A DNA stretch of 61,254 nucleotides from a virus, in the IMG/VR virus record IMGVR_UViG_3300029787_000030, positions 1,806 to 63,059 of that record; one strand, 5' to 3'. This document shows positions 1 to 61,254 of the stretch, in pieces (the stretch's first letter is position 1; every line of letters starts with the position of its first letter). Both the position numbers and the translations under genes were made by a program. Below the pieces are notes generated by a model. That model did no database searches, had not been told where the DNA came from, and saw only the letters and a list, made by a program, of their open reading frames with translations.

Positions 1-8
1 TTAATAAT

Positions 9-38
9 ATAGAGTAAGGGGCTATTGTCATACTCTAT
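9..38. promoter_or_regulatory. Left-end hairpin holding shared control element
   Basis: The arms ATAGAGTA (9-16) and TACTCTAT (31-38) form a perfect 8-bp stem. The 14-nt loop carries most of the 17-nt element GTAAGGGGCTATTGTCA (14-30). A 16/17 match lies on the minus strand at 55754-55770, over the start codon of the helix-turn-helix gene. CTATTGTCA (22-30) is also the core of the half-site found twice around 55752-55798. The element sits upstream of the rightward late operon and, if the genome is circular, upstream of the leftward operon. It is probably an operator or a divergent promoter element; its role is inferred from position and recurrence. Confidence 0.55.
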
Positions 39-92
39 TAATAACAAGTTTTTCCATGTGATAGTATCTTATAGACAAAAAGGTAAAACATT

Positions 93-356
93 ATGGCAAA
101 ACCTAAAAAGAAGGGTGGCCCTAAGCAAAAACTTAGTGCTAAAGCGGCGGCTGCAAAGAAGGCTAGGGACAAGAAAAGAGCAATGAGGGCTGATCGGCGT
201 GCAAAAAAGGCTGAAAATCAGCGAAAACATCGAAAAAACCCTTCGATGAAGGGTAAAGACTATGACCATAAGGATAAAAAATTTAAAAGTGTCAAGAAAA
301 ACCGTGGTAATGATGGTAAAGGCACTAAAAAAGAGCGTTTAAACATCAAAAAATAG
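93..356 (+). CDS. Small highly basic protein, first gene of the late arm
   Basis: An 87-residue, extremely Lys/Arg-rich protein with an Ala/Lys first third, a GKDYDHKDKKFKSVKKNRGN segment near residues 53-72 and a GKGTKKE tail. I recognise the KDYDH..F.SV..NRGN pattern from small proteins of marine phages, but no function is known to me. The composition suggests nucleic acid binding or a minor virion component. It is the first of about eleven tiny basic proteins placed on either side of the structural genes. The start is ATG with the leader AAAACATT and no Shine-Dalgarno. Confidence 0.75.
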   Translation: MAKPKKKGGPKQKLSAKAAAAKKARDKKRAMRADRRAKKAENQRKHRKNPSMKGKDYDHKDKKFKSVKKNRGNDGKGTKKERLNIKK

Positions 357-361
357 AAATT

Positions 362-901
362 ATGCCAAACGGTAAGAAAACAAGGACAGTTAGACAATAT
401 AAAACTGAATCAGGTGTTACTTATGAAATAATGCCTGATGGAAGTAAGAGAAAAATGAGTAGAGAAGAGGCTTCTTCAAATCCTGCAATAAATAGAAGTA
501 TTCATAGAGAAGGTAGTTTAGGTTCTAAAAATAATAATCCTCATCCTAGAGGTTCTCAAGCTGCTTTTTTGTGGAATAAAAAATATGGTGATACTCCTCC
601 AGAAATAACAATGTCAGAAAATGCTCCATCTGCAGCAAAGTTGAGAAATATGGACCAAATGGATATGCTAGATTTTAAAAATGAAGAATATATTAAAGAA
701 CAAAGAAGACAATCTGGACCATTTAAGAGTGTTTATGACATGACTGAAAATGTAGGTGATAAAGTAGTTGATAAAATCAATGTTTTAGGTGAAAAAGGTC
801 AAGCAAAACTAGATCAAGCTAGTGAAAAAATACAAGAAACAAGTGAAAAGCTAAAAAATCTTGGTCAAGGAGTAAGAGATAGAATAAAAAGAAAAGAATA
901 A
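362..901 (+). CDS. Hypothetical late protein with C-terminal amphipathic helices
   Basis: 179 residues, not recognised. The N-terminus (MPNGKKTRTVRQYKTESGVT) looks like a short beta-rich basic module. Residues about 125-179 are a long charged helix with heptad-like spacing (DKVVDKINVLGEKGQAKLDQ), probably a coiled coil. It starts 5 nt after the preceding gene and its TAA overlaps the next ATG by one base (TAATG), so it belongs to the same operon. It may be a minor structural or internal virion protein; that is only positional inference. Confidence 0.65.
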   Translation: MPNGKKTRTVRQYKTESGVTYEIMPDGSKRKMSREEASSNPAINRSIHREGSLGSKNNNPHPRGSQAAFLWNKKYGDTPPEITMSENAPSAAKLRNMDQMDMLDFKNEEYIKEQRRQSGPFKSVYDMTENVGDKVVDKINVLGEKGQAKLDQASEKIQETSEKLKNLGQGVRDRIKRKE

Positions 902-1011
902 TGGTAGCTTTAATGAATACAGAGGATTTTGTTGCTATGATAGCTATATTAATAGTATTACTAGTAGGAATTGCAGCTTTGCATGTTATAATAAATGATA
1001 AAAAAAAGTAA
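901..1011 (+). CDS. 36-residue single-span membrane protein
   Basis: MVALMNTEDFVAMIAILIVL begins a 36-residue peptide with one hydrophobic helix (about residues 10-30) and a charged NDKKK end. Its start overlaps the previous stop (TAATG) and its own TAA abuts the ATG of the large fibre gene, so it is translated within the operon. Such one-span peptides with a short N-terminus and basic C-terminus can be pinholins or antiholins. A separate holin candidate lies at 8528-8974, so I only suggest a lysis or membrane role. Confidence 0.55.
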   Translation: MVALMNTEDFVAMIAILIVLLVGIAALHVIINDKKK

Positions 1012-4000
1012 ATGGCTAGAATTAGTACGTACGAGACAGATAATGATATAAATGAACTTGATTTATTAGTTGGATCTGAGCGTTACATAGATAGTGGTGT
1101 TGTAAAGTTTAGGACTAAGAACTATAAGGTAGGTGATTTAGCTACTTTCTTTGGTATCAGTGTAGGTGCTGTGAATACTTACTTAGGTTCTTTTAGTGAT
1201 GATGGTAGTTTTTCATATTCTAGTGCATTTGCAACAAAGATAACTACCACTACAGCAGCTCAAGGATTTGCCGCAGCTACAGATGTAACAGCGTTAACAG
1301 CAACTGTAACTACTAATAAGAACTCTGCAGATGCTAGCTTTACAACAGTAAACCAGAGTATAGCTACTGAAACATCGGCAAGATCAAGTGCTGTAACAAC
1401 TTTAACTTCATCTGTAAATTTAAAACCTAATATATTTAGGCAAACATCAGTTCCAACAGCATTAGCACCAAGAGATATTTGGTTTGATACAGATGATGGT
1501 AATAGGATGTATGTAGCCACTGCTGCTGGTGACGACCAAGTAACATCTGGTGAGTGGGAGGAAACAACAGATACTAGATTAGCCGCAGTAGTATCATCTA
1601 ATGCTACAGCTACAAGTAATATAACTACATTAACAAACGCTGATACAGCTAAAGCAGCACAGATAACAGAATTAAACGCTCAATTCACTTTTAGTGGTGG
1701 TGATATTACTGGTGTAGCTGACGCTTTAAACACTTCTATAAATACAGCTGTTAGTAATGGAACATCAGCTATATCTGTTTCTGTAGATGAATTAAAAACT
1801 CAATTTACTTTTGATGGAAATAATATAACAGGTGTTGCAGATGCTTTAAATACTTCTATAAATACAGCTTCATCTAACGCAGTAGCTGCCACAGCAACAT
1901 CATTAGATAAGCTAGAAGCTTTATTTACATTTGATGGTAGTAACAATGTTAATGGTTTAGCAGGTGGTACTACTATATCTTCATCTATAGCAACGTCAGA
2001 AACAAACGCTATATCTACAGCTAATAAAGCATCTGCTACTAGAGAAGATAATTTAAGTGCTAGTGTAGGTCAGTTGTTTGAGCAAACATCCCAACCAACT
2101 GTTACAGCTGCCGCTACTGGATCTGCAACTTTATCTGGATCTCATACTGCTACAAACAGTTTAGCTCATAATGCTGTAACTGGAAGTAGAGTATTAGGTC
2201 AAACAGTGACAGGTACAGGTATATCTGGAGATGTAGTTATAATAGAATTAACAGATGCTAATAATATTGTTATATCATCTCCGCAAACATTGTCTAGTGG
2301 TGTTACTTTAAATTTTGCAAAACCTCAAAGTCCACCAGATGGTAGTGTATGGTATGACACGACAGCTACAAATAGATCAGTAACAGATACATCAAACAAT
2401 ACAACAACTACATCAGTTCCTAAAAATGAATTATACATACTAAAATCTGGAAGTTGGGTTGCAAGTCCTGATGCAACTATGCCAACACAAGCTTCTGTAA
2501 ACACTGTTTCTAGTGCTACTGCAACTATAAATGGAAAGCTATCAGCTAGATATGGTATTAAAGTAGCTACTGGCAATGTGTTTGCTGGTATGGAACTAAT
2601 GTCTAGAGCTGACAACTTAAATCCTACAGGCTCTGGTAATGTTAGTGATATAGTATTTACAGCAACTAACTTTAAAATAAAAACAATAGATGGTAGTGGT
2701 GTTGTATCACCTGTTGCACCTTTTATTGTTAGCGGTGCTAATGGTTCTAATGTTATAACTATAAATGGAACACTTAAAATAGGTACTGGTACTTCGTTAA
2801 ATGATGTTGAAAGTAAAGCTAATAGCGCAACTCAAGCAAGTGATTATGGTACTATAAGATCAGTAGCAGCTGCAACTTCTGGAAATGTAGCTGGCTGGAA
2901 TATAAGTCAGTATAATATAAACTCAGGTGCTTCTGCAAACACAACTCAAAATATATCTGGTTATTCCGGCTCAGCTGGTATAATTATGAATTCTAATGGT
3001 TCTTTTCATTCACCTAACTTTTTTATAAATACTGATGGTAGTGCTGGGTTTAAAGGTACATTAACAGTTGGTAGTACTGATTTAACTACTAGTAATACAT
3101 TAAATGAAAATACTACTAAAGATAATGTAGGTTTAGGTAATGTTGATGATACATCAGATGCTACTGTTTTAGGTAATGCGGCTACAGCAGCAAACACTGC
3201 AGATAAAACTGAAGGTACAGTAGGCGGTTGGACTATTAACTCACAATCAATATTTTCAGGTACAGAAGATACTAGTGAATATACTACAGGTGGCATAACT
3301 ATTCATAGTGGTGGGTCAATACATTCTAAAAACTTTTATATAGATACAAGTGGTAATGCATTTTTTAAAGGAGATGTAACTGGAGCATCAGGTACTTTTT
3401 CTGGAGATATAACTGGAGCATCAGGTACTATCGGTGGTTGGACTATTGGTACTAGTTCATTTCAATCTTCTGATACGCTTTTTACTATTGACTCTACCAA
3501 TAATGCAATAACTTTATCAAATGCATCTGGTCCTCAAATAGAAATAACATCATCTAGTACTGTTTCAGATCCTTCATCTGCTGGTAATTCAACAGCTATG
3601 ACTGCAAGTTCAGCTAATAGTGAAGCACATAGTTTATCAGGTAATGGTTTTTTTACAGCTGGAGCAACTGATCTTAACGTAAGTCATACCCAAGTAACTG
3701 GTTTAAATGGAAGAACAATAACAATTACAGCTACTATTAGTGGTGTTATAATAAATAATAGTGCTGCTCCAACTGGATCAACATCAGCTGAAGTAGGTTT
3801 TAGAGTTAGAGGTGGTACTCAAACATATAACGTAACTACTATATTAGCAACATCTGCATTATCTACTGTTACTAGTAGTTCCTCAGGTGATACCTCTGTA
3901 TCAACGGTAACTAGAACTGTTTCAGTAAATGTTACATCAGACCCATTTTACATTGAAGTAAGACCATTTGTAAATAGTGCAACGTTAGTTAATTACCAAC

Positions 4001-4782
4001 AAGCTTCAGTAACTGCTAGCATAAAATATCCTGTTACGTCTAGCGTAAGTTTTATTTATGCTCCGCAAAAAGTAGAAATATCACAAGGTGGTTTTTTAGT
4101 ATCAAAAAATGAAAATAACTTTTTAATAGCTGATAGAAATGTAAGTAGTAGTTCTAGTTGGAGCAATAACTTTTTGCATACTAAAATGTATGCGTGGAGA
4201 CATGAAGGTAGATTATCTGTATTTGATGGTACAGGTACTGGTGATATAGTTGTTGGCAAGTCATCTCCTGATGGAAATGAAGATTATATAAGAGTTCATT
4301 CAACAGCAGCAGATAAATATATAGATTATGCAGGTGGTAATTTAAGATTTAGATCAGGTCTTACTGAAAGGATGAGACTAACATCTTCAGGTGCTTTATC
4401 AACATCTACTGGTAGTTTAGGTACATTATCAGATTCTAGATTAAAAGAAAATATAACTGATTGTACTAGCAAGCTACAAGACATACTTTCTCTTAGAGTT
4501 GTCAATTATGAAATTAAAGATGACAATGATAATGGTAAAATGATAGGCTTTGTTGCTCAAGAGTTAGAAACAGTATTTCCATCGTTAGTTGAAAAGACAG
4601 ATACTAGAGAATATGATGAAGATAATAATGTTACTTCAGGATATGAAGATCAAAGAAGTGTAAAAACAGATATGACTTTTGCTTTTTTTACTAAAGCAAT
4701 ACAAGAGCAGCAGACTATCATAGAATCACAAAAAACATTAATAGAAGACTTAACTGCAAGAGTAACCGCTCTTGAAGGTTAA
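1012..4782 (+). CDS. Giant tail fibre/adhesin with S74 intramolecular chaperone
   Basis: A 1256-residue Ser/Thr/Ala/Gly-rich fibre. The N-terminus MARISTYETDNDINELDLLV is a virion-attachment module shared with the 239-residue protein at 8981. Three imperfect repeats of the type QFTF.GG.ITGVADALNTSI lie near residues 222-325. Three GGWTI..I..GGSIHS.NFYID modules lie near residues 625-830. The C-terminus from S1140 is a peptidase S74 chaperone: S1140 and K1145 in SDSRLK match the Ser/Lys self-cleavage dyad of that family, followed by GFVAQELETVFPSLV and a terminal coiled coil. Known S74 proteins trimerise and then cut off the chaperone. This is the likely receptor-binding fibre. Confidence 0.9.
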   Translation: MARISTYETDNDINELDLLVGSERYIDSGVVKFRTKNYKVGDLATFFGISVGAVNTYLGSFSDDGSFSYSSAFATKITTTTAAQGFAAATDVTALTATVTTNKNSADASFTTVNQSIATETSARSSAVTTLTSSVNLKPNIFRQTSVPTALAPRDIWFDTDDGNRMYVATAAGDDQVTSGEWEETTDTRLAAVVSSNATATSNITTLTNADTAKAAQITELNAQFTFSGGDITGVADALNTSINTAVSNGTSAISVSVDELKTQFTFDGNNITGVADALNTSINTASSNAVAATATSLDKLEALFTFDGSNNVNGLAGGTTISSSIATSETNAISTANKASATREDNLSASVGQLFEQTSQPTVTAAATGSATLSGSHTATNSLAHNAVTGSRVLGQTVTGTGISGDVVIIELTDANNIVISSPQTLSSGVTLNFAKPQSPPDGSVWYDTTATNRSVTDTSNNTTTTSVPKNELYILKSGSWVASPDATMPTQASVNTVSSATATINGKLSARYGIKVATGNVFAGMELMSRADNLNPTGSGNVSDIVFTATNFKIKTIDGSGVVSPVAPFIVSGANGSNVITINGTLKIGTGTSLNDVESKANSATQASDYGTIRSVAAATSGNVAGWNISQYNINSGASANTTQNISGYSGSAGIIMNSNGSFHSPNFFINTDGSAGFKGTLTVGSTDLTTSNTLNENTTKDNVGLGNVDDTSDATVLGNAATAANTADKTEGTVGGWTINSQSIFSGTEDTSEYTTGGITIHSGGSIHSKNFYIDTSGNAFFKGDVTGASGTFSGDITGASGTIGGWTIGTSSFQSSDTLFTIDSTNNAITLSNASGPQIEITSSSTVSDPSSAGNSTAMTASSANSEAHSLSGNGFFTAGATDLNVSHTQVTGLNGRTITITATISGVIINNSAAPTGSTSAEVGFRVRGGTQTYNVTTILATSALSTVTSSSSGDTSVSTVTRTVSVNVTSDPFYIEVRPFVNSATLVNYQQASVTASIKYPVTSSVSFIYAPQKVEISQGGFLVSKNENNFLIADRNVSSSSSWSNNFLHTKMYAWRHEGRLSVFDGTGTGDIVVGKSSPDGNEDYIRVHSTAADKYIDYAGGNLRFRSGLTERMRLTSSGALSTSTGSLGTLSDSRLKENITDCTSKLQDILSLRVVNYEIKDDNDNGKMIGFVAQELETVFPSLVEKTDTREYDEDNNVTSGYEDQRSVKTDMTFAFFTKAIQEQQTIIESQKTLIEDLTARVTALEG

Positions 4783-4792
4783 AAAACTAAAT

Positions 4793-4833
4793 GAGTATGT
4801 AACTATACTCTAAGAAACCCTGTATATTACAGG
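4793..4833 (+). other. Two small hairpins after the fibre gene
   Basis: GAGTAT (4793-4798) pairs with ATACTC (4805-4810), and CCTGTA (4819-4824) pairs with TACAGG (4828-4833) across a 3-nt loop. Both fall in the 73-bp gap between the giant fibre gene and the next ORF, one of the longest gaps in the late arm. There is no T-tract, so they are not classic terminators; mRNA processing or attenuation is possible. Confidence 0.35.
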
Positions 4834-4855
4834 AATAACCAAAACCGTAAAAACA

Positions 4856-5158
4856 ATGACATACGCAATACACTATAGCTCTAATACATGGAGCAACAAC
4901 CAACAAACACAATTAACCGATGAAACTGTTAAAGATCAGTTAGAGTATATTTCAGATAAGACAAACTGGAGGATAGTTCAACTACCTAATGGATTTTATC
5001 AAACCGAGTACAAAGACATGCAAAACGATAAGTTTTGGCATGATGTAACCAGAAGGGAAACACTGGAGAGCGCTGAAGCTGCAATTGATGGTAGCATCGA
5101 GCATTATAAGAAAAAGCTTTCTTTTTTAGAAGGTCCAAAAGTAGTTAAAACATTTTAA
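4856..5158 (+). CDS. Hypothetical 100-residue late protein
   Basis: A 100-residue soluble protein starting MTYAIHYSSNTWSNNQQTQL, with mixed charge and a helical C-terminal half (SAEAAIDGSIEHYKKKLSFL). It has no membrane segment and no motif I can name. I have seen similar small proteins beside fibre genes of marine phages but cannot give a function. It starts 73 bp after the S74 fibre gene, beyond two small hairpins, and precedes two tiny basic proteins. Confidence 0.7.
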   Translation: MTYAIHYSSNTWSNNQQTQLTDETVKDQLEYISDKTNWRIVQLPNGFYQTEYKDMQNDKFWHDVTRRETLESAEAAIDGSIEHYKKKLSFLEGPKVVKTF

Positions 5159-5170
5159 ATTATAAAAATT

Positions 5171-5293
5171 ATGCCAAACGTAGGAGGAAAAAAATATCCT
5201 TACACCAAAAAAGGTAAGGCGGCTGCAGCTAAAGCTAAAGCTAAAATGAAAAAGAAAACAAATAAAAAGTCAAAATCATCTAAGTTTCAATAA
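5171..5293 (+). CDS. 40-residue Lys/Ala-rich protein
   Basis: It begins MPNVGGKKYPYTKKGKAAAA and continues with KAKAKMKKK and a Ser/Lys tail, ending ...KFQ. The GGKKYPYT.KGKAA pattern is one I recognise from tiny proteins of marine phages; the role is unknown. The strongly positive charge suggests nucleic acid or capsid association. The leader AAAAATT before ATG matches several neighbouring genes. Confidence 0.6.
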   Translation: MPNVGGKKYPYTKKGKAAAAKAKAKMKKKTNKKSKSSKFQ

Positions 5294-5305
5294 AACAATA
5301 AAATT

Positions 5306-5380
5306 ATGCCATACGGAAAAATGAAAAAAGAAAAGCCAAAAGCTAAAAAAATGAAAAAAGCTGGCAAGAAAAAGAAGTAA
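5306..5380 (+). CDS. 24-residue Lys-rich peptide
   Basis: MPYGKMKKEKPKAKKMKKAG followed by KKKK: about half of the residues are lysine. It sits 12 nt after another basic peptide and 29 nt before groEL, with the local AAAATT-ATG leader. It is too short for homology reasoning. The leader and the clustering with similar peptides are the evidence that it is translated. Confidence 0.45.
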   Translation: MPYGKMKKEKPKAKKMKKAGKKKK

Positions 5381-5409
5381 TATATACATAATCAATTTAA
5401 TTTAATTTA

Positions 5410-6966
5410 ATGGAATACAATCAGCCTAGCGAGATTGTCAAAGATTTAAACTTTGGCGACTCAGGCAAAAACAGAATATATGCCGGGGTGAATAAACTTG
5501 CTGAAGCAGTTAAATCAACCCTTGGTGCATCTGGTAAGTGCGTGATTTACGAAGATGCTAGAGGTAAACCAGTGATCACAAAAGACGGAGTAACCGTAGC
5601 GGAATCGGTTGTCTTGTTTGATCCAGTGGAGAACATAGGAGCAACTCTTATTAAAGAGGCTTCTAGGAACACTGTAAAAGAAGCAGGCGATGGCACAACA
5701 ACAGCCATCGTCCTTGCTCAATCATTACTAAAAGAATCAACTTGCTCTACAGATAATATAAGGCAAGTTAAGTTAGGTATTGAATCAGGATTAAAAAAAA
5801 TAAATACCTATTTAAATAAAAAAAGTATAGATGTTGATAATGATATGCTAGATAGCGTAGCAACTATATCATGTAACAACGATACTAATCTTGGTAGTAC
5901 AATAGCTGAAGCTTACAAAATAGTAGGTAAAAATGGTATTGTGCTAATGGAAGAATCAGAAGATAATAATACATATGTCGAAACTGTAGATGGTGTACAG
6001 CTTGAGTGTGGATTAACATCACCTCACTTATCAACTGATAAAGACAAGCAGAGAGCTGTTTTAGATAAACCTCTCGTGCTTATAGTAGCTTCAATGATAC
6101 CTAACATCCGAAAGATACAAAACATCTTAGAACACGTTATAAAGGGTCGTAGAAGTTTGTTAATAGTAGCTGACATAGAACAATCAGTTAAAGCAGCTTT
6201 ATTAACTAATAAGGTCAAAGGAAATATCAATGTAAACATTATTGATCCACCTGGATTTGGACCTACTAAACAAGAAACAATAGAAGACTTAGCTTTCTTG
6301 ACCGGAGCTAAAGTTATTAATGAAGAACTAGGTGATGATATGGACTTTATTGATCCTAGTGTTTTAGGTGAAGCGGTTAAATCAGTAACAGATAACAGTA
6401 GTACTGTTCTTACAATAGAAGATGTACCTGATTTAAGTGATAGAATAGAGAGCGTTAAATCTAAAATAGAAAAAGAAAAAGATCCATTTATTAAAAGAAA
6501 AATAGAACAGAGATTAGCGATGCTATCAGGCTCTGTTGGAATAATAAAAGTAGGTGCCGACTCTAAGGTTGAAATGAAAGAAAAAAAAGATAGAGTTGAA
6601 GATGCAATATATGCTGTTAAAGCAGCACTAAAAGAAGGTATTGTATCTGGTGGAGGCATAGCACTCCTCAACGCTTCACAAAAAATCAAACCTATTAATG
6701 ACGGCGAAAGAATTATTTTGGAGGCTATTAAAGCTCCTTATAACACTATACTTGATAATGCAGGTATGGGAGATACAGTAACACCTTTAAAAGAAGGTTA
6801 TGGTATTAATGTTATAAACGGAAAACAAATAAACATGGTAAAAGGTGGGATTATAGATCCTGTACTTGTTACCAAGACAGCATTAAAAAACGCGGTTAGT
6901 GTAGTTTCTACAATTATATCTGCTGATTGTATTATCTCAAATGTAAGGTTAAATGCAAGCAATTAA
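5410..6966 (+). CDS. groEL: Phage-encoded GroEL chaperonin
   Basis: 518 residues, close to cellular GroEL (about 548). Catalytic and nucleotide motifs are intact: ITKDG at 56-60 (Asp as E. coli D52), GDGTTTA at 93-99 (D87 equivalent), VEDAIYAVKAALKEGIVSGG around D398, and PPGFG in the apical domain. The apical substrate-binding patch differs: the E. coli GYLSPYF stretch is GLTSPHL here. The C-terminus ends without the GGM-repeat tail. ATPase activity is therefore likely, with altered client choice. It overlaps groES by 14 nt and lies among late tail genes, so its clients may be virion proteins. The first ~270 nt are clearly GC-richer than the rest. Confidence 0.95.
   Translation: MEYNQPSEIVKDLNFGDSGKNRIYAGVNKLAEAVKSTLGASGKCVIYEDARGKPVITKDGVTVAESVVLFDPVENIGATLIKEASRNTVKEAGDGTTTAIVLAQSLLKESTCSTDNIRQVKLGIESGLKKINTYLNKKSIDVDNDMLDSVATISCNNDTNLGSTIAEAYKIVGKNGIVLMEESEDNNTYVETVDGVQLECGLTSPHLSTDKDKQRAVLDKPLVLIVASMIPNIRKIQNILEHVIKGRRSLLIVADIEQSVKAALLTNKVKGNINVNIIDPPGFGPTKQETIEDLAFLTGAKVINEELGDDMDFIDPSVLGEAVKSVTDNSSTVLTIEDVPDLSDRIESVKSKIEKEKDPFIKRKIEQRLAMLSGSVGIIKVGADSKVEMKEKKDRVEDAIYAVKAALKEGIVSGGGIALLNASQKIKPINDGERIILEAIKAPYNTILDNAGMGDTVTPLKEGYGINVINGKQINMVKGGIIDPVLVTKTALKNAVSVVSTIISADCIISNVRLNASN
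5430..5700 (+). other. GC-rich island at the 5' end of groEL
   Basis: The line starting at 5581 has 28/60 G+C by hand count, against 13/60 for the line starting at 5761. The reading frame is continuous. The island covers the ITKDG and GDGTTT motifs. It is one of five similar patches in this window. The edges are approximate. Confidence 0.5.
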
Positions 6967-7210
6967 TTATTACCTAGTTGTAGATGATATAAAAGAAGAG
7001 CAAAAGAAAATTGCTGGTCTTATATTTACAGAGAAAACAGATGTTGATAACCGCTATACCAAAGCTAAGATAATTAGCTGTGGAAATAAAGTTGAAGGTG
7101 TTAAAGAAGGTGATGTAGTTTATTATGATAAACATGCAGGTCACAGCATAACACACGATGAGAACTTTTACAAAGTGATTAAAATCGTAGATGTAGTATT
7201 AGTAGAATGA
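6953..7210 (+). CDS. groES: GroES-type co-chaperonin
   Basis: 85 residues (cellular GroES is about 97). The N-terminal strand YYLVVDDI is followed by a mobile-loop-like segment with IAGLIF (GGIVL in E. coli). Then come AKIISCGNKVEGVKEGDVVY (EVLAVG...VGDIVIF equivalent) and a final beta strand VIKIVDVVLVE. The roof hairpin between CGN and EGD is shortened. The start lies inside the end of groEL (14-nt overlap), and the stop overlaps the next ATG (ATGA), so all three genes are translationally coupled. It should cap the phage GroEL or the host GroEL; which one cannot be told. Confidence 0.85.
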   Translation: MQAINYYLVVDDIKEEQKKIAGLIFTEKTDVDNRYTKAKIISCGNKVEGVKEGDVVYYDKHAGHSITHDENFYKVIKIVDVVLVE

Positions 7211-7647
7211 GGCTAAGCTCATCAGATTTACGTGAAATGAATTTATTTAAGTATTACAGGCTTGTTAGAAAATGGGCTTGTAAGACTTATAATTTAAAAG
7301 ACGCTGATTTAGAGTTACTTATATATCTAGACTGTAAAGGTAGATTTACTCGTAACGAATTTATGGAAGGCGCTTATACTTATACATGGGATAAGCATAG
7401 ATGGGAGAGGTTAAAGCGGCAAGGCTGGATTGAAGTATGGAGACAAAGAAATAGAACTACTATAAAGTATAGTATATTTAAAACTTCATTTAAATGCAGT
7501 CAGTTAATAAGCAGAATATATAGAATACTTTTAGCAGAAGAAGACTTACCTTTTTCAGACAGAAGTGTTTTTCATAAAAACAAATCATATACAGATAAGG
7601 TTATGAATAAGGCCATAGATGATATGATTAAAGACAAAGAACGATAA
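7207..7647 (+). CDS. Winged-helix-like protein
   Basis: 146 residues. KDADLELLIYLDCKGRFTRN, then DKHRWERLKRQGWIEVWRQR and TTIKYSIF resemble a MarR/PadR-like helix-turn-helix followed by a wing (two strands around WIEVWRQRNRTTIKYS). The remainder is basic and helical. It is coupled to groES by an ATGA overlap. It could be a late transcription regulator or a DNA-binding virion or packaging factor. The family was judged by eye only. Confidence 0.6.
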   Translation: MRLSSSDLREMNLFKYYRLVRKWACKTYNLKDADLELLIYLDCKGRFTRNEFMEGAYTYTWDKHRWERLKRQGWIEVWRQRNRTTIKYSIFKTSFKCSQLISRIYRILLAEEDLPFSDRSVFHKNKSYTDKVMNKAIDDMIKDKER

Positions 7648-7657
7648 ATATAAAATT

Positions 7658-8524
7658 ATGAGCGTACCTGGTAAAAAAGAAAAAGAAGAAAATGCAGAAG
7701 TAACTCCAATGAGACCAACTCGAGAAGAATATTCTAGTAATTTTTTTCAAAATCTTTATAGCGACACTAAAAATTTTCTTGGAAACCAATTTCCTTTTGG
7801 TGGACCATTAATTGATAGAGCTAACTTAGAAATAGATAAAAAAGCTTATCCAAAAAAATATTTTGGTACTATGGATGAGCAAGGTAAAAAAAGTAATACT
7901 GATAATGGTATTAAGGTAGAACAATTAACAAATGACAATAACATTTCTAACAGTGAAACAACATTAACTCCAGAAAAAAGAAGCTCTAATTTCAAGCAAA
8001 CAGCAGATATGGGTAGATCTTTTGATTTAACTGGAAACGCTTTTGATTCGGGTGCTTTTAGTTTTATTGATGATCTGGGTGATAACTCTGAAGAACAATT
8101 AAGAAAAGTTAATGCAACAGAAGATGCGGCTATTGATCAAGGATATAAAGATGCAGTTGAAAAAACCACTACTGAATCAATGGGTGCAGCTAAAGCAGGT
8201 GAAAAAAATAGATTTTCAAAAACAAGAGGAGGTTTATTTGGTAATTACGGTAAAGAAGTTACAATAAATAAAATAGTAAATCCTGAAACTGGTAAGGTAA
8301 GTAGAGAAAAATTTGTTGATGGTAAGTATGTGAGTAGTACAGCTGAAAGAAAAAATTTTAGAAAACAAAAAAAAGAAGGAAGACAAAAAGGTAGACAGCA
8401 AAAAATATCTGACATAAAAGATAAAGTAACAGGTGTTTTTGAAAAATCTAAAAAAAATAGAGAGGAAAGACAACAAACTAGATTAAACAAAAAAAATAAT
8501 AAATTTACAGGTGGTTTATTTTAA
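7658..8524 (+). CDS. Hypothetical polar, Lys-rich late protein
   Basis: 288 residues, highly polar with low-complexity stretches. It contains EEYSSNFFQNLYSDTKNFLG near residue 25, a central SFDLTGNAFDSGAFSFIDDL, and a strongly basic C-terminal quarter (NFRKQKKEGRQKGRQQKISD). There are no membrane segments and no enzyme motif. The likely disorder and basic tail suggest an internal or minor virion protein. It starts 10 nt after the winged-helix gene and ends 3 nt before the holin candidate. Not recognised. Confidence 0.65.
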   Translation: MSVPGKKEKEENAEVTPMRPTREEYSSNFFQNLYSDTKNFLGNQFPFGGPLIDRANLEIDKKAYPKKYFGTMDEQGKKSNTDNGIKVEQLTNDNNISNSETTLTPEKRSSNFKQTADMGRSFDLTGNAFDSGAFSFIDDLGDNSEEQLRKVNATEDAAIDQGYKDAVEKTTTESMGAAKAGEKNRFSKTRGGLFGNYGKEVTINKIVNPETGKVSREKFVDGKYVSSTAERKNFRKQKKEGRQKGRQQKISDIKDKVTGVFEKSKKNREERQQTRLNKKNNKFTGGLF

Positions 8525-8527
8525 AAT

Positions 8528-8974
8528 ATGAGTGAAAAGAAAAAGTTTAAAGACACTAAGTTAGGTGGTTTATTAAAAAACTTAGCACCTAAGATACTAG
8601 ACGTTGCAGGTGATCTATTACCAGATGCTGGAGTTCTTAGTATGGTTGGTAAAATGATTGATACTGATCCTAAGATATCTCCTGAAGATAAAAAAATATT
8701 AAACAAGCAACATGCTGAAATGTATAAGCTAGAAGTAGCTGATAGAGACTCTGCTAGAAACAGAGAGATAGAAGTTGCTAAGACTGGCAAAAAAGACTTT
8801 ATGATGACGCTAACTGGTGTAGTTGGTTTGTTGTCATTTGCTTTTATAATATATGCGGTGGTATACGTACCATCTGTTTTAGAAAATGATTTATTTGTAC
8901 ATCTTATGGGTATGGTTGAAGGTGTTGTTATAAGTAACATCTTTGCATACTACTACGGTACAAGCGCAAAATAA
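8528..8974 (+). CDS. Putative holin (two or three membrane segments)
   Basis: 148 residues. The N-terminal half is soluble with an amphipathic helix (GLLKNLAPKILDVAGDLLPD) and a charged helix containing ADRDSARNREIEVA. Two hydrophobic spans follow: FMMTLTGVVGLLSFAFIIYA and LMGMVEGVVISNIFAYYYGT, ending GTSAK. This layout resembles the three-TM holin family of gene-transfer agents and phages (helix, R.RE segment, two spans, Y(F/Y)GTS end). It would permeabilise the inner membrane for lysis. The nearest lysis enzyme is distant (43968), so the assignment rests on sequence alone. Confidence 0.65.
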   Translation: MSEKKKFKDTKLGGLLKNLAPKILDVAGDLLPDAGVLSMVGKMIDTDPKISPEDKKILNKQHAEMYKLEVADRDSARNREIEVAKTGKKDFMMTLTGVVGLLSFAFIIYAVVYVPSVLENDLFVHLMGMVEGVVISNIFAYYYGTSAK

Positions 8975-8980
8975 AACTAA

Positions 8981-9700
8981 ATGGCTAGAATATCAACCTA
9001 CGAATTAGATACTACAGTACAAACTACTGACAAGTTTCTTGGTTCTAATGCAGATGGTACTGTTAAGAACTTTAAGATGTCTGATGTTAGTACATATTTA
9101 AGGTCTACAAACTCAGCAGGCGTTGGTGGTCAATTAGCTTTTGTATATCATGATTCAAATAATAATGGCTTTGGAACAAGACAACCAGGCACTATAACAT
9201 TTGATGCAGGTGGTGCGTCTGTTGTAGCTTTGTCAGGTATAACAACAATAAAGATAAGTAAGTTTCCTAATGGGTCTAATAACTCTGCAGTAAGTTTAAT
9301 TAATACTTTATTAAATACTAACATAATATTATCTGACACTGAAGATCAAGATCAGTTTGGTGTTTATCAAGTTACAGCTATAGCTCAAGATTCTGATGAA
9401 ACTAATTTTTATGATTTATCACTAACTCTGGTAGGTTCTTTAGTAAACGGTAATCTTAACAACTTAAATTCTTATTCTATAAGTATTTTTACAGCTGGAG
9501 ATAAAAACTTTGTTTCTAATCAATTAAACTTTTCTGCAGGTTCAGCACAAACAATCACACATAATTTAGGTAAATTTCCATCTGTAACTGTTGTTGATAG
9601 TAACGGCAAACAAGTTGTAGGTGAAGTACAACACACAAGTGTAAATGCATTAACAGTAACATTTCAAAATGCTTTTGCAGCTAAAGTATACGTAAACTAA
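8981..9700 (+). CDS. Tail fibre/adaptor protein with shared N-terminal module
   Basis: 239 residues beginning MARISTYELDTTVQTTDKFL, clearly paralogous to the first ~50 residues of the 1256-residue fibre (VKNFKMSDVSTYL versus KNYKVGDLATFFG). The remainder is beta-rich, ending with QTITHNLGKFPSVTVVDSNG and TVTFQNAFAAKVYVN, a small domain found at fibre ends that recurs in the next gene. It probably attaches to the virion at the same kind of site as the giant fibre. There is no chaperone domain. Confidence 0.75.
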   Translation: MARISTYELDTTVQTTDKFLGSNADGTVKNFKMSDVSTYLRSTNSAGVGGQLAFVYHDSNNNGFGTRQPGTITFDAGGASVVALSGITTIKISKFPNGSNNSAVSLINTLLNTNIILSDTEDQDQFGVYQVTAIAQDSDETNFYDLSLTLVGSLVNGNLNNLNSYSISIFTAGDKNFVSNQLNFSAGSAQTITHNLGKFPSVTVVDSNGKQVVGEVQHTSVNALTVTFQNAFAAKVYVN

Positions 9701-9706
9701 AAAAAA

Positions 9707-10777
9707 ATGGCATTAGAATTTTTAACCAATATAGACTTAAATAAGAACTCATTACAAAATGTAGCTCTTAATCCAGTAACAAGTGCTCCATCAAATCCAG
9801 TTGAGGGTGAAGTTTATTTCAATACAACTGGTGGTAATAAGCAATTGTATGTTTATAATGGTACGGCTTTTATACCACTTGGTGGTGACATATCAGCAGT
9901 AACAGCTGGAACAGGCTTATCAGGTGGTGGAACATCTGGTGCAGTAACTTTAAATTTAGCAAACAGTGGAGTTAGTGCTGCTAGTTATGGTTCTGCTACA
10001 GCTATACCAGTATTAGCAATAGATGCACAAGGCAGAGTAACATCAGCGTCAACAGCGGCTTTATCTACAAGCTTTACTATAGCAGCTGATTCAGGTAGTA
10101 GTCAAACCTTCAATACAGGTTCTACATTAACTCTTACAGGTGGAACTAATATTAATACTGTAGTTGCTTCAAACGCTTATACAGTAAATTTAGACAGCAC
10201 AATAACTTTAGCAGGTGATATTAATGTTAATGGTGGTGATATAAACTCTACAGCATCTACATTAAACATAAATCCTGATAGTGGTGGATCTGCAGGTGCA
10301 GGTACGGTAGTTATAGATGGTAATTTAACTGTTACTGGAACTACCACTACTGTTAATACTGAAACTATTAATTTAGCTGATAACATTATTACTTTAAATA
10401 GTAATGCAACAGGTTCTGCTAGTCAAGCAGCTGGTTTAGAAATTGAAAGAGGTAATGATGCTAATGTTGTATTTCAATGGAACGAGACTGATGATGATTG
10501 GGAGTTTGAAGCTTTTAATCATGCAGGTTCACCAGCTAAAACAACATATAAAATACCTTTAAGTTATAAAGCTAGTATAGGTGATGGATCAGCAACTTCA
10601 ATAGCTGTTACCCATAACTTAGGTAGTAGAGATGTTACAGTTCAATTGTATGATAACAGCAGTTATGATACTGTATATGCTGATGTAGTTAGAACAGATA
10701 CAAATACAGTTACTGTAGGATTTACATCTGCTCCATCTAGCAATGATATTAGAGTACTTATAACTAAGTGCGGATAA
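9707..10777 (+). CDS. Tail fibre protein
   Basis: 356 residues, Thr/Ser/Gly-rich. The N-terminus MALEFLTNIDLNKNSLQNVA with GEVYFNTTGGNKQLYVYNGT is the usual collar-like start of marine phage fibres. Next come GLSGGGTSGAVTLNLANSG repeats and a VDGNL.VTGTTTTVNTETIN segment. It ends with a domain (TSIAVTHNLGSRDVTVQLYD...VTVGFTSAP) related to the end of the preceding gene. It is a host-recognition or fibre-shaft component. The spacing to the neighbours is 6-10 nt. Confidence 0.8.
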   Translation: MALEFLTNIDLNKNSLQNVALNPVTSAPSNPVEGEVYFNTTGGNKQLYVYNGTAFIPLGGDISAVTAGTGLSGGGTSGAVTLNLANSGVSAASYGSATAIPVLAIDAQGRVTSASTAALSTSFTIAADSGSSQTFNTGSTLTLTGGTNINTVVASNAYTVNLDSTITLAGDINVNGGDINSTASTLNINPDSGGSAGAGTVVIDGNLTVTGTTTTVNTETINLADNIITLNSNATGSASQAAGLEIERGNDANVVFQWNETDDDWEFEAFNHAGSPAKTTYKIPLSYKASIGDGSATSIAVTHNLGSRDVTVQLYDNSSYDTVYADVVRTDTNTVTVGFTSAPSSNDIRVLITKCG

Positions 10778-10787
10778 ATAAAATAAT

Positions 10788-13637
10788 ATGGGTCAAAGAT
10801 TTTTAAGTGATGTACATGCTACAGCTGGTTTAAAAGACTCTAGTGGAGACTTAGGTTCTAATGGCCAAGTATTATCTTCAACTGGATCTAACACTAATTG
10901 GGTTAATCCAACCGTTGGTACTACTGTAATATATAAAGATGCTTTTACTGCTACTAATGGTCAAACTGCTTTTACACTAGCAAACACAGTAGATTCAGAA
11001 GATAAGACTCAAGTGTATATAGATGGTGCTTACCAATCAAAAGGTGGTTATGCGGTAAGTGGAACCACCTTAACTTTTGATACTGGTCTAGCAACAAGTT
11101 CAGCGGTTGAGGTTATAACTTTCTCTACAGCAACAGCTAACAATGCTGCAACTGCAGTAAAGCTAGATACATTCACTGGTGATGGTTCAGATCTTACTTT
11201 TGTTTTAAATGAAGCTGTAGTAGATGAAAAAGTTACTCAAGTATATATAAATGGTGTATACCAAAATAAATCTACATACTCAATAGCTGCAGATCTTGTA
11301 ACACTAACTTTTGGTTCAGGTAACGCACCACCAAACAGTTCTACTATTGAAGTAATATCCTTCAAGACCATTACATCTACAGATGGTACATTCACAGCAA
11401 CAACATTTCTTGGAGATTTAAACGGTACTATAAATACCGCAACAACTGCTACTACTCAGTCAGCAGGTAATAACTCAACTAAAATATCAACAACAGCTTA
11501 TACTGACGCTAAAGTAGCAGATGCCATTAATAATGGAACTACCGCTATAGCACCATCACAAAATGCTGTATTTGACGCTTTAGCTTTAAAAGCAAATCTT
11601 GCTGGACCAACCTTTACAGGAACACCAGCTGCACCTACTGCATCAGCAGGAACTAATACTACGCAACTAGCAACAACTGCTTTTGTAACTACAGGTATTG
11701 CTAATATTGTAGACTCAGCACCTGGCACACTAAATACATTAAATGAATTAGCGGCTGCTTTAGGTGACGATGTAAATTTTAGTACAACAGTAACAAACTC
11801 TATAGCTACTAAAGCTCCATTAGCTAGTCCTACATTTACAGGTAATGCTACATTTAATCTTGATGGTGATTCAAGTTTATTGTTAAGTGATGGTGGTACT
11901 AATGCATCAGTAATTAAATCTGGGTCAGGAGATGAACTTTATATTGGTGCTAATAATACTTATGCATTAAGATTTCTTGCAGATGGTACTAACAATGTAG
12001 TATTTGACAATAACAGCAAAGTAGATATTACAACTTCTGTATCAGGATTTGCATCAACAATTACAAATAACAAAGATGATTCTCAAGGATTATTAGTAAG
12101 AACATCAGATAACGATGGAAGTGAATACATACTTGATTTACAATCATCATCAAGTGCAACTGGAACAAACTACGCTTCTAAGTTTAATGTAGCAAAAAGT
12201 GGTAATGCAACTTTTGCAGGATCAATTGATGTTGGAACTTTCACTATAAGTGGATCAGGAATAATTGCTGACTCTACGATGACATTACAAGTTAACGGAG
12301 GAACTACAAATGCCCTTACAATAGCATCAGGTGGTGAAACAACTGTTACTGCCATTAATAATTCTGATACTTTGAATGTAAAAAATACAGGCACTTATGG
12401 TGGTACAATTGCATTTACTCAAGGTTCTAGTACAAATGTTGGTTATGTTGGATCAATAAGAGCACTTGAAGGGAATGGTTCTGCTAGCAATGGTATTGGT
12501 TTGTTTTCAAGAGATCGAATAAGTTTTTATACAGACTCTTCGACACCTGATGTAACTATATCATCAACGGGTAATTTAGGTATTGGTATATCCGCTGCTG
12601 GAGCTAAACTAGAAGTAGTTGCACAAAGTGATACAGTAGGAGGTGATGGTATTATACTAGGTAATGGAAGTAATAGAGAGTGGATGACTAGGTTTGGTAC
12701 TAATACAGACTTAAGTTATAATCTTGACTTTTATGATGGTTCAAGTTGGGCAAATAAACTTAAACTCACTTATACTGGTAATCTAGGTATAGGTGAACCA
12801 AATCCTCATAGAAAGTTAAATGTTGCAAGTGGAACAAATGGTGACGGTATCTATATATCTGGACTTGGTACTTCTATGTCAACTAATGACTATAGATCTA
12901 TAGAGTTTGCTTATTCTGATACTGATACTAGTTATGGTTCTGCTATTCATTTTGAAGTACCTAATGCTGCTTCACATGGTGGTCAGATGAGTTTTTTTAC
13001 TGATAATACTAGTGGTACTTTAACAAAACAACTCACCATCTCATCGGGGGGTACTTTTGGTTTTGCATCGGCAACTGATGCGGGCGTAAGAATGATGATT
13101 AACTCCATGGGTACTACTTCGAGTACTTATGCGATGATTTTAAGAACTGCAAACGGAGCAAGTAATATTGCTTATTTTAACGATGCAAGAGATTGTTATA
13201 TTTACGGTGGTTTAGGGGTTGGAGGTACAAAAAGTTTTAAAATTGATCATCCACTTGAAAGTAAAAAAGACACTCATTCATTAGTACATTCTTGCGTTGA
13301 ATCACCCGAAATTAATAACTTATATAGAGGCAAAGTTGATCTAGTAAATGGAACTGCAATGATAAATTTAGATACAGTTTCGCATATGACAGAAGGTACA
13401 TTTGTTGTTTTAAACGATAATATTCAATGCTTTACAACTAACGAAAGTGATTGGGACGCAGTTAAAGGTAGTGTTAATGGTAATATATTAACAATCTCTT
13501 GTCAAAATTCATCATCAAATGCTAATGTATCTTGGATGATTATAGCTGAAAGAAAAGATAATGCAATTATAAATTCATCAACTACTGATTCAAATGGAAA
13601 ATTAATAGTTGAACCATTAAAAACAAATGAACCTTAA
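10788..13637 (+). CDS. Large tail fibre with IDHPLE..VESPE C-terminal domain
   Basis: 949 residues. It begins MGQRFLSDVHATAGLKDSSG, followed by two T7-fibre-like blocks (QTAFTLANTVD...VYIDGAYQ and DLTFVLNEAVV...VYINGVYQ). Then come collagen-like or TTAFVT-type repeats (GPTFTGTPAAPTAS) and TTLGIG-type shaft repeats. The C-terminus from about residue 815 (KSFKIDHPLESK...VESPEINNLYRGK) is a domain I know from the ends of fibres and some bacterial surface proteins; its biochemical role is uncertain. The host-receptor role is inferred. Confidence 0.85.
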   Translation: MGQRFLSDVHATAGLKDSSGDLGSNGQVLSSTGSNTNWVNPTVGTTVIYKDAFTATNGQTAFTLANTVDSEDKTQVYIDGAYQSKGGYAVSGTTLTFDTGLATSSAVEVITFSTATANNAATAVKLDTFTGDGSDLTFVLNEAVVDEKVTQVYINGVYQNKSTYSIAADLVTLTFGSGNAPPNSSTIEVISFKTITSTDGTFTATTFLGDLNGTINTATTATTQSAGNNSTKISTTAYTDAKVADAINNGTTAIAPSQNAVFDALALKANLAGPTFTGTPAAPTASAGTNTTQLATTAFVTTGIANIVDSAPGTLNTLNELAAALGDDVNFSTTVTNSIATKAPLASPTFTGNATFNLDGDSSLLLSDGGTNASVIKSGSGDELYIGANNTYALRFLADGTNNVVFDNNSKVDITTSVSGFASTITNNKDDSQGLLVRTSDNDGSEYILDLQSSSSATGTNYASKFNVAKSGNATFAGSIDVGTFTISGSGIIADSTMTLQVNGGTTNALTIASGGETTVTAINNSDTLNVKNTGTYGGTIAFTQGSSTNVGYVGSIRALEGNGSASNGIGLFSRDRISFYTDSSTPDVTISSTGNLGIGISAAGAKLEVVAQSDTVGGDGIILGNGSNREWMTRFGTNTDLSYNLDFYDGSSWANKLKLTYTGNLGIGEPNPHRKLNVASGTNGDGIYISGLGTSMSTNDYRSIEFAYSDTDTSYGSAIHFEVPNAASHGGQMSFFTDNTSGTLTKQLTISSGGTFGFASATDAGVRMMINSMGTTSSTYAMILRTANGASNIAYFNDARDCYIYGGLGVGGTKSFKIDHPLESKKDTHSLVHSCVESPEINNLYRGKVDLVNGTAMINLDTVSHMTEGTFVVLNDNIQCFTTNESDWDAVKGSVNGNILTISCQNSSSNANVSWMIIAERKDNAIINSSTTDSNGKLIVEPLKTNEP

Positions 13638-13649
13638 AATAAAAATAAT

Positions 13650-13712
13650 ATGAAACAAATAGAACCAATTTCAATATGGCAGAATGGTACAACTAAAACT
13701 GCCACACAGTAG
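13650..13712 (+). pseudogene. 20-codon remnant of a small fibre-associated gene
   Basis: MKQIEPISIWQNGTTKTATQ followed by TAG. The start pattern M.QI.PISIWQNG is one I know from small proteins of roughly 80-100 residues encoded beside marine phage fibre genes. Here the frame stops after 20 codons and the next ATG is the following fibre. The leader AAAATAAAAATAAT is normal, so it may still be translated. It is either a decayed gene or a very short leader peptide. Confidence 0.4.
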
Positions 13713-13737
13713 CAAGAATTAAAACACTATAAGAATA

Positions 13738-15612
13738 ATGGCATTAACTAAAATAACATCACGTATATTAGATTCAAGTGGAGTAACTACATTAGGTACA
13801 ATAAGTACTGGTGTGTGGCAAGGAACTGCTATTAACCAAACTTATTTAGTTGGTCAGAGTGGAACAAATACTGGTGATGAGACTTTAGCAAGAATTAACG
13901 CTTTGGATATCACTGAGTTAGGTACTGTATCAAGTGGTGTTTGGAATGGTACAGCTATAGCTTCTGCTTATTTAGATGCTGATACAGCACATTTATCTAC
14001 TACACAAACTTTCACTGGTGCAAAGACCTTTAGTAGTAATACAACTTTTAGTGGTACTGTAACTGTTAATGGTACTGGTGATTCAGCTTTTAATGGTGAT
14101 TTATATATTGTAGGTAAAAAACTAGATATTAGTGCTCCTTCAGGTGGTAATGCATATGTTAAATTTAGTGATACAAACAGTAGTGCTAAAAATTGGAGAG
14201 TTGGAACATCACTTTCTGCAAGAGGTGCATTTAACATATATAATGAAACTGATGATCTTCTTGTTTTTAATATTGTTGGTGGTCATGTAGGTATTGGAAC
14301 TACTTCACCAAACGCACTTCTTCATGTTTTTGGTGACACTGGAAGTTCAGCAAATGCAGCTTTAAGAATTAGAGGAACAAACACTACTGCTAGAACAACT
14401 AGATTACAATTTGAAGATTATTCGGGTGCTATAGCTGATGCTCTTATAGATTTTGTAATTCCGAATGCAGGCTCTAGTTCAGGGTCATATTTGGGAATGG
14501 GTGTAAATGGTACGTCTCAATTAGTATGTAATGTGAGTGGAAACGTAGGTATTGGAACTACCTCGCCATTTAATAATGTTCAAATAAAGCAAACTGGTGA
14601 TAGTGGTAATAATTATGTAGAAGGTACGCTACAAGTTGGTGGTGGTAGTGCAGTACTAGGTGCTGCATTAAGTTATTCTGCTCTTGGATCAGGTAAGTTA
14701 AACTTATCTAGTTTAAATAATAGTGGAGGAACAAATGCTACTATAAATTTAGGTTTTGGTGCCATAACTTCAGGAGCACCAGCTAATACGGTAATGACTT
14801 TAAATCAAAGTGGTAATATTGCAATACCAAGAAGTTTTAACGATACAAATAATGCTATAGTATATATTGATTCTACTATAAACTCTGGAGCTTCCACATA
14901 TCAAGGTTCTTTACTACTACAAGCAGGTGGTGCTGGTTCAGCAGCTTATGGGTCAGGATTAAGATTGTATGGTCATGCACATGCTTCAAGTCCGGGTTCT
15001 GTAGAGGTTGGTTTAAGTGCTGTAAGTGGTGCTAAATTTACTATAGACACTTATGGTGCTGGTGGTGGAACTGATTTAGTTACTGTTGAAGGGAATAATG
15101 GTAATGTAACAGTAAGTACAGGTAACTTAATAATAAGTACATCAGGTAAAGGTATTGATTTTAGTGCTAATTCAACAAGTGGGAGTGGCTCTTCAAGTGC
15201 TATTCTAGATGATTATGAAGAAGGTACTTGGACACCAAGTTATACAACAAGTGGCGTTGCCTCTACAGTAGCATATAACATTCAAAATGGTTATTATACA
15301 AAAATAGGTAATCAAGTAACTTGTTGGGGTACTTTACAAACAAATGCTACTACTTGGAATGGTACTTATGTACAATTAGATGGTCAGCCTTTTTCTGCAT
15401 CACCAGTTACTACGCCGGTAGGTTTTATAGCTTATACTGTTGGTTTTAGCGGTGAGTATCCAAGTGGAATTTATTATGCAACTGCTACAAGAAATTACTT
15501 AACATATAGAGATATATCTGATGATCAAACTCAAGAATTACGAGCAAGTGATATGAATACAGGAAATGGTGTTAACACTATAATATTTTCATTTACATAT
15601 CAAACATCATAA
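13738..15612 (+). CDS. Tail fibre protein with YEEGTWTP tip domain
   Basis: 624 residues. The N-terminus MALTKITSRILDSSGVTTLG is followed by a ISTGVWQGTAI repeat. The shaft has NVGIGTTSP repeats (near residues 180 and 270) typical of beta-helical fibres. The C-terminus has LDDYEEGTWTPSYTTSG and GYYTKIGNQVTCWGTLQ, a tip domain shared with the 455-residue fibre at 15966. Two different fibres sharing a tip type suggests gene duplication or tip swapping. It is probably host-range related. Confidence 0.85.
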   Translation: MALTKITSRILDSSGVTTLGTISTGVWQGTAINQTYLVGQSGTNTGDETLARINALDITELGTVSSGVWNGTAIASAYLDADTAHLSTTQTFTGAKTFSSNTTFSGTVTVNGTGDSAFNGDLYIVGKKLDISAPSGGNAYVKFSDTNSSAKNWRVGTSLSARGAFNIYNETDDLLVFNIVGGHVGIGTTSPNALLHVFGDTGSSANAALRIRGTNTTARTTRLQFEDYSGAIADALIDFVIPNAGSSSGSYLGMGVNGTSQLVCNVSGNVGIGTTSPFNNVQIKQTGDSGNNYVEGTLQVGGGSAVLGAALSYSALGSGKLNLSSLNNSGGTNATINLGFGAITSGAPANTVMTLNQSGNIAIPRSFNDTNNAIVYIDSTINSGASTYQGSLLLQAGGAGSAAYGSGLRLYGHAHASSPGSVEVGLSAVSGAKFTIDTYGAGGGTDLVTVEGNNGNVTVSTGNLIISTSGKGIDFSANSTSGSGSSSAILDDYEEGTWTPSYTTSGVASTVAYNIQNGYYTKIGNQVTCWGTLQTNATTWNGTYVQLDGQPFSASPVTTPVGFIAYTVGFSGEYPSGIYYATATRNYLTYRDISDDQTQELRASDMNTGNGVNTIIFSFTYQTS

Positions 15613-15661
15613 AAAAATACATCTAGTGGGTTCTAGGTGCGGACAAATAAATAAGTAAATT

Positions 15662-15955
15662 ATGGCAATAACAAAAGAAACAAAACCAGATAAAATAGAA
15701 ATAGTTAATGATTGGAATGTTCAAGTAAGAACAGCTACAATTATTAAAGAAGATGATGTTGAATTAACAAGATCTTTTCATAGACATGTGTTGGTTCCCT
15801 TTGTCTCACTTAAAGCAGAGGATAATAGTTGGACGCATACACCTACTGATATTTCAGGTGAAGCAGCTAATGTACAAGCATTAGCAACCGCTGCATGGAC
15901 AGATGATGTAAAAGCTGCATATAAAACATTTACAGAATCACAAACAACACCTTAA
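15662..15955 (+). CDS. Small protein between two fibre genes
   Basis: 97 residues, soluble, with NDWNVQVRTATIIKEDDVEL, then RSFHRHVLVPF and a helical AANVQALATAAWTDDVKAAY segment. I know this type of small conserved protein from fibre regions of marine phages but no function; a fibre-assembly or capping role is possible from its position. The leader is GTAAATT-ATG. Confidence 0.7.
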   Translation: MAITKETKPDKIEIVNDWNVQVRTATIIKEDDVELTRSFHRHVLVPFVSLKAEDNSWTHTPTDISGEAANVQALATAAWTDDVKAAYKTFTESQTTP

Positions 15956-15965
15956 TAAACATTAA

Positions 15966-17333
15966 ATGGCATTAACATTAGTAACAAGCGATCTTATTGG
16001 AGGTTTAGATTATTCTAAACTAACTGGAACTGTGCCAACGTGGAATCAAAACACATCTGGTACAGCGGCAGGTTTATCTGCAACTTTAGCAGTTGGTAGT
16101 GGTGGAACTGGTGTTACTTCTATTACAGCATTAAAAAATGTTTTAGATGATGAGACTTGGACTTTTGCTAATAATACTACTTTTGCAGGTAACATAATAT
16201 TACCACAAGCTGGTGTTATAGCATTTAATTCAACATCAGATGAATACATAACAGCATCTGCAGATCATCTTTTTTTTGGTACAGGCAATTTAGCTAGATT
16301 AACAATAGACGGCGCTAACGTGGGAATTGGAACTACTTCACCTAGCAGTAAACTTACAGTTGTTGGTGGTACTTCAAATTTTGTATATGATAATTCTCCT
16401 CAAGGTACTGCAAGTTCAGTATATAGAGATGCTATATTTGGATCAACTCAAACAGTTAATACTGGTATAACTATTTTTGGCACTGGTCAAGGTGGAATAT
16501 CTTTTGGTGATGCTGGATCTAATATAAGAGGTCAAGTTAGGTATCAACATTCATCAGACACTTTAGAGTTAGGTGCTGCTGGTAATATTAATTTATCCAT
16601 CTCATCTGGTGGCACTGTTTCCGTGTCAAACCCATCTTCATCTACAGGAAGTGCGGCAGCGGGAAGATTAGCTGATTCAAGTGTTCACTTAGTTGATACT
16701 ACCCACGTTGGTAGATATTCACAAATTACTTTTGGTTATCCAACAAGTAATACTCATGCATCTGCCTACATTGGTTATGTTTCAACTAGTAATTCAGCAT
16801 CGGGAAAAGGTGATTTAGTTTTTGGTGCAAAAAATGATACAGCATATAATACTCAGCCATCCGAACGTATGCGCATAGAATCTGATGGTACCGTAAGAGT
16901 AAAAACAGGAAGTATTGTTGTTGATACTTCAGGTCAAGGTATTTATTTAGGTGGTACTGCTACTGCTAATAATTTAGATCATTATGAAGAAGGTAGTTGG
17001 ACACCTAGTTTGTCAACTACTGGAGGCTCTGTAGGAACATCTTCATCAGCAGGACAATATACTAAAATAGGTAGGCAAGTAATTGTTCATTTTCAATTTA
17101 CACTTAGTAGTTCTTCAGGTGGTAGCGGAACTTTAAAAATTACAAATTTACCTTTTACAGTAAATGCAAATTCAGGTGCTGTTATAGGATCTGGTAGAAT
17201 TTTAGATCTTGGTCAAATAATTGTTGTAGGACACTATACTTCTACGCATCAAATAGGTATGAACAAGTATGATGGTGCTTATGCAGGCACTGATTATTTT
17301 ACAACTGGATTTGTAACTTATTATGTAGCATAA
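15966..17333 (+). CDS. Tail fibre protein with YEEGSWTP tip domain
   Basis: 455 residues. The N-terminus MALTLVTSDLIGGLDYSKLT is followed by SGGTGVTSITALKN, a motif common near fibre N-termini, and NVGIGTTSPSSKLTVVGG in the shaft. The C-terminus LDHYEEGSWTPSLSTTGG and GQYTKIGRQVIVHFQF pairs with the tip of the fibre at 13738. The final ~100 residues are a beta-rich domain ending in YYVA. It is probably an alternative receptor-binding tip. Confidence 0.85.
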   Translation: MALTLVTSDLIGGLDYSKLTGTVPTWNQNTSGTAAGLSATLAVGSGGTGVTSITALKNVLDDETWTFANNTTFAGNIILPQAGVIAFNSTSDEYITASADHLFFGTGNLARLTIDGANVGIGTTSPSSKLTVVGGTSNFVYDNSPQGTASSVYRDAIFGSTQTVNTGITIFGTGQGGISFGDAGSNIRGQVRYQHSSDTLELGAAGNINLSISSGGTVSVSNPSSSTGSAAAGRLADSSVHLVDTTHVGRYSQITFGYPTSNTHASAYIGYVSTSNSASGKGDLVFGAKNDTAYNTQPSERMRIESDGTVRVKTGSIVVDTSGQGIYLGGTATANNLDHYEEGSWTPSLSTTGGSVGTSSSAGQYTKIGRQVIVHFQFTLSSSSGGSGTLKITNLPFTVNANSGAVIGSGRILDLGQIIVVGHYTSTHQIGMNKYDGAYAGTDYFTTGFVTYYVA

Positions 17334-17368
17334 ATATATATATATAGTAAATTTAAACAAATAAAACA

Positions 17369-17701
17369 ATGGCAATAACGTATACATGGGACTGCAAGAC
17401 AGTAGATACATATCCAACTAAAGACAGTAAGTCTGACGTAATATTCAATGTTCACTGGAGATTAAACGCTGAAGATGATACTGAAGACAAAAACACAGGA
17501 ACTATTTATGGCGTAGAATCTATTAATACAGATGATTTAAGTACCTTTACTGCTTTTGCTGATCTTAAAGAATCAGATATAATTGGTTGGGTTGAATCAG
17601 GATTAGGTGAAGATCAAGTTAAATCTTTAAAAGCTAATCTTGACGCTCAGATAGCAGAGAAAATCACACCAACAGTAGTAACAAAAACAATTGGTGTGTA
17701 A
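17369..17701 (+). CDS. Small acidic fibre-region protein
   Basis: 110 residues: MAITYTWDCKTVDTYPTKDS, a beta-rich middle (VIFNVHWRLNAEDD) and a C-terminal helix (GLGEDQVKSLKANLDAQIAE). Proteins of this size and pattern follow fibre genes in cyanophages and other marine phages. The function is unknown; fibre attachment or assembly is possible. It is the last gene of the fibre block, followed by 46 bp of AT-rich spacer. Confidence 0.7.
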   Translation: MAITYTWDCKTVDTYPTKDSKSDVIFNVHWRLNAEDDTEDKNTGTIYGVESINTDDLSTFTAFADLKESDIIGWVESGLGEDQVKSLKANLDAQIAEKITPTVVTKTIGV

Positions 17702-17747
17702 TAGTTAATTATAAGTAAATTAAATTTAATCATATAAATAAATTAAA

Positions 17748-18008
17748 ATGGAAGATATAGTATTAAAAATTAAAGACGAAGAGTTAAAAGAGCTGCAAGG
17801 TAGGGTTAATATAATTAATCAAGCTCAATTGCAAATTGGACAATTAGAAACTCAAAAGCATAATATGCTTCATGAGCTAGCTACTAGTCAAACAGTATTA
17901 AAAGAGATACAAGACAAGCTAGAGAAAGAATATGGTAAAGTTAGCATTAACATTGTTGATGGAACCTATGAACCAATCAAGGAAGATGAGCAGCAAGCTA
18001 ATACGTAA
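17748..18008 (+). CDS. Small coiled-coil protein
   Basis: 86 residues, almost entirely helical with heptads: VNIINQAQLQIGQLETQKHN and VLKEIQDKLEKEYGKVSINI. A short acidic tail follows. It looks like a small oligomerising coiled coil. It overlaps the next gene by 23 nt. It could be an assembly factor; not recognised. Confidence 0.65.
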   Translation: MEDIVLKIKDEELKELQGRVNIINQAQLQIGQLETQKHNMLHELATSQTVLKEIQDKLEKEYGKVSINIVDGTYEPIKEDEQQANT

Positions 18009-18210
18009 AATTAGTATTGGTAAAGATTATAAAAATGAAGCTATGCATTACTCTGTAGGCCAAGAGGTCTACGGAGGGCATACTATTTGTAATATTATAG
18101 AAGAAGACGATAAGTACAGTATCTATATTAAAAAAGAAAAAGATGTTTTAATATGGAAAGACTTTAACAAGAATATGGCTGTATCTGTTGAGTATAATCT
18201 ACAGTATTAA
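17986..18210 (+). CDS. Small hypothetical protein upstream of the packaging genes
   Basis: 74 residues with the start placed at the internal ATG (MSSKLIRKISIGKDYKNEAM). The longer frame from 17932 would overlap the coiled-coil gene by 77 nt and adds a hydrophobic stretch that looks like shadow sequence. VGQEVYGGHTICNIIEEDDK and the following strands suggest a small beta barrel. The stop overlaps the next ATG by one base (TAATG). Confidence 0.6.
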   Translation: MSSKLIRKISIGKDYKNEAMHYSVGQEVYGGHTICNIIEEDDKYSIYIKKEKDVLIWKDFNKNMAVSVEYNLQY

Positions 18211-18818
18211 TGAAGAGTATTTATGATTTTATAATTGAACCAAAAAATACTAGATATAATAACACTAAAAAGGTTGGTGATAAAGAACTTGTATTAAATA
18301 CTGAGATTTTTAATCATCAATATGTTAGTAGAGAAGCTGTTATAAAACATTTACCACTAGCCATACAAACTGAATTACAAGTAGGTGATGAAGTTATAAT
18401 TCACCATAACGTGTTTAGAAGATGGCATAACATGCAAGGTAAAGAGAAAAACAGTAGAAGTTATATAGATGAAAACACTTATTGTGTAAAAGAAGATCAA
18501 ATATATTCTTACAATAGAAATAACCAAGGTTGGAAAACACTTAATGGTTATTGCTTTGTTAAGCCAATTAAATCTAATGATAATTTTACTACTAAAAAAG
18601 AAGAAGTTTTAGTAGGTATAATGAAGTATATGGATCCTTTATTAAAAGAGTATAATATTTCAGAAGGTGATTTAGTAGGTTTTACGCCTGATAGCGAATA
18701 TGAATTTGTTATAAATGGAGAAAAATTATATAGAATTTTAACTACAGATATTTCTTTGAAATATGAATATAAAGGAAACGAAGAAGAGTATAATCCAAGC
18801 TGGACAAGTAGCAGTTGA
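18210..18818 (+). CDS. Probable tandem GroES-fold protein
   Basis: 202 residues. The first half carries QTELQVGDEVIIHHNVFRRW and DENTYCVKEDQIYSY. The second half carries GYCFVKPIKSN (like the GroES first strand), VGIMKYMD, ISEGDLVGFTPDSEYEFVIN and LYRILTTDISLKYE (like VGDIVIF...VLIMSESDILAIVE). Each half has the strand order of a GroES barrel, so I read it as a duplicated co-chaperonin-like fold; structural prediction would decide. It sits one base after the preceding gene and overlaps the terminase small subunit candidate by 56 nt. It may act with GroEL in capsid folding, by analogy with T4 gp31. Confidence 0.55.
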   Translation: MKSIYDFIIEPKNTRYNNTKKVGDKELVLNTEIFNHQYVSREAVIKHLPLAIQTELQVGDEVIIHHNVFRRWHNMQGKEKNSRSYIDENTYCVKEDQIYSYNRNNQGWKTLNGYCFVKPIKSNDNFTTKKEEVLVGIMKYMDPLLKEYNISEGDLVGFTPDSEYEFVINGEKLYRILTTDISLKYEYKGNEEEYNPSWTSSS

Positions 18819-19041
18819 AGAACTAATTAAAGTAGCTAAAGAAGCTATAGTTGATTCAGATGATGATATATCAGCAGACAGATTAAAAAATGCTGCAGCA
18901 ACTAAAAAATTAGCTATATTTGATGCTTTTGAAATACTTAATAGAATACAAGAAGAAGAGAATATATTAGAAAACAAAATACCAGTTGATACAACTAAAG
19001 ATGTTTCATTTGGTGGTTTTGCTGAAAGAAGATCTAAATAA
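18763..19041 (+). CDS. Candidate terminase small subunit
   Basis: 92 residues, all helical: IIQAGQVAVEELIKVAKEAI, an acidic DSDDDIS, RLKNAAATKKLAIFDAFEIL, then NRIQEEENILE and the tail FGGFAERRSK. It is directly upstream of the large terminase with a TAATG one-base overlap, where small terminase subunits normally lie. The size is small for TerS, and no clear helix-turn-helix is visible, so this call is mostly positional. Confidence 0.5.
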   Translation: MNIKETKKSIIQAGQVAVEELIKVAKEAIVDSDDDISADRLKNAAATKKLAIFDAFEILNRIQEEENILENKIPVDTTKDVSFGGFAERRSK

Positions 19042-21251
19042 TGTACGAACAAACTTTATATGAGGTTATAGAACCAATAAAGAAAAATACTATATCTAGA
19101 CTTAACAAGTCTAAGAAGTGGGAGTACGGTTATAATAAAGAACATGATGTTGTTGTTATAAGCAAGACAGGAAAAATTGGTGATGTGTATAACATACAAG
19201 GCTTAAAAATAGCCTTACCAAAAATAGAAAATATAGTAAAATTTAAAAGTAATAAATGGGAGCATACAGAGTGTCCTAAGCAACTTGATAAAATAAAAAC
19301 AATATTTGAGTGGAAAGAATATCCAAATGAATTTAAGGAAAAATATATAGAATATATAGAAAATGAGTTCAAAATTAGAGAAGAAGGTTTATGGTACTAT
19401 AACAACAGCAGCCCTACTTATATTACTGGTGCTCATTACATGTACTTGCAATGGAGTAAAATTGACGTCGGGAAACCAGATTATCGTGAAGCCAATAGAT
19501 TATTCTACATCTTTTGGGAGGCTTGTAAATCAGATGCAAGATCCTATGGGATGTGTTATCTTAAGAACAGAAGATCAGGGTTTTCTTTCATGGCAAGTGG
19601 AGAATCGGTTAACCTTGCTACAATATCCAGTGATTCGAGGTACGGCATTTTGTCCAAGTCTGGACCCGATGCTAAGAAGATGTTCACTGACAAAGTCGTG
19701 CCAATATCCGTCAACTACCCCTTCTTCTTCAAGCCAATCCAAGACGGTATGGATAGACCTAAAACAGAACTTGCGTTCAGAGTACCAGCATCAAAACTTA
19801 CCAGACGGAGTATCACGAGTTCGGAAAGACCAGCTGATTTACAAGGGTTGGACACCACAATCGACTGGAAGAATACCGGCGACAACTCCTACGATGGGGA
19901 AAAACTTAAACTCCTCGTACATGATGAATCAGGGAAGTGGGAAAAGCCAAACAACATACTCAACAACTGGCAAGTCACAAAAACAACGTTAAGGTTAGGT
20001 AGTAGAGTTATAGGTAAATGCATGATGGGATCTACGTCTAATGCTTTAGACAAAGGTGGTGAGAATTTTAAAAAACTATACAGAGATTCAGATGTCAATA
20101 AACGAAATAAAAATGGACAAACTAGTTCTGGGCTTTATAGCCTTTTTATTCCTATGGAATGGAATTACGAGGGGTTTATTGATGAGTACGGTCAGCCAGT
20201 ATTTGATACACCTGAAAAAGAAGTTAAAGGACCTTATGGGGAATATATAGATACAGGTATATTAGATCATTGGCAAAATGAAGTTGATGGATTAAAAAAT
20301 AATCCTGACGCTTTAAATGAATTTTACAGGCAGTTTCCTAGAACAGAGGAACATGCATTTAGAGATGAAACTAAGAATAGTATATTTAACTTAACTAGAA
20401 TATACGAACAAATAGATTATAACGAAGATATATCAGGATCTTTATCCGTTAACACTGGTAGCTTTCAATGGGTTAATGGTATTAAAGATTCACAAGTTAT
20501 ATTTTATCCAGATCCAAAAGGTAGGTTTAAAATAAGTTGGATACCACCTGCTCATTTGCAAAACAACGTTATTGAACGTAATGGTTATAAAACACCAGGT
20601 AACGAACATATGGGTGCATTTGGTTGTGATAGTTATGATATTTCGGGGACAGTCGACGGGCTAGGTTCCAAGGGAGCACTTCATGGACTCACCAAATTTT
20701 CTATGGAAGATGCTCCTCCTAATCACTTTTTCTTAGAATACATTGCTAGACCTCAGACTGCTGAGATGTTCTTTGAAGATGTTTTAATGTCATTAATATT
20801 TTATGGCATGCCAATACTAGCTGAGAATAATAAACCTAGACTTTTATACTATTTAAGACGTAGAGGTTATAGAGGTTATTCTATGAATAGACCTGATAGA
20901 AGTTGGAATAAACTATCTACTACAGAAAAAGAAATTGGTGGCATACCTAACTCTAGTGAAGATATTAGACAGGCGCATGCTGCAGCTATTGAAATGTATA
21001 TACAAGAACACGTTGGTTTAAAACCAAATGGTAATTATGGTGATATGTATTTTAATAGAACATTAAATGATTGGTCTAAGTTTGATATAAATAACAGAAC
21101 AAAGTTTGATGCAGCTATAAGTTCAGGTTTAGCTGTTATGGCTTGTAATAGAAATTTATATGCATCAAATGTAAAAAAACAAAAACAAAACATAAACATT
21201 AGTTTCTCAAGATATGAGAATAAAGGAAGCTTTTCAAAAATAATAAAATAG
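19041..21251 (+). CDS. terL: Terminase large subunit (packaging ATPase-nuclease)
   Basis: 736 residues. A variant Walker A lies at 174-183 (LKNRRSGFSF) and a Walker B at 291-297 (LLVHDES). The nuclease domain begins near CDSYDISGTVDGLG with D530, D533 and D539 as candidate metal ligands. The variant Walker A with Arg/Arg before Ser-Gly and the length resemble terminases of Bacteroidota podophages, including crAss-like ones. The protein would drive DNA into the prohead and cut concatemers. Codons across both conserved regions are markedly GC-richer than the rest of the gene. Confidence 0.92.
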   Translation: MYEQTLYEVIEPIKKNTISRLNKSKKWEYGYNKEHDVVVISKTGKIGDVYNIQGLKIALPKIENIVKFKSNKWEHTECPKQLDKIKTIFEWKEYPNEFKEKYIEYIENEFKIREEGLWYYNNSSPTYITGAHYMYLQWSKIDVGKPDYREANRLFYIFWEACKSDARSYGMCYLKNRRSGFSFMASGESVNLATISSDSRYGILSKSGPDAKKMFTDKVVPISVNYPFFFKPIQDGMDRPKTELAFRVPASKLTRRSITSSERPADLQGLDTTIDWKNTGDNSYDGEKLKLLVHDESGKWEKPNNILNNWQVTKTTLRLGSRVIGKCMMGSTSNALDKGGENFKKLYRDSDVNKRNKNGQTSSGLYSLFIPMEWNYEGFIDEYGQPVFDTPEKEVKGPYGEYIDTGILDHWQNEVDGLKNNPDALNEFYRQFPRTEEHAFRDETKNSIFNLTRIYEQIDYNEDISGSLSVNTGSFQWVNGIKDSQVIFYPDPKGRFKISWIPPAHLQNNVIERNGYKTPGNEHMGAFGCDSYDISGTVDGLGSKGALHGLTKFSMEDAPPNHFFLEYIARPQTAEMFFEDVLMSLIFYGMPILAENNKPRLLYYLRRRGYRGYSMNRPDRSWNKLSTTEKEIGGIPNSSEDIRQAHAAAIEMYIQEHVGLKPNGNYGDMYFNRTLNDWSKFDINNRTKFDAAISSGLAVMACNRNLYASNVKKQKQNINISFSRYENKGSFSKIIK
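19460..19985 (+). other. GC-rich island spanning the terL ATPase motifs
   Basis: The line starting at 19681 has 28/60 G+C against 18/60 for the line at 20041, with C-ending codons and an intact frame. The island runs from before Walker A to just past Walker B. A second short patch (20641-20700, 31/60) lies on the nuclease motif. Confidence 0.55.
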
Positions 21252-21255
21252 AAAT

Positions 21256-23676
21256 ATGGCTGAATCAATTACTAAAAACTATTTTCCTAGCCAAGTCGTA
21301 AGTGACTTAGAAAAAATAACACCTGAATACGGTTTAAAGGTGGCTAAAGCCATTGAAAGTGAATGGTTTGATAAAGATGCTGGAGCTAACAGATATAAAA
21401 GTAATGAACTTACTTTTCATAGACTTAGGTTATATGCTAGAGGAGAGCAGTCAATACAAAAATATAAAGATGAATTATCTATAAATGGTGATTTATCTTA
21501 TCTTAATTTAGACTGGAAACCAGTACCTATTATACCAAAATTTGTTGATATAGTTGTTAATGGTATATCTGAAAGAACTTATGATGTAAAAGCTTATTCT
21601 CAAGATCCATATGGAGTTAGTAAAAGAACTGAATATATGGAAAGTATTATTGCTGATATGAGAACAAGAGAATTAAATGAATATACTAAACAAGCTTTTG
21701 GTGTTGATATATCTAACACACCTGAAGAACAACTACCTGATTCACAAGAAGAATTAGAACTACACATGCAGCTTAGTTATAAGCAAGCTGTTGAAGTAGC
21801 AGAAGAGCAAGCTATAAATACTATATTTGATGGTAACAAATATGAGCTAACTAGAAAAAGAGTTAACTATGATTTAACTGTATTAGGAATAGGTGCTGTT
21901 AAGAATAGTTTTTCTAAATCAGAAGGTGTTAAAGTTCAATATGTTGATCCAACAAATTTAGTATATTCTTACACTGAATCTCCATATTTTGATGATATTT
22001 ATTATGTTGGTGAAGTTAAGGTTATACCAGTAAATGAATTAAAAAAAGAGTTTCCAGAGTTAACTAATGAAGATCTTAAAGATATTATAAAACAACCTCA
22101 TCCAAACACTAACGGCTATAGCAAAGCAAATTATGATGATGTTGATAACAATCAAGTTGAGGTTTTGTATTTTAATTATAAAACTTACATGAATGAAGTT
22201 TATAAAATAAAACAAACAGCAACTGGAGCTAGTAAAATATTAATTAAAGATGATTCATTTAATCCTCCAACAGAAGTGTTAGATGATAAGTTTGAAAAAG
22301 TTTCTAATTCTATAGAGGTTTTATATGAAGGAGCATTAATAACTGGTACAAAAAAACTATTAAAATGGAGCTTGGCTAAAAATATGATGAGGCCAAAAAG
22401 CGATTATACTAAGGTTAAAATGAATTATAGTATTGTAGCTCCTAGAATGTATAAAGGACGTATAGAGTCTTTAGTAAGTAGAATAACAGGTTTTGCTGAT
22501 ATGATACAGTTAACTCATTTAAAACTTCAACAAGTAATGTCTAGGATGATACCTGATGGTGTTTACTTAGATGCTGATGGAGTGGCTGAAGTTGATTTAG
22601 GTAACGGTACAAATTATAATCCACAAGAAGCTCTTAACATGTTCTTTCAAACTGGTAGTATTATAGGTAGATCAATGACTTCTGATGGTGACATGAACCC
22701 AGGTAAAGTACCTATACAAGAAATAGCTAGTGGTAGCGGCGGCGCTAAGATGCAAAGTTTAATAGCTAATTATAATTATTATCTTCAAATGATAAGAGAT
22801 GTAACTGGCTTAAATGAATCTAGAGATGCAAGTACACCTGACAAAAATGCTTTAGTAGGTATACAAAAAATTGCAGCTGCTAATTCTAATACTGCAACAA
22901 GACATATATTACAATCAGGTTTGTTTTTAACAGCTGAGCAAGCAGAGTGTATATCACTTAGAATATCTGATATTATAGAATATGCACCAACAAGAGACGC
23001 ATTTATACAGAGTATAGGTGTTCACAATGTAGCAACCCTTAACGAATTAACTAATTTACATTTATATGACTTTGGTATATTTATAGAGTTAGCTCCTGAT
23101 GAGGAAGAAAAACAAATGCTTGAAAATAATATACAAGCCGCTGTTGCTCAAAAAGGTATAGATTTAGAAGATGCTATTGATCTTAGAGAGATAAAAAATG
23201 TAAAGTTAGCTAATCAATTATTAAAACTTAGAAGAAAAAAGAAACAAGAGAAAGATCAGGCATTACAAGAGCAAAACATACAAGCACAAGCACAAGCTAA
23301 CGCTCAAGCTCAGCAAGTTGCGGCACAAGCTGAAGTTCAAAAACAACAAGCTTTAGCGCAAACCGAAATACAAATAGAACAAGTTAAGTCTCAAATGGAT
23401 AATCAAAAAATGACTCAAGAAGTTGAACTTAAAAAACAGTTAATGCAGTTTGAGTTTGATTTAAATATGAGATTAAAACAAATGGACTTACAAAGTATTA
23501 ATCAAAAAGAAAAATACAAAGAAGATCGTAAAGATCAAAGAACTAAAATTCAAGCAAGTCAACAATCTGATTTGATTGATCAAAGAAAAAATGAGAAACC
23601 ACCTAAGAACTTTGAATCATCAGGTAATGATATACTTAGTGGTAACTTTAACTTAGGTTCATTTGATCCTAAGTAA
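21256..23676 (+). CDS. Portal protein
   Basis: 806 residues, between TerL and the scaffold/capsid genes. YLNLDWKPVPIIPKFVDIVV near residue 90 is the conserved N-terminal signature of large Bacteroidota podophage portals. The centre holds the wing and stem helices with LQQVMSRMIPDGVYLDADGV and the GTNYNPQEALNMFFQTGSII segment. The C-terminus (from about residue 660) is a very Gln/Ala-rich coiled coil (AQAQANAQAQQVAAQAEVQK), likely the long barrel reaching into the capsid. It forms the dodecameric DNA gate and terminase dock. The start is 5 nt after the terL stop. Confidence 0.9.
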   Translation: MAESITKNYFPSQVVSDLEKITPEYGLKVAKAIESEWFDKDAGANRYKSNELTFHRLRLYARGEQSIQKYKDELSINGDLSYLNLDWKPVPIIPKFVDIVVNGISERTYDVKAYSQDPYGVSKRTEYMESIIADMRTRELNEYTKQAFGVDISNTPEEQLPDSQEELELHMQLSYKQAVEVAEEQAINTIFDGNKYELTRKRVNYDLTVLGIGAVKNSFSKSEGVKVQYVDPTNLVYSYTESPYFDDIYYVGEVKVIPVNELKKEFPELTNEDLKDIIKQPHPNTNGYSKANYDDVDNNQVEVLYFNYKTYMNEVYKIKQTATGASKILIKDDSFNPPTEVLDDKFEKVSNSIEVLYEGALITGTKKLLKWSLAKNMMRPKSDYTKVKMNYSIVAPRMYKGRIESLVSRITGFADMIQLTHLKLQQVMSRMIPDGVYLDADGVAEVDLGNGTNYNPQEALNMFFQTGSIIGRSMTSDGDMNPGKVPIQEIASGSGGAKMQSLIANYNYYLQMIRDVTGLNESRDASTPDKNALVGIQKIAAANSNTATRHILQSGLFLTAEQAECISLRISDIIEYAPTRDAFIQSIGVHNVATLNELTNLHLYDFGIFIELAPDEEEKQMLENNIQAAVAQKGIDLEDAIDLREIKNVKLANQLLKLRRKKKQEKDQALQEQNIQAQAQANAQAQQVAAQAEVQKQQALAQTEIQIEQVKSQMDNQKMTQEVELKKQLMQFEFDLNMRLKQMDLQSINQKEKYKEDRKDQRTKIQASQQSDLIDQRKNEKPPKNFESSGNDILSGNFNLGSFDPK

Positions 23677-23707
23677 TTATTTTTAATTTTTTATATTATA
23701 TTATATT

Positions 23708-24979
23708 ATGGCTAAAAAAAAGCAAGAAGAAGTTGTTGAAAATACAATTGATAAAAAAGTCGAGTCAACACAAGGTGATGATAAGATTAGAATAAAAAAA
23801 CCTAAATTCAGTAAAAATACTGATGAAGTTGTTAAAGTAGATCTTCGAGAAGTTAATAAATCTGAAGAAGAGGTGATTACTAAAGAAGAAGAAAAACAAG
23901 AAACAGACGATGCCGTTCAAAAGTCAGAAACAGAGGAATTACCTGTGGGCAACGAATCCACAACTAGCGAGACAGTGGGAGAACAAGACTCCGAAAGCAA
24001 AGTCAAACAAGAAGAAAAAGAACAAGTTTCCAAGGATGAGGAAATCAGCGTTCTTGAGGAGATAACTGAAGAAGAGGTTGTTGAGAAAAAAACAGAAGAA
24101 TTAATAGAAGAAGTTAAGGAAGCTGTTGAAGAACAAAAAGAAAAAGGAGTTGAACTACCTGAAAATATACAAAAGGTAGTTGACTTTATGAATGATACTG
24201 GAGGATCATTAGAAGAATATGTAAGATTAAATCAAGATTACACTTCTTTAGATGATAGACAGTTATTAAGAGAATTTTATATGTCTACAAAACCTCACTT
24301 ATCAAGTGATGAAATAGACTTCTTAATGGAAGATTCATTTTCATATGAAGAAGATGTTGATGATGAAAAAGATATTAAGAGAAAAAAATTAGCGCTTAAA
24401 GAGCAAGTTGCTAGCGCTAAGTCCCACTTAGATGGATTAAAATCTAAGTACTATGAAGAAATCAAAGCAGGTTCTAAGTTAACTAGTGAACAACAGAAAG
24501 CTGTAGATTTTTTCAATCGTTACAATAAAGAGTCAGATGAGAAGAGTAAAATAGCAGAAAAGCAAAAATTAACATTTAACAAAAAAACTAATGAGGTTTT
24601 TTCCAATGAGTTCAAAGGTTTTGAATACAAAGTGGGAGATAAAAGATATAGATTTAATGTTAAGGAAGCTGATAAAGTAAAACAAACTCAAAGCGACATC
24701 AATAATTTTGTTAGAAAGTTTCTAAATGAAAATAATGAGATGGTAGATGCTAAGGGTTATCATAAGTCTTTATTTACAGCTATGAACTCAGACACTATAG
24801 CTAATCATTTTTATGAGCAAGGCAAAGCAGATGCAATAAAAGAAAGTGTTGCACGAGCTAAAAATATAGACATGAACCCGCGACAAGGTCATGAAGGTTT
24901 TGTCAATGCAGGCGGAATAAAAGTGAGAGCGCTAACTGGTGAAAACTCTACTGATTTTAAATTTAAAATTAAAAAGTAG
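23708..24979 (+). CDS. Probable scaffold protein
   Basis: 423 residues, very acidic and helical: Glu/Lys-rich N-terminal third (EEVITKEEEKQETDDAVQKS), then VELPENIQKVVDFMNDTGGS and a coiled-coil middle. The basic C-terminus FKFKIKK could contact the capsid protein. Position between portal and MCP plus composition fits an internal scaffold. I see no serine protease motif. A GC-rich patch lies around residues 66-120. Confidence 0.75.
   Translation: MAKKKQEEVVENTIDKKVESTQGDDKIRIKKPKFSKNTDEVVKVDLREVNKSEEEVITKEEEKQETDDAVQKSETEELPVGNESTTSETVGEQDSESKVKQEEKEQVSKDEEISVLEEITEEEVVEKKTEELIEEVKEAVEEQKEKGVELPENIQKVVDFMNDTGGSLEEYVRLNQDYTSLDDRQLLREFYMSTKPHLSSDEIDFLMEDSFSYEEDVDDEKDIKRKKLALKEQVASAKSHLDGLKSKYYEEIKAGSKLTSEQQKAVDFFNRYNKESDEKSKIAEKQKLTFNKKTNEVFSNEFKGFEYKVGDKRYRFNVKEADKVKQTQSDINNFVRKFLNENNEMVDAKGYHKSLFTAMNSDTIANHFYEQGKADAIKESVARAKNIDMNPRQGHEGFVNAGGIKVRALTGENSTDFKFKIKK
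23905..24065 (+). other. GC-rich island in the scaffold gene
   Basis: The line starting at 23941 counts 31/60 G+C in a gene otherwise near 30%. Codons shift to GAG/GAC/TCC/AAC types while the frame stays open. Unlike the other islands this one covers a disordered acidic region, not a catalytic motif. Confidence 0.45.
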
Positions 24980-25002
24980 TTTAACATTAAAACAATAATA
25001 AA

Positions 25003-26403
25003 ATGGCAGCAGCAGCAGTAAGCGACGGTAGTAATTTAAATTCAACTCCCGCGCCAGTAAAACAAACGCTTAGTTCAGCGTATATCGATTTTACAGCTTC
25101 TGGTACAGCAGGTTGGGCACAGCAATATTTGCCTGATCTAATGGAGCAAGAAGCTGCAGTATTCGGTAAAAGAACTATTTCAGGTTTTTTAAATCAAGTT
25201 GGAGCTGAAGAACCAATGACTTCTGATCAAGTTATTTGGTCTGAGCAGGGCAGATTACACATCAACCTTGCAGCTACAGTAACTACAGCTTCTAGTGGAT
25301 TAATTACATTTGGTACAGCTCATGAGTTAAGGGTTGGTGATACTATTATAGTACATGAAACAGGTAGTAGCTACTCTTTATTAAAGTGTTATGTATCAGC
25401 AGTCGGAAGTACAACTACTATCACTGCATTACCTTATACTCAAGCAACTTTAGCTACTGGTTCTTTATTTGCAGACAGTGATGCAGTAACTGTATTTGTT
25501 TACGGTTCTGAGTTTGCTAAAGGAACAAGTGGACGTAGTGATGTAATTGCGCCTAGCTTTAAGTCTTTTACAAACAAGCCAATCATTATTAAAGACAAGT
25601 ATGAGATTTCAGGATCTGATGCTTCTCAAATTGGTTGGGTTGAAGTAACTGGAGAATCTGGACAATCAGGTTATCTATGGTATTTAAAAGCTGAAGGTGA
25701 TACTCGATCTAGGTTTACTGATTATTTAGAAATGGCAGTAGTTGAAGGTGAAAAGAAAGTAGGTTCAGCTAATGCATCAGTTCCAGATGGTACTGAAGGT
25801 ATGTTTGCAGCAATAACTGACAGAGGTCATTTTTCTGCAGGTATTGTTGGAACCTCTGCTTCTGATGATTTAGGATCTTTTGATAATATTCTAAAAAAGT
25901 TTGATGCACAAGGAGCTATTGAAGAGAACATGATTTATGCTAATAGAAGTGTTTCTTTAGGAATTGATGATATGCTTGCAGCTCAGAACTCTTATGGTTC
26001 TGGTGGTACTTCTTACGGAGTATTTAGCAACAGCGAGGATATGGCATTAAATCTTGGTTTTTCGGGTTTCCGTAGAGGATCTTATGATTTTTATAAGTCT
26101 GACTGGAAATACTTAAACGATGTTGGAACACGAGGTATTCATGGCGACACTAGTATTCGTGGCGTTATTATACCAGCTGGTGTTTCTAGCGTATATGATG
26201 AGCAGCTTGGTAGCAGCATGAAGAGACCTTTCTTACATGTTCGATACAGGGCTTCTCAAACTGATGATAGAAAAATGAAAACTTTCATAACAGGTTCTGT
26301 TGGCGGAAACGTAACTTCGGATCTTGATGCTATGGAGGTGCATTACCTATCTGAAAGATGTTTAGTAGTACAAGGAGCTAATAACTTCTGTTTATTAAAC
26401 TAA
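25003..26403 (+). CDS. Major capsid protein
   Basis: 466 residues, third after TerL and portal, and followed by a strong terminator hairpin as expected for the most expressed late gene. The N-terminal MAAAAVSDGSNLNSTPAPVK arm precedes SGTAGWAQQYLPDLMEQEAA and a beta-rich insertion (GTAHELRVGDTIIVHETGSS). The rest has the long helix and A-domain-like pattern expected for an HK97 fold (YEISGSDASQIGWVEVTGES; AQNSYGSGGTSYGVFSNSED). The fold is inferred from context and composition; no single diagnostic motif exists. Confidence 0.85.
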   Translation: MAAAAVSDGSNLNSTPAPVKQTLSSAYIDFTASGTAGWAQQYLPDLMEQEAAVFGKRTISGFLNQVGAEEPMTSDQVIWSEQGRLHINLAATVTTASSGLITFGTAHELRVGDTIIVHETGSSYSLLKCYVSAVGSTTTITALPYTQATLATGSLFADSDAVTVFVYGSEFAKGTSGRSDVIAPSFKSFTNKPIIIKDKYEISGSDASQIGWVEVTGESGQSGYLWYLKAEGDTRSRFTDYLEMAVVEGEKKVGSANASVPDGTEGMFAAITDRGHFSAGIVGTSASDDLGSFDNILKKFDAQGAIEENMIYANRSVSLGIDDMLAAQNSYGSGGTSYGVFSNSEDMALNLGFSGFRRGSYDFYKSDWKYLNDVGTRGIHGDTSIRGVIIPAGVSSVYDEQLGSSMKRPFLHVRYRASQTDDRKMKTFITGSVGGNVTSDLDAMEVHYLSERCLVVQGANNFCLLN

Positions 26404-26419
26404 TAACAATTATTTAATG

Positions 26420-26452
26420 ATTACCCTTATCCATTGGATAGGGGTAATTTTT
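26420..26452 (+). terminator. Rho-independent terminator after the capsid gene
   Basis: ATTACCCTTATCC (26420-26432) pairs with GGATAGGGGTAAT (26436-26448) through 13 bp with one G-U pair and an ATT loop. It is followed by TTTTT. It lies 16 nt after the MCP stop. Partial termination here would set MCP expression above the downstream connector and tail genes. It also shows that the ATG at 26417 is not a real start. Confidence 0.8.
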
Positions 26453-26476
26453 ACACTTATTATATTATATTATATT

Positions 26477-27226
26477 ATGAAAAAAACAGAAAAAAAAGAA
26501 ACTCAAGATAAAGTTTTAAAAGATAGAGTTTTTATATTAAAAAACAGTCTATCACCATTAACATATACTATTAAAAGTAGAGGTGTTTATTATTTTGATG
26601 AACAAAAAGGTTTTGAAAGAGAATTAAAATATACTCAAAATCAAAGAACACCATTTGTTGATGAGTTTAAAGGTGATGCAAGATTAGAACACATAACTTT
26701 TGATGATGGAGTTTTAAAAGTTCCAAAAGAAAAACAAACCTTACAAAGGTTTATGGAATTATCTCCTGACAATGGTACGGTTTATGAAGAGTTTGATACA
26801 GTTAGAATAGCTGTTGATGAATTACAAGATTTAGAATTAGAAGTAGAAGCTTTGACTGCTGCAAAAACTTTAGATATAGAAATAGCTGAAGCAGTCATGC
26901 GTGTAGAATTAGGTTCTGAGGTATCTAACATGAGTTCTAAGGAGCTTAAACGAGATTTACTACTATTTGCTAAGGATAATCCAAGTTTGTTCTTAGAATT
27001 AGTTTCTGATGATAATGTACAACTTAGAAATTTTGGTATAAAAGCTACTGAATCTAATATAATTAAGTTGTCTGATGATCAAAGAAATTTTACTTGGGCT
27101 AGTAATGGAAGAAAAGTTATGACTGTTCCTTTTGACGAACATCCATATTCTGCATTAGCAGCTTTCTTTAAAACAGATGAGGGTATGGAAATATACTCTA
27201 ATATTGAAAAACGATTAAAGGATTAA
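26477..27226 (+). CDS. Hypothetical protein following the capsid gene
   Basis: 249 residues from the ATG at 26477 (MKKTEKKETQDKVLKDRVFI). The upstream in-frame ATG at 26417 is rejected because those codons form the terminator hairpin. Contains SLSPLTYTIKSRGVYYFDEQ, an acidic helical middle (VDELQDLELEVEALTAAKTL) and KRDLLLFAKDNPSLFLELVS. It may be a head-completion or capsid-decoration protein given its place between MCP and ring proteins. The family is not recognised. Confidence 0.7.
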   Translation: MKKTEKKETQDKVLKDRVFILKNSLSPLTYTIKSRGVYYFDEQKGFERELKYTQNQRTPFVDEFKGDARLEHITFDDGVLKVPKEKQTLQRFMELSPDNGTVYEEFDTVRIAVDELQDLELEVEALTAAKTLDIEIAEAVMRVELGSEVSNMSSKELKRDLLLFAKDNPSLFLELVSDDNVQLRNFGIKATESNIIKLSDDQRNFTWASNGRKVMTVPFDEHPYSALAAFFKTDEGMEIYSNIEKRLKD

Positions 27227-27239
27227 GTTCCATGTAGGT

Positions 27240-27266
27240 GTTAAGCCATCAACTTGGTGGCTTAAC
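27240..27266 (+). other. Strong hairpin between head genes
   Basis: GTTAAGCCATCA (27240-27251) pairs with TGGTGGCTTAAC (27255-27266): 12 bp with one G-U pair and a 3-nt ACT loop. It lacks a T-tract in both directions. The architecture matches the post-MCP hairpin, so it may be a processing site or a T-tract-less terminator. Confidence 0.5.
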
Positions 27267-27285
27267 CACTACAAAATAAAAAATT

Positions 27286-27987
27286 ATGGCAGTAGATGTT
27301 AACGATGTATATCAAAAAGTACAAGTAATAGCTAATAAAGAACAAAGAGGTTATATTACACCTGTTGAGTTTAATTCATTAGCTAATCAAGTTCAAAATG
27401 ATGTTTTTGAACAATACTTTTATGATTTGAATCAAGCTGATAGAAAACTAGAAACATATGAAGAATATTCAAATGCTATAGATCTTATAAAGGAGAAGAT
27501 ATCTCCTTTTCATTATTTTAAATCATCACCATCAGCTACAAGCGGTAATACTATGACACTTGCAACATCTACTTATATGTTAGGTGATGTTTATTATACT
27601 GCTAGTGGTATTGATTACGTAGTACAACCTATTAGTAAAGAAGAACTTACAAATATACAATTATCACCTTTAGCAACACCCACGCTAAAAAGACCTGTTT
27701 ATGTAAGAAAGTCAGCTACACAAATAGAGGTTTTTCCAACTACTTTAACTATGGGATTATTATCTCATGATTACGTTAAAAAACCAACAACAGTAGTTTT
27801 AGGATATAATACAGCTACTGGAGCATACGACTCAAGCACATCTACAAACTTTGAGCTTCACCCATCTGAAGAAGCTAACTTAGTAATAAAAATATTACAA
27901 CTAATAGGTATCATTATAAAAGATCCAGGTTTGTATCAAATATCATCGCAAGAAGAAATAAAAGATTTACAACAAGAAAAAGCATAA
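27286..27987 (+). CDS. Head-tail connector (ring-type) protein
   Basis: 233 residues. The start MAVDVNDVYQKVQVIANKEQ RG then YITPVEFNSLANQVQNDVFE is characteristic of the adaptor/ring protein next to the capsid gene in Bacteroidota podophages. The mostly helical N-terminus and beta insertion (VYVRKSATQIEVFPTTLTMG) fit a gp6-like connector. It would dock beneath the portal. The following gene begins 3 nt after its stop. Confidence 0.75.
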   Translation: MAVDVNDVYQKVQVIANKEQRGYITPVEFNSLANQVQNDVFEQYFYDLNQADRKLETYEEYSNAIDLIKEKISPFHYFKSSPSATSGNTMTLATSTYMLGDVYYTASGIDYVVQPISKEELTNIQLSPLATPTLKRPVYVRKSATQIEVFPTTLTMGLLSHDYVKKPTTVVLGYNTATGAYDSSTSTNFELHPSEEANLVIKILQLIGIIIKDPGLYQISSQEEIKDLQQEKA

Positions 27988-27990
27988 TAA

Positions 27991-29130
27991 ATGGGATTAT
28001 TAGGAACAACTACAGCAGAATCTTATTATAGTCAATCTCAGTCATTTACTGGTAATGGCACTGCACACCAATTTGTGTTATTACAAAGTTCTTTTCCAAC
28101 AGTACCAACAGCTAAAGAACAGTTTGAAGTATATATAAATGATATTTTAATAAATCCAAATAATTATAGTTATAACAATTCTAACGATACTATAACTTTT
28201 ACCTCTACAAGTATGAACACAGACGTTCAGACAGGTAGTAATGGCGCACCAAAAACTGGATTAATAGTATTAGTAAGAGAAGTAGCTGAAACAGAGCAGT
28301 ACGGTGGTTACCAATATGTTGATATTGAAGATGTTATAAATAATTTTATGGTTTCTTATGTTGGTGAAGGTAAAATAATAAATAGAGTTAGAAAAGCAGA
28401 TGTAGCGTTTCATGCTCAACGAGCAATACAAGAGTTTAGTTATGATACTTTTAAATCTACAAAATCTCAAGAAATAGAAGTACCACCAGCATTAACAATG
28501 ATATTACCTCAAGATTTTGTAAATTATGTTAAACTTTCTTATAAAGATGACTCTGGTACTGAAAGAGTTATTTATCCTATAAGATTTACTAGTAATCCTA
28601 CTTCTTTATTACAAGATTCAAATTATAAATATTTATTTGATTCTAACGGTAATTTACAAAAATCATATAACTCTAACACTTGGAACGATTTTAAACAACC
28701 AAATCAAGACTTAGCTGAATATAGTCAACAAGAAAAACTAGATGAAGTTGACATAAATGGTATGGGTGGTAGGTATGGTCTAGAACCCGAAAGAGGTCAG
28801 AGTAATGGATCTTATTTTATAGATCAATTAAAAGGTACTATATATTTTAGTTCTAACATGTTTGGAAAAATAATTACACTTAAGTATATAAGTGATGGAT
28901 TAGGTACAGATGCAGAAATGGTTGTACATAAATTTGCTGAAGAAGCAATGTATAAGTATTTAGCTCATGCAGTTTTAGCTACTAAAATGAATGTACCAGA
29001 ATACATTGTTGCAAGGTTTAAAAGAGAAAAGTTTGCAGCAACTAGAAATGCAAAAATAAGGTTATCTAACCTTAAATCTGAGGAGCTTGCTCAAGTAATG
29101 CGAAACAAATCAAAGCAAATTAAACATTAA
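27991..29130 (+). CDS. Tail tubular A-like connector with fibre-type N-terminal domain
   Basis: 379 residues. Residues 12-90 (SQSQSFTGNGTAHQFVLLQS...FEVYINDILINPNNYSY) form a beta domain of the type seen in T7-like fibre proteins. The rest (FMVSYVGEGKIINRVRKADV AFHAQRAIQEFSYDTFKS) has the helical pattern of gp11/gp4-type tail tubular proteins. The C-terminal helix FAEEAMYKYLAHAVLATKMN supports this. It is likely a ring between the adaptor and the nozzle. Confidence 0.75.
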   Translation: MGLLGTTTAESYYSQSQSFTGNGTAHQFVLLQSSFPTVPTAKEQFEVYINDILINPNNYSYNNSNDTITFTSTSMNTDVQTGSNGAPKTGLIVLVREVAETEQYGGYQYVDIEDVINNFMVSYVGEGKIINRVRKADVAFHAQRAIQEFSYDTFKSTKSQEIEVPPALTMILPQDFVNYVKLSYKDDSGTERVIYPIRFTSNPTSLLQDSNYKYLFDSNGNLQKSYNSNTWNDFKQPNQDLAEYSQQEKLDEVDINGMGGRYGLEPERGQSNGSYFIDQLKGTIYFSSNMFGKIITLKYISDGLGTDAEMVVHKFAEEAMYKYLAHAVLATKMNVPEYIVARFKREKFAATRNAKIRLSNLKSEELAQVMRNKSKQIKH

Positions 29131-29133
29131 CAC

Positions 29134-32100
29134 ATGCCGGAAATATCAAATAACTTTAGACTAGGTAGGATGGAGAAGGATCTAGATGATCGTCTTGTTC
29201 CTAATGGTGGCTATAGAGATGCTTTAAATGTAGAGGTAGCTACATCTGAAGGATCTGATGTTGGTGCTTTGCAAAAAGTTTTAGGTAATACATTAATATC
29301 TGGTTTACCAACACTAACAAATGCTACTTGTATCGGTTCAGTTAGAGATACTCAAAACAATAAAATATATTGGTTTATAACATCAAGTGGTGCTGATGTA
29401 ATAGCAGAGCTCAACGGTACAACTATAGATTTAATATTAGTAGATACAGGTAATGTTTTAAGCTTTAATACTAGTAATTTAATATTAGGTGTTAATATAT
29501 TAGATCAAGTTTTATACTTTACTGATAATTTAAACGAGCCAAGAAGAGTAGATATAGAATATTGGAGAGGTAAAACTGGTACGACTTTAGTAACATCAAC
29601 CGGTTTAACAGCAGATAAAATAACTGTAATAAGAAAATCACCTTTAAATGCTTTAACATATACAGCAACTGGATTACCATCAACTGTAGTTAGTGGTGCA
29701 GGTACTATAGATGGAGAACAAGTACAAGTACTAATAAGTGGAAATACTTCTCTAGCATTATCTACATTTACTTTAAATTCATTTGAAGCAATAACTAATA
29801 TTACTTTTATAAAACAATCAGATGGATCTGCTGTTAGTCCTGAGTATAACCCTAATAACGAAATAATATTAACTAACACACTAGGTCAAACAGCTAGAAT
29901 AAGAATAGATAGTTCTACTGGATCTTCGCCTAACAAGATATTTAAAGCTACTTTATTAGAAATACACTCAGGTATTGCTAATACAGAAACAGGTAATGCT
30001 GTAACTTTTAGTCAAGCTGCTAATTTACCGTGGTTAGGTAGTAGTACATATACAAGTTCTACTATTAATGGTTCAACTGGTGAAATTTATTTTGGTACTT
30101 CTACTTCAACAACAGGTACTATAAACAATTATTTAGGTTTTCAACAGAACGCAACTGGACCTGTTGATTTTTTTAGTTCTGTACCTGTTACAGCTGATTA
30201 TACTTTACATTTATCAGTTTGTATAATAGGAGCTCCACAAATACAAGGAACAGAAGGTCAACCAAACTCTGTTTTTACAGGAAATAGTTCTAATGTAACA
30301 AAAGCTAATATAAGAATTCATGCAGAATTTAGTTTAAATGAAGGTGCTAATTGGACTAGTATGAATCAAATTGGCCATGAGACAGGTGGTGCTGGTGATT
30401 TTTCTAGTAATGGTGTTCCAGACTCTACTCTTCAAACTGTTTTAGCTGACGGTAAAACAATATGTCTTACTAAAAAAATAACTGCAACACAATATCAAGC
30501 AGGTGCTAAAGTTAGGTATAGGTTAAAAAAGACAGAAACAACTAACGGTCTACAATTAATAACTACAGTGCAGTCAAGTGCTCTTACAGGGCTTGAAGTT
30601 AAAACAGGTGGTACTATAGCGGCAGGTTCAAATTTACTTTTACGACTAGTTGGTGGTGGAGCTATATCAGGTGCATCATCTGTTAATCCTATATCATCTG
30701 GTATGATAATAGAAAAGATAACAGGAGACGGAATACCTTTTTTAACAAGAGTTGTTTCTGTAAATTATCACACATCAAATAGTGTTGTTTTAGATAAACC
30801 AGTAACAGTTTCAGCAGGTGATGCTTTAAGATTTAGAGGAACATATTCTGCTATTAGTTCTAACTTAACAGAGTATGATGCTGTTGCTAAAGAGGCTTTA
30901 GGTAGATTTCAAGAAAAGTTTCCAACATTTTCATACAGATATAAATATACTAATAATCAATATTCAACATTTGCTCCATTTTCTTTACCAGCTTTTGTAC
31001 CTGGTAATTTTAAATACTTAACTAAAGATGGATTTAATGCTGGTATGCTTAACAGTGTTACTTCAATAACTTTAACAGGTTGGAATACAGATATAAGTTC
31101 ACAGTTTAGTGATACTGCAAATAGTTTGATAGATGAAATAGATATTTTATATAAAACATCAAATGATCAAAATGTATATGTAGTAGATACTATAAAGGAA
31201 TCTAGTGGAAGCTTTGATAATACTTATACTATAGAAGATAATGAAATATATAAAGTATTAGATAATATACAACTTTTAAGAAGTTTTGATTCTGTACCTA
31301 AAAAAGCTTTATGTCAAGAAATAATAGGTAATAGATTATTATATGCTAATTATACTGAGAGCTTTAATTATACTGGTGATATAGAGTTTGACATAAAAAC
31401 AGTTACAAGAACAGATACTTTTAATCAAAAATTTTCCTTAAAATCTAACAGAACATATCAATTTGGTATTGTTCTTCAAGATACTTTTGGTAGAAAAACT
31501 CCTGTTTTCACTGGAGAAAACTCATCTCTTGAAGTTGATAAAGAAAACTCTACAAAAAACATACAATTTTTAGTAAAAGCAAAAAGCACAAGCTTACCTA
31601 GTGAAATAACACATTTTAGATATTTTATAAAAGAAACATCTAAAGAGTATTATAACATAGCTATATCTAATTATTATGACGATGGTGAAGGTTTTGCTTA
31701 CTTAGCTATACCTTCAGCTGATAGAAACAAAGTATCAGAAAATGATTATTTAGTTTTTAAGAAACAAAATGGTACAACACTTAGTTATAGCGGCACACAA
31801 GATGCTAATAGATTTAAAGTAATAGATATAAAAAATGATCCTCCCCAAATACTAAACAGAGATGTAGCAGTTAATAATCGTTTTGGTTGTGGTTTTGGTG
31901 ATAAATTTGGTTCTCAAACATCATTAACTCATAAAAAAGCTGGCATGACACCTGTTAGTAGTTTTAATAAAATACAGGTTTCTGGCATGGGTGCAAGTAA
32001 TTTTATACATGCAGACGCAGAAGCATTATTAAAACCTGGTGCAAAAATAAGATTTAAAGCATTAACTAGTTTAAGATATACTAAAGCATATGAAGTTGCA

Positions 32101-34455
32101 AGTGTAAGAACTGCTGGTAATTCTGGAAGTACTTTAACTGCTGAAGTTACTTTTAAAAACTTTTTTACAGAAGATGTTGATCAACTTTATGATGATAGTA
32201 ATAAAATATTAGCAAAAGTAACGGAGTTTGTAACAGAGTCGGAGACAATAGGTAATAGTAATTTTGATGGCAAATTTTTTGTTAAAATAAAAGCTAATCA
32301 AGAATTAAAAGACAATTTTGATACTCATGTTAATGAAGGAGATTTTCTTGTACTAGGATCTACTTATAGTGTTGCTGCTGGCTCAACGGTTACTGGTGGA
32401 TATCATATAACTGGTTTAACAGCTGCCTCTAACACTTTTACTATAACTACTTCTGAAGTAGAAAATCATACAGCTTCAAAATATGAAGATGATAATTTTT
32501 TTAATAATATAGTTACTGGTAATTATGTTAGAATATCAGATACTGGTTTTAATAATGAGTTAAAATTTTCTAATTACTATAAAATAACTTCAGTAACTAA
32601 ATCTGGTGGAGGTGCTGCAGATGCTGTATTTGCATTAACCTTAGCTACAAATTTATTAGTAACTGTTAGTACTAGCGAAGTTGTAAGAATAGAAGTATTA
32701 AATGTAGTAAAAGAATCTGATAGTGATTCTAGTAGTCCTGCTATTTTTGAAATAGAACCAGAAAATGGTTTGCTTGATTTATATTATGAAACTCAAGAAG
32801 CTTTTCCAATATCTCTTCTACCTACTTCCGATGCAACAGCTACAGGTACTGTTGATAATGCTGTAAATAATTCTACTACAGTTATTTTAGATGGTAGTCT
32901 TCCTACTTTAGTAGTTGATATGTTAGTAACTGGAACTGGTATAAGTAGTACAGTTAAAGTTAATACAATACAAACTAATACTCCAGACTCTTCACACATA
33001 ACATTAACTCTTTCAGATGCTATAACTGTTGCTGATGATGCTACATTAACTTTTACTAAATATCAAGCATTATCATATGCAAACTCAATAAACTTTGGTA
33101 ATGGCGTTGAATCAGATAGAATTAGAGATGATTTTAATGCACCAGTAATGGGTAAAGGAGTTAGAGTTTCAACTGTAATAGAAGATATTTATGCAGAAGA
33201 AACTTTTACTAATAGATTTATATTCTCACAAATATATAATAGTGGTACTGGTATTGATAGATTAAATCAATTTATAATAGCAGATAAAATAACAAAAGAT
33301 ATTAATCCATCACATGGCTCAATACAACTAATAAAAACCAGAGATACTGATTTATTAGCATTATGTGAAGATAAGTGTTTTAGAGTACAGGCTAATAAAG
33401 ATGCATTGTTTACCGCTGATGGTAATCCGCAAGTAACAGCAAGTACTAATGTTTTAGGTCAAATAATACCTTATGTTGGTGAGTATGGTATATCCCAAAA
33501 TCCAGAGTCATTTGCACAGTATGGTTTTAGAGCTTATTTTACTGATAAAGAAAGAGGTGTTGTATTAAGACTTTCAAGAGATGGTTTAAGTGAAATATCG
33601 TCTTTAGGTATGTCTGATTTTTTCTCAGATAAATTAGCAAACGTTACAAGCAATGTGTTTGGTAGTTATGATGATAGAAAAAACTCTTATAACTTAAGCT
33701 TTACAAATCAAGCTAATAGTGATCCTACTGAAACAATATCATTTAATGAAAAAATTAATGGTTGGACAAGTAGAAAGTCTTTTGTTCCAGAAACAGCTAT
33801 AAGTTTAAATAATGATTACTTTAGCTTTAAAGCTGGTAGTATGTATAAACATCATAGTAATTCTAATCATAGTGAGTTTTATGGAGTAACTTTAACAAAC
33901 AAGTGTACTGTTAAGTTTTTAATGAATCAACCAATAGGTCAAGTTAAAAGATTTAAAACATTAAATTATTTAGGAGATCTTGGTTGGTTGTTAGATAGTA
34001 TAACAACATCTGAGAGTGTAGGTTTAATAGGACCTGATGGATTTATAAAAAAAGAAGGTCAATTTTTTGCTACATTAACTGGTAGTAATTCTAATGCAGG
34101 AACATTAAACGCTGATGAATTACAAGTTGAAGGATTAGGCACGCTAAGCTCTGTTGATGGTAGTGTATTAACTTTTACTGGTGGTGTAAATAGTAATTTA
34201 CAAGTAGGTGATAGCGTTTATTTTTTAGCTGATATTGCTGTTGCTACATATAGTTCTTCTGGAACTTGTACTGCAAAAACAGCTACAACAGTTACTGTTA
34301 GTGGAACTGCGCCCGCTCAAGGTAATTTTGTATTATTTGACAAAGGTGGAGTTGCAAACCAATCAGGTTTATTAGGTTTCTTTGCAGAAGTTGAATTAAA
34401 ACATACAACTACTGGTGCAGCTGAGTTGTTTTCAGTAGGTTCAAGAATTGTTTAA
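29134..34455 (+). CDS. Giant tail nozzle protein
   Basis: 1773 residues. The N-terminus (FRLGRMEKDLDDRLVPNGGY followed by RDALNVEVATSEGSDVGALQ) is the hallmark of the T7 gp12 / P22 gp10-like nozzle in marine phages. It is a beta-propeller-rich tube protein. It is much larger than T7 gp12 (794 residues), with beta-sandwich insertions and a C-terminal third containing FAQYGFRAYFTDKERGVVLR. It makes the distal tail through which DNA leaves and probably anchors fibres. It lies right after the connector gene. Confidence 0.85.
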   Translation: MPEISNNFRLGRMEKDLDDRLVPNGGYRDALNVEVATSEGSDVGALQKVLGNTLISGLPTLTNATCIGSVRDTQNNKIYWFITSSGADVIAELNGTTIDLILVDTGNVLSFNTSNLILGVNILDQVLYFTDNLNEPRRVDIEYWRGKTGTTLVTSTGLTADKITVIRKSPLNALTYTATGLPSTVVSGAGTIDGEQVQVLISGNTSLALSTFTLNSFEAITNITFIKQSDGSAVSPEYNPNNEIILTNTLGQTARIRIDSSTGSSPNKIFKATLLEIHSGIANTETGNAVTFSQAANLPWLGSSTYTSSTINGSTGEIYFGTSTSTTGTINNYLGFQQNATGPVDFFSSVPVTADYTLHLSVCIIGAPQIQGTEGQPNSVFTGNSSNVTKANIRIHAEFSLNEGANWTSMNQIGHETGGAGDFSSNGVPDSTLQTVLADGKTICLTKKITATQYQAGAKVRYRLKKTETTNGLQLITTVQSSALTGLEVKTGGTIAAGSNLLLRLVGGGAISGASSVNPISSGMIIEKITGDGIPFLTRVVSVNYHTSNSVVLDKPVTVSAGDALRFRGTYSAISSNLTEYDAVAKEALGRFQEKFPTFSYRYKYTNNQYSTFAPFSLPAFVPGNFKYLTKDGFNAGMLNSVTSITLTGWNTDISSQFSDTANSLIDEIDILYKTSNDQNVYVVDTIKESSGSFDNTYTIEDNEIYKVLDNIQLLRSFDSVPKKALCQEIIGNRLLYANYTESFNYTGDIEFDIKTVTRTDTFNQKFSLKSNRTYQFGIVLQDTFGRKTPVFTGENSSLEVDKENSTKNIQFLVKAKSTSLPSEITHFRYFIKETSKEYYNIAISNYYDDGEGFAYLAIPSADRNKVSENDYLVFKKQNGTTLSYSGTQDANRFKVIDIKNDPPQILNRDVAVNNRFGCGFGDKFGSQTSLTHKKAGMTPVSSFNKIQVSGMGASNFIHADAEALLKPGAKIRFKALTSLRYTKAYEVASVRTAGNSGSTLTAEVTFKNFFTEDVDQLYDDSNKILAKVTEFVTESETIGNSNFDGKFFVKIKANQELKDNFDTHVNEGDFLVLGSTYSVAAGSTVTGGYHITGLTAASNTFTITTSEVENHTASKYEDDNFFNNIVTGNYVRISDTGFNNELKFSNYYKITSVTKSGGGAADAVFALTLATNLLVTVSTSEVVRIEVLNVVKESDSDSSSPAIFEIEPENGLLDLYYETQEAFPISLLPTSDATATGTVDNAVNNSTTVILDGSLPTLVVDMLVTGTGISSTVKVNTIQTNTPDSSHITLTLSDAITVADDATLTFTKYQALSYANSINFGNGVESDRIRDDFNAPVMGKGVRVSTVIEDIYAEETFTNRFIFSQIYNSGTGIDRLNQFIIADKITKDINPSHGSIQLIKTRDTDLLALCEDKCFRVQANKDALFTADGNPQVTASTNVLGQIIPYVGEYGISQNPESFAQYGFRAYFTDKERGVVLRLSRDGLSEISSLGMSDFFSDKLANVTSNVFGSYDDRKNSYNLSFTNQANSDPTETISFNEKINGWTSRKSFVPETAISLNNDYFSFKAGSMYKHHSNSNHSEFYGVTLTNKCTVKFLMNQPIGQVKRFKTLNYLGDLGWLLDSITTSESVGLIGPDGFIKKEGQFFATLTGSNSNAGTLNADELQVEGLGTLSSVDGSVLTFTGGVNSNLQVGDSVYFLADIAVATYSSSGTCTAKTATTVTVSGTAPAQGNFVLFDKGGVANQSGLLGFFAEVELKHTTTGAAELFSVGSRIV

Positions 34456-34497
34456 ATAAAATATTTAAAGTGTAATAGTTAAATAAAGGTAATTAAC

Positions 34498-35136
34498 ATG
34501 TTAGGAAAATTAAATGAACAAGGTATTGGAGCTGTTGGAGCAATCGCTGGTGGATTAACTCAAACTCTTGGTGGTATTATAGGCCAAAGAAAAAGAAAGC
34601 GTGAACAAAGAAAAGCTAGAGGAGCTTATGAAGAAAGATTAGCACAGTTTGAAAATCTAGATGATTCAAATTTATATGCTAATCTATCAAATCCTTATGA
34701 AGACGCAACAGTAAATACTCAAGCGGCTGAGTTTACAGCTCAACAACAACAGCAAGGACTAGCTAGTACAATGCAAGCTATGAGTGGTGCCGCTGGTGGT
34801 AGTGGTATAGCCGCACTAGCACAGTCTATGGCTAATGTTCAAGGTCAACAAGCACAACAAGCTTCAGCTGATATTGCTAGACAAGAACAAGCAAATCAAC
34901 AAAGAGCAATGGCACAATCAGCTCAAAATCAAGTGTTATCAGCACAAGGCGCTACTCAAGCTAGAGGATTACAATATGAAAAATCATCAGCATTAGCTCA
35001 AGCAGCAGCAGCTAGACAAGCAACAGCAGAAAAAGCTGTTAATGATGCTAGACAAGCAATGGTTAGCGGTATAGGTGATGTTGTTGGAGGAGTAACAAGT
35101 CTAGCAATGGGAGGTATGACTGGTGGTGATCAATAA
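34498..35136 (+). CDS. Ejection-type internal virion protein (small)
   Basis: 212 residues. The glycine-rich hydrophobic N-terminus (GIGAVGAIAGGLTQTLGGII) precedes a basic patch (GQRKRKREQRKARG). A Gln/Ala-rich helical body follows (QQASADIARQEQANQQRAMA) and the end is Gly-rich (GGVTSLAMGGMTGGDQ). This resembles T7 gp14-like proteins that insert into the outer membrane during DNA ejection. It is first of three consecutive candidates (212, 442, 2377 residues), matching the gp14-gp15-gp16 order. Confidence 0.75.
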   Translation: MLGKLNEQGIGAVGAIAGGLTQTLGGIIGQRKRKREQRKARGAYEERLAQFENLDDSNLYANLSNPYEDATVNTQAAEFTAQQQQQGLASTMQAMSGAAGGSGIAALAQSMANVQGQQAQQASADIARQEQANQQRAMAQSAQNQVLSAQGATQARGLQYEKSSALAQAAAARQATAEKAVNDARQAMVSGIGDVVGGVTSLAMGGMTGGDQ

Positions 35137-35149
35137 TAAAATCTAAAAA

Positions 35150-36478
35150 ATGAGAAGACAAAGAAGACAAAATACAAGATTAAACTTAGGTCGAGACCCA
35201 CTTGGTGCTGGAGTTGCTTATAGTCAAAGTGGATTTAATGATTTAGGAGGTTTGTTAAGTCAAAAAATTCAACAAGGAACAGCTAAAGTAGCAGCTTTTG
35301 AAAAACAACGTAGAGATGATATAAAGCTAGAGGAAGAAAAAGCTGGCTTAATGGTTGAAAATTTCATGGCTAATCAAGCTGAAGGTATAGACTTAACAGC
35401 AATACCAGATGAAGATAAAGGTATGATTACTGATTTTTCTATGAATCAAAAGCAAATATATGCTGATGCAGCACAAGCGGCAGCTAGTATGAAAGCTGGT
35501 AGTCCTGAAAAACTACAGCAAATAGCTATAATGAAACAAGCTAATCAACGTTTACAAAATATAGAAAAACAATACAACGCTTGGGGTGGTATGAGAGAAG
35601 ACTATCTACAAGATTTTCAAAGTAAAAACTTATCTATAGCTAATAGTTCTGGCAACATGGTTAGTGCGGCTGGTATATTTACAGGAGCACAGCAAAGATC
35701 ATTTGATGAAAATGGTAATATTATATTTACAGATGCTCAAGGTAATACTACTAGAATGTCAGATATAAAACAACCTTTTGAAAAAGCTTGGAAACAAGGT
35801 GATCAAATCAATGAGGCTATGATGGAGTTATATACTGGTGGTGAAAAATTAGATGATACAACTAGACCTTATTTAAGAAATAAGTTTTCTAGATTAATTG
35901 ACAATGCTGGTGTTGAAGGTTTACAATCATTAGCTTTTGATAAAATGGTGGGTAATGAATCATTTTTTAGTGAAGATGAAAAAGAATTTATAGAATCATT
36001 AGATACAAATGATCCAGAAGCTTTAGTTGCAGCTAAAAAGCAATTTAAAGAACAATTACTTGACAGAATGATGAATGTTGCTGATCAACAAGCAAACAAT
36101 GGTTTCAACAAAAAGCAAGCGGCTAATTTACAATCTCAAGGCCCAAAAAATCAAGCTCAAAATTGGTTAATGTCTAATAAGGCTTTTTTTAATCAATATA
36201 GACCAGGTAACGTAGACGATGTTATAGCAGCAGGTAAAGATGATAAAATGAAAGTTGCTAAAGGTAATCCTGATCAAATAGCAAGTAAACTAAACGAGTA
36301 TGTATCTAGTAAAGGATATGGTGTTAGGTATAATCCTAAAAACCAACAGTATATATTACTTGATTCAAAAGCCAAACAAGGTTATGGATCTGTTAGAGGA
36401 GAAGGTCAAGACGGTAGTTTGATAGGTTATGGCTACAATGAGTTAAATCAAATGATGCAATATATAGATCAATTATAA
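35150..36478 (+). CDS. Ejection-type internal virion protein (middle)
   Basis: 442 residues, strongly helical. The basic start MRRQRRQNTRLNLGRDPLGA is followed by SQKIQQGTAKVAAFEKQRRD and a long alpha-helical body. The C-terminus (from ~360) looks like a small folded domain (KGYGVRYNPKNQQYILLDSK). Position and composition suggest a T7 gp15-like ejection protein. The next gene begins 1 nt after its stop. Confidence 0.7.
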   Translation: MRRQRRQNTRLNLGRDPLGAGVAYSQSGFNDLGGLLSQKIQQGTAKVAAFEKQRRDDIKLEEEKAGLMVENFMANQAEGIDLTAIPDEDKGMITDFSMNQKQIYADAAQAAASMKAGSPEKLQQIAIMKQANQRLQNIEKQYNAWGGMREDYLQDFQSKNLSIANSSGNMVSAAGIFTGAQQRSFDENGNIIFTDAQGNTTRMSDIKQPFEKAWKQGDQINEAMMELYTGGEKLDDTTRPYLRNKFSRLIDNAGVEGLQSLAFDKMVGNESFFSEDEKEFIESLDTNDPEALVAAKKQFKEQLLDRMMNVADQQANNGFNKKQAANLQSQGPKNQAQNWLMSNKAFFNQYRPGNVDDVIAAGKDDKMKVAKGNPDQIASKLNEYVSSKGYGVRYNPKNQQYILLDSKAKQGYGSVRGEGQDGSLIGYGYNELNQMMQYIDQL

Positions 36479-36479
36479 T

Positions 36480-39400
36480 ATGTCAAATGGAAATAAACAA
36501 AAGTACTGGTGGGAAGATGAAGCTCAGCCTGAAACTTTAGTACAAGATCAACCTGAGACAACCCAACAAGCGCAACCTCAAAAGCTTTGGTGGCAAACTG
36601 ATGATAATATATTAAAGCCTACAGGAAAAATAAGTACCTCTAGTCCTGGTATTATAGACACTAAAACTGAATCTAAACCTGAAAAAGAACTTACTACAGC
36701 TCAGTCTATAAAAAATTCACTATATAATCTTGGTGAACAATTTGGAGATATTTTTGAGTTTTATGGATTAAAAGATAATGAAGATGGTACTGCAGGCGCT
36801 GGTGAATCATTTGATATAGCTTGGAACTCATTAAAGTCTGGTATATTAGGTCCATCTGAAGCAACATCAGAAGAAATATTATCATCTATAAAAGGTTATG
36901 ACACCGAAAAGCAACAAACAAAACAAACTAAAGGTATATTAGAAAGCATTGAAAAAGGTGATATAGGTGGTGCTTTTGCAGGTGCTATAAATGCAATTAC
37001 AAATGGTCTTGGTAGTGCAGCTTATGGTACTGCTACTTTTGGCGCAGGTTTTTTAGCTGATTATAGTGCTGAAAACTATATAGAATTTAACAAACTTAAA
37101 GCACAAAATTTAAACAAGAATTTTAATGATTTAGTTAGAGAAGGTGAAGCTGATGTTGCTGTGCCTTTAGGTATTGCTGCTGTGCAATCAGGTATGGAAG
37201 CTTTTGCTTTAGGTAAAGTAATGAAAGTTGTAGGAGGTAAGGGTGGTTTAAATCCATTAAGTTCTTTTGGTAAAGAACTAGCTACTAAAGCATTGTACAA
37301 TAAATCAGCTAGAACTGCATTAAGTATGATGGGTACAGGTTCTACAGAGTTTATAACAGAAATAGGTCAACATGCTGCTGAACAAGTTAATAAAGAACTT
37401 GGTAGAGTTGCAGGCACAGATGAAGAAGCTAAAATAAAAGATACAATAATAGAAGCTGTAACTAGTCAAGAAGGTTTAGAAGCTGGTATACAAGGTTTTA
37501 TAGGTGGTGCTGGATTAGCAGGTGGTAGTTATTCTGCTAGAGCAGTATCTGCGGCTAGAAAAGTTGTTTCTCCTGGAGATATAGAGGCTGACATGCTAGC
37601 AGTAAATGAACTTAATAATGAAATAAAAAAATTAGAATCATCTGAAAATTATGACGCAGCTATATTAGAAGGTAAAAAAGAAACTTTAAAGCAACGAAAA
37701 ATAGCTCTTTCTGATAAAAAGAAAAAAGGTAATGACATTTTTCTTAAAATGGAAGATGATCAAATATTAGAGGTAGAAGATAAAGATCAGTTAGCTGACA
37801 TTGCAGCTTATAAACTTACTGAATTAAATAAAAAGCTTGATTCTGGTCAAATAACTCAAGCAGAATATGATTCAGCATCTGAAGGCTTTCGCCAAACCTA
37901 TGATAAAGCTAAGGCTAGAATAAATGAAATAATATATGAAGCTGACCAAGCTAAAGCAGAAGAAATAGCTGCAGAAACTGGATTAAATGTTAAAAAATCA
38001 ACTACATCTCAAGAATATGCTGATGATATAATTCAAGATCAATCAGCTAATAATGAAAATGATCCAAATAATTTTAATAACGAAAAAGAACTTGATGATT
38101 TTCTAGCACAAAAACCTAGAAAAAATGCAAGTAAAAAAGCTCAAGAAAAAAGAAATTCAGCAATAAACTTAAAAGCAGCAGTACAAAAAGCAAAAGAAGG
38201 AAGTGCTGGTGTATTTGCTGGAAAAGGAAATATATTTGTTAATGAACAAGTTTCAAAAGCTCAAGGAGATGTAAGTATTAATACACATGAAGTTCTTCAT
38301 CCAATATTAAACGCTTTGGTTGGTAATAAGGCAGAGCAAGGTAAAATAGTTAAACAGCTTAAAAAAGCTGCTACTTGGAACCAAAGAAGATATGTTGCTC
38401 AAGAATTAAATAGAAGAAAAGTTGCAAAAAAAGATCATGATACTGAATGGATTAATGTACTTTCTGATGGAATAGTTAGAGGAGAAGTTGGATTTGATAA
38501 AAATGTATTTGAAAAAATGGGTGATGCTTTCAAATCTATATTTGGTGCTAAGCAAGTAAATACTGTAGGTTTTGAAAATGGTCAACAAGTTTATAACTTT
38601 ATAAAAGAGTATACTAGTACATCTCCAGATGGTGCAGCAAGCAAAATAGCTTTAAAAGCAATAAAAGAAGCTGAAGCTAAAGCAAAAGTAAAGATTAAAG
38701 ATGTTGGTACAGTTGGTACTATGCAAGCCTCAAACTTAAATCAAATGTTTGAAGCAATGCATCCTGAAAAAGCAAAAGAAAACGTTGGTGAGTTTATGGA
38801 TACAATGCTTGTTGATAAACAAACAGGTATTAAAACTGACAATATATCAAACACACCTTTTGCAGATCAAATAGGTGGTATGGTTGGATCTATAATAAAT
38901 AGAACTTATAACAATGTTAAAGATCCTAATTCTTATACTAAAGATGATTATAAGCGTGACTTATTAAACGAAGCTATATTATTAGTAAAAAACGAATACA
39001 ATCCTGAAATTAAAAAGAAAACTGGTGAAGATGTTGATTTAGATAAGTTTTTAAGTAGTAGACTTAATCTTAGAGCAAACAATTTAATAGACAGGCTTGG
39101 AGAAAGAGGTGATATTAAAACTGAATCAATGACTAGACAAATGGCTGGTGCTGATGAAGGTACTCCAGCTCGTCAATTTGCTTCTGATGCACCTAGTGCT
39201 TTAGACTCTATGATAGAAGTTCAAGAAGAGTTAGAAAATCAAGAAACTTCTATAAGAAAAGATCTTGAAATAGAAGATGGTAGTAACATATATAACGAAG
39301 TCATAAGCTTAGTAAAAGAAGAAATATCAAATATAAAAGGTGTTATTAAACAAGCTGATATATCTGATATAAAAAACAAACTTGTAAAGAAGTTTGGTAA

Positions 39401-42400
39401 ATCATTACAAAAAACAATAAAAAACAAAATAGGTACAGATGCAGCTCATAGGGCTTTTGTTAATACATACTCTATGATAATGTATAATAAATTTACCACT
39501 AAGCAATTAACTGCATTAGCTAGAGAGTTAGGTAATGATAACTATTTTACTTACAAACCTTTAGGTGATAAAAAATTATCTTATAGTCAAGCATTAGCAG
39601 CGCAAAATATGGATCTTATAGAGGTTAAAAACTTACGCTCAGGTCCTGTATTAAGATTAAAGTATAATATTTCAGAAGATGCTAATACTGAAAGCAGTAT
39701 AACACCTGAAACTATAGCTCAAAGATTCAATGAATATTTCTTTCCACCAGCTGTTAATCCTGTTACTGGAGAACGTAGTTCTAAAAAAGGTACTAGAAAA
39801 GATGCTATGGCTAGAAATATAGGAGCTGAAATGGCTTTTGATGCTGTCATGCAGGTTCTTAGATCACCAGAAGTAATACAATTTAGAGCCTCAAAACTTT
39901 CAGCTGAATTTTTAGAAGATACTGATGCTAGAATACAAGAACTAGATAATACTAGTATAAATGAAATAGTTAATGTTTCTAAAAGTAAAGGTAAAGAAGT
40001 TACAGAACAACAAGTTGCAGATCAAATAGCTAAAGAACAATTACAAGCAGAAATAGCAGTTGTATCAAAATCTATATCAAGAGATCCTGGTTTTCAGTTT
40101 AGTAATATTACTTCTGAAGAAAAACAAGTATTAAATAACAGCACAATAAGCATTATAGATCTTTTAGAAAAAATGCTTAATATTTTCAATGGTCCTATTA
40201 CAGAAGAAAATAAAAGTGAAATAACTAAATTAAAAGCTAAAGATGATTTAAAAAATGCATTAATTTCATTGTATAATGAGCTTTTTGAAAGTAATGCTAT
40301 AGTTGTTGATGGAACAATTAATACAGAAAAACAAGCTTTAAACTCAGCTTATTTTTCTAAAATATTAAAAAATGTTGATCCTGAGTTAGTTGATTTTTTT
40401 AAATCAAAAAAACATCTAGCTGCTTTTAAAGATGGTAAAACTAGATTAGTTAATCAAAAAGTAACTCAAACTGTAGCAGATGGATCTAAAATATTACTTG
40501 AATCATTACCAAAAGAATTTCATCAATTATTAAGTAAAGTTTTACCACCATCATCTATGTACCAAATATTTGGTCAAGGATATATGGTTTTAGATGCAGC
40601 TAAAGGTAAACAATTTTATGATTTATTTGATTTTAAAAATTATATAAAAGATGATTCACCATCTTTTAATTATGATGTTGAAATAAAAAAAGCTAAAACT
40701 AAAACAGAACAAGATTATGTTAATGCATTAAATGATCTTTTAGAGTTAGAAAAAGACGGAGTATTACCAGAACCTCAAATTGTTAGCTCTAAAAAAGCTA
40801 CTTTATTAGGTACAATAAGAGATAGATTTAAAGGTAAAAAAAGTTTAACTCCAGAGGAACAAACTCGATTAAAAAAAGTTAATGAAGCTAACAGAGCTTT
40901 GTTAAAAGTTGTTACGCTCGCACTTCAAAAAGAGTATGAAAATAAAAAAATAGGAAAAGATTATTTAGTTCCAATATTTTTTAGTCAGTCATTAATGACT
41001 AGAGGTTTTAGAGCATTATCACAAATACAAGGTTTTATATTTAAAACAACAGATGAAGGTGGTAGTGTTATTGATGCTATAATGAATAAAGGTGAACATA
41101 TAAATATAAATGGTAACTCAATGGCTGAGTTGTACCAATATATCACTGATAATAAAAATCTTAAAAACAAATCGCTAGATAATATAATAACAGATCATGC
41201 TCAAGTATTTGGAGATAAAAGAACATTTGATAAGCTTGATTCAGAGCATGGACTTGTTTCTACTTTAGGTATTAAAAGAATTATAAATGCTTTAACTTCA
41301 TCTGAAATATTTAATTCATTTTCACTACTTCAAAGTGATAGAAAAACATTATTAAGACAAGCTGTACAGTCTGTAGATAATGAAATACAATTTAGTAATA
41401 TAAAACAAGAAGAATCAGGAGTTGAACAAACATCAGAAATTAGTAAAGATTTTAATCAAATATTAGAGCAAAATAAAGGTGTTAAAGCAGATGAAACATT
41501 TTCTGAAACAGTCGCTAGACAACGAGGTGCTACTATAGGTAGATTTAAATTTTTTGTACCACCATCTGCCAATGACTTTATGGGTTTATTATATTCATTT
41601 TTAGGTAAAGGCAAGTTAGGTGAAAAGCAAAAAGAGTTTTTTGAAAAGCATTTAAATGCTCCATATAAAAGAGCTATAGCTCAAATGGAGTCTGCTAAAC
41701 AAAAAATAGAAGATGATTATAGAGCACTTAGACAAAAGTATAAGCCTATAGCTAAAAAGTTAGGCAAAAAAATACCTCAACTAGATGGTACTAAATTAGA
41801 AGGTTTTACATATGATCAAGCTATAAGAATATTCATATGGGATTACTCTCCTATGTTTGAAAACGTAGCAGAAAAAACTGGACTAGATGAGAGAGATGTA
41901 AAGGCTTTAGCTAAAGTAGTTCAAGATGATAAGCAGTTAACTCAATTTGCTAGAGAGTTAGGTTTAATAACTGGTTTAGAAGAAGGTTATATACAACCTA
42001 CTGATACATGGTTAACAGATAATATAGCTGGTGATTTAAGTAATATAGTTGATAAAATAAATAGAAAACAATTTTTAGATGAGTTTGTTCAGAATAAAAA
42101 TGAAATATTTTCTAAGGAAAATTTAAATAAAATAGAAGCTATATACGGTTCTAATTTTAGAGAAGCATTAGAAGATATATTGTATCGCATGGAAAACGGT
42201 ACTAATAGAAACTTTGGTAAAAACAGGTTAGTTAACATGTTTACCAATTGGATAAATAACTCTGTTGGTGCTATAATGTTTTTTAACATGAGATCAGCTG
42301 TGCTTCAAACAATATCGGCAGTTAACTTTTTAAATTGGAGCGATAATAATCCATTGATGGCAGCTAAAGCTTTTGCTAATCAGCCACAGTTTTGGTCAGA

Positions 42401-43613
42401 CTTTGCTATGATATTTAACTCTGATAAATTAAAACAAAGACGTAAAGGTTTGAAAATAGATGTTAACCAAGCTGAACTTGCTAATTCTGTAGCTGATAGT
42501 AAAAACAAAGCTAAAGCTGCTTTACGTTATTTACTTAAAATAGGTTTTGCACCTACTCAAATAGCTGATAGTTTTGCTATAGCTGTTGGTGGTGCTTCTA
42601 TGTATAGAAATAGAGTTAATACAAAATTAAAAGAAGGTAAGAGCAAAGAAGTAGCTGAAAAAGAAGCTTTTGAAGAGTTTTCTGCAATAGCAGAAGAAAC
42701 ACAGCAGTCAGCAGATCCAGCTTTAATATCTCAACAACAGTCTGGTCCATTAGGTAGATTAATACTTGCTTTTGCAAATACACCAATGCAGTATGCTAGA
42801 TTAATTAAAAAAGCCGCACAGGATTTAGCAGCTAGAAGAGGTGATCCTAAAACACATATATCTAAAATAATTTACTATGTAGCAGTTCAAAACATTATAT
42901 TTACTTCTATGCAGACGGCTTTGTTTGCTATGATGTTTGATGATGATGAGGAAGATGAAGAACTAAAAGCAGAAATAAGTAAAAAAGAATTTTCTGTTGC
43001 TAATAATATGTTAGATACATTATTACGTGGTGCAGGTCTTGCAGGTGCTGCTGTAGCAACAGTTAAAAATGCTATATTACAATATCATAAAGAATCAAAT
43101 AAAGAATATGGGGAAGATCATGCTTATGTATTATTACAACTAGCTAATATATCTCCACCTATTGGATCTAAATTAAGAAAAGTTTATAGAGCAATACAAA
43201 CTAGTGAGTTTGATAAAGATGTTATAGATGAAAGAGGTTTTGCTATTGATAGTCCTATATATAAAGTTGGTGGTGATTTAATATCTGCAGCAACAAACGT
43301 ACCTGCTGATAGACTTGTTAATAAGTTAAATAATGTTATTTCAGTGTTTGATGAAAATAATAAAACATGGCAAAAAATTGCTTTAGCTTTAGGTTGGAGT
43401 ACATGGGAGTTAAATGTTAAAAATGAAGAACATGAGTTAATTAAAACAAACGCTCAAGATGCTAGAAGAAAAGAAGGTTATAAAAAAGCGGCAGAAAAAA
43501 GAAGAAGAAAAAATAATAAAACATTATTAGAATTACAAAAAGGTACAGGTAAAAAACGTAAATCATTATTAGATACAGAAAGAAGTGCAAGTATTAGACT
43601 TAATAAAGATTAA
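36480..43613 (+). CDS. Giant 2377-residue ejection/internal virion protein with HEVLH motif
   Basis: The largest gene here. The N-terminus is disordered (KYWWEDEAQPETLVQDQPET). Residues 160-360 hold Gly/Ala-rich hydrophobic stretches (GAFAGAINAITNGLGSAAYG; GIQGFIGGAGLAGGSYSARA). A zinc-metallopeptidase-like HEVLH is at 603-607. A long helical middle follows, with membrane-active segments near the C-terminus (KIIYYVAVQNIIFTSMQTAL; FDDDEEDEE just after). Large single proteins of this kind (T7 gp16 analogue) are ejected into the cell ahead of DNA. No lysozyme motif was seen. The HExxH may be a protease site or chance. Confidence 0.8.
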   Translation: MSNGNKQKYWWEDEAQPETLVQDQPETTQQAQPQKLWWQTDDNILKPTGKISTSSPGIIDTKTESKPEKELTTAQSIKNSLYNLGEQFGDIFEFYGLKDNEDGTAGAGESFDIAWNSLKSGILGPSEATSEEILSSIKGYDTEKQQTKQTKGILESIEKGDIGGAFAGAINAITNGLGSAAYGTATFGAGFLADYSAENYIEFNKLKAQNLNKNFNDLVREGEADVAVPLGIAAVQSGMEAFALGKVMKVVGGKGGLNPLSSFGKELATKALYNKSARTALSMMGTGSTEFITEIGQHAAEQVNKELGRVAGTDEEAKIKDTIIEAVTSQEGLEAGIQGFIGGAGLAGGSYSARAVSAARKVVSPGDIEADMLAVNELNNEIKKLESSENYDAAILEGKKETLKQRKIALSDKKKKGNDIFLKMEDDQILEVEDKDQLADIAAYKLTELNKKLDSGQITQAEYDSASEGFRQTYDKAKARINEIIYEADQAKAEEIAAETGLNVKKSTTSQEYADDIIQDQSANNENDPNNFNNEKELDDFLAQKPRKNASKKAQEKRNSAINLKAAVQKAKEGSAGVFAGKGNIFVNEQVSKAQGDVSINTHEVLHPILNALVGNKAEQGKIVKQLKKAATWNQRRYVAQELNRRKVAKKDHDTEWINVLSDGIVRGEVGFDKNVFEKMGDAFKSIFGAKQVNTVGFENGQQVYNFIKEYTSTSPDGAASKIALKAIKEAEAKAKVKIKDVGTVGTMQASNLNQMFEAMHPEKAKENVGEFMDTMLVDKQTGIKTDNISNTPFADQIGGMVGSIINRTYNNVKDPNSYTKDDYKRDLLNEAILLVKNEYNPEIKKKTGEDVDLDKFLSSRLNLRANNLIDRLGERGDIKTESMTRQMAGADEGTPARQFASDAPSALDSMIEVQEELENQETSIRKDLEIEDGSNIYNEVISLVKEEISNIKGVIKQADISDIKNKLVKKFGKSLQKTIKNKIGTDAAHRAFVNTYSMIMYNKFTTKQLTALARELGNDNYFTYKPLGDKKLSYSQALAAQNMDLIEVKNLRSGPVLRLKYNISEDANTESSITPETIAQRFNEYFFPPAVNPVTGERSSKKGTRKDAMARNIGAEMAFDAVMQVLRSPEVIQFRASKLSAEFLEDTDARIQELDNTSINEIVNVSKSKGKEVTEQQVADQIAKEQLQAEIAVVSKSISRDPGFQFSNITSEEKQVLNNSTISIIDLLEKMLNIFNGPITEENKSEITKLKAKDDLKNALISLYNELFESNAIVVDGTINTEKQALNSAYFSKILKNVDPELVDFFKSKKHLAAFKDGKTRLVNQKVTQTVADGSKILLESLPKEFHQLLSKVLPPSSMYQIFGQGYMVLDAAKGKQFYDLFDFKNYIKDDSPSFNYDVEIKKAKTKTEQDYVNALNDLLELEKDGVLPEPQIVSSKKATLLGTIRDRFKGKKSLTPEEQTRLKKVNEANRALLKVVTLALQKEYENKKIGKDYLVPIFFSQSLMTRGFRALSQIQGFIFKTTDEGGSVIDAIMNKGEHININGNSMAELYQYITDNKNLKNKSLDNIITDHAQVFGDKRTFDKLDSEHGLVSTLGIKRIINALTSSEIFNSFSLLQSDRKTLLRQAVQSVDNEIQFSNIKQEESGVEQTSEISKDFNQILEQNKGVKADETFSETVARQRGATIGRFKFFVPPSANDFMGLLYSFLGKGKLGEKQKEFFEKHLNAPYKRAIAQMESAKQKIEDDYRALRQKYKPIAKKLGKKIPQLDGTKLEGFTYDQAIRIFIWDYSPMFENVAEKTGLDERDVKALAKVVQDDKQLTQFARELGLITGLEEGYIQPTDTWLTDNIAGDLSNIVDKINRKQFLDEFVQNKNEIFSKENLNKIEAIYGSNFREALEDILYRMENGTNRNFGKNRLVNMFTNWINNSVGAIMFFNMRSAVLQTISAVNFLNWSDNNPLMAAKAFANQPQFWSDFAMIFNSDKLKQRRKGLKIDVNQAELANSVADSKNKAKAALRYLLKIGFAPTQIADSFAIAVGGASMYRNRVNTKLKEGKSKEVAEKEAFEEFSAIAEETQQSADPALISQQQSGPLGRLILAFANTPMQYARLIKKAAQDLAARRGDPKTHISKIIYYVAVQNIIFTSMQTALFAMMFDDDEEDEELKAEISKKEFSVANNMLDTLLRGAGLAGAAVATVKNAILQYHKESNKEYGEDHAYVLLQLANISPPIGSKLRKVYRAIQTSEFDKDVIDERGFAIDSPIYKVGGDLISAATNVPADRLVNKLNNVISVFDENNKTWQKIALALGWSTWELNVKNEEHELIKTNAQDARRKEGYKKAAEKRRRKNNKTLLELQKGTGKKRKSLLDTERSASIRLNKD

Positions 43614-43650
43614 AAACAAGTAATTATAAAAATATAAAACAAAATAAAAT

Positions 43651-43968
43651 ATGGCACAAGAACTAGGGAGTGGTACAAATATGGGAGTTGATGTAGATGG
43701 AGATGGTAAGCCTGACTTTCACTTAACATTAAAATCAATTGGATTGATAGTTGCAGCGGTGTTTACGTTGGGTGGCATGTACTTTAAGCTACAAAATGAT
43801 ATTGAAGAAGCTAAACTTTTACCACCAGCTGCTATAGAAAGAAAAGAATATGATTTAAATCATGCTTGGATGATGGATCATATTAGTGATTTAGAAGACG
43901 ATGTTAAAGATCTTAAAAAACATATTGAAGATTTACAAAAAGACCTTTACAGCAAAAAAGATAGATAA
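43651..43968 (+). CDS. Small membrane-anchored coiled-coil protein (spanin- or holin-like)
   Basis: 105 residues. One hydrophobic segment (LKSIGLIVAAVFTLGGMYFK, residues ~27-46) is followed by a C-terminal coiled coil (HISDLEDDVKDLKKHIEDLQ). The N-terminal DVDGDGKPDF is a small acidic loop. One-span, long coiled-coil proteins next to an endolysin are often i-spanins or class II holins. It ends at the lysis-enzyme start (one-base overlap), so a lysis role is likely. Confidence 0.6.
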   Translation: MAQELGSGTNMGVDVDGDGKPDFHLTLKSIGLIVAAVFTLGGMYFKLQNDIEEAKLLPPAAIERKEYDLNHAWMMDHISDLEDDVKDLKKHIEDLQKDLYSKKDR

Positions 43969-44435
43969 TGAAACTAGAACTAAAAAGATTTAGTGCTCAG
44001 AGTGATACTACATTAGGATTAATGTTTCTTGATGGAGAGTTTGAATGCTTTACATTAGAAGATGAATATAGATCTGAAAAAATAAAAGGTGAAACACGTA
44101 TACCTGAAGGAACTTATAAAGTAGCAAAGCGTGAGGTGCTTAGTGGATTAACTGAAAAATATCGTAGTAAATATCCTTGGTTTGATTATCACTTTATGTT
44201 ACATGATGTACCTGGTTTTCAATATGTTTATATTCATATAGGCAATGATGATGATCATACTGATGGTTGCCTTTTGGTAGGTGACTCTGTTAAATCAAAT
44301 AGATTTAATGAAGATAATAATTTAACCAGCTCAGGACCAGCATTTAAAAGATTATATCAAAAAATGTGTGAAGCTGATATTATAAATATTAGTGTAACTG
44401 ATTGTTGTACTGAGTGTAATTGTACTTGTAAGTAA
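43968..44435 (+). CDS. DUF5675-type lysis enzyme candidate
   Basis: 155 residues. TLGLMFLDGEFECFTLEDEY, KIKGETRIPEGTYKV, HFMLHDVPGFQYVYIHIGND and TDGCLLVGD are the conserved blocks of the DUF5675 family, thought to be peptidoglycan-related (L,D-transpeptidase-like) and often in the endolysin slot of phages. His92 and Cys in TDGCLL are candidate catalytic residues. The extra Cys-rich tail CCTECNCTCK is unusual for a cytosolic lysin. It is adjacent to a membrane-anchored coiled-coil protein, forming a probable lysis pair. Confidence 0.75.
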   Translation: MKLELKRFSAQSDTTLGLMFLDGEFECFTLEDEYRSEKIKGETRIPEGTYKVAKREVLSGLTEKYRSKYPWFDYHFMLHDVPGFQYVYIHIGNDDDHTDGCLLVGDSVKSNRFNEDNNLTSSGPAFKRLYQKMCEADIINISVTDCCTECNCTCK

Positions 44436-44683
44436 TGGCTATTAGAAAAACAACCAAGGGTAAAGGTAGAAACTTCAGAAGTGTTGAAGAAGGTGCGGGT
44501 ATGACAGCAAAAGGAGTTGCTGCATATAGAAAACAAAATCCTGGTAGTAAATTAAAAACAGCTGTTACTGGTAAAGTTAAAAAAGGTAGTAAAGCTGCTA
44601 AAAGAAGAAAAGCTTTTTGTGCTAGGTCAAAAAGTTGGACTAGCAAAAGAGGCAAAGCAGCACGGCGTAGATGGAAATGTTAA
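44435..44683 (+). CDS. Small basic protein with GSKAAKRRKAFCARS motif
   Basis: 82 residues, very Lys/Arg-rich. EGAGMTAKGVAAYRKQNPGS and LKTAVTGKVKKGSKAAKRRK, then AFCARSKSW and a terminal RRRWKC, match small proteins I know from cyanophages and other marine phages. The two conserved Cys suggest metal or DNA binding. The start overlaps the previous TAA by one base. Confidence 0.75.
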   Translation: MAIRKTTKGKGRNFRSVEEGAGMTAKGVAAYRKQNPGSKLKTAVTGKVKKGSKAAKRRKAFCARSKSWTSKRGKAARRRWKC

Positions 44684-44687
44684 TTAT

Positions 44688-44849
44688 ATGAAATCAAGAG
44701 GATTAGGTGATAGTATAGAAAAATTTACAAAAGCAACTGGTATTAAAAAAGTTGTTGATAAAGTATCTGAAGGTCTTAACATACCTTGTGGTTGTGAAGG
44801 ACGTAGAGATGCAATGAATATTTTATTTCCATATAAACAAAAAAAATGA
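44688..44849 (+). CDS. Small protein with GCEGRRDAMN motif
   Basis: 53 residues, starting at the ATG at 44688 (MKSRGLGDSIEKFTKATGIK) preceded by TTAATT; the longer upstream frame only runs through the preceding gene. The GDSIEKFTKATGIKKVVDKV followed by PCGCEGRRDAMNILFPY pattern is common in small proteins of tailed phages; the pair of Cys in PCGC may bind metal. The role is unknown. Confidence 0.7.
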   Translation: MKSRGLGDSIEKFTKATGIKKVVDKVSEGLNIPCGCEGRRDAMNILFPYKQKK

Positions 44850-44959
44850 AAAAAAAATTAAGTAAAAAGCAAATGAAAATAGCTAAGATGGCGCCTCCAT
44901 TTGATAAAATTACTGGAGCTGATTTTAAGATGATGAAAAAAAAGAAAAAGAAAAGATGA
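44846..44959 (+). CDS. 37-residue basic peptide
   Basis: Reads MKKKLSKKQMKIAKMAPPFD then KITGADFKMMKKKKKKR. The KIA.MAPP.DKITGADF pattern is familiar from marine phages. The start overlaps the previous stop (ATGA), and its own stop overlaps the next start, so it is translated within a tightly coupled string of tiny genes. Function unknown. Confidence 0.65.
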   Translation: MKKKLSKKQMKIAKMAPPFDKITGADFKMMKKKKKKR

Positions 44960-45105
44960 AAAGCAAAGGTAAGGGTAAAAAAGATGCATGCTACTATAAA
45001 GTAAAACGAGCTGTAAAAGTTTGGCCTAGTGCTTATGCATCAGGTCAGTTAGTTCAATGTAGAAGAAGAGGTGCTGCTAATTGGGGTGTAGGTAAAAAGA
45101 AATAA
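44956..45105 (+). CDS. 49-residue basic Cys-containing peptide
   Basis: Reads MKSKGKGKKDACYYKVKRAV then KVWPSAYASGQLVQCRRRGA and ANWGVGKKK. The DACY.KVK....VWPSAYASG.LV.CR..GAANWG pattern recurs in small marine phage proteins. Two conserved Cys and the strong positive charge suggest DNA binding or a disulfide. It is coupled to the previous gene (ATGA overlap). Confidence 0.65.
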   Translation: MKSKGKGKKDACYYKVKRAVKVWPSAYASGQLVQCRRRGAANWGVGKKK

Positions 45106-45107
45106 TT

Positions 45108-45230
45108 ATGGATGTTAAAAAATTAAAAGAAATAGTAGGTCAATTAAAAAATGCTTCTAAAATGCACAAAATGCAAGCAAATAAAATTGATAGGATGATT
45201 AAGTCAATGAAGCCAAAACCTAAAAAGTAA
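45108..45230 (+). CDS. 40-residue Lys/Met-rich peptide
   Basis: Reads MDVKKLKEIVGQLKNASKMH then KMQANKIDRMIKSMKPKPKK. A single amphipathic helix with a Pro/Lys tail. Coupled to the next gene by TAATG. Its place in the basic cluster and leader AATT-ATG are the evidence for expression. Confidence 0.55.
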   Translation: MDVKKLKEIVGQLKNASKMHKMQANKIDRMIKSMKPKPKK

Positions 45231-45466
45231 TGGCAAGTAAAAGACCTACATGGAAAGACTCTGATGCTCCTGATGCTAAAGGTAAAATGAAAAATTTATC
45301 TTGTGGTGCATTAGCATCTTGGATGATAAAAAGTAGGAAAGGTAATGTACGCAAAATTGTTGGTAGCTTAAATCAACAAATAGTGTTTAACAGAAAGCGT
45401 AATCCTAGTTATGCAGCTAAAATGAAATGTGCTAGAAATAAAGCAGTTAAAAGATTAAAAAAATGA
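45230..45466 (+). CDS. Small basic protein with LSCGALASWMI motif
   Basis: 78 residues. RPTWKDSDAPDAKGKMKNLS, CGALASWMIKSRKGN, then RKIVGSLNQQIVFNRKRNPS and a basic tail. The CG.LA.WMI...G...KI..SLNQQIVFNR pattern is conserved in small marine phage proteins near the end of the late arm. It is rich in positive charge with helices. The function is unknown. Confidence 0.7.
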   Translation: MASKRPTWKDSDAPDAKGKMKNLSCGALASWMIKSRKGNVRKIVGSLNQQIVFNRKRNPSYAAKMKCARNKAVKRLKK

Positions 45467-45672
45467 GTAAAATTAAAGGTGGAGGTACTTCTAAGGTTTG
45501 TTTACCAGCTCGTAAAGTTGCTAGCATGTCGCCTGCTGAAAGAAAAAGAGTTGTAAATGCTAAAAGAGCTGCAGCATCAAAGGGTAAAAGAAAAAGAATT
45601 GTTGGAAAGGTTACGTACAAAAAGGATTTAAAAAGAAAGGTAACAGAAGAGTACCTAACTGCGTGCCTGTGA
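45463..45672 (+). CDS. Last basic protein of the late arm
   Basis: 69 residues. MSKIKGGGTSKVCLPARKVA and SMSPAERKRVVNAKRAAASK are followed by a basic tail. The GGGTSK.CLP..KV.SM....R..VV.AKRAAA pattern recurs in marine phages at the same late-arm edge. It ends 22 nt before the stop of the convergent nrdA gene; only a very weak hairpin (GTAT-AGC-ATAC) lies in that gap, so I cannot identify a bidirectional terminator. Confidence 0.65.
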   Translation: MSKIKGGGTSKVCLPARKVASMSPAERKRVVNAKRAAASKGKRKRIVGKVTYKKDLKRKVTEEYLTACL

Positions 45673-45694
45673 AAAAGTAAATATGTATAGCATA

Positions 45695-47395
45695 CTAGCC
45701 ATCACAGCTTAAACAATTTTCATCCATAGCTTTATCAGCTATATCACCACGAAGAACTGATTCTGTTCTCATATAATACAAAGTCTTAATACCTTTTTTC
45801 CAAGCTTCAAGATGAACTTTGTTTATAAACTTAGGATCTACTTGAGATGGAAATGCTAGATTTAAACTAACACTTTGATCTATATACTGTTGTCTTATAC
45901 CTGCTTGATTAACTATTTCTAGTTGATTAAGTTCTTTAAATGTTTTAAATACCTCTTTAGTTTCATCGTCGAGTCCTTCGACATCCTGTACGGATCCACC
46001 GTCAGCTAATATCTTCTCCCAAACTTCACTAGTATTCATATCTAATTTATCTAAGACTTTTTCCAGAGTAGGGTTTTTACGTATGAAAGTACCTTTTGCG
46101 CTCTGTTCAGTAAATACATTAGCAGCCCAAGGTTCAATACCGGCACTAATATTACCACTAAGCTTGCTGTTACTAACAGTAGGAGCAATAGCTCTAAGAT
46201 GAGTGTTCCTAAATCCCGTACCAACACACCAGAGCGGTTCCCCGTACTGATTAGCAAGAGCCATACTAGCTCGTTCGCTTTCGATTTTAATTTGGCTAAA
46301 TATCCTTCGTGTTTCATGTTGCGCTAATAATCCCTCAAATGGTAGATTTTTTTCTTGTAAATATGTATGCCAACCTAATACACCTAGACCTATTGCTCTA
46401 CCTTTATCAGCAGATCTGACTGCATTTTCAAAACCTTTTAAACCTTTAGCTCTTTGTATAAACTCTTCCATAACACCATCTAAAAAGAAAGTGCTATCAT
46501 ATATTAAGTTTGTATCTTTCCACTCATCATACTTAGCTAGGTTTAAACTAGACAAACAACATACAAAGCTATGGTTCTCATCTGTATGTAGTGCTATCTC
46601 AGAGCATATGTTTGTCATAAATACTTTTAAAGCATTATCCTTATATGCTGGAGGATTTACTTTGTTGACATTACCTTTAAACATTATATAAGGTTCACCT
46701 GTTGCTTTACGCTTTTGTAAAAGTGCACTCCATTTTCTTCTTGCAACTTTATCTCCTGCAGTTAACTTACGCATAAACTTATCACCAATAATAGCGCATT
46801 GATGCATGTTAAGTGATTGTCTATTAACATCACCTTTAGGTTCTCTAATATCTAACCACTCTTCGAAGTCTGCATGTTCAATATTTAGATTAACACTTGC
46901 AGCTCCACGCCTTACTGAACCTTGATTTGTAGCTAATATAGTTGAATCATATATTTTACAAAAAGGTACAACACCATCAGAAGTACCGTTACCTGTTATA
47001 GTTGAACCTGCAGGTCTGATTTGGTTAATACCAATACCTACACCTCCACCGTGCTTTGCAAGTAACATCATTTCTAGGTTTTTAGTGCCTATATCATATA
47101 TTGAATCTGCTACATCAATACCAAAACAGCTAATTGGTAAACCTCTGTCTGTGCCTGTATTAGACAACACAGGAGACGCTAAACACAGCCAACCGTTCCA
47201 TATGTATTCAAAAAATTTATCTGCCATCTCTGGCTTGTCTAAACGCCTCGAGACAGTCTTAGCAACACGCATATAAGCATCACGCGGTGTTTCATCAGGA
47301 AGTAAGTAACCTCCTTGTATTGTTTTCTTATAAACATCACCATCTGCCCACGCAGGGTAATCTTCTCCTTTAATCCATCTATTACTACTAGTCAT
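45695..47395 (-). CDS. nrdA: Ribonucleotide reductase class Ia large subunit
   Basis: 566 residues, short because the N-terminal ATP-cone domain is absent. Catalytic residues are present: C90 (PISCF), N262/C264/E266 (TNICSEIAL), C279/C280 region (CCLSSLNL), Y540/Y541 (LYYMRTES) and the C-terminal C561-x-x-C564 for redox recycling. It reduces ribonucleotides to dNDPs with NrdB. Lacking the cone, it should resist dATP feedback. It lies downstream of nrdB with a small membrane ORF between. Two GC-rich patches lie over the active-site end. Confidence 0.95.
   Translation of the reverse strand: MTSSNRWIKGEDYPAWADGDVYKKTIQGGYLLPDETPRDAYMRVAKTVSRRLDKPEMADKFFEYIWNGWLCLASPVLSNTGTDRGLPISCFGIDVADSIYDIGTKNLEMMLLAKHGGGVGIGINQIRPAGSTITGNGTSDGVVPFCKIYDSTILATNQGSVRRGAASVNLNIEHADFEEWLDIREPKGDVNRQSLNMHQCAIIGDKFMRKLTAGDKVARRKWSALLQKRKATGEPYIMFKGNVNKVNPPAYKDNALKVFMTNICSEIALHTDENHSFVCCLSSLNLAKYDEWKDTNLIYDSTFFLDGVMEEFIQRAKGLKGFENAVRSADKGRAIGLGVLGWHTYLQEKNLPFEGLLAQHETRRIFSQIKIESERASMALANQYGEPLWCVGTGFRNTHLRAIAPTVSNSKLSGNISAGIEPWAANVFTEQSAKGTFIRKNPTLEKVLDKLDMNTSEVWEKILADGGSVQDVEGLDDETKEVFKTFKELNQLEIVNQAGIRQQYIDQSVSLNLAFPSQVDPKFINKVHLEAWKKGIKTLYYMRTESVLRGDIADKAMDENCLSCDG
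45960..46320 (-). other. GC-rich islands in nrdA
   Basis: The line starting at 46201 counts 31/60 G+C, against ~17-20/60 in most of the gene. The patch 46090-46310 encodes the GFRNTHLRAIAPT..SGNISAGIEP region of the catalytic barrel, and a second covers 45965-46030. The frame stays intact. Confidence 0.5.
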
Positions 47396-47400
47396 TTATT

Positions 47401-47667
47401 TTATTTTAAAAGGTGTATTAACCAAGCTACTAAACCGTTTAGATTTAATATTACTAAATTCCATTGTCTTCTTGAACTTGTTTGAACCATTACAAGTATA
47501 AATCCTACCACATAAAGTTCAGCTGATATAGACCATTGAGCGGCAATTAAAAAACCACTACCCATATAACCTATTCTTTCATACATCTTCTCCCAAGGAG
47601 AAAGACTTCTTCTTCTAACAAGTTGTTTTTCTATTTTACCAAATATCTTCGAAATCTTCTCCTTCAT
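47401..47667 (-). CDS. Small membrane protein between nrdB and nrdA
   Basis: 88 residues. The basic N-terminal helix (KIFGKIEKQLVRRRSLSPWE) is followed by two or three spans: RIGYMGSGFLIAAQWSISAE, LYVVGFILVMVQTSS and LVILNLNGLVAWLIHLLK. The start lies inside the 3' end of nrdB (32-nt overlap) and the stop is 5 nt before nrdA, so it is embedded in the reductase operon. Function unknown. A metabolite or cofactor transporter or a membrane tether is speculative. Confidence 0.65.
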   Translation of the reverse strand: MKEKISKIFGKIEKQLVRRRSLSPWEKMYERIGYMGSGFLIAAQWSISAELYVVGFILVMVQTSSRRQWNLVILNLNGLVAWLIHLLK

Positions 47668-48595
47668 TAGCTTTACTATAATCAGTAGGTCTCATTGCAA
47701 AAAAGTCTGTATGTGTGTGACCACCAGTTAAGTGATAAAACCAATCAAGTTGTGCAGCTGACTTCTCATCAAAACTAAACATATCAGTATAACCTAACTC
47801 TCTAAGCTTTTCATTACATCTTTTTCTTATAAACTGTTTTAAATCATAAGACTTGATACCTTCAATGTCACCCATTTCAAACATCTTTTCTATATAATTT
47901 TCTTCTAGTTCAACCATTGCTTGTGCTGCAATTTTAATTGTTCCTTGAGTTTGACCTCTTAGTTCATTATCTTCCTCACACATATGGTTAAATAACCTAC
48001 AACCCATTTTGCTATGTAAGCTTTCATCTCTCACACTCCACTTCATTTGCTGACCAATTCCTTTAAGAAGATTACGCATTTGAAAAGAATATAACACAGC
48101 AAAAGCACTGTAAAGGCTAACACCCTCGGCAAAAGCGGAAAAGATTGCAAGCGATCGTGCAATCCCAAGCTTTTCGGTTCCGGTGTATCCCACGAGATTA
48201 TCAAATCTCTTAGCCGTAGCAGGCTCGTGTAAAAACGCTTCAAAATCATCTAATCCTAATGTTTCATTTAAATAACTATAAGCTACTGCATGTATTGTTT
48301 CTTGCGAACCAAACATCATAGCCATTTGTTGTATCTCATGTTTTGGAAACCATGATACTACGTTTTGCGTCCAGTAATCTGATACTGCACACTCGGTCTG
48401 TGCAAAGCCTAATAGTATATTACCTACTAGGTTTTTTTCTTCAGGTGTTAATCTTTCATTCCAGTCTTTAACATCTCCTGACATTGGTATCTCGGTGTGT
48501 AACCAAAATGCTTGAGCTTGTTTCAGCCAACCCTCAGTATAATACTCAGGGTACTCAAAAGGCTTGTATGCTATTCTTTCTTCAAATAATCCCAT
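47636..48595 (-). CDS. nrdB: Ribonucleotide reductase class Ia small subunit
   Basis: 319 residues. The di-iron ligands and radical tyrosine are in place: E68 (QTECA, at the position of E. coli D84), E99 and H102 (SQETIHAVAY), Y106 (Y122 radical), E157 (FAEGVSLY), E191 and H194 (RDESLHS). The tail ends in FEDIW, which would contact NrdA. It forms the beta2 radical generator. A GC-rich patch covers the third iron-ligand region. Confidence 0.95.
   Translation of the reverse strand: MGLFEERIAYKPFEYPEYYTEGWLKQAQAFWLHTEIPMSGDVKDWNERLTPEEKNLVGNILLGFAQTECAVSDYWTQNVVSWFPKHEIQQMAMMFGSQETIHAVAYSYLNETLGLDDFEAFLHEPATAKRFDNLVGYTGTEKLGIARSLAIFSAFAEGVSLYSAFAVLYSFQMRNLLKGIGQQMKWSVRDESLHSKMGCRLFNHMCEEDNELRGQTQGTIKIAAQAMVELEENYIEKMFEMGDIEGIKSYDLKQFIRKRCNEKLRELGYTDMFSFDEKSAAQLDWFYHLTGGHTHTDFFAMRPTDYSKANEGEDFEDIW
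48112..48243 (-). other. GC-rich island in nrdB
   Basis: The line starting at 48121 counts 31/60 G+C versus 17/60 for the line at 47881. Edges look sharp on both sides and the reading frame is continuous. It encodes residues ~120-162, including E157. Confidence 0.55.
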
Positions 48596-49044
48596 GTTTG
48601 TTTTCTCAATATTAATTCTACAGTTCTATCACACTCCTTATTGGTTTGTGGTTTATATAGTAGCCTATTGTCACCTATCTTTATAAGATGTCTTTTAAAT
48701 AATTTCCATCTCATAGGGAAAGAGTCATTAGCTCTACCTTTTGTTTCTATTATAAAATCTTTACCTACAAAATCAGGTGTATATTTTATACCTAGAATTT
48801 TTTTATTTCCTCTATCAGTATACTCACCTTTTCCATTATTCTGGCGTTCATAAGTTGCACGGTTAATGTTAAATGATTTAACCAAAATAAAACTTTCTCC
48901 TTCATATTTAAATTTAAGTTTTGCTTTTTTTAAAGCGATGTACATATATTTTTCAAGACCAGAAGCAAAATCAATACCATCATACCTTATTTTTTTTGCT
49001 ACAACTGGACCTTTTTTTCTTCTAATCTTCAAACGACCCGCCAT
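48571..49044 (-). CDS. PD-(D/E)XK endonuclease (DUF1064/resolvase-like)
   Basis: 157 residues. GLEKYMYIALKKAKLKFKYE gives the first Glu (E31), KYTPDFVGKDFIIETKGR gives D91 and E100-T-K102: a complete PD-(D/E)XK site. The size and position suggest a phage resolvase or endonuclease working with the recombination genes at 53-54 kb, possibly degrading host DNA to feed the adjacent reductase. The start overlaps the MazG-like gene by 23 nt and its end overlaps nrdB by 25 nt. Confidence 0.75.
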   Translation of the reverse strand: MAGRLKIRRKKGPVVAKKIRYDGIDFASGLEKYMYIALKKAKLKFKYEGESFILVKSFNINRATYERQNNGKGEYTDRGNKKILGIKYTPDFVGKDFIIETKGRANDSFPMRWKLFKRHLIKIGDNRLLYKPQTNKECDRTVELILRKQTWDYLKKE

Positions 49045-49312
49045 ATTTTTCTTTTAACTTACGAACAAGTTCATCTTCTCTGAGATCAGTTAATTCTTCT
49101 CTTGCAGTTTGTATGTAAAGTATTGCATCCATTAACTCCTCTTGCACATCATTTAGATAACCAATTAAGTCTTTATGACCACCTAATCTTTCACTATCTA
49201 ATGTTCTACCATACTTAGCAAAACCTACATTAGATCTGTCAACAAACTTTTCTACAACACGTCTTACAACTGGATCTCTAAACTCTATATTTACAATATC
49301 AGGCTTTTTCAT
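49022..49312 (-). CDS. MazG-like all-alpha NTP pyrophosphatase candidate
   Basis: 96 residues, helical. GFAKYGRTLDSERLGGHKDL and IGYLNDVQEELMDAILYIQT carry the EExxD pattern used for magnesium binding in all-alpha NTP pyrophosphatases. It is one domain only. It starts 4 nt before the end of the larger MazG fusion. It may hydrolyse a nucleotide such as dUTP or modified dNTPs. Confidence 0.6.
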   Translation of the reverse strand: MKKPDIVNIEFRDPVVRRVVEKFVDRSNVGFAKYGRTLDSERLGGHKDLIGYLNDVQEELMDAILYIQTAREELTDLREDELVRKLKEKYGGSFED

Positions 49313-50136
49313 AATGATTCTGTTATAGCATTTTTTACAAATGTTCCGTTAAACATTTTACCTTTTCTTTGTTTAACAACATTGTAAGCAGAGTCAATAC
49401 AGTCTTCAATATTAAGACCTTCTAGCTTAGCTAGATTTGTTAATACAATTACCATATCACCAATAGCATCTATAATCTCAGGTTCATCTCGCTCAAGTAA
49501 AGCTTTAGCTAATTCACCTGCTTCTTCCATTAATTTAACATATTGAGTTTTTGAATCACCACCTTTGTATATGCCTTTTTCTACAGCCCAAGAACGTATT
49601 AGAAAAAACCTATCTTCCATGAGTTCATCTATTTCGCTATTGTTGTTCATCTGATCTTCAAAAGCTTTATTATATATATAACACTTATCATCTCCAAACT
49701 GAGATCTGTTAGCGTTTTTTAATATCCACTCTATATTGTTTTGATTTAAACAAACAGCAATACCTGTAGGCATAATCCACTCGTAATTTTCATTGTCAAC
49801 TAAATAAGATCTAAGATCTACTATAGGACAAGGAAAAGTAGTAGTTGCGCTACTTGAACTCAACACTTTTTTATCACTCATTTTATTTGATTTAATTTTA
49901 ATTTTAGATTTAATAACTTCTTTGTATGGTCTCATATCTTTCTTGTAACCGTACTCTTCTTGAAGTTGATGTTCCCTCAAAGATACATAATTTATGTCAT
50001 CAGATGATTCTAAAACTTCATATTCATGTTTTTTATATCCTTGTTGTACAGTGACCCGGTTATTAAGATCACAGGTAACACCTATTTTTTTACCTGGTAT
50101 ATGGTACAAATGATACCTTTTATTTTTATCAATCAT
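49309..50136 (-). CDS. Fusion: GIY-YIG-like N-terminus plus MazG pyrophosphohydrolase
   Basis: 275 residues. Residues 8-64 (RYHLYHIPGKKIGVTCDLNN...SLREHQLQEEYGY) match the order of a GIY-YIG core, but the first strand has YHLYHI/KIGVT instead of the canonical GIY..YIG, so activity is uncertain. A linker (90-175) follows. Residues 178-265 are MazG: KLMEEAGELAKAL gives E204, E205 and E208, and EIIDAIGDM gives E220 and D223. MazG enzymes hydrolyse NTPs and in phages may reset ppGpp or remove non-canonical nucleotides. It lies in the dNTP block. Confidence 0.75.
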   Translation of the reverse strand: MIDKNKRYHLYHIPGKKIGVTCDLNNRVTVQQGYKKHEYEVLESSDDINYVSLREHQLQEEYGYKKDMRPYKEVIKSKIKIKSNKMSDKKVLSSSSATTTFPCPIVDLRSYLVDNENYEWIMPTGIAVCLNQNNIEWILKNANRSQFGDDKCYIYNKAFEDQMNNNSEIDELMEDRFFLIRSWAVEKGIYKGGDSKTQYVKLMEEAGELAKALLERDEPEIIDAIGDMVIVLTNLAKLEGLNIEDCIDSAYNVVKQRKGKMFNGTFVKNAITESL

Positions 50137-50782
50137 GGTCTTCTAATTGTTTATTATATATATGAAAATTCTGTGCAAAATGGTAATACGTTCCGACGTT
50201 CATAGACAACGTCTCTGCAATCATTTTTTGTAACATTGAAAAACAATATTGATCATTACAAAAACCGAACCACAGATCATTAGATCGCATTACAACAGAC
50301 ATATTTAATCTGTTATTTAATATTGTAAAATTAACTGCATACGTACAAGGAGTATCATTAGTATAAGTATCAAACTCTTTAGCATCATATATACTTATAG
50401 ATGCTTTTCTAGTATTAGGTTGATTTTTTAATAACTTAACTATTTTATCTATTTGATTTTTACGTTGCCATTGCCAACCATAGTTTGATCTGACTTTACC
50501 TTTTTCATCAGCCATTTGCTTCCATATCTTAGGAACTTTACCATATATTTTACCTAGCTTTTTTATACTAGAATCTCCTGATAAATACCATTGCCACTCA
50601 GCATCAGCATAATCTTTATTCCAATTACGCCAAGGAGCTTCTATGTTGTTTTTTAAAGGATGTTTTATTTCAAATCCTACATTAAACATAGCTAGTGTAT
50701 TGTCAAACTTTACACCTTTGTGTCTTATTGTAAACCAAAAGTGATTAAATACTTCATTAGCATTATAAAATTTATTTCGCAT
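50129..50782 (-). CDS. ThyA-superfamily enzyme, probably dCMP hydroxymethylase
   Basis: 217 residues. The nucleophile C146 (TPCTYAV), phosphate-binding R166/S167 with D169 (MRSNDLWFG) and H207/Y209 (FHIY) match E. coli thymidylate synthase numbering. The base-specificity position is D177 (GFCNDQY) where thymidylate synthases have Asn177; Asp there is the known determinant for cytosine, as in T4 dCMP hydroxymethylase. EWQWYLSGD, VPKIWKQMADEKGKVRSNYG and MRSND..FGF.ND also resemble T4 gp42 from memory. Methylene-THF would then be used to make 5-hydroxymethyl-dCMP. Activity is inferred. Confidence 0.75.
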   Translation of the reverse strand: MRNKFYNANEVFNHFWFTIRHKGVKFDNTLAMFNVGFEIKHPLKNNIEAPWRNWNKDYADAEWQWYLSGDSSIKKLGKIYGKVPKIWKQMADEKGKVRSNYGWQWQRKNQIDKIVKLLKNQPNTRKASISIYDAKEFDTYTNDTPCTYAVNFTILNNRLNMSVVMRSNDLWFGFCNDQYCFSMLQKMIAETLSMNVGTYYHFAQNFHIYNKQLEDHD

Positions 50783-50999
50783 ATTTATTATAGTAATATT
50801 TTCTGTATTCCATTACTTTGTCCCATATGTTAAGATGATCATATGATTTAGGAGATATTGTTGATTTACCATTAATTGTAACTTCAACATACCATTCTCT
50901 CTTACGGTAACCTGCTTGAACTGGAGTTACATATATATTGTTACGGTGACACCATAATCTAATATCCATGTCTTCAGTTGTTGCATTGTAAGGACCCAT
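50772..50999 (-). CDS. Small hypothetical protein in the nucleotide operon
   Basis: 75 residues from the ATG at 50999 (MGPYNATTEDMDIRLWCHRN); an upstream TTG at 51020 is less likely because it overlaps the primase gene. Contains TPVQAGYRKREWYVEVTING and a C-terminal helix with VMEYRKYYYNKYAK. It is beta-rich and compact, of unknown function. It lies between primase-helicase and the dCMP hydroxymethylase-like gene, overlapping the latter by 11 nt. Confidence 0.6.
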   Translation of the reverse strand: MGPYNATTEDMDIRLWCHRNNIYVTPVQAGYRKREWYVEVTINGKSTISPKSYDHLNIWDKVMEYRKYYYNKYAK

Positions 51000-51004
51000 A
51001 TAAT

Positions 51005-52717
51005 CTAACTTTCTTCCCAAGGCATAGGTTCATCTAGTTGCACAGCTGTTGGTATGTAGCAACCGGATTTACGCTCCCATGTAAAGTGAGCTTCTGCACC
51101 GTTTTCGCCTAGGTTTTGAAATTTAACTTTAAGAACTTTTACTTTTGTGGTTTTAGCTTCATAATCCCTATGTACTAATAAACCATGGTAACTTGCATCA
51201 TACCACTCTCCACCGCCTTTGATGTTATACATCGTTGGCTCTTCCATTTTACCATCTTTATCTTTATACATTTTAGTAGGGTGAGCTACTACGATAACAA
51301 GTACGTCATACTTCCTAGCGAATACTTCAATTTTACTAAGATATTCCAATGTATAAACATTGACGTCTCCTGATGCATCTACTTGTCTAACTTTATTAAA
51401 TGGATCTATAACTAAACACTTAATACCTTTACGCTTTACAAGCTCAGCGCCTTTGCGTAGCACAGCATCAAGGTTATATTTATCCATATCAATAAAGAAA
51501 AAATTATCGTTAACATGCTCCGTAACCTCGTTCCATTTGTTACCACCTATTTCAGATGATTTAGGCATTGTGCCCCAAACTTTACGCATCAACTTATGAG
51601 CATGTAGGTATATAGGTTGATTTTCAGGTGATGCAAATGCTGTTTTCCATTGGTAATTTTTATTATAACCAACTACCATTTGGTCAACAAAATCTGATTT
51701 ACCTGAACTTGGTATACCTGTTACAGTTATAAACTGAGATGTATATGTTGAAAATATTCTATCAAAGTTATCTATACCTATTTGGTAACCGGGTTTAAAA
51801 CCGTTGATAACAAAATCCTTAAGATCTTCTTCTACATCTTTTAATGTTGCAACATTTTCAAGTGGTACTTGAACTGCTAAGTTTATAACTTTGTTCAACT
51901 TTTCTGATCCAAACTCTAACAAATACTCGTTAGCGTCTTTACAGCCATTAAAGTCTACAAGATAACAAACCTCAGCGCCTAGTCTACGTATAAACTCTTG
52001 ACGTAAAGCTTGGCCTGCTTCATCAGCATCTACAGCTAATATAATCTTGGTTTTGTCTTCAAGATAATCTATACAGTTATCTAAATAGTCTAAGTTGTTT
52101 GAATTTAATGTAGCACCGTTAGGAACTGATATTGCATTTTTAATACCAGCTTCATGTAATGCTAATACATCCATCTCGCCTTCTACTATTATACAAGAGT
52201 CATAACCTACAATTGAATTAATATTGTAGAATATTTTCTCTGCACCTTTAAATAACTTGAAGTTTTTTCTACCATCTCTATATTTAATGTTGATCAATTG
52301 ATCACCCATAAAATAATTAAACCTGATAGTATTTTCACCTTGCCCAGTCTGTGGCATCCACTCTTTACCTTCGCTTACACGTAAGTTATCAAGTGTTTGT
52401 TTTGATATACCTCTAGACTTAAACCACTGCTCAACCTTAGTATCAACCTTCATTATGGTATCAACTCCAGGTCTTACATATTCTTTTTCACTACCGCCTT
52501 TACGTTGGTATGTGTGTAACTGAAATGTGGTATTGCAATTGTGACATGTACCAAGACCTCTTTCCCAGTCGTAGCTTGCACACTTTGCCTTTTGATTAGA
52601 TGGCTTTCTAGTAGAAGAGCACAGAGGACAAGTCCCCTGCGTTTTACCTTCTTCTAGATCATATTGATTAAATGTATCAATAATGAAACCATTAATCTCC
52701 GTGGTATTTATGTTCAT
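51005..52717 (-). CDS. Primase-helicase (T7 gp4-like)
   Basis: 570 residues. A zinc ribbon with C30, C33, C58, C61 (CPLC and CHNC) is followed by a TOPRIM domain with E179 (VEGEMD) and D230/D232 (AVDADEAG). A DnaB-type helicase follows: Walker A GIPSSGKSD (334-342), Walker B CLVIDPFNK, and a downstream TMYNIKGGGEWYDASYHGLL sensor-like region. It primes and unwinds at the phage fork. The phage DNA polymerase partner is not seen in this window, so a host polymerase would be used. Confidence 0.93.
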   Translation of the reverse strand: MNINTTEINGFIIDTFNQYDLEEGKTQGTCPLCSSTRKPSNQKAKCASYDWERGLGTCHNCNTTFQLHTYQRKGGSEKEYVRPGVDTIMKVDTKVEQWFKSRGISKQTLDNLRVSEGKEWMPQTGQGENTIRFNYFMGDQLINIKYRDGRKNFKLFKGAEKIFYNINSIVGYDSCIIVEGEMDVLALHEAGIKNAISVPNGATLNSNNLDYLDNCIDYLEDKTKIILAVDADEAGQALRQEFIRRLGAEVCYLVDFNGCKDANEYLLEFGSEKLNKVINLAVQVPLENVATLKDVEEDLKDFVINGFKPGYQIGIDNFDRIFSTYTSQFITVTGIPSSGKSDFVDQMVVGYNKNYQWKTAFASPENQPIYLHAHKLMRKVWGTMPKSSEIGGNKWNEVTEHVNDNFFFIDMDKYNLDAVLRKGAELVKRKGIKCLVIDPFNKVRQVDASGDVNVYTLEYLSKIEVFARKYDVLVIVVAHPTKMYKDKDGKMEEPTMYNIKGGGEWYDASYHGLLVHRDYEAKTTKVKVLKVKFQNLGENGAEAHFTWERKSGCYIPTAVQLDEPMPWEES

Positions 52718-52720
52718 CTA

Positions 52721-53029
52721 TTAAAACGGTAGATCGTTGTCAATTGGAGCTTGAGCTTTAGTTGGCATAGGTTGATCATCGCGTGGTGGTGGATCAGGCA
52801 TAACGCCATTACCCCATACAACTTTAATATTACCTAAATAAGTCTTTGCAGACTTTGCCTCCCTCTCTTCTTTGCTCTGACTAACAACTATAGGACCTTG
52901 ATTACCGAACTGATCAGGCTCGTCATTAATAGATATTGATATTGGCAAATACTTACCTTTCTTACCATCGATAATCTTGTCCTTTGGTATATTACTAAGG
53001 TTTATACTGCCGGTTATTATTCCTGCCAT
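52721..53029 (-). CDS. Single-stranded DNA-binding protein candidate
   Basis: 102 residues. A beta-rich first half (GSINLSNIPKDKIIDGKKGK; YLPISISINDEPDQFGNQGP) suggests an OB-like barrel. The Pro-rich linker ends in the acidic tip PIDNDLPF, which matches the C-terminal partner-binding peptide of SSB proteins (D-D-D-I-P-F). It lies directly between primase-helicase and exonuclease (3-nt spacings). It should coat ssDNA and recruit partners. The OB fold itself is inferred. Confidence 0.75.
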   Translation of the reverse strand: MAGIITGSINLSNIPKDKIIDGKKGKYLPISISINDEPDQFGNQGPIVVSQSKEEREAKSAKTYLGNIKVVWGNGVMPDPPPRDDQPMPTKAQAPIDNDLPF

Positions 53030-53031
53030 AA

Positions 53032-53763
53032 TTAAAGGGTTTTAGTTATAAAAAATTGATTTGGATCAAAGTCTTCTGAATCAAAAAATAACTCATAAGC
53101 TTCAACCGCTCTTTGAACTTTGTCTTGTCCACGACCATAAAATTCATCTGAACAATCAAAGATACCTATTTGGTGAGTGTTTTTATCTATAGCAATAAAT
53201 AAAAACTCCATACCAAAAATTGTCTTATATATAAAAGCTTGACTATCATAGTTATATTTGTTTGCAGAATATTTAAATGTATTGATGTCGTTTGTAGTTT
53301 TTAAATCTATTATTAAGTTTTCAGACTGATTAATAACATCTGCTTTACCTTTCCACATACGACCTTCAATCTCTGCAATACCTGGTTCTTCATATAAACA
53401 GTTTTGTATAGTTATTAAGTCTCTACAAACATCATTAGTTATAAACTTATCTGTCATTTTTTCTATTATGTCAACTTCGTGCTGTAGCAAACATAGTTCA
53501 CCACCTGACATCTCTTTGTAAACCTTAGTATTTCTAGTTGTTGCATTTATTATTTTATACTTTTTCAACTTATCAGGTTGTAGTATTGCAGTATGAAAAT
53601 AACCACCAACTAAAAAATTAGGATTAGGCGGAGATGTTTTGCCTAAAGCTAAGGGATTACCAAGCAGTGTAGCTATATCAGAATTACTTAGGTACTTTTT
53701 ACCAAAGTCTCCATAGTAATGCTCATCATCCCTAAGCTTCATTAATGTTTGGCTTTTATTCAT
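53032..53763 (-). CDS. PD-(D/E)XK exonuclease (RecE/lambda Exo type)
   Basis: 243 residues. GGYFHTAILQPDKL gives His57, GRMWKGKADVIN gives D142, LIIDLKTTNDI gives D153-x-K155, and YNYDSQAFIYK gives Tyr172/Gln175: the pattern of the Cas4/RecE/YqaJ clan. It would chew 5' ends to make 3' ssDNA for the adjacent annealing protein. Stop-start overlap with erf (4 nt) fits a coupled pair. Confidence 0.85.
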   Translation of the reverse strand: MNKSQTLMKLRDDEHYYGDFGKKYLSNSDIATLLGNPLALGKTSPPNPNFLVGGYFHTAILQPDKLKKYKIINATTRNTKVYKEMSGGELCLLQHEVDIIEKMTDKFITNDVCRDLITIQNCLYEEPGIAEIEGRMWKGKADVINQSENLIIDLKTTNDINTFKYSANKYNYDSQAFIYKTIFGMEFLFIAIDKNTHQIGIFDCSDEFYGRGQDKVQRAVEAYELFFDSEDFDPNQFFITKTL

Positions 53764-54332
53764 GCTAATAAAGCTGTCTCAACGTCTTTAGACATTGTGT
53801 ACTTTGATTTAATAGTTTCAATTGTACCTCCAGACTTTATATAATCTTTAGCTTTATTAAAATTATCTGATGATTTAGTTAATGACTTGCGTTCTTTAAT
53901 TTTAGGAGTAGATTTACCGTGATCATTTACAGCATCACTGTCCTGAGTATCATCAATAAGTAAAAGATTACCTAGTGCATATTTCTTAGCATATGAAGAA
54001 GCACTACCGAACTGTTGTGGAGTTTGCATACCTTTTTGATTAAGATCAACGCCAACAATAGCGCATGCATGTATAGCATTTTTACCATCACTTATACGGG
54101 CATCAGATTCAATCATTGGTATATTTATGCCACTTGTATACTGATTATTAACTAAGTTTTCATTAATAGTTACAGTGACACCTAGTTCTAAAAGGAAAGG
54201 CTTTATAGCCTCTAAGATATCTTCAGCACTTCTAAAGTGGTATTTGCCGAAGTTATTAAATCTACTTTTCTTCGATTTAAATTTGGTTTGCATTTCTGCT
54301 AGTTTGAGGTTTAACTCGTTAAATTTATCCAT
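53760..54332 (-). CDS. erf: ERF-family single-strand annealing protein
   Basis: 190 residues. KYHFRSAEDILEAIKPFLLE (residues ~31-50) and the block KGMQTPQQFGSASSYAKKYA LGNLLLIDDTQDSDA (residues ~100-135) are the hallmark of ERF/Redbeta-like recombinases. A short basic C-terminal helical domain follows. It anneals ssDNA during recombination-dependent replication. It is the first gene downstream of the 33-bp promoter-like element at 54356, so the exonuclease-SSB-primase genes are probably driven from there. Confidence 0.88.
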   Translation of the reverse strand: MDKFNELNLKLAEMQTKFKSKKSRFNNFGKYHFRSAEDILEAIKPFLLELGVTVTINENLVNNQYTSGINIPMIESDARISDGKNAIHACAIVGVDLNQKGMQTPQQFGSASSYAKKYALGNLLLIDDTQDSDAVNDHGKSTPKIKERKSLTKSSDNFNKAKDYIKSGGTIETIKSKYTMSKDVETALLA

Positions 54333-54355
54333 AAAATATAATTTAATTGTTTAAC

Positions 54356-54388
54356 ATATTATCCTTTGGTATTCGTATTTAATTTGTG
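54356..54388 (-). promoter_or_regulatory. 33-bp promoter-like element, copy A
   Basis: Minus-strand: CACAAATTAAATACGA, 9 bases, then GATAATAT-type end, in the intergenic gap between sigma and erf. The same block, exactly 33 bp long, recurs at 56832, 58054, 59653 and 60984. It should drive the recombination/replication operon. Confidence 0.8.
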
Positions 54389-54390
54389 AA

Positions 54391-55146
54391 CTACATATAA
54401 TCTAATACTTGTTCAGGTTTTACATTGTTTATTAACTTATCAACTGCTTGTCTTTTAAGTTGAGATACTCTAACAAATGCACTAGAACCTTTTAAACCTA
54501 ATTTATTTGCTATAGCCTGTGCTGATTGCTTTTCACAATCTAATCCATAACTTAACCTAAGCACTTGGTATTCTTTACTATTTAAATATCTTCTTAATAA
54601 TGATAATAGATAAGTATTTAATAAATCCATATTATAAGGTTCTGACTTATCTTCTACTTCATAAGCTGAGTCACCATCACCAATTGTATCATCTGTAGAT
54701 AAAAATATAGAGTTAAAAAACATAGCAACCATTTTTTCATCTTTACCAAAGTTCTTACGTATATCATTTAACTTATGTTCAGGTATACGCATATCACCTC
54801 TATACATATCTATTGATCTTCTAATTGAACCTCTTATTCTTTTAGATAAGAAAGACTTCATAGTCTTATCTTTATCTTCTGATAAATTAAATATTTTCCA
54901 GTCTATTCTATCTACAGCTTTAACTAGACCTACACTACCTTCTTGTATTATATCTAGTATATCTAATGTACCAGATGCTTGGGATGCGGTTGAAAACTTT
55001 TTTGATATATTTTCTACAAGAGGCATAAACTTGGTTATTAATTGGTTTCTAGTTAATCTTTCATAATCTATATCAGGTATTGATGTAATTGCTTGTTTAA
55101 CATCTTCCTTATATATCTTATATGTATTTATATTATATTTCTTCAT
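54391..55146 (-). CDS. Sigma-70-like RNA polymerase sigma factor
   Basis: 251 residues. Region 2 (LTRNQLITKFMPLVENISKK; DILDIIQEGSVGLVKAVDRI) and its DNA-melting end (FLSKRIRGSIRRSIDMYRGD) are clear. A region 3-like RIPEHKLNDIRKNFG follows, then region 4 helix-turn-helix (SAQAIANKLGLKGSSAFVRV). There is no region 1. It should direct host RNA polymerase to phage promoters; the 33-bp element repeated in this arm is a candidate target. It is co-directional with, and overlaps by 14 nt, the upstream helix-turn-helix gene. Confidence 0.9.
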   Translation of the reverse strand: MKKYNINTYKIYKEDVKQAITSIPDIDYERLTRNQLITKFMPLVENISKKFSTASQASGTLDILDIIQEGSVGLVKAVDRIDWKIFNLSEDKDKTMKSFLSKRIRGSIRRSIDMYRGDMRIPEHKLNDIRKNFGKDEKMVAMFFNSIFLSTDDTIGDGDSAYEVEDKSEPYNMDLLNTYLLSLLRRYLNSKEYQVLRLSYGLDCEKQSAQAIANKLGLKGSSAFVRVSQLKRQAVDKLINNVKPEQVLDYM

Positions 55147-55759
55147 TTTGAATATTAAGTATATCCTTCTCTTTCTTTAATTGTTTATCCATATTTCTAT
55201 GTATAGTTCTTGAGGAACAACCTAATATTCTAGCTAAGTTAGCTATTGTAATTCTTCTGTTTGAGTTATTAATTTCTAACATGCACTCGTAGATGTTATC
55301 ATTATTAACTATTTTACTTTTACCTATTAACTCTCCAACTATCTTTAATTTTTGTTTTGTAGATAAACCTGTAGAGTCTTTAAATATAACTTTTCTTAAT
55401 TTATTTTTTGGTGGTTCATTTAAATCAGAAGCAATAACATCAGATATCATACTGTCCTTAATGTTGTCTTTAACTGTAAATGTAATGAAACCATTGTCTT
55501 TGTTACATACGTGGTCTATTATTTTTTTCATTATAATATCTGATACATGCGGATTTATATAAAATAAAACATACATATGCCATTTAAGGGACTTATAAGA
55601 TGTAATCTTAGCTTTACTACGAAACAAGTCGTAGCATTGATGTGTACCGTTTTCAAAAAAATAACCCCAAGTAAAAGTTTTTGTAGGTTTATCTGAAGTA
55701 GGAAACATCTTATATGCTACTCTGTTTCGATGTAAATAATCAAGATTCCTATGTGACAT
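55133..55759 (-). CDS. Helix-turn-helix regulator with large N-terminal domain
   Basis: 208 residues. A C-terminal HTH (RRITIANLARILGCSSRTIH, residues ~172-191) is preceded by a ~160-residue N-terminal domain (WGYFFENGTHQCYDLFRSKA; LKWHMYVLFYINPHVSDIIM) of unknown fold. Its start codon lies inside the shared element GTAAGGGGCTAATGTCA (55754-55770 read on minus), suggesting self-control. It is upstream of the sigma factor and could control its expression. Confidence 0.75.
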   Translation of the reverse strand: MSHRNLDYLHRNRVAYKMFPTSDKPTKTFTWGYFFENGTHQCYDLFRSKAKITSYKSLKWHMYVLFYINPHVSDIIMKKIIDHVCNKDNGFITFTVKDNIKDSMISDVIASDLNEPPKNKLRKVIFKDSTGLSTKQKLKIVGELIGKSKIVNNDNIYECMLEINNSNRRITIANLARILGCSSRTIHRNMDKQLKKEKDILNIQNEEI

Positions 55760-55798
55760 TAGCCCCTTACCCTATTATTATAATAACCTATTGTCACA
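55752..55798. promoter_or_regulatory. Operator-like inverted repeat upstream of the HTH gene
   Basis: TGTGACATTAG (55752-55762) and CTATTGTCACA (55788-55798) are inverted arms matching at 10/11. The 25-bp spacer contains the perfect palindrome TTATTATAATAA (55775-55786). Half-site CTATTGTCA also occurs at 22-30. The upstream arm overlaps the HTH start codon. It probably controls the HTH/sigma genes; the HTH protein itself is the first candidate binder. Confidence 0.65.
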
Positions 55799-55800
55799 CA

Positions 55801-56142
55801 TTAAGTTATTAATTTTATTCTTACATTTTTCCATTTACCTAATTTTCTAGAATTTTCTACAAGAAAATCTATTGAGTCTGTATATCTTTTATTCATTACA
55901 TCTTGTATCTCCCACATGCCATCTAAATCCCCTGCACCTGATACTTCAATACACATACCAAACTTATAACCTTTTTTTAACATATCCTGTGATACAGCAA
56001 CCCATCGGTGTTGTTCAGGACATCTTTCATCAATTCGTGCGCCTGATGCTGTTATAAATGGCGTAGAATCAGTTTGTTGTGGTACAGCATTATACACTGT
56101 AGCTGTAACCATTAGTATTCCTAATATTTTAGATATTACCAT
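55801..56142 (-). CDS. Secreted 3D-domain (barwin-like) protein
   Basis: 113 residues. A signal peptide (MVISKILGILMVTATVYNAV) precedes the double-psi beta-barrel 3D domain: TPFITASGARIDERCPEQHR; WVAVSQDMLKKGYKFGMCIE; MWEIQDVMNKRYTDSIDFLV. The Asp residues of QDVMNKRYTDSIDF are typical for 3D/RlpA-like murein-active proteins. It is the only gene here with a clear export signal besides the thermonuclease. It could act on peptidoglycan or mimic a host lipoprotein. Confidence 0.7.
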   Translation of the reverse strand: MVISKILGILMVTATVYNAVPQQTDSTPFITASGARIDERCPEQHRWVAVSQDMLKKGYKFGMCIEVSGAGDLDGMWEIQDVMNKRYTDSIDFLVENSRKLGKWKNVRIKLIT

Positions 56143-56428
56143 CGTCTCTTCGTTTTTTGTCTATTTGATCTAGTTTGTCGTTTATTTTGTCTACTTTGTT
56201 TTTAATTATAGCAGCTTTCTCATATTCCTCTTTGTCTTCATATAAGTTCATTAGTGTCATTAGCCTTGCTAACTCACCAACCAGGATCTCTTCCTGAGAC
56301 ATCTGCGTATTAAGTAAAGTAAATAATACATCATTTATATTAAATAATTCTTTTTCCATATTGCTTCTTGCTTGAAGCATTTTTTTAATAACAAGATCTG
56401 CTATCTCTTGTTTTTCTTTATCTGTCAT
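56129..56428 (-). CDS. Small coiled-coil protein
   Basis: 99 residues, all helical: VIKKMLQARSNMEKELFNIN, LNTQMSQEEILVGELARLMT, YEDKEEYEKAAIIKNKVDKI, ending KKRRDDGNI. Its end overlaps the 3D-domain gene start by 14 nt. The YEKAAIIKN..D...DKL pattern is like UvrB/C-motif helices, but no function can be given. Confidence 0.6.
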   Translation of the reverse strand: MTDKEKQEIADLVIKKMLQARSNMEKELFNINDVLFTLLNTQMSQEEILVGELARLMTLMNLYEDKEEYEKAAIIKNKVDKINDKLDQIDKKRRDDGNI

Positions 56429-56429
56429 A

Positions 56430-56801
56430 TTATTCTTCCATTGGATATTTATCTAAGAACTCTTTGTCATTACCTTGTAGATAATAAAATTCATCTTCAA
56501 GTACATCATCAAAATGACATTTATCGTATATATCATCTTCAATATATATTTCAATACTTTCTTTACGTATCTCTTGTATAAGTATTTGACATAAGTCATG
56601 GTCATACATGCAAACATGCTCAGATAAATATAAAGCACCATTACTTGGTTCGCCATTAAATTTAGCTACATATAAATCGTAACCATCTCTAGTTATATCT
56701 GAATACATCGTGTATTCTACATTGCCAATATCATTATAATCGTGTGTGATTGTTGTGCCGTAATGATTGAGCACGGCTGCTACTTTTTCTTCGGTTTCCA
56801 T
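56430..56801 (-). CDS. Small acidic early protein
   Basis: 123 residues, Asp/Glu/Tyr-rich (TITHDYNDIGNVEYTMYSDI; EIYIEDDIYDKCHFDDVLED). It may be a DNA-mimic type or simply acidic. Directly downstream of promoter element B. Not recognised. Acidic small early proteins of phages often bind host enzymes; this is inference. Confidence 0.6.
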   Translation of the reverse strand: METEEKVAAVLNHYGTTITHDYNDIGNVEYTMYSDITRDGYDLYVAKFNGEPSNGALYLSEHVCMYDHDLCQILIQEIRKESIEIYIEDDIYDKCHFDDVLEDEFYYLQGNDKEFLDKYPMEE

Positions 56802-56831
56802 TGGTTTTTATTTGAATTGGTTTGTATAAAT

Positions 56832-56864
56832 ATATTATCTTATAGTAATCGTATTTAATTTGTG
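56832..56864 (-). promoter_or_regulatory. 33-bp promoter-like element, copy B
   Basis: Minus-strand block CACAAATTAAATACGA plus ...AGATAATAT, 31 nt upstream of the acidic gene at 56801. It overlaps the end of the upstream membrane ORF: its ACAAATTAA supplies that gene's last codons and stop. Confidence 0.8.
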
Positions 56865-57028
56865 AACTGTGCTATGAAAGCTATTATGGTAATAATATCT
56901 ATTACAGCAAAAATAAAAAAGTCAATGAAATGTTGCTTTTTATTTAACCAGTCTTGATAGCAACTTAGTGCTAACATACTGAATACAAGTATTATAATAA
57001 GTCCATAAATAAATAAAAAAGTTTCCAT
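56855..57028 (-). CDS. Small two-span membrane protein
   Basis: 57 residues (METFLFIYGLIIILVFSMLA; then LSCYQDWLNKKQHFID; then FFIFAVIDIITIIAFIAQFTN). Two hydrophobic spans. The 3' end lies inside promoter element B. It is immediately downstream of the zinc-finger ORF. Function unknown. Confidence 0.5.
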   Translation of the reverse strand: METFLFIYGLIIILVFSMLALSCYQDWLNKKQHFIDFFIFAVIDIITIIAFIAQFTN

Positions 57029-57029
57029 A

Positions 57030-57137
57030 TTAAAATATTATTTTTACTTTTTTATCTTTGTTACACTTACCACATTTAACTCTGTCTGTAGCATTAAATG
57101 CATTGCAATTAGCACATTGCCAAGCTAAAGTTCTCAT
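57030..57137 (-). CDS. Tiny RanBP2-type zinc finger protein
   Basis: 35 residues from the ATG at 57137: MRTLAWQCANCNAFNATDRV then KCGKCNKDKKVKIIF. The W-x-C-x2-C-x3-N-x6-C-x2-C spacing is the RanBP2-type zinc finger. A longer frame to 57248 would read through the tRNA-like gene, so the short start is chosen. Probably binds RNA or protein. Confidence 0.6.
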   Translation of the reverse strand: MRTLAWQCANCNAFNATDRVKCGKCNKDKKVKIIF

Positions 57138-57151
57138 AACTTTAAATTTAG

Positions 57152-57239
57152 CTGTAAGGGGAGGGTTCGAACCTCCACGACAACCGAAGCTGTCACCATC
57201 GAGATAGGATGGCGTGTCTTCCTGTTCCACCACCTTACA
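57152..57239 (-). tRNA. tRNA-like gene, class II fold, anticodon reads AUC
   Basis: Acceptor TGTAAGG/CCTTACA, D arm GTG/CAC, anticodon stem CCATC/GATGG with loop CTATCTC, long variable arm ACAGC-TTCG-GTTGT, T arm GGAGG-TTCGAAC-CCTCC, discriminator G. The five stems close perfectly apart from one G-U pair. A long variable arm is normal only for Leu, Ser and Tyr, yet the loop centre is ATC (reads GAU, Asp), and position 37 is a pyrimidine. The D arm GTGGAACAGGAAGACAC is Leu-like, but Leu tRNAs have A73. The isotype is uncertain and the gene may be decayed. CCA is not encoded. Confidence 0.75.
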
Positions 57240-57282
57240 GTCAATCAAACTAAACTAACTAAACTACTACTACTAAATAGTG

Positions 57283-57675
57283 TCATAAAAATCTTTTGCT
57301 ATGATCATTATCATAATCTGTCTCAAGAAACTCTATTTTATTCAATATTTTTTTACATAAATCATTATCTAAACCAAATAATTGGTCTTTAGCTTCCTCC
57401 CTTGGTAACATTCTAGTGTCTATGTGTAGGTTAAAAGGAAAGTATGTTATGCACAAATCTACAACTCTTTGATCAAAAAGTTCTTTATCTATGAATAAAT
57501 TCTCATGTACAGAGAAACTATTTGCAGACTTTAGTGTATAGCATCTATCTTGACACGCAGTCATACCATATATGATTTCATATGGTATATGATTTTTGTT
57601 TACTTGTTCTTGAGTTAGATCTTTATATACAATAAGCTCAAGCTTTGCTGACACTTGTTGTTGTAGACTATTCAT
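57283..57675 (-). CDS. Hypothetical early protein
   Basis: 130 residues with the start at 57675 (MNSLQQQVSAKLELIVYKDL), overlapping the previous gene's stop (REYE* / ATGAATAG). The longer frame from 57759 runs over the neighbouring gene and is rejected. Contains HIPYEIIYGMTACQDRCYTL, two Cys, and HIDTRMLPREEAKDQLFGLD. No family recognised. Confidence 0.6.
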   Translation of the reverse strand: MNSLQQQVSAKLELIVYKDLTQEQVNKNHIPYEIIYGMTACQDRCYTLKSANSFSVHENLFIDKELFDQRVVDLCITYFPFNLHIDTRMLPREEAKDQLFGLDNDLCKKILNKIEFLETDYDNDHSKRFL

Positions 57676-57859
57676 ATTCTCTGATAACTGTAAGACCCAA
57701 CTGATGTGCTGCATAGTTAACATGCGTGCTAGTAGTTTTTGAGTACCACTTAGGTACAATCATTTTACCATCAGATATTGTTGCAACCTTAGTGTTATAA
57801 CTCCATATGGCACCATCGTGCATGCGTAAATTCTCTTTATATCTATTAAATTTTTTCAT
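57668..57859 (-). CDS. Small protein with WSYNTKVA..KWYSKTTSTHVNYAA motif
   Basis: 63 residues. WSYNTKVATISDGKMIVPKW and YSKTTSTHVNYAAHQLGLTV form a compact beta-alpha domain seen often in phage and plasmid ORFs. The role is unknown. The stop overlaps the next gene by 8 nt and the start overlaps the preceding gene's end by 14 nt. Confidence 0.65.
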   Translation of the reverse strand: MKKFNRYKENLRMHDGAIWSYNTKVATISDGKMIVPKWYSKTTSTHVNYAAHQLGLTVIREYE

Positions 57860-58049
57860 AACTTTTGTTTTTATATACTTCTTTTAATCTTTCAAAATCT
57901 TCTTTAACTTGATCTATGGTCATATTGTTATACATTTCTTTAACATTATCTACATTGCCTGGTGACATATGATTTGAGCTAAGAGACATTGTTATTATAG
58001 CATTGACCATAAAATTTTTATTTAACTTTATGTCACGTTCGTCGTTCAT
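57846..58049 (-). CDS. Small helical protein downstream of element E
   Basis: 67 residues from the ATG at 58049 (MNDERDIKLNKNFMVNAIIT). An ATG at 58064 also exists, but it lies inside the promoter-like element E (GATAATAT), so transcription starting from E would begin near 58049 and give a leaderless or near-leaderless message. Helices MYNNMTIDQVKEDFERLKEV. Function unknown. Confidence 0.5.
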   Translation of the reverse strand: MNDERDIKLNKNFMVNAIITMSLSSNHMSPGNVDNVKEMYNNMTIDQVKEDFERLKEVYKNKSYEKI

Positions 58050-58053
58050 ATCA

Positions 58054-58086
58054 ATATTATCCATCTATTGTCGTATTAAATTTGTG
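58054..58086 (-). promoter_or_regulatory. 33-bp promoter-like element, copy E
   Basis: Minus-strand CACAAATTTAATACGA, then ATAATAT end at the same 33-bp length as the other copies. It lies in the 3' end of the upstream gene. The intervening bases contain CAATAGATG, which differ from other copies. Confidence 0.65.
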
Positions 58087-58230
58087 TTTGTAACCGTTCT
58101 TTGTTACTCTTTGAGCACTATAAATCCAGTCCCTAATTTTATTAGAGAATACAAAATTGTATTTGCATACTCTAGTTTCAGGATCATTATAGTAAGATAT
58201 ATCAATCTGTTTTGGTATCTTTTGTTCCAT
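58057..58230 (-). CDS. Paralogue of the neighbouring zinc protein's C-terminal half
   Basis: 57 residues: MEQKIPKQIDISYYNDPETR then VCKYNFVFSNKIRDWIYSAQ and a Thr/Lys tail. YNFVFSNKIRDWI matches YNFVFSNDIEDWI in the adjacent gene (58202), so the two share a module, here without the zinc-ribbon. The start overlaps that gene's end by 29 nt. Function unknown. Confidence 0.6.
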   Translation of the reverse strand: MEQKIPKQIDISYYNDPETRVCKYNFVFSNKIRDWIYSAQRVTKNGYKHKFNTTIDG

Positions 58231-58546
58231 TTTCTTTTATTAGTTTAGCTTTTCTTTTGTCAGCGTACTTCTCTCTTTTGCGCCTTAACTTGCTACCTAT
58301 CCAGTCTTCTATATCATTTGAAAACACAAAGTTGTAGCCGTTATCTGCTATAGGTGATTCTTTACCTTTAATTATAGCATTTATATTTGCTGATGAAAAT
58401 CTTGGATCATCAACACCCATAACATTACGCCTGTAGTTTGCATTATACTTTGATCCACAGTATGGTGAACAAAACTTTTTTCTTTTGTGCATTTTACCAC
58501 ACTCTAAGCATGGCTTTTCAATAAAAGCATATTTATGTTGATTCAT
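58202..58546 (-). CDS. Zinc-ribbon protein
   Basis: 114 residues. KPCLECGKMHKRKKFCSPYC (residues ~12-31) gives four Cys in a C-x2-C ... C-x3-C ribbon; then GYNFVFSNDIEDWIGSKLRR and a basic tail. The FCSxxC motif is typical of small phage zinc-binding proteins and some HNH-related ribbons, but no catalytic His-Asn-His pattern is visible. Likely nucleic acid binding. Confidence 0.65.
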   Translation of the reverse strand: MNQHKYAFIEKPCLECGKMHKRKKFCSPYCGSKYNANYRRNVMGVDDPRFSSANINAIIKGKESPIADNGYNFVFSNDIEDWIGSKLRRKREKYADKRKAKLIKENGTKDTKTD

Positions 58547-58691
58547 TGAGGTCTAACAATTGTTTAATTATATATTTTTTTCTAAACTTCATTAGCTTAT
58601 CTGCTATATTAAACCATTTTCTTTTTAATATAAAGTTTAATATATAAGATGTTATATCAAGTAGTTTGTTCAACACAGTTCTTTTGTTCAT
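58533..58691 (-). CDS. Small basic membrane-associated peptide
   Basis: 52 residues: MNKRTVLNKLLDITSYILNF, ILKRKWFNIADKLMKFRKKY, IIKQLLDLNEST. Amphipathic and basic with a mild hydrophobic span. The start lies inside the preceding gene (35-nt overlap) and the stop overlaps the next gene start by 14 nt. It has no independent leader. Real but low confidence. Confidence 0.45.
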   Translation of the reverse strand: MNKRTVLNKLLDITSYILNFILKRKWFNIADKLMKFRKKYIIKQLLDLNEST

Positions 58692-59004
58692 ACTCTTTTA
58701 AATATTCTTGCATTTCCCATATATCTTCAAACAATATCCTAGCATAAGTATAATTACCATTTGGTGATGTTACTTTTTTCTTAGGATTTATCTGATGCAA
58801 TATTAAGTTTTTAGTAGACATAACTTTGTCTCTGTAATATAGAGATCCATGTCTTTTCTTATACCAACCTTGCCAGTCAGGATCATTAATCCAACTAGGA
58901 CTAACTCTAATATAACCTGTTTTAGGATATATTACACCTATGCGATTATCTTTTAGCCGATAATACATAGCTTGGGTTTTATCCATTATTTTAATTAGCT
59001 TCAT
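58657..59004 (-). CDS. Hypothetical early protein
   Basis: 115 residues. YYRLKDNRIGVIYPKTGYIR and PDWQGWYKKRHGSLYYRDKV look beta-rich; the C-terminus IWEMQEYLKEYEQKNCVEQT is helical. An alternative start at residue 7 is possible. Overlaps the small basic peptide gene by 35 nt. Not recognised. Confidence 0.6.
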   Translation of the reverse strand: MKLIKIMDKTQAMYYRLKDNRIGVIYPKTGYIRVSPSWINDPDWQGWYKKRHGSLYYRDKVMSTKNLILHQINPKKKVTSPNGNYTYARILFEDIWEMQEYLKEYEQKNCVEQTT

Positions 59005-59007
59005 AGT

Positions 59008-59256
59008 TTAGAATCTTTGAGGGTAATCATCACTTGTTACAAGTTTTTGTAGTCTTTCAGACAAGTCATCACCTAGTAAATTACGTACAGTATTTATATC
59101 TTGTACATGTATAGGTTTGTTAGCTAACAGTTTTTTTAGTGTTTTATCTACAACTGTTAAGTCTTCGCGTAATATACTCAACCTACCTTGTATGTCAGAG
59201 TATATTCTTATTAATCGTTTTTCACGTTCCATAAAATACCATTCAGGTTTAAACAT
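59008..59256 (-). CDS. Small coiled-coil protein
   Basis: 82 residues: MFKPEWYFMEREKRLIRIYS and DIQGRLSILREDLTVVDKTL are helical, followed by KLLANKPIHVQDINTVRNLL. The stop is 3 nt before the next gene's start. Function unknown. Confidence 0.6.
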   Translation of the reverse strand: MFKPEWYFMEREKRLIRIYSDIQGRLSILREDLTVVDKTLKKLLANKPIHVQDINTVRNLLGDDLSERLQKLVTSDDYPQRF

Positions 59257-59402
59257 TATAAAAAAGTTTTAGTTGCTGAAACAAACGCCATAGCAAATAT
59301 GGTTGCCATTATTATTATACCTAGCCAACCAAGAATTACATATCTTGTTTGTTTAGACTTAGAGTATTTACTAAAGTCGTTGTGTTGGTTATGTACTCTC
59401 AT
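59256..59402 (-). CDS. 48-residue single-span membrane protein
   Basis: MRVHNQHNDFSKYSKSKQTR is a basic N-terminus, then YVILGWLGIIIMATIFAMAF and VSATKTFL. One N-in membrane span. The start overlaps the upstream stop and its own stop overlaps the next gene start (TAATG). Unknown; small early membrane peptides can modify host envelope processes. Confidence 0.55.
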   Translation of the reverse strand: MRVHNQHNDFSKYSKSKQTRYVILGWLGIIIMATIFAMAFVSATKTFL

Positions 59403-59626
59403 TACTCGCCGTGTATAGCATTTGCTTTATTGATTTTATCAAGTAAACGCTTAGGCATATGACTGTAATATAATTCTTTTACATCATCAGTGTTGCCAAG
59501 TTCATCCATAGCATCGTAAATAGCTCGCTGTGACTGCACGCCATTGAGCCATTTGCTGTGATCATCACTGTAGTGGTAGTACCAGTCATGGCACCGAAGT
59601 AGGTTTATTAAAGTTGTGGTATCCAT
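59402..59626 (-). CDS. Small early protein downstream of element C
   Basis: 74 residues: LLRCHDWYYHYSDDHSKWLN, a Trp/Tyr/His-rich start, then GVQSQRAIYDAMDELGNTDD. Helical. It is the first gene after promoter element C. The family is unknown to me. Confidence 0.6.
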   Translation of the reverse strand: MDTTTLINLLRCHDWYYHYSDDHSKWLNGVQSQRAIYDAMDELGNTDDVKELYYSHMPKRLLDKINKANAIHGE

Positions 59627-59652
59627 AGGTTTATTTGTTTATTTATTTATAT

Positions 59653-59685
59653 ATATTATCTGTAGTAAATCGTATTTAATTTGTG
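59653..59685 (-). promoter_or_regulatory. 33-bp promoter-like element, copy C
   Basis: CACAAATTAAATACGA and CAGATAATAT on the minus strand, 27 nt upstream of the ATG at 59626. As in copy B, ACAAATTAA supplies the last codons and stop of the preceding gene. Confidence 0.8.
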
Positions 59686-60077
59686 TTCTGTGTTTGGTCA
59701 GGTACAATTATATCAAATCTATCTTCAATATATCTTTGAATATCTTCAGTAGCATCATAGTCTAAGTTTATATTAGATATTGAAACTTCATTATTATATC
59801 CTATTTCAAACTCAGGATTGAAGTCATTTATATTATCAGCTGTTGAGTCTAATATAGTTGACACCATGTCAGCTAAATCTTTAACCATAATTTCAAAATC
59901 ACTTTCTAATATTTTAGGTTTTTCTAGTATCATAATATCTTCTTTTAGTGAATTTATTTGGTTTTGCATCCGCTCGTTAGCAGTGTTATTATATTCTATT
60001 TGTCTAGTAAGATCCTTGATCTTTACTAGCAGATTGATTTTCTGCTGCTCTTCTACTGGATTTGTTCTTTCATTCAT
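59676..60077 (-). CDS. Coiled-coil early protein
   Basis: 133 residues with the start at 60077 (MNERTNPVEEQQKINLLVKI), which overlaps the thermonuclease stop (TATGAATGA); the extended frame from 60131 is rejected. A coiled coil (DLTRQIEYNNTANERMQNQI NSLKED) is followed by an acidic, Asn-rich C-terminal domain. Function unknown. Confidence 0.65.
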   Translation of the reverse strand: MNERTNPVEEQQKINLLVKIKDLTRQIEYNNTANERMQNQINSLKEDIMILEKPKILESDFEIMVKDLADMVSTILDSTADNINDFNPEFEIGYNNEVSISNINLDYDATEDIQRYIEDRFDIIVPDQTQNTN

Positions 60078-60468
60078 AGCTATTATATTGTTTGAATTTG
60101 TTAAAATAAAAGTAATTGTATTGCTTTGCATAACCTTGTTTAAGCATTAGTAGATTAACATCTTGGCCATTTAAATATACATAGCGTAGTAGTCTACCAT
60201 ACTTATCTTCGTTATGCGAGTAATTATCTTTTTGTAGTGTAATAGTTTTATCTTTTATTAAGTTGTATAAATACATTTTAGATTCAATACCTTGTAATGT
60301 TTGTAACTCAGGTGCATCTATACCTATCATGCGTATTATATCGCCTTTGTTAGTTATAAATGTATCACCATCAATAACTCTGTATACTTTAGTACTTCTG
60401 TTTAAGTATATAATATATAATACTAGTAAACATAAGATTAGTGCCAGCATATTTTTATTACGCTTCAT
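60070..60468 (-). CDS. Membrane-anchored thermonuclease (SNase fold)
   Basis: 132 residues. A signal-anchor (KNMLALILCLLVLYIIYLNR, residues ~5-24) precedes the SNase domain: YRVIDGDTFITNKG (D33, D35), RMIGIDAPE (R46, D51, E54), and EDKYGRLLRYVYLNGQDVNL with the second Arg. The calcium and catalytic residues of staphylococcal nuclease are all represented. It probably acts outside the inner membrane or faces the periplasm, so it may degrade host or competing DNA there. Confidence 0.82.
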   Translation of the reverse strand: MKRNKNMLALILCLLVLYIIYLNRSTKVYRVIDGDTFITNKGDIIRMIGIDAPELQTLQGIESKMYLYNLIKDKTITLQKDNYSHNEDKYGRLLRYVYLNGQDVNLLMLKQGYAKQYNYFYFNKFKQYNSYE

Positions 60469-60649
60469 AATCTAGTTTGAGCTTACGTAGTATTTCATCT
60501 CTTTCTTGTAGATAGAATTTAGGACCTATTAGTAGATTCTTATCAGGATATTGCTCTTGATACTCTACTACATTATCATGTAATTTAGTTAAATGATTAT
60601 GTATACATTCAGCTAAAATAGTCTTTTGAAAGTATGTTAATTTATTCAT
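60458..60649 (-). CDS. Small early protein
   Basis: 63 residues from the ATG at 60649 (MNKLTYFQKTILAECIHNHL); the upstream ATG at 60658 lies inside the preceding gene and is less likely. Helical with EYQEQYPDKNLLIGPKFYLQ. It overlaps the next gene by 11 nt. Not recognised. Confidence 0.55.
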   Translation of the reverse strand: MNKLTYFQKTILAECIHNHLTKLHDNVVEYQEQYPDKNLLIGPKFYLQERDEILRKLKLDYEA

Positions 60650-60803
60650 CTTCGTCAAACTCTAGTTTAATGTTATATTCATTTGCCACTCGCTTCATTA
60701 ATACTGAAACGTAGTATTTTTTATCTCTTGTCATCTCACATAAAAATCCTGACAAGTAGTCAAGTGCATCTAAGCACTCTGAGTGTTTTACTTTGTTTAT
60801 CAT
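60642..60803 (-). CDS. 53-residue early protein
   Basis: MINKVKHSECLDALDYLSGF, LCEMTRDKKYYVSVLMKRVA, NEYNIKLEFDEDE. Helical with an acidic tip. The start overlaps the previous stop (ATGA) and its TAA lies within the next gene's start (GATGAATAA). Translation is inferred from this chain of overlaps. Confidence 0.5.
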   Translation of the reverse strand: MINKVKHSECLDALDYLSGFLCEMTRDKKYYVSVLMKRVANEYNIKLEFDEDE

Positions 60804-60964
60804 ACATATATAAATTTTATTTGTGCATTTTGTTTATCTTCAGATTTAGCTTGCACACCAATTGCTTCATAATAGTGTATTGGATTTATAAATTGTACAA
60901 GCTTACCTTCGTAAGTTATAACCATATTTGATTTTTTCTTTTGATCTTCCCAAAGCCAATCCAT
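60800..60964 (-). CDS. 54-residue early protein downstream of element D
   Basis: MDWLWEDQKKKSNMVITYEG, KLVQFINPIHYYEAIGVQAK, SEDKQNAQIKFIYV. Beta-rich. It is the first gene downstream of promoter element D (20 nt). Its 3' end coincidentally resembles a weak promoter block. Confidence 0.5.
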   Translation of the reverse strand: MDWLWEDQKKKSNMVITYEGKLVQFINPIHYYEAIGVQAKSEDKQNAQIKFIYV

Positions 60965-60983
60965 ATTTTTATTTTTTATATTT

Positions 60984-61016
60984 ATATTATCTGTAGTTAA
61001 TCGTTTTTAAATTGTG
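60984..61016 (-). promoter_or_regulatory. 33-bp promoter-like element, copy D
   Basis: CACAATTTAAAAACGA and CAGATAATAT on the minus strand, 20 nt upstream of the ATG at 60964. It overlaps the last codons of the gene at 60997. Spacing is identical to the four other copies. Confidence 0.75.
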
Positions 61017-61203
61017 CAGGTACACTTACTGAATACTCTGTTTTACTTTTGTACATTTTTCTTCTTATTGCTTCTATCATTAGTGCTTGATCTTGCCATT
61101 CTGCAGTATCTCTTTCACCTGCATGCCAAAGTGTATAGCACTCTTCTTTGTAGTTAATTAGTGCCACCTCTAGTATCTCTTTTTCTTTTTCAGTTAGTTT
61201 CAT
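60997..61203 (-). CDS. Small early protein
   Basis: 68 residues: MKLTEKEKEILEVALINYKE, ECYTLWHAGERDTAEWQDQA, then LMIEAIRRKMYKS. Helical; the end lies inside promoter element D. The start is inside the next upstream small ORF. Not recognised. Confidence 0.55.
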   Translation of the reverse strand: MKLTEKEKEILEVALINYKEECYTLWHAGERDTAEWQDQALMIEAIRRKMYKSKTEYSVSVPAQFKND

Positions 61204-61254
61204 ATGTTAAATGTTTGTTTACAAATTCTTTATAATCTTTTACTAGTTGCTGCA
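61190..61254 (-). CDS. Partial small ORF at the right edge; start completed if genome is circular
   Basis: Reads QQLVKDYKEFVNKHLTYETN then stop. The window's last bases supply TG of the first codon. If base 1 of the window is joined (complement A), an ATG is formed, giving MQQLVKDYKEFVNKHLTYET N (21 residues). It overlaps the next gene start by 14 nt. This supports a circular or terminally redundant genome opened here, but the peptide is very short. Confidence 0.4.
   Translation of the reverse strand, partial: QQLVKDYKEFVNKHLTYETN

Follow-up and report, generated by a model that had tools for sequence, protein, structure and literature searches.

The window that we analysed, a 61,254-nucleotide stretch of phage DNA, spans positions 1806-63059 of a virus record 63,059 bp long, of which it leaves out the first 1805 bp. 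Pfam and PHROG profiles identified genes for a large terminase, a portal, GroEL/GroES-like proteins, a primase-helicase, an ERF protein, an exonuclease, thymidylate synthase and ribonucleotide reductase, and an Rfam search of the window gave no matches. The terminase is nearest to that of the metagenomic podovirus MW202828 (63%), followed by those of Flavobacterium elemo phages (44%) and of Cellulophaga and Tenacibaculum phages, which suggests that the host of this phage is likely to belong to the Flavobacteria. The minus strand of the leftward arm carries five blocks of 33 bp, together with a pair of genes that encode a sigma-70-family factor and a protein with a C-terminal helix-turn-helix (HTH; Table 1).

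The original prediction had described these blocks as promoter-like elements of fixed internal spacing, and a pattern search located all five where it had placed them. Each consists of a conserved left block of 16 bp, 9 variable bases and GATAATAT, which gives the window consensus CACAAwTTwAAtACGA-N9-GATAATAT. The search pattern CACAANTTNAATACGA-N9-GATAATAT, run at a tolerance of three mismatches, matched the window exactly five times, compared with an expectation of 0 (100 dinucleotide-preserving shuffles gave none). The late arm contains no copy above the cut used, and an ATG lies 0-26 nt past the predicted +1 of every window copy. The number five held for the window and not for the genome. 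In the 1805 bp outside the window (L088) there are five more copies on the same strand, of the variant form TCACAAAcTTAATAAtn-N9-GATTATAT, in which TAATAAtn replaces TACGA and GATTATA often replaces GATAATA, so that the whole parent genome holds about 10 copies. In two relatives, the genome ends join, with end repeats of 123 and 127 bp. If the ends of the parent genome join in the same way, the five L088 copies would be the promoters with which the leftward arm opens, followed by those of the window.

Table 1. Predicted promoters, genes and other features of the motif-bearing arm (window coordinates)
Feature	Coordinates	Strand	Remarks
Promoter copy 1 (CACAATTTAAAAACGA-N9-GATAATAT)	60984..61016	-	predicted +1 60979, ATG 60964
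Unknown gene behind copy 1, 54 aa	60800..60964	-	
Promoter copy 2	59653..59685	-	predicted +1 59648, ATG 59626
Unknown gene behind copy 2, 74 aa	59402..59626	-	
Promoter copy 3	58054..58086	-	predicted +1 58049 = A of ATG (leaderless)
Gene behind copy 3	57846..58049	-	start moved from 58064 to 58049
Promoter copy 4, at head of HTH protein and sigma operon	56832..56864	-	predicted +1 56827, ATG 56801
Unknown first gene behind copy 4, 123 aa	56430..56801	-	
47-bp spaced palindrome TGTGACAaTAG...CTAaTGTCACA	55752..55798	-	overlaps start codon of HTH gene; operator or RNA hairpin candidate
HTH protein, 208 aa, C-terminal helix-turn-helix	55133..55759	-	14-nt overlap with sigma start; candidate co-factor or autoregulator
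Sigma-70-family factor, 251 aa	54391..55146	-	candidate motif reader; HMM matches to regions 2 and 4, region 3 (RIPEHKL) recognized by eye
Promoter copy 5, directly past sigma gene, before ERF gene	54356..54388	-	predicted +1 54351, ATG 54332
ERF-type ssDNA annealing protein, gene behind copy 5	53760..54332	-	Pfam ERF 1.2e-26

A lack of enrichment of the motif in related phages had been set beforehand as one of three results that would count against the proposed promoter role. Instead, the motif is strongly enriched, on one strand and in one arm. Fifteen relatives were read as whole records, and the comparison set comprised 16 near-complete genomes, oriented to place the sigma gene on the plus strand. 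A PWM that was seeded with consensus variants and iterated, with the cut placed at 0.2 false hits per genome, returned 128 sites in the 16 genomes, 121 of which score at least 17 and were retained. The sigma strand carries 118 of the 121 retained sites, and 117 of the 121 map to the interval from 11 kb upstream of the sigma gene to 1 kb past it. Genomes carry from 3 to 13 copies: the relative G002 has three retained sites, G015 has four sites above the cut and more CACGGACTTA-type sites recognized by eye, and the 14 other genomes have at least five sites each. Copy 5 is present only in the nearest relatives. A weak PWM match at window position 56133 (score 17.7) is inside coding sequence and was left out of the window set. 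Most of the PWM information resides in YACAAAYTAAATACGA, in GATAATAW and in a T-R initiator at -1/+1. When strong left and right halves were scored separately, the spacer measured exactly 9 bp in 109/109 high-scoring sigma-strand sites, and spacers of 6-8 or 10-12 bp did not occur.

With GATAAT set as -12 to -7, the +1 position falls seven nt further, where a purine is found in 95% of sites; T occupies -1 in 73%, and the -10 element of the PWM is near invariant. We scored for each site the nearest ATG that opens at least 30 codons, a feature that played no part in building the PWM. This ATG coincides with the predicted +1 at 19 of 120 sites, with one site at the next offset and one at -6 to -1, which fixes the start site and indicates that GATAAT is the -10 element. 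As judged from sequence, the motif therefore has a -10 element with a predicted start 6-8 nt downstream, and the -10/+1 geometry together with the spike of leaderless ATGs supports the promoter reading well. The gene behind copy 3 illustrates the correction of gene starts that follows: its true start is likely the ATG at +1, since the start of the longer ORF falls within the predicted promoter. The upstream element comprises 16 bp from -37 to -22, centred at -29.5, and there is no symmetry in the motif.

The sigma-70-like factor named in the original prediction was confirmed by matches to Pfam Sigma70_r2 (6.9e-6) and r4 (4.5e-4) and to PHROG 351 (sigma, 5.3e-23), and PDB profile and fold searches matched it to SigA/RpoD, which establishes that the phage encodes a protein of the sigma-70 family. 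It is present in 16/16 genomes, and 44 viral contigs encode the same sigma at 57-90% identity. We also retrieved 40 stretches by the exact motif alone and tested 31 contigs for proteins. Sigma was found in 12/31, the HTH protein in the same 12/12, and these are all the contigs that reach the sigma locus. In the remaining 19, the copies run off the contig end, which leaves 11 to 1355 bp past the last copy; 86 of their 87 sites occupy one strand, and 17/19 of these contigs carry the same terminase. When 84,980 bacterial and archaeal species genomes were scanned, the motif was found in 20 places only. The loci L237, L254, L255 and L256, with several PWM sites, and L239, with a single site, also encode proteins of the window phage, while L249 (two sites) and L251 (three sites) gave no match to those proteins. 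Most of the multi-site matches in bacterial genomes come from phage contigs that had been binned as bacterial, and the motif is no host regulon. Motif, sigma and HTH protein were all absent from the stretches examined of isolated flavophages and of the metagenomic podovirus MW202828; Cellulophaga phi38:1 and MW202828 were covered in full, and elemoA, Gundel_1 and the Cellulophaga phages phi19:3 and phi10:1 over their first 34, 47, 45 and 50 kb, respectively. Among the locus-reaching contigs and these phage stretches, the motif never occurred apart from the phage sigma.

In a search of 50,697 phage records, the phage sigma had no close homologue, and the sole match was to a 49-residue region of Synechococcus phage S-CBS1. 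No isolate in that collection carries the sigma, which is why little is known of how this family takes over transcription. The carriers of the motif form a family of marine phages not yet in culture, probably with flavobacterial hosts, and the family is widespread, with at least 600 terminase matches listed in one collection.

The gene for the HTH protein is directly upstream of the sigma gene in 58/60 sequences and occurs in 16/16 genomes. A fold search with this protein gave no PDB match at E <= 0.001 and one nameless viral match. In nearly all distinct loci, its start codon is covered by a palindrome of the form TGTGACAnTAG...CTAnTGTCACA, 46-48 bp long, and more copies of the palindrome are located between the two arms. 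In G002/L006, the palindrome arms at the HTH gene shift jointly to TGTAACA/TGTTACA, and the recognition helix of the HTH protein reads RMSIYRN in place of the xRTIHRN or similar helix found elsewhere. Because helix and palindrome change together, this single correlated change points to the palindrome as a binding site of the HTH protein. Another possible role is that of an RNA hairpin formed by the palindrome across the HTH start codon (z -4.0).

On these grounds, we consider it likely that the phage sigma uses the 33-bp blocks as its dedicated early/middle promoters, as had been proposed; the assignment to sigma draws on the association described above and on the exclusion of host sigmas and of other isolated flavophages. 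Each block would head a short cassette of the leftward early/middle arm, with GATAAT as the -10 element and transcription starting at the purine seven nt on, sometimes the A of the start codon. YACAAAYTAAATACGA would serve as a second recognition element at a constant 9 bp from the -10. The blocks would most likely be read by the core RNA polymerase of the host, which the phage sigma joins and thereby turns onto viral genes, with sigma region 2 reading GATAATA and region 4 contacting the upstream element, perhaps with the HTH protein or another phage factor. TAAATACGA occupies -30 to -22, a zone in which sigma normally makes no specific contact. Since the sigma gene lies behind copy 4, sigma may amplify its own operon. 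Some copies precede even the opening genes of the arm, before the sigma gene is reached, which requires that the first sigma be carried in the virion, made from a host promoter or produced by read-through. Near the arm head, 14/16 genomes showed no host-type promoter (TTG-N17-24-TAnnTTTG), and we rejected the two scattered matches as there was no consistent genome-wide excess. The first promoters also differ in sequence, as the CG of TACGA is missing more often from the first three per genome (14/46) than from later ones (7/69; Fisher p = 0.007, an indicative value since the genomes are related).

How the upstream element is recognized bears on the first alternative. The region 4.2 helix of sigma is nearly invariant across the phages, and yet the upstream element differs between genomes, which suggests that sigma alone may not set the upstream half. 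In G001, whose sigma is 90% identical, nearly all 13 copies have forms such as TATAAAAT in place of CACAAATT; region 4 substitutions were considered as the cause and rejected, because the recognition helix has none. At upstream positions 5-10, identity is 0.74 within genomes versus 0.61 between them, a difference reached by 0/300 label shuffles. The spacer too shows an excess, although a smaller one, and kinship of neighbouring sites may add to the within-genome figure. Sigma could accordingly read only the -10, perhaps with ACA at -36 to -34, while the HTH protein or another phage protein reads the 16-bp block in the manner of MotA in T4. The centre of the element at -29.5 matches the position of the MotA box, centred at -30 (PMC2988021), and the ubiquity of the HTH protein in the comparison set also fits such a division of labour. 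However, the HTH recognition helix is as conserved as that of sigma, the change in G002 points to the palindrome at the gene's own start codon as its target even though the G002 promoter variant differs too, and no protein could be linked to TACGA; the 78-aa product of the first early gene failed as its reader, since it is missing in G006, which has TACGA sites. We regard such two-factor promoters as possible but doubtful. A fuller version is more speculative still: a previously undescribed two-protein specificity switch in which phage sigma reads the -10, a phage activator, co-encoded or other, reads the rigid element from -37 to -22, a virion factor primes the system, and the upstream element is re-tuned in each lineage to yield private promoters.

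Host RNA polymerase with a host sigma could instead read the blocks as immediate-early promoters and leave the phage sigma to the late genes, which would account for the copies ahead of the first genes of the arm without a priming sigma, and GATAAT differs from TATAAT by one base. This reading is unlikely, as flavobacterial sigma-A requires TAnnTTTG at -12 to -5 (PMC9723704), with which the motif agrees at 2/6 bases, and as the motif forms no bacterial regulon and is absent from the isolated flavophage sequence examined. Furthermore, no late-arm motif assignable to the phage sigma was found; k-mer enrichment there returned start-codon context and a set of words, and the one followed up (GGTGGTTTTG) is inside coding sequence. 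It is very improbable that the promoters belong to a single-subunit or virion RNA polymerase of the phage. A virion polymerase would remove the priming problem, and the motif has AATACGA in common with part of the T7 promoter, but the rest of the T7 promoter is missing, and PHROG and Pfam searches found no such polymerase gene in the ORFs scanned, which included all large ones. A 2377-aa virion-side protein, which we considered as a virion RNA polymerase, has neither an RNA polymerase match nor a conserved catalytic D motif. Finally, a role of the blocks as operators, as iterons or as recombination borders of mobile cassettes is the least credible reading, since their position at cassette borders among mostly poorly conserved genes is outweighed by their single orientation, the fixed-offset ATG spike, the +1 initiator bases and the lack of symmetry. 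Recombination at the blocks may be a side effect.

If the blocks are promoters of the phage sigma, the motif provides a promoter map for the least understood part of these genomes, corrects the starts of leaderless genes and delimits host-takeover cassettes. Only the first gene (14/16), a 99-aa gene (15/16), the HTH gene (16/16) and the sigma gene (16/16) of the motif-bearing arm are widely conserved, and most of its remaining genes are found in few of the 16 genomes. Because so few are widely conserved, the predicted promoters head a set of hypervariable cassettes, which presumably serve host-takeover or counter-defence functions. The upstream element drifts in concert between phages with near-identical sigmas, which presents a testable puzzle of promoter specificity, and the sigma/promoter pair is possibly orthogonal, a useful property in Bacteroidota, where standard promoters fail.

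Among known systems, the nearest in principle are phiEco32 gp36 and 7-11 gp47, sigma-70-family phage factors that redirect host core polymerase to phage-only promoters, which are likewise found upstream of the sigma's own gene (PMC8948821, PMC4331800). Their consensuses are tAATGTAtA, a single element, and GTAAtg-16-aCTA, in contrast to the 33-bp bipartite motif described here; their promoters drive middle/late genes, whereas those of the window phage are confined to the early-side arm, and we found no close sequence relation between these factors and the window phage sigma. T4 middle promoters, which combine a MotA box with a -10 and depend on sigma appropriation by AsiA/MotA, likewise place a phage element centred at -30 ahead of a conserved -10 and head pre-late transcription units (PMC2988021). 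The window motif shares the element near -30 and the -10 by positional analogy only. The MotA box, (a/t)(a/t)(a/t)TGCTTtA, has an entirely different consensus (TGCTTtA versus YACAAAYTAAATACGA) and covers ~9 bp at a spacing of 12 +/- 1, whereas the upstream element of the window motif covers 16 bp at a spacing of 9 bp with zero slack. The window phage has its own sigma, unlike the T4 system, and the PHROG and Pfam matches of the ORFs scanned include no MotA or AsiA homologue. Flavobacterial sigma-A promoters resemble the phage promoters in their short A/T-rich 5' leaders that lack a Shine-Dalgarno sequence and in some leaderless mRNAs (PMC9723704). Their -10, TAnnTTTG, is not that of the phage, which has GATAATAW at -12 to -5, and the motif falls outside every mapped flavobacterial promoter class compared (TAnnTTTG, TAnnTTGY and the CGT-box; PMC9723704). 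The leaderless share in the phage family, 19/120, compares with 5.5% of mRNAs in F. psychrophilum (PMC9723704). Taken together, phage sigmas with promoters of their own form a known class, and as far as our searches reach, with papers covered as open-licence full text, the novelty lies in the motif with its rigid spacing, in the pairing of sigma with the HTH protein and in the phage family itself.

The 1,805 bp of the parent record that lie outside the window (L088, positions 1-1805) hold five variant promoters at the head of the leftward arm, in which TAATAA replaces the TACGA of the left block. The first genes of this arm encode a duplicated protein of 78-80 aa, which is present in 14 of the 16 genomes. 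In three related phages (G005, G007 and G025), one motif copy each was observed on the opposite strand, about 7.3-7.9 kb upstream of the sigma gene, at the arm junction and directed into the late arm.

The spaced palindrome is a candidate operator or RNA hairpin serving autoregulation. Its copy at the window start is interrupted by an N run in the record.

Features of the window and of the omitted 1,805 bp (L088)
Feature	Position	Strand	Remark
Spaced palindrome TGTGACAnTAG...CTAnTGTCACA, 47-48 bp	window 55752-55798	-	overlaps start codon of helix-turn-helix gene
Further palindrome copies	L088 824-871; window about 1-45		between divergent arms
tRNA, 89 nt	window 57151-57239	-	ARAGORN call: Asp (atc)
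Virion-side protein, 2377 aa	window 36480-43613	+	
Phage GroEL and GroES-like genes	window 5410-6966 and 18210-18818	+	late arm

The length of the tRNA suggests a long variable arm of the Leu/Ser type and a doubtful assigned label. The virion-side protein matched no known family; its C-terminal 700 aa share 40-56% identity across the phage family, and the remainder matches poorly.

Five motif loci from the scan of bacterial and archaeal genomes (L237, L239, L254, L255 and L256) are contigs of the same phage family placed in alphaproteobacterial, Ilumatobacteraceae, Rhodobacteraceae, Bacteroidetes and Flavobacteriaceae bins, and were apparently misbinned.
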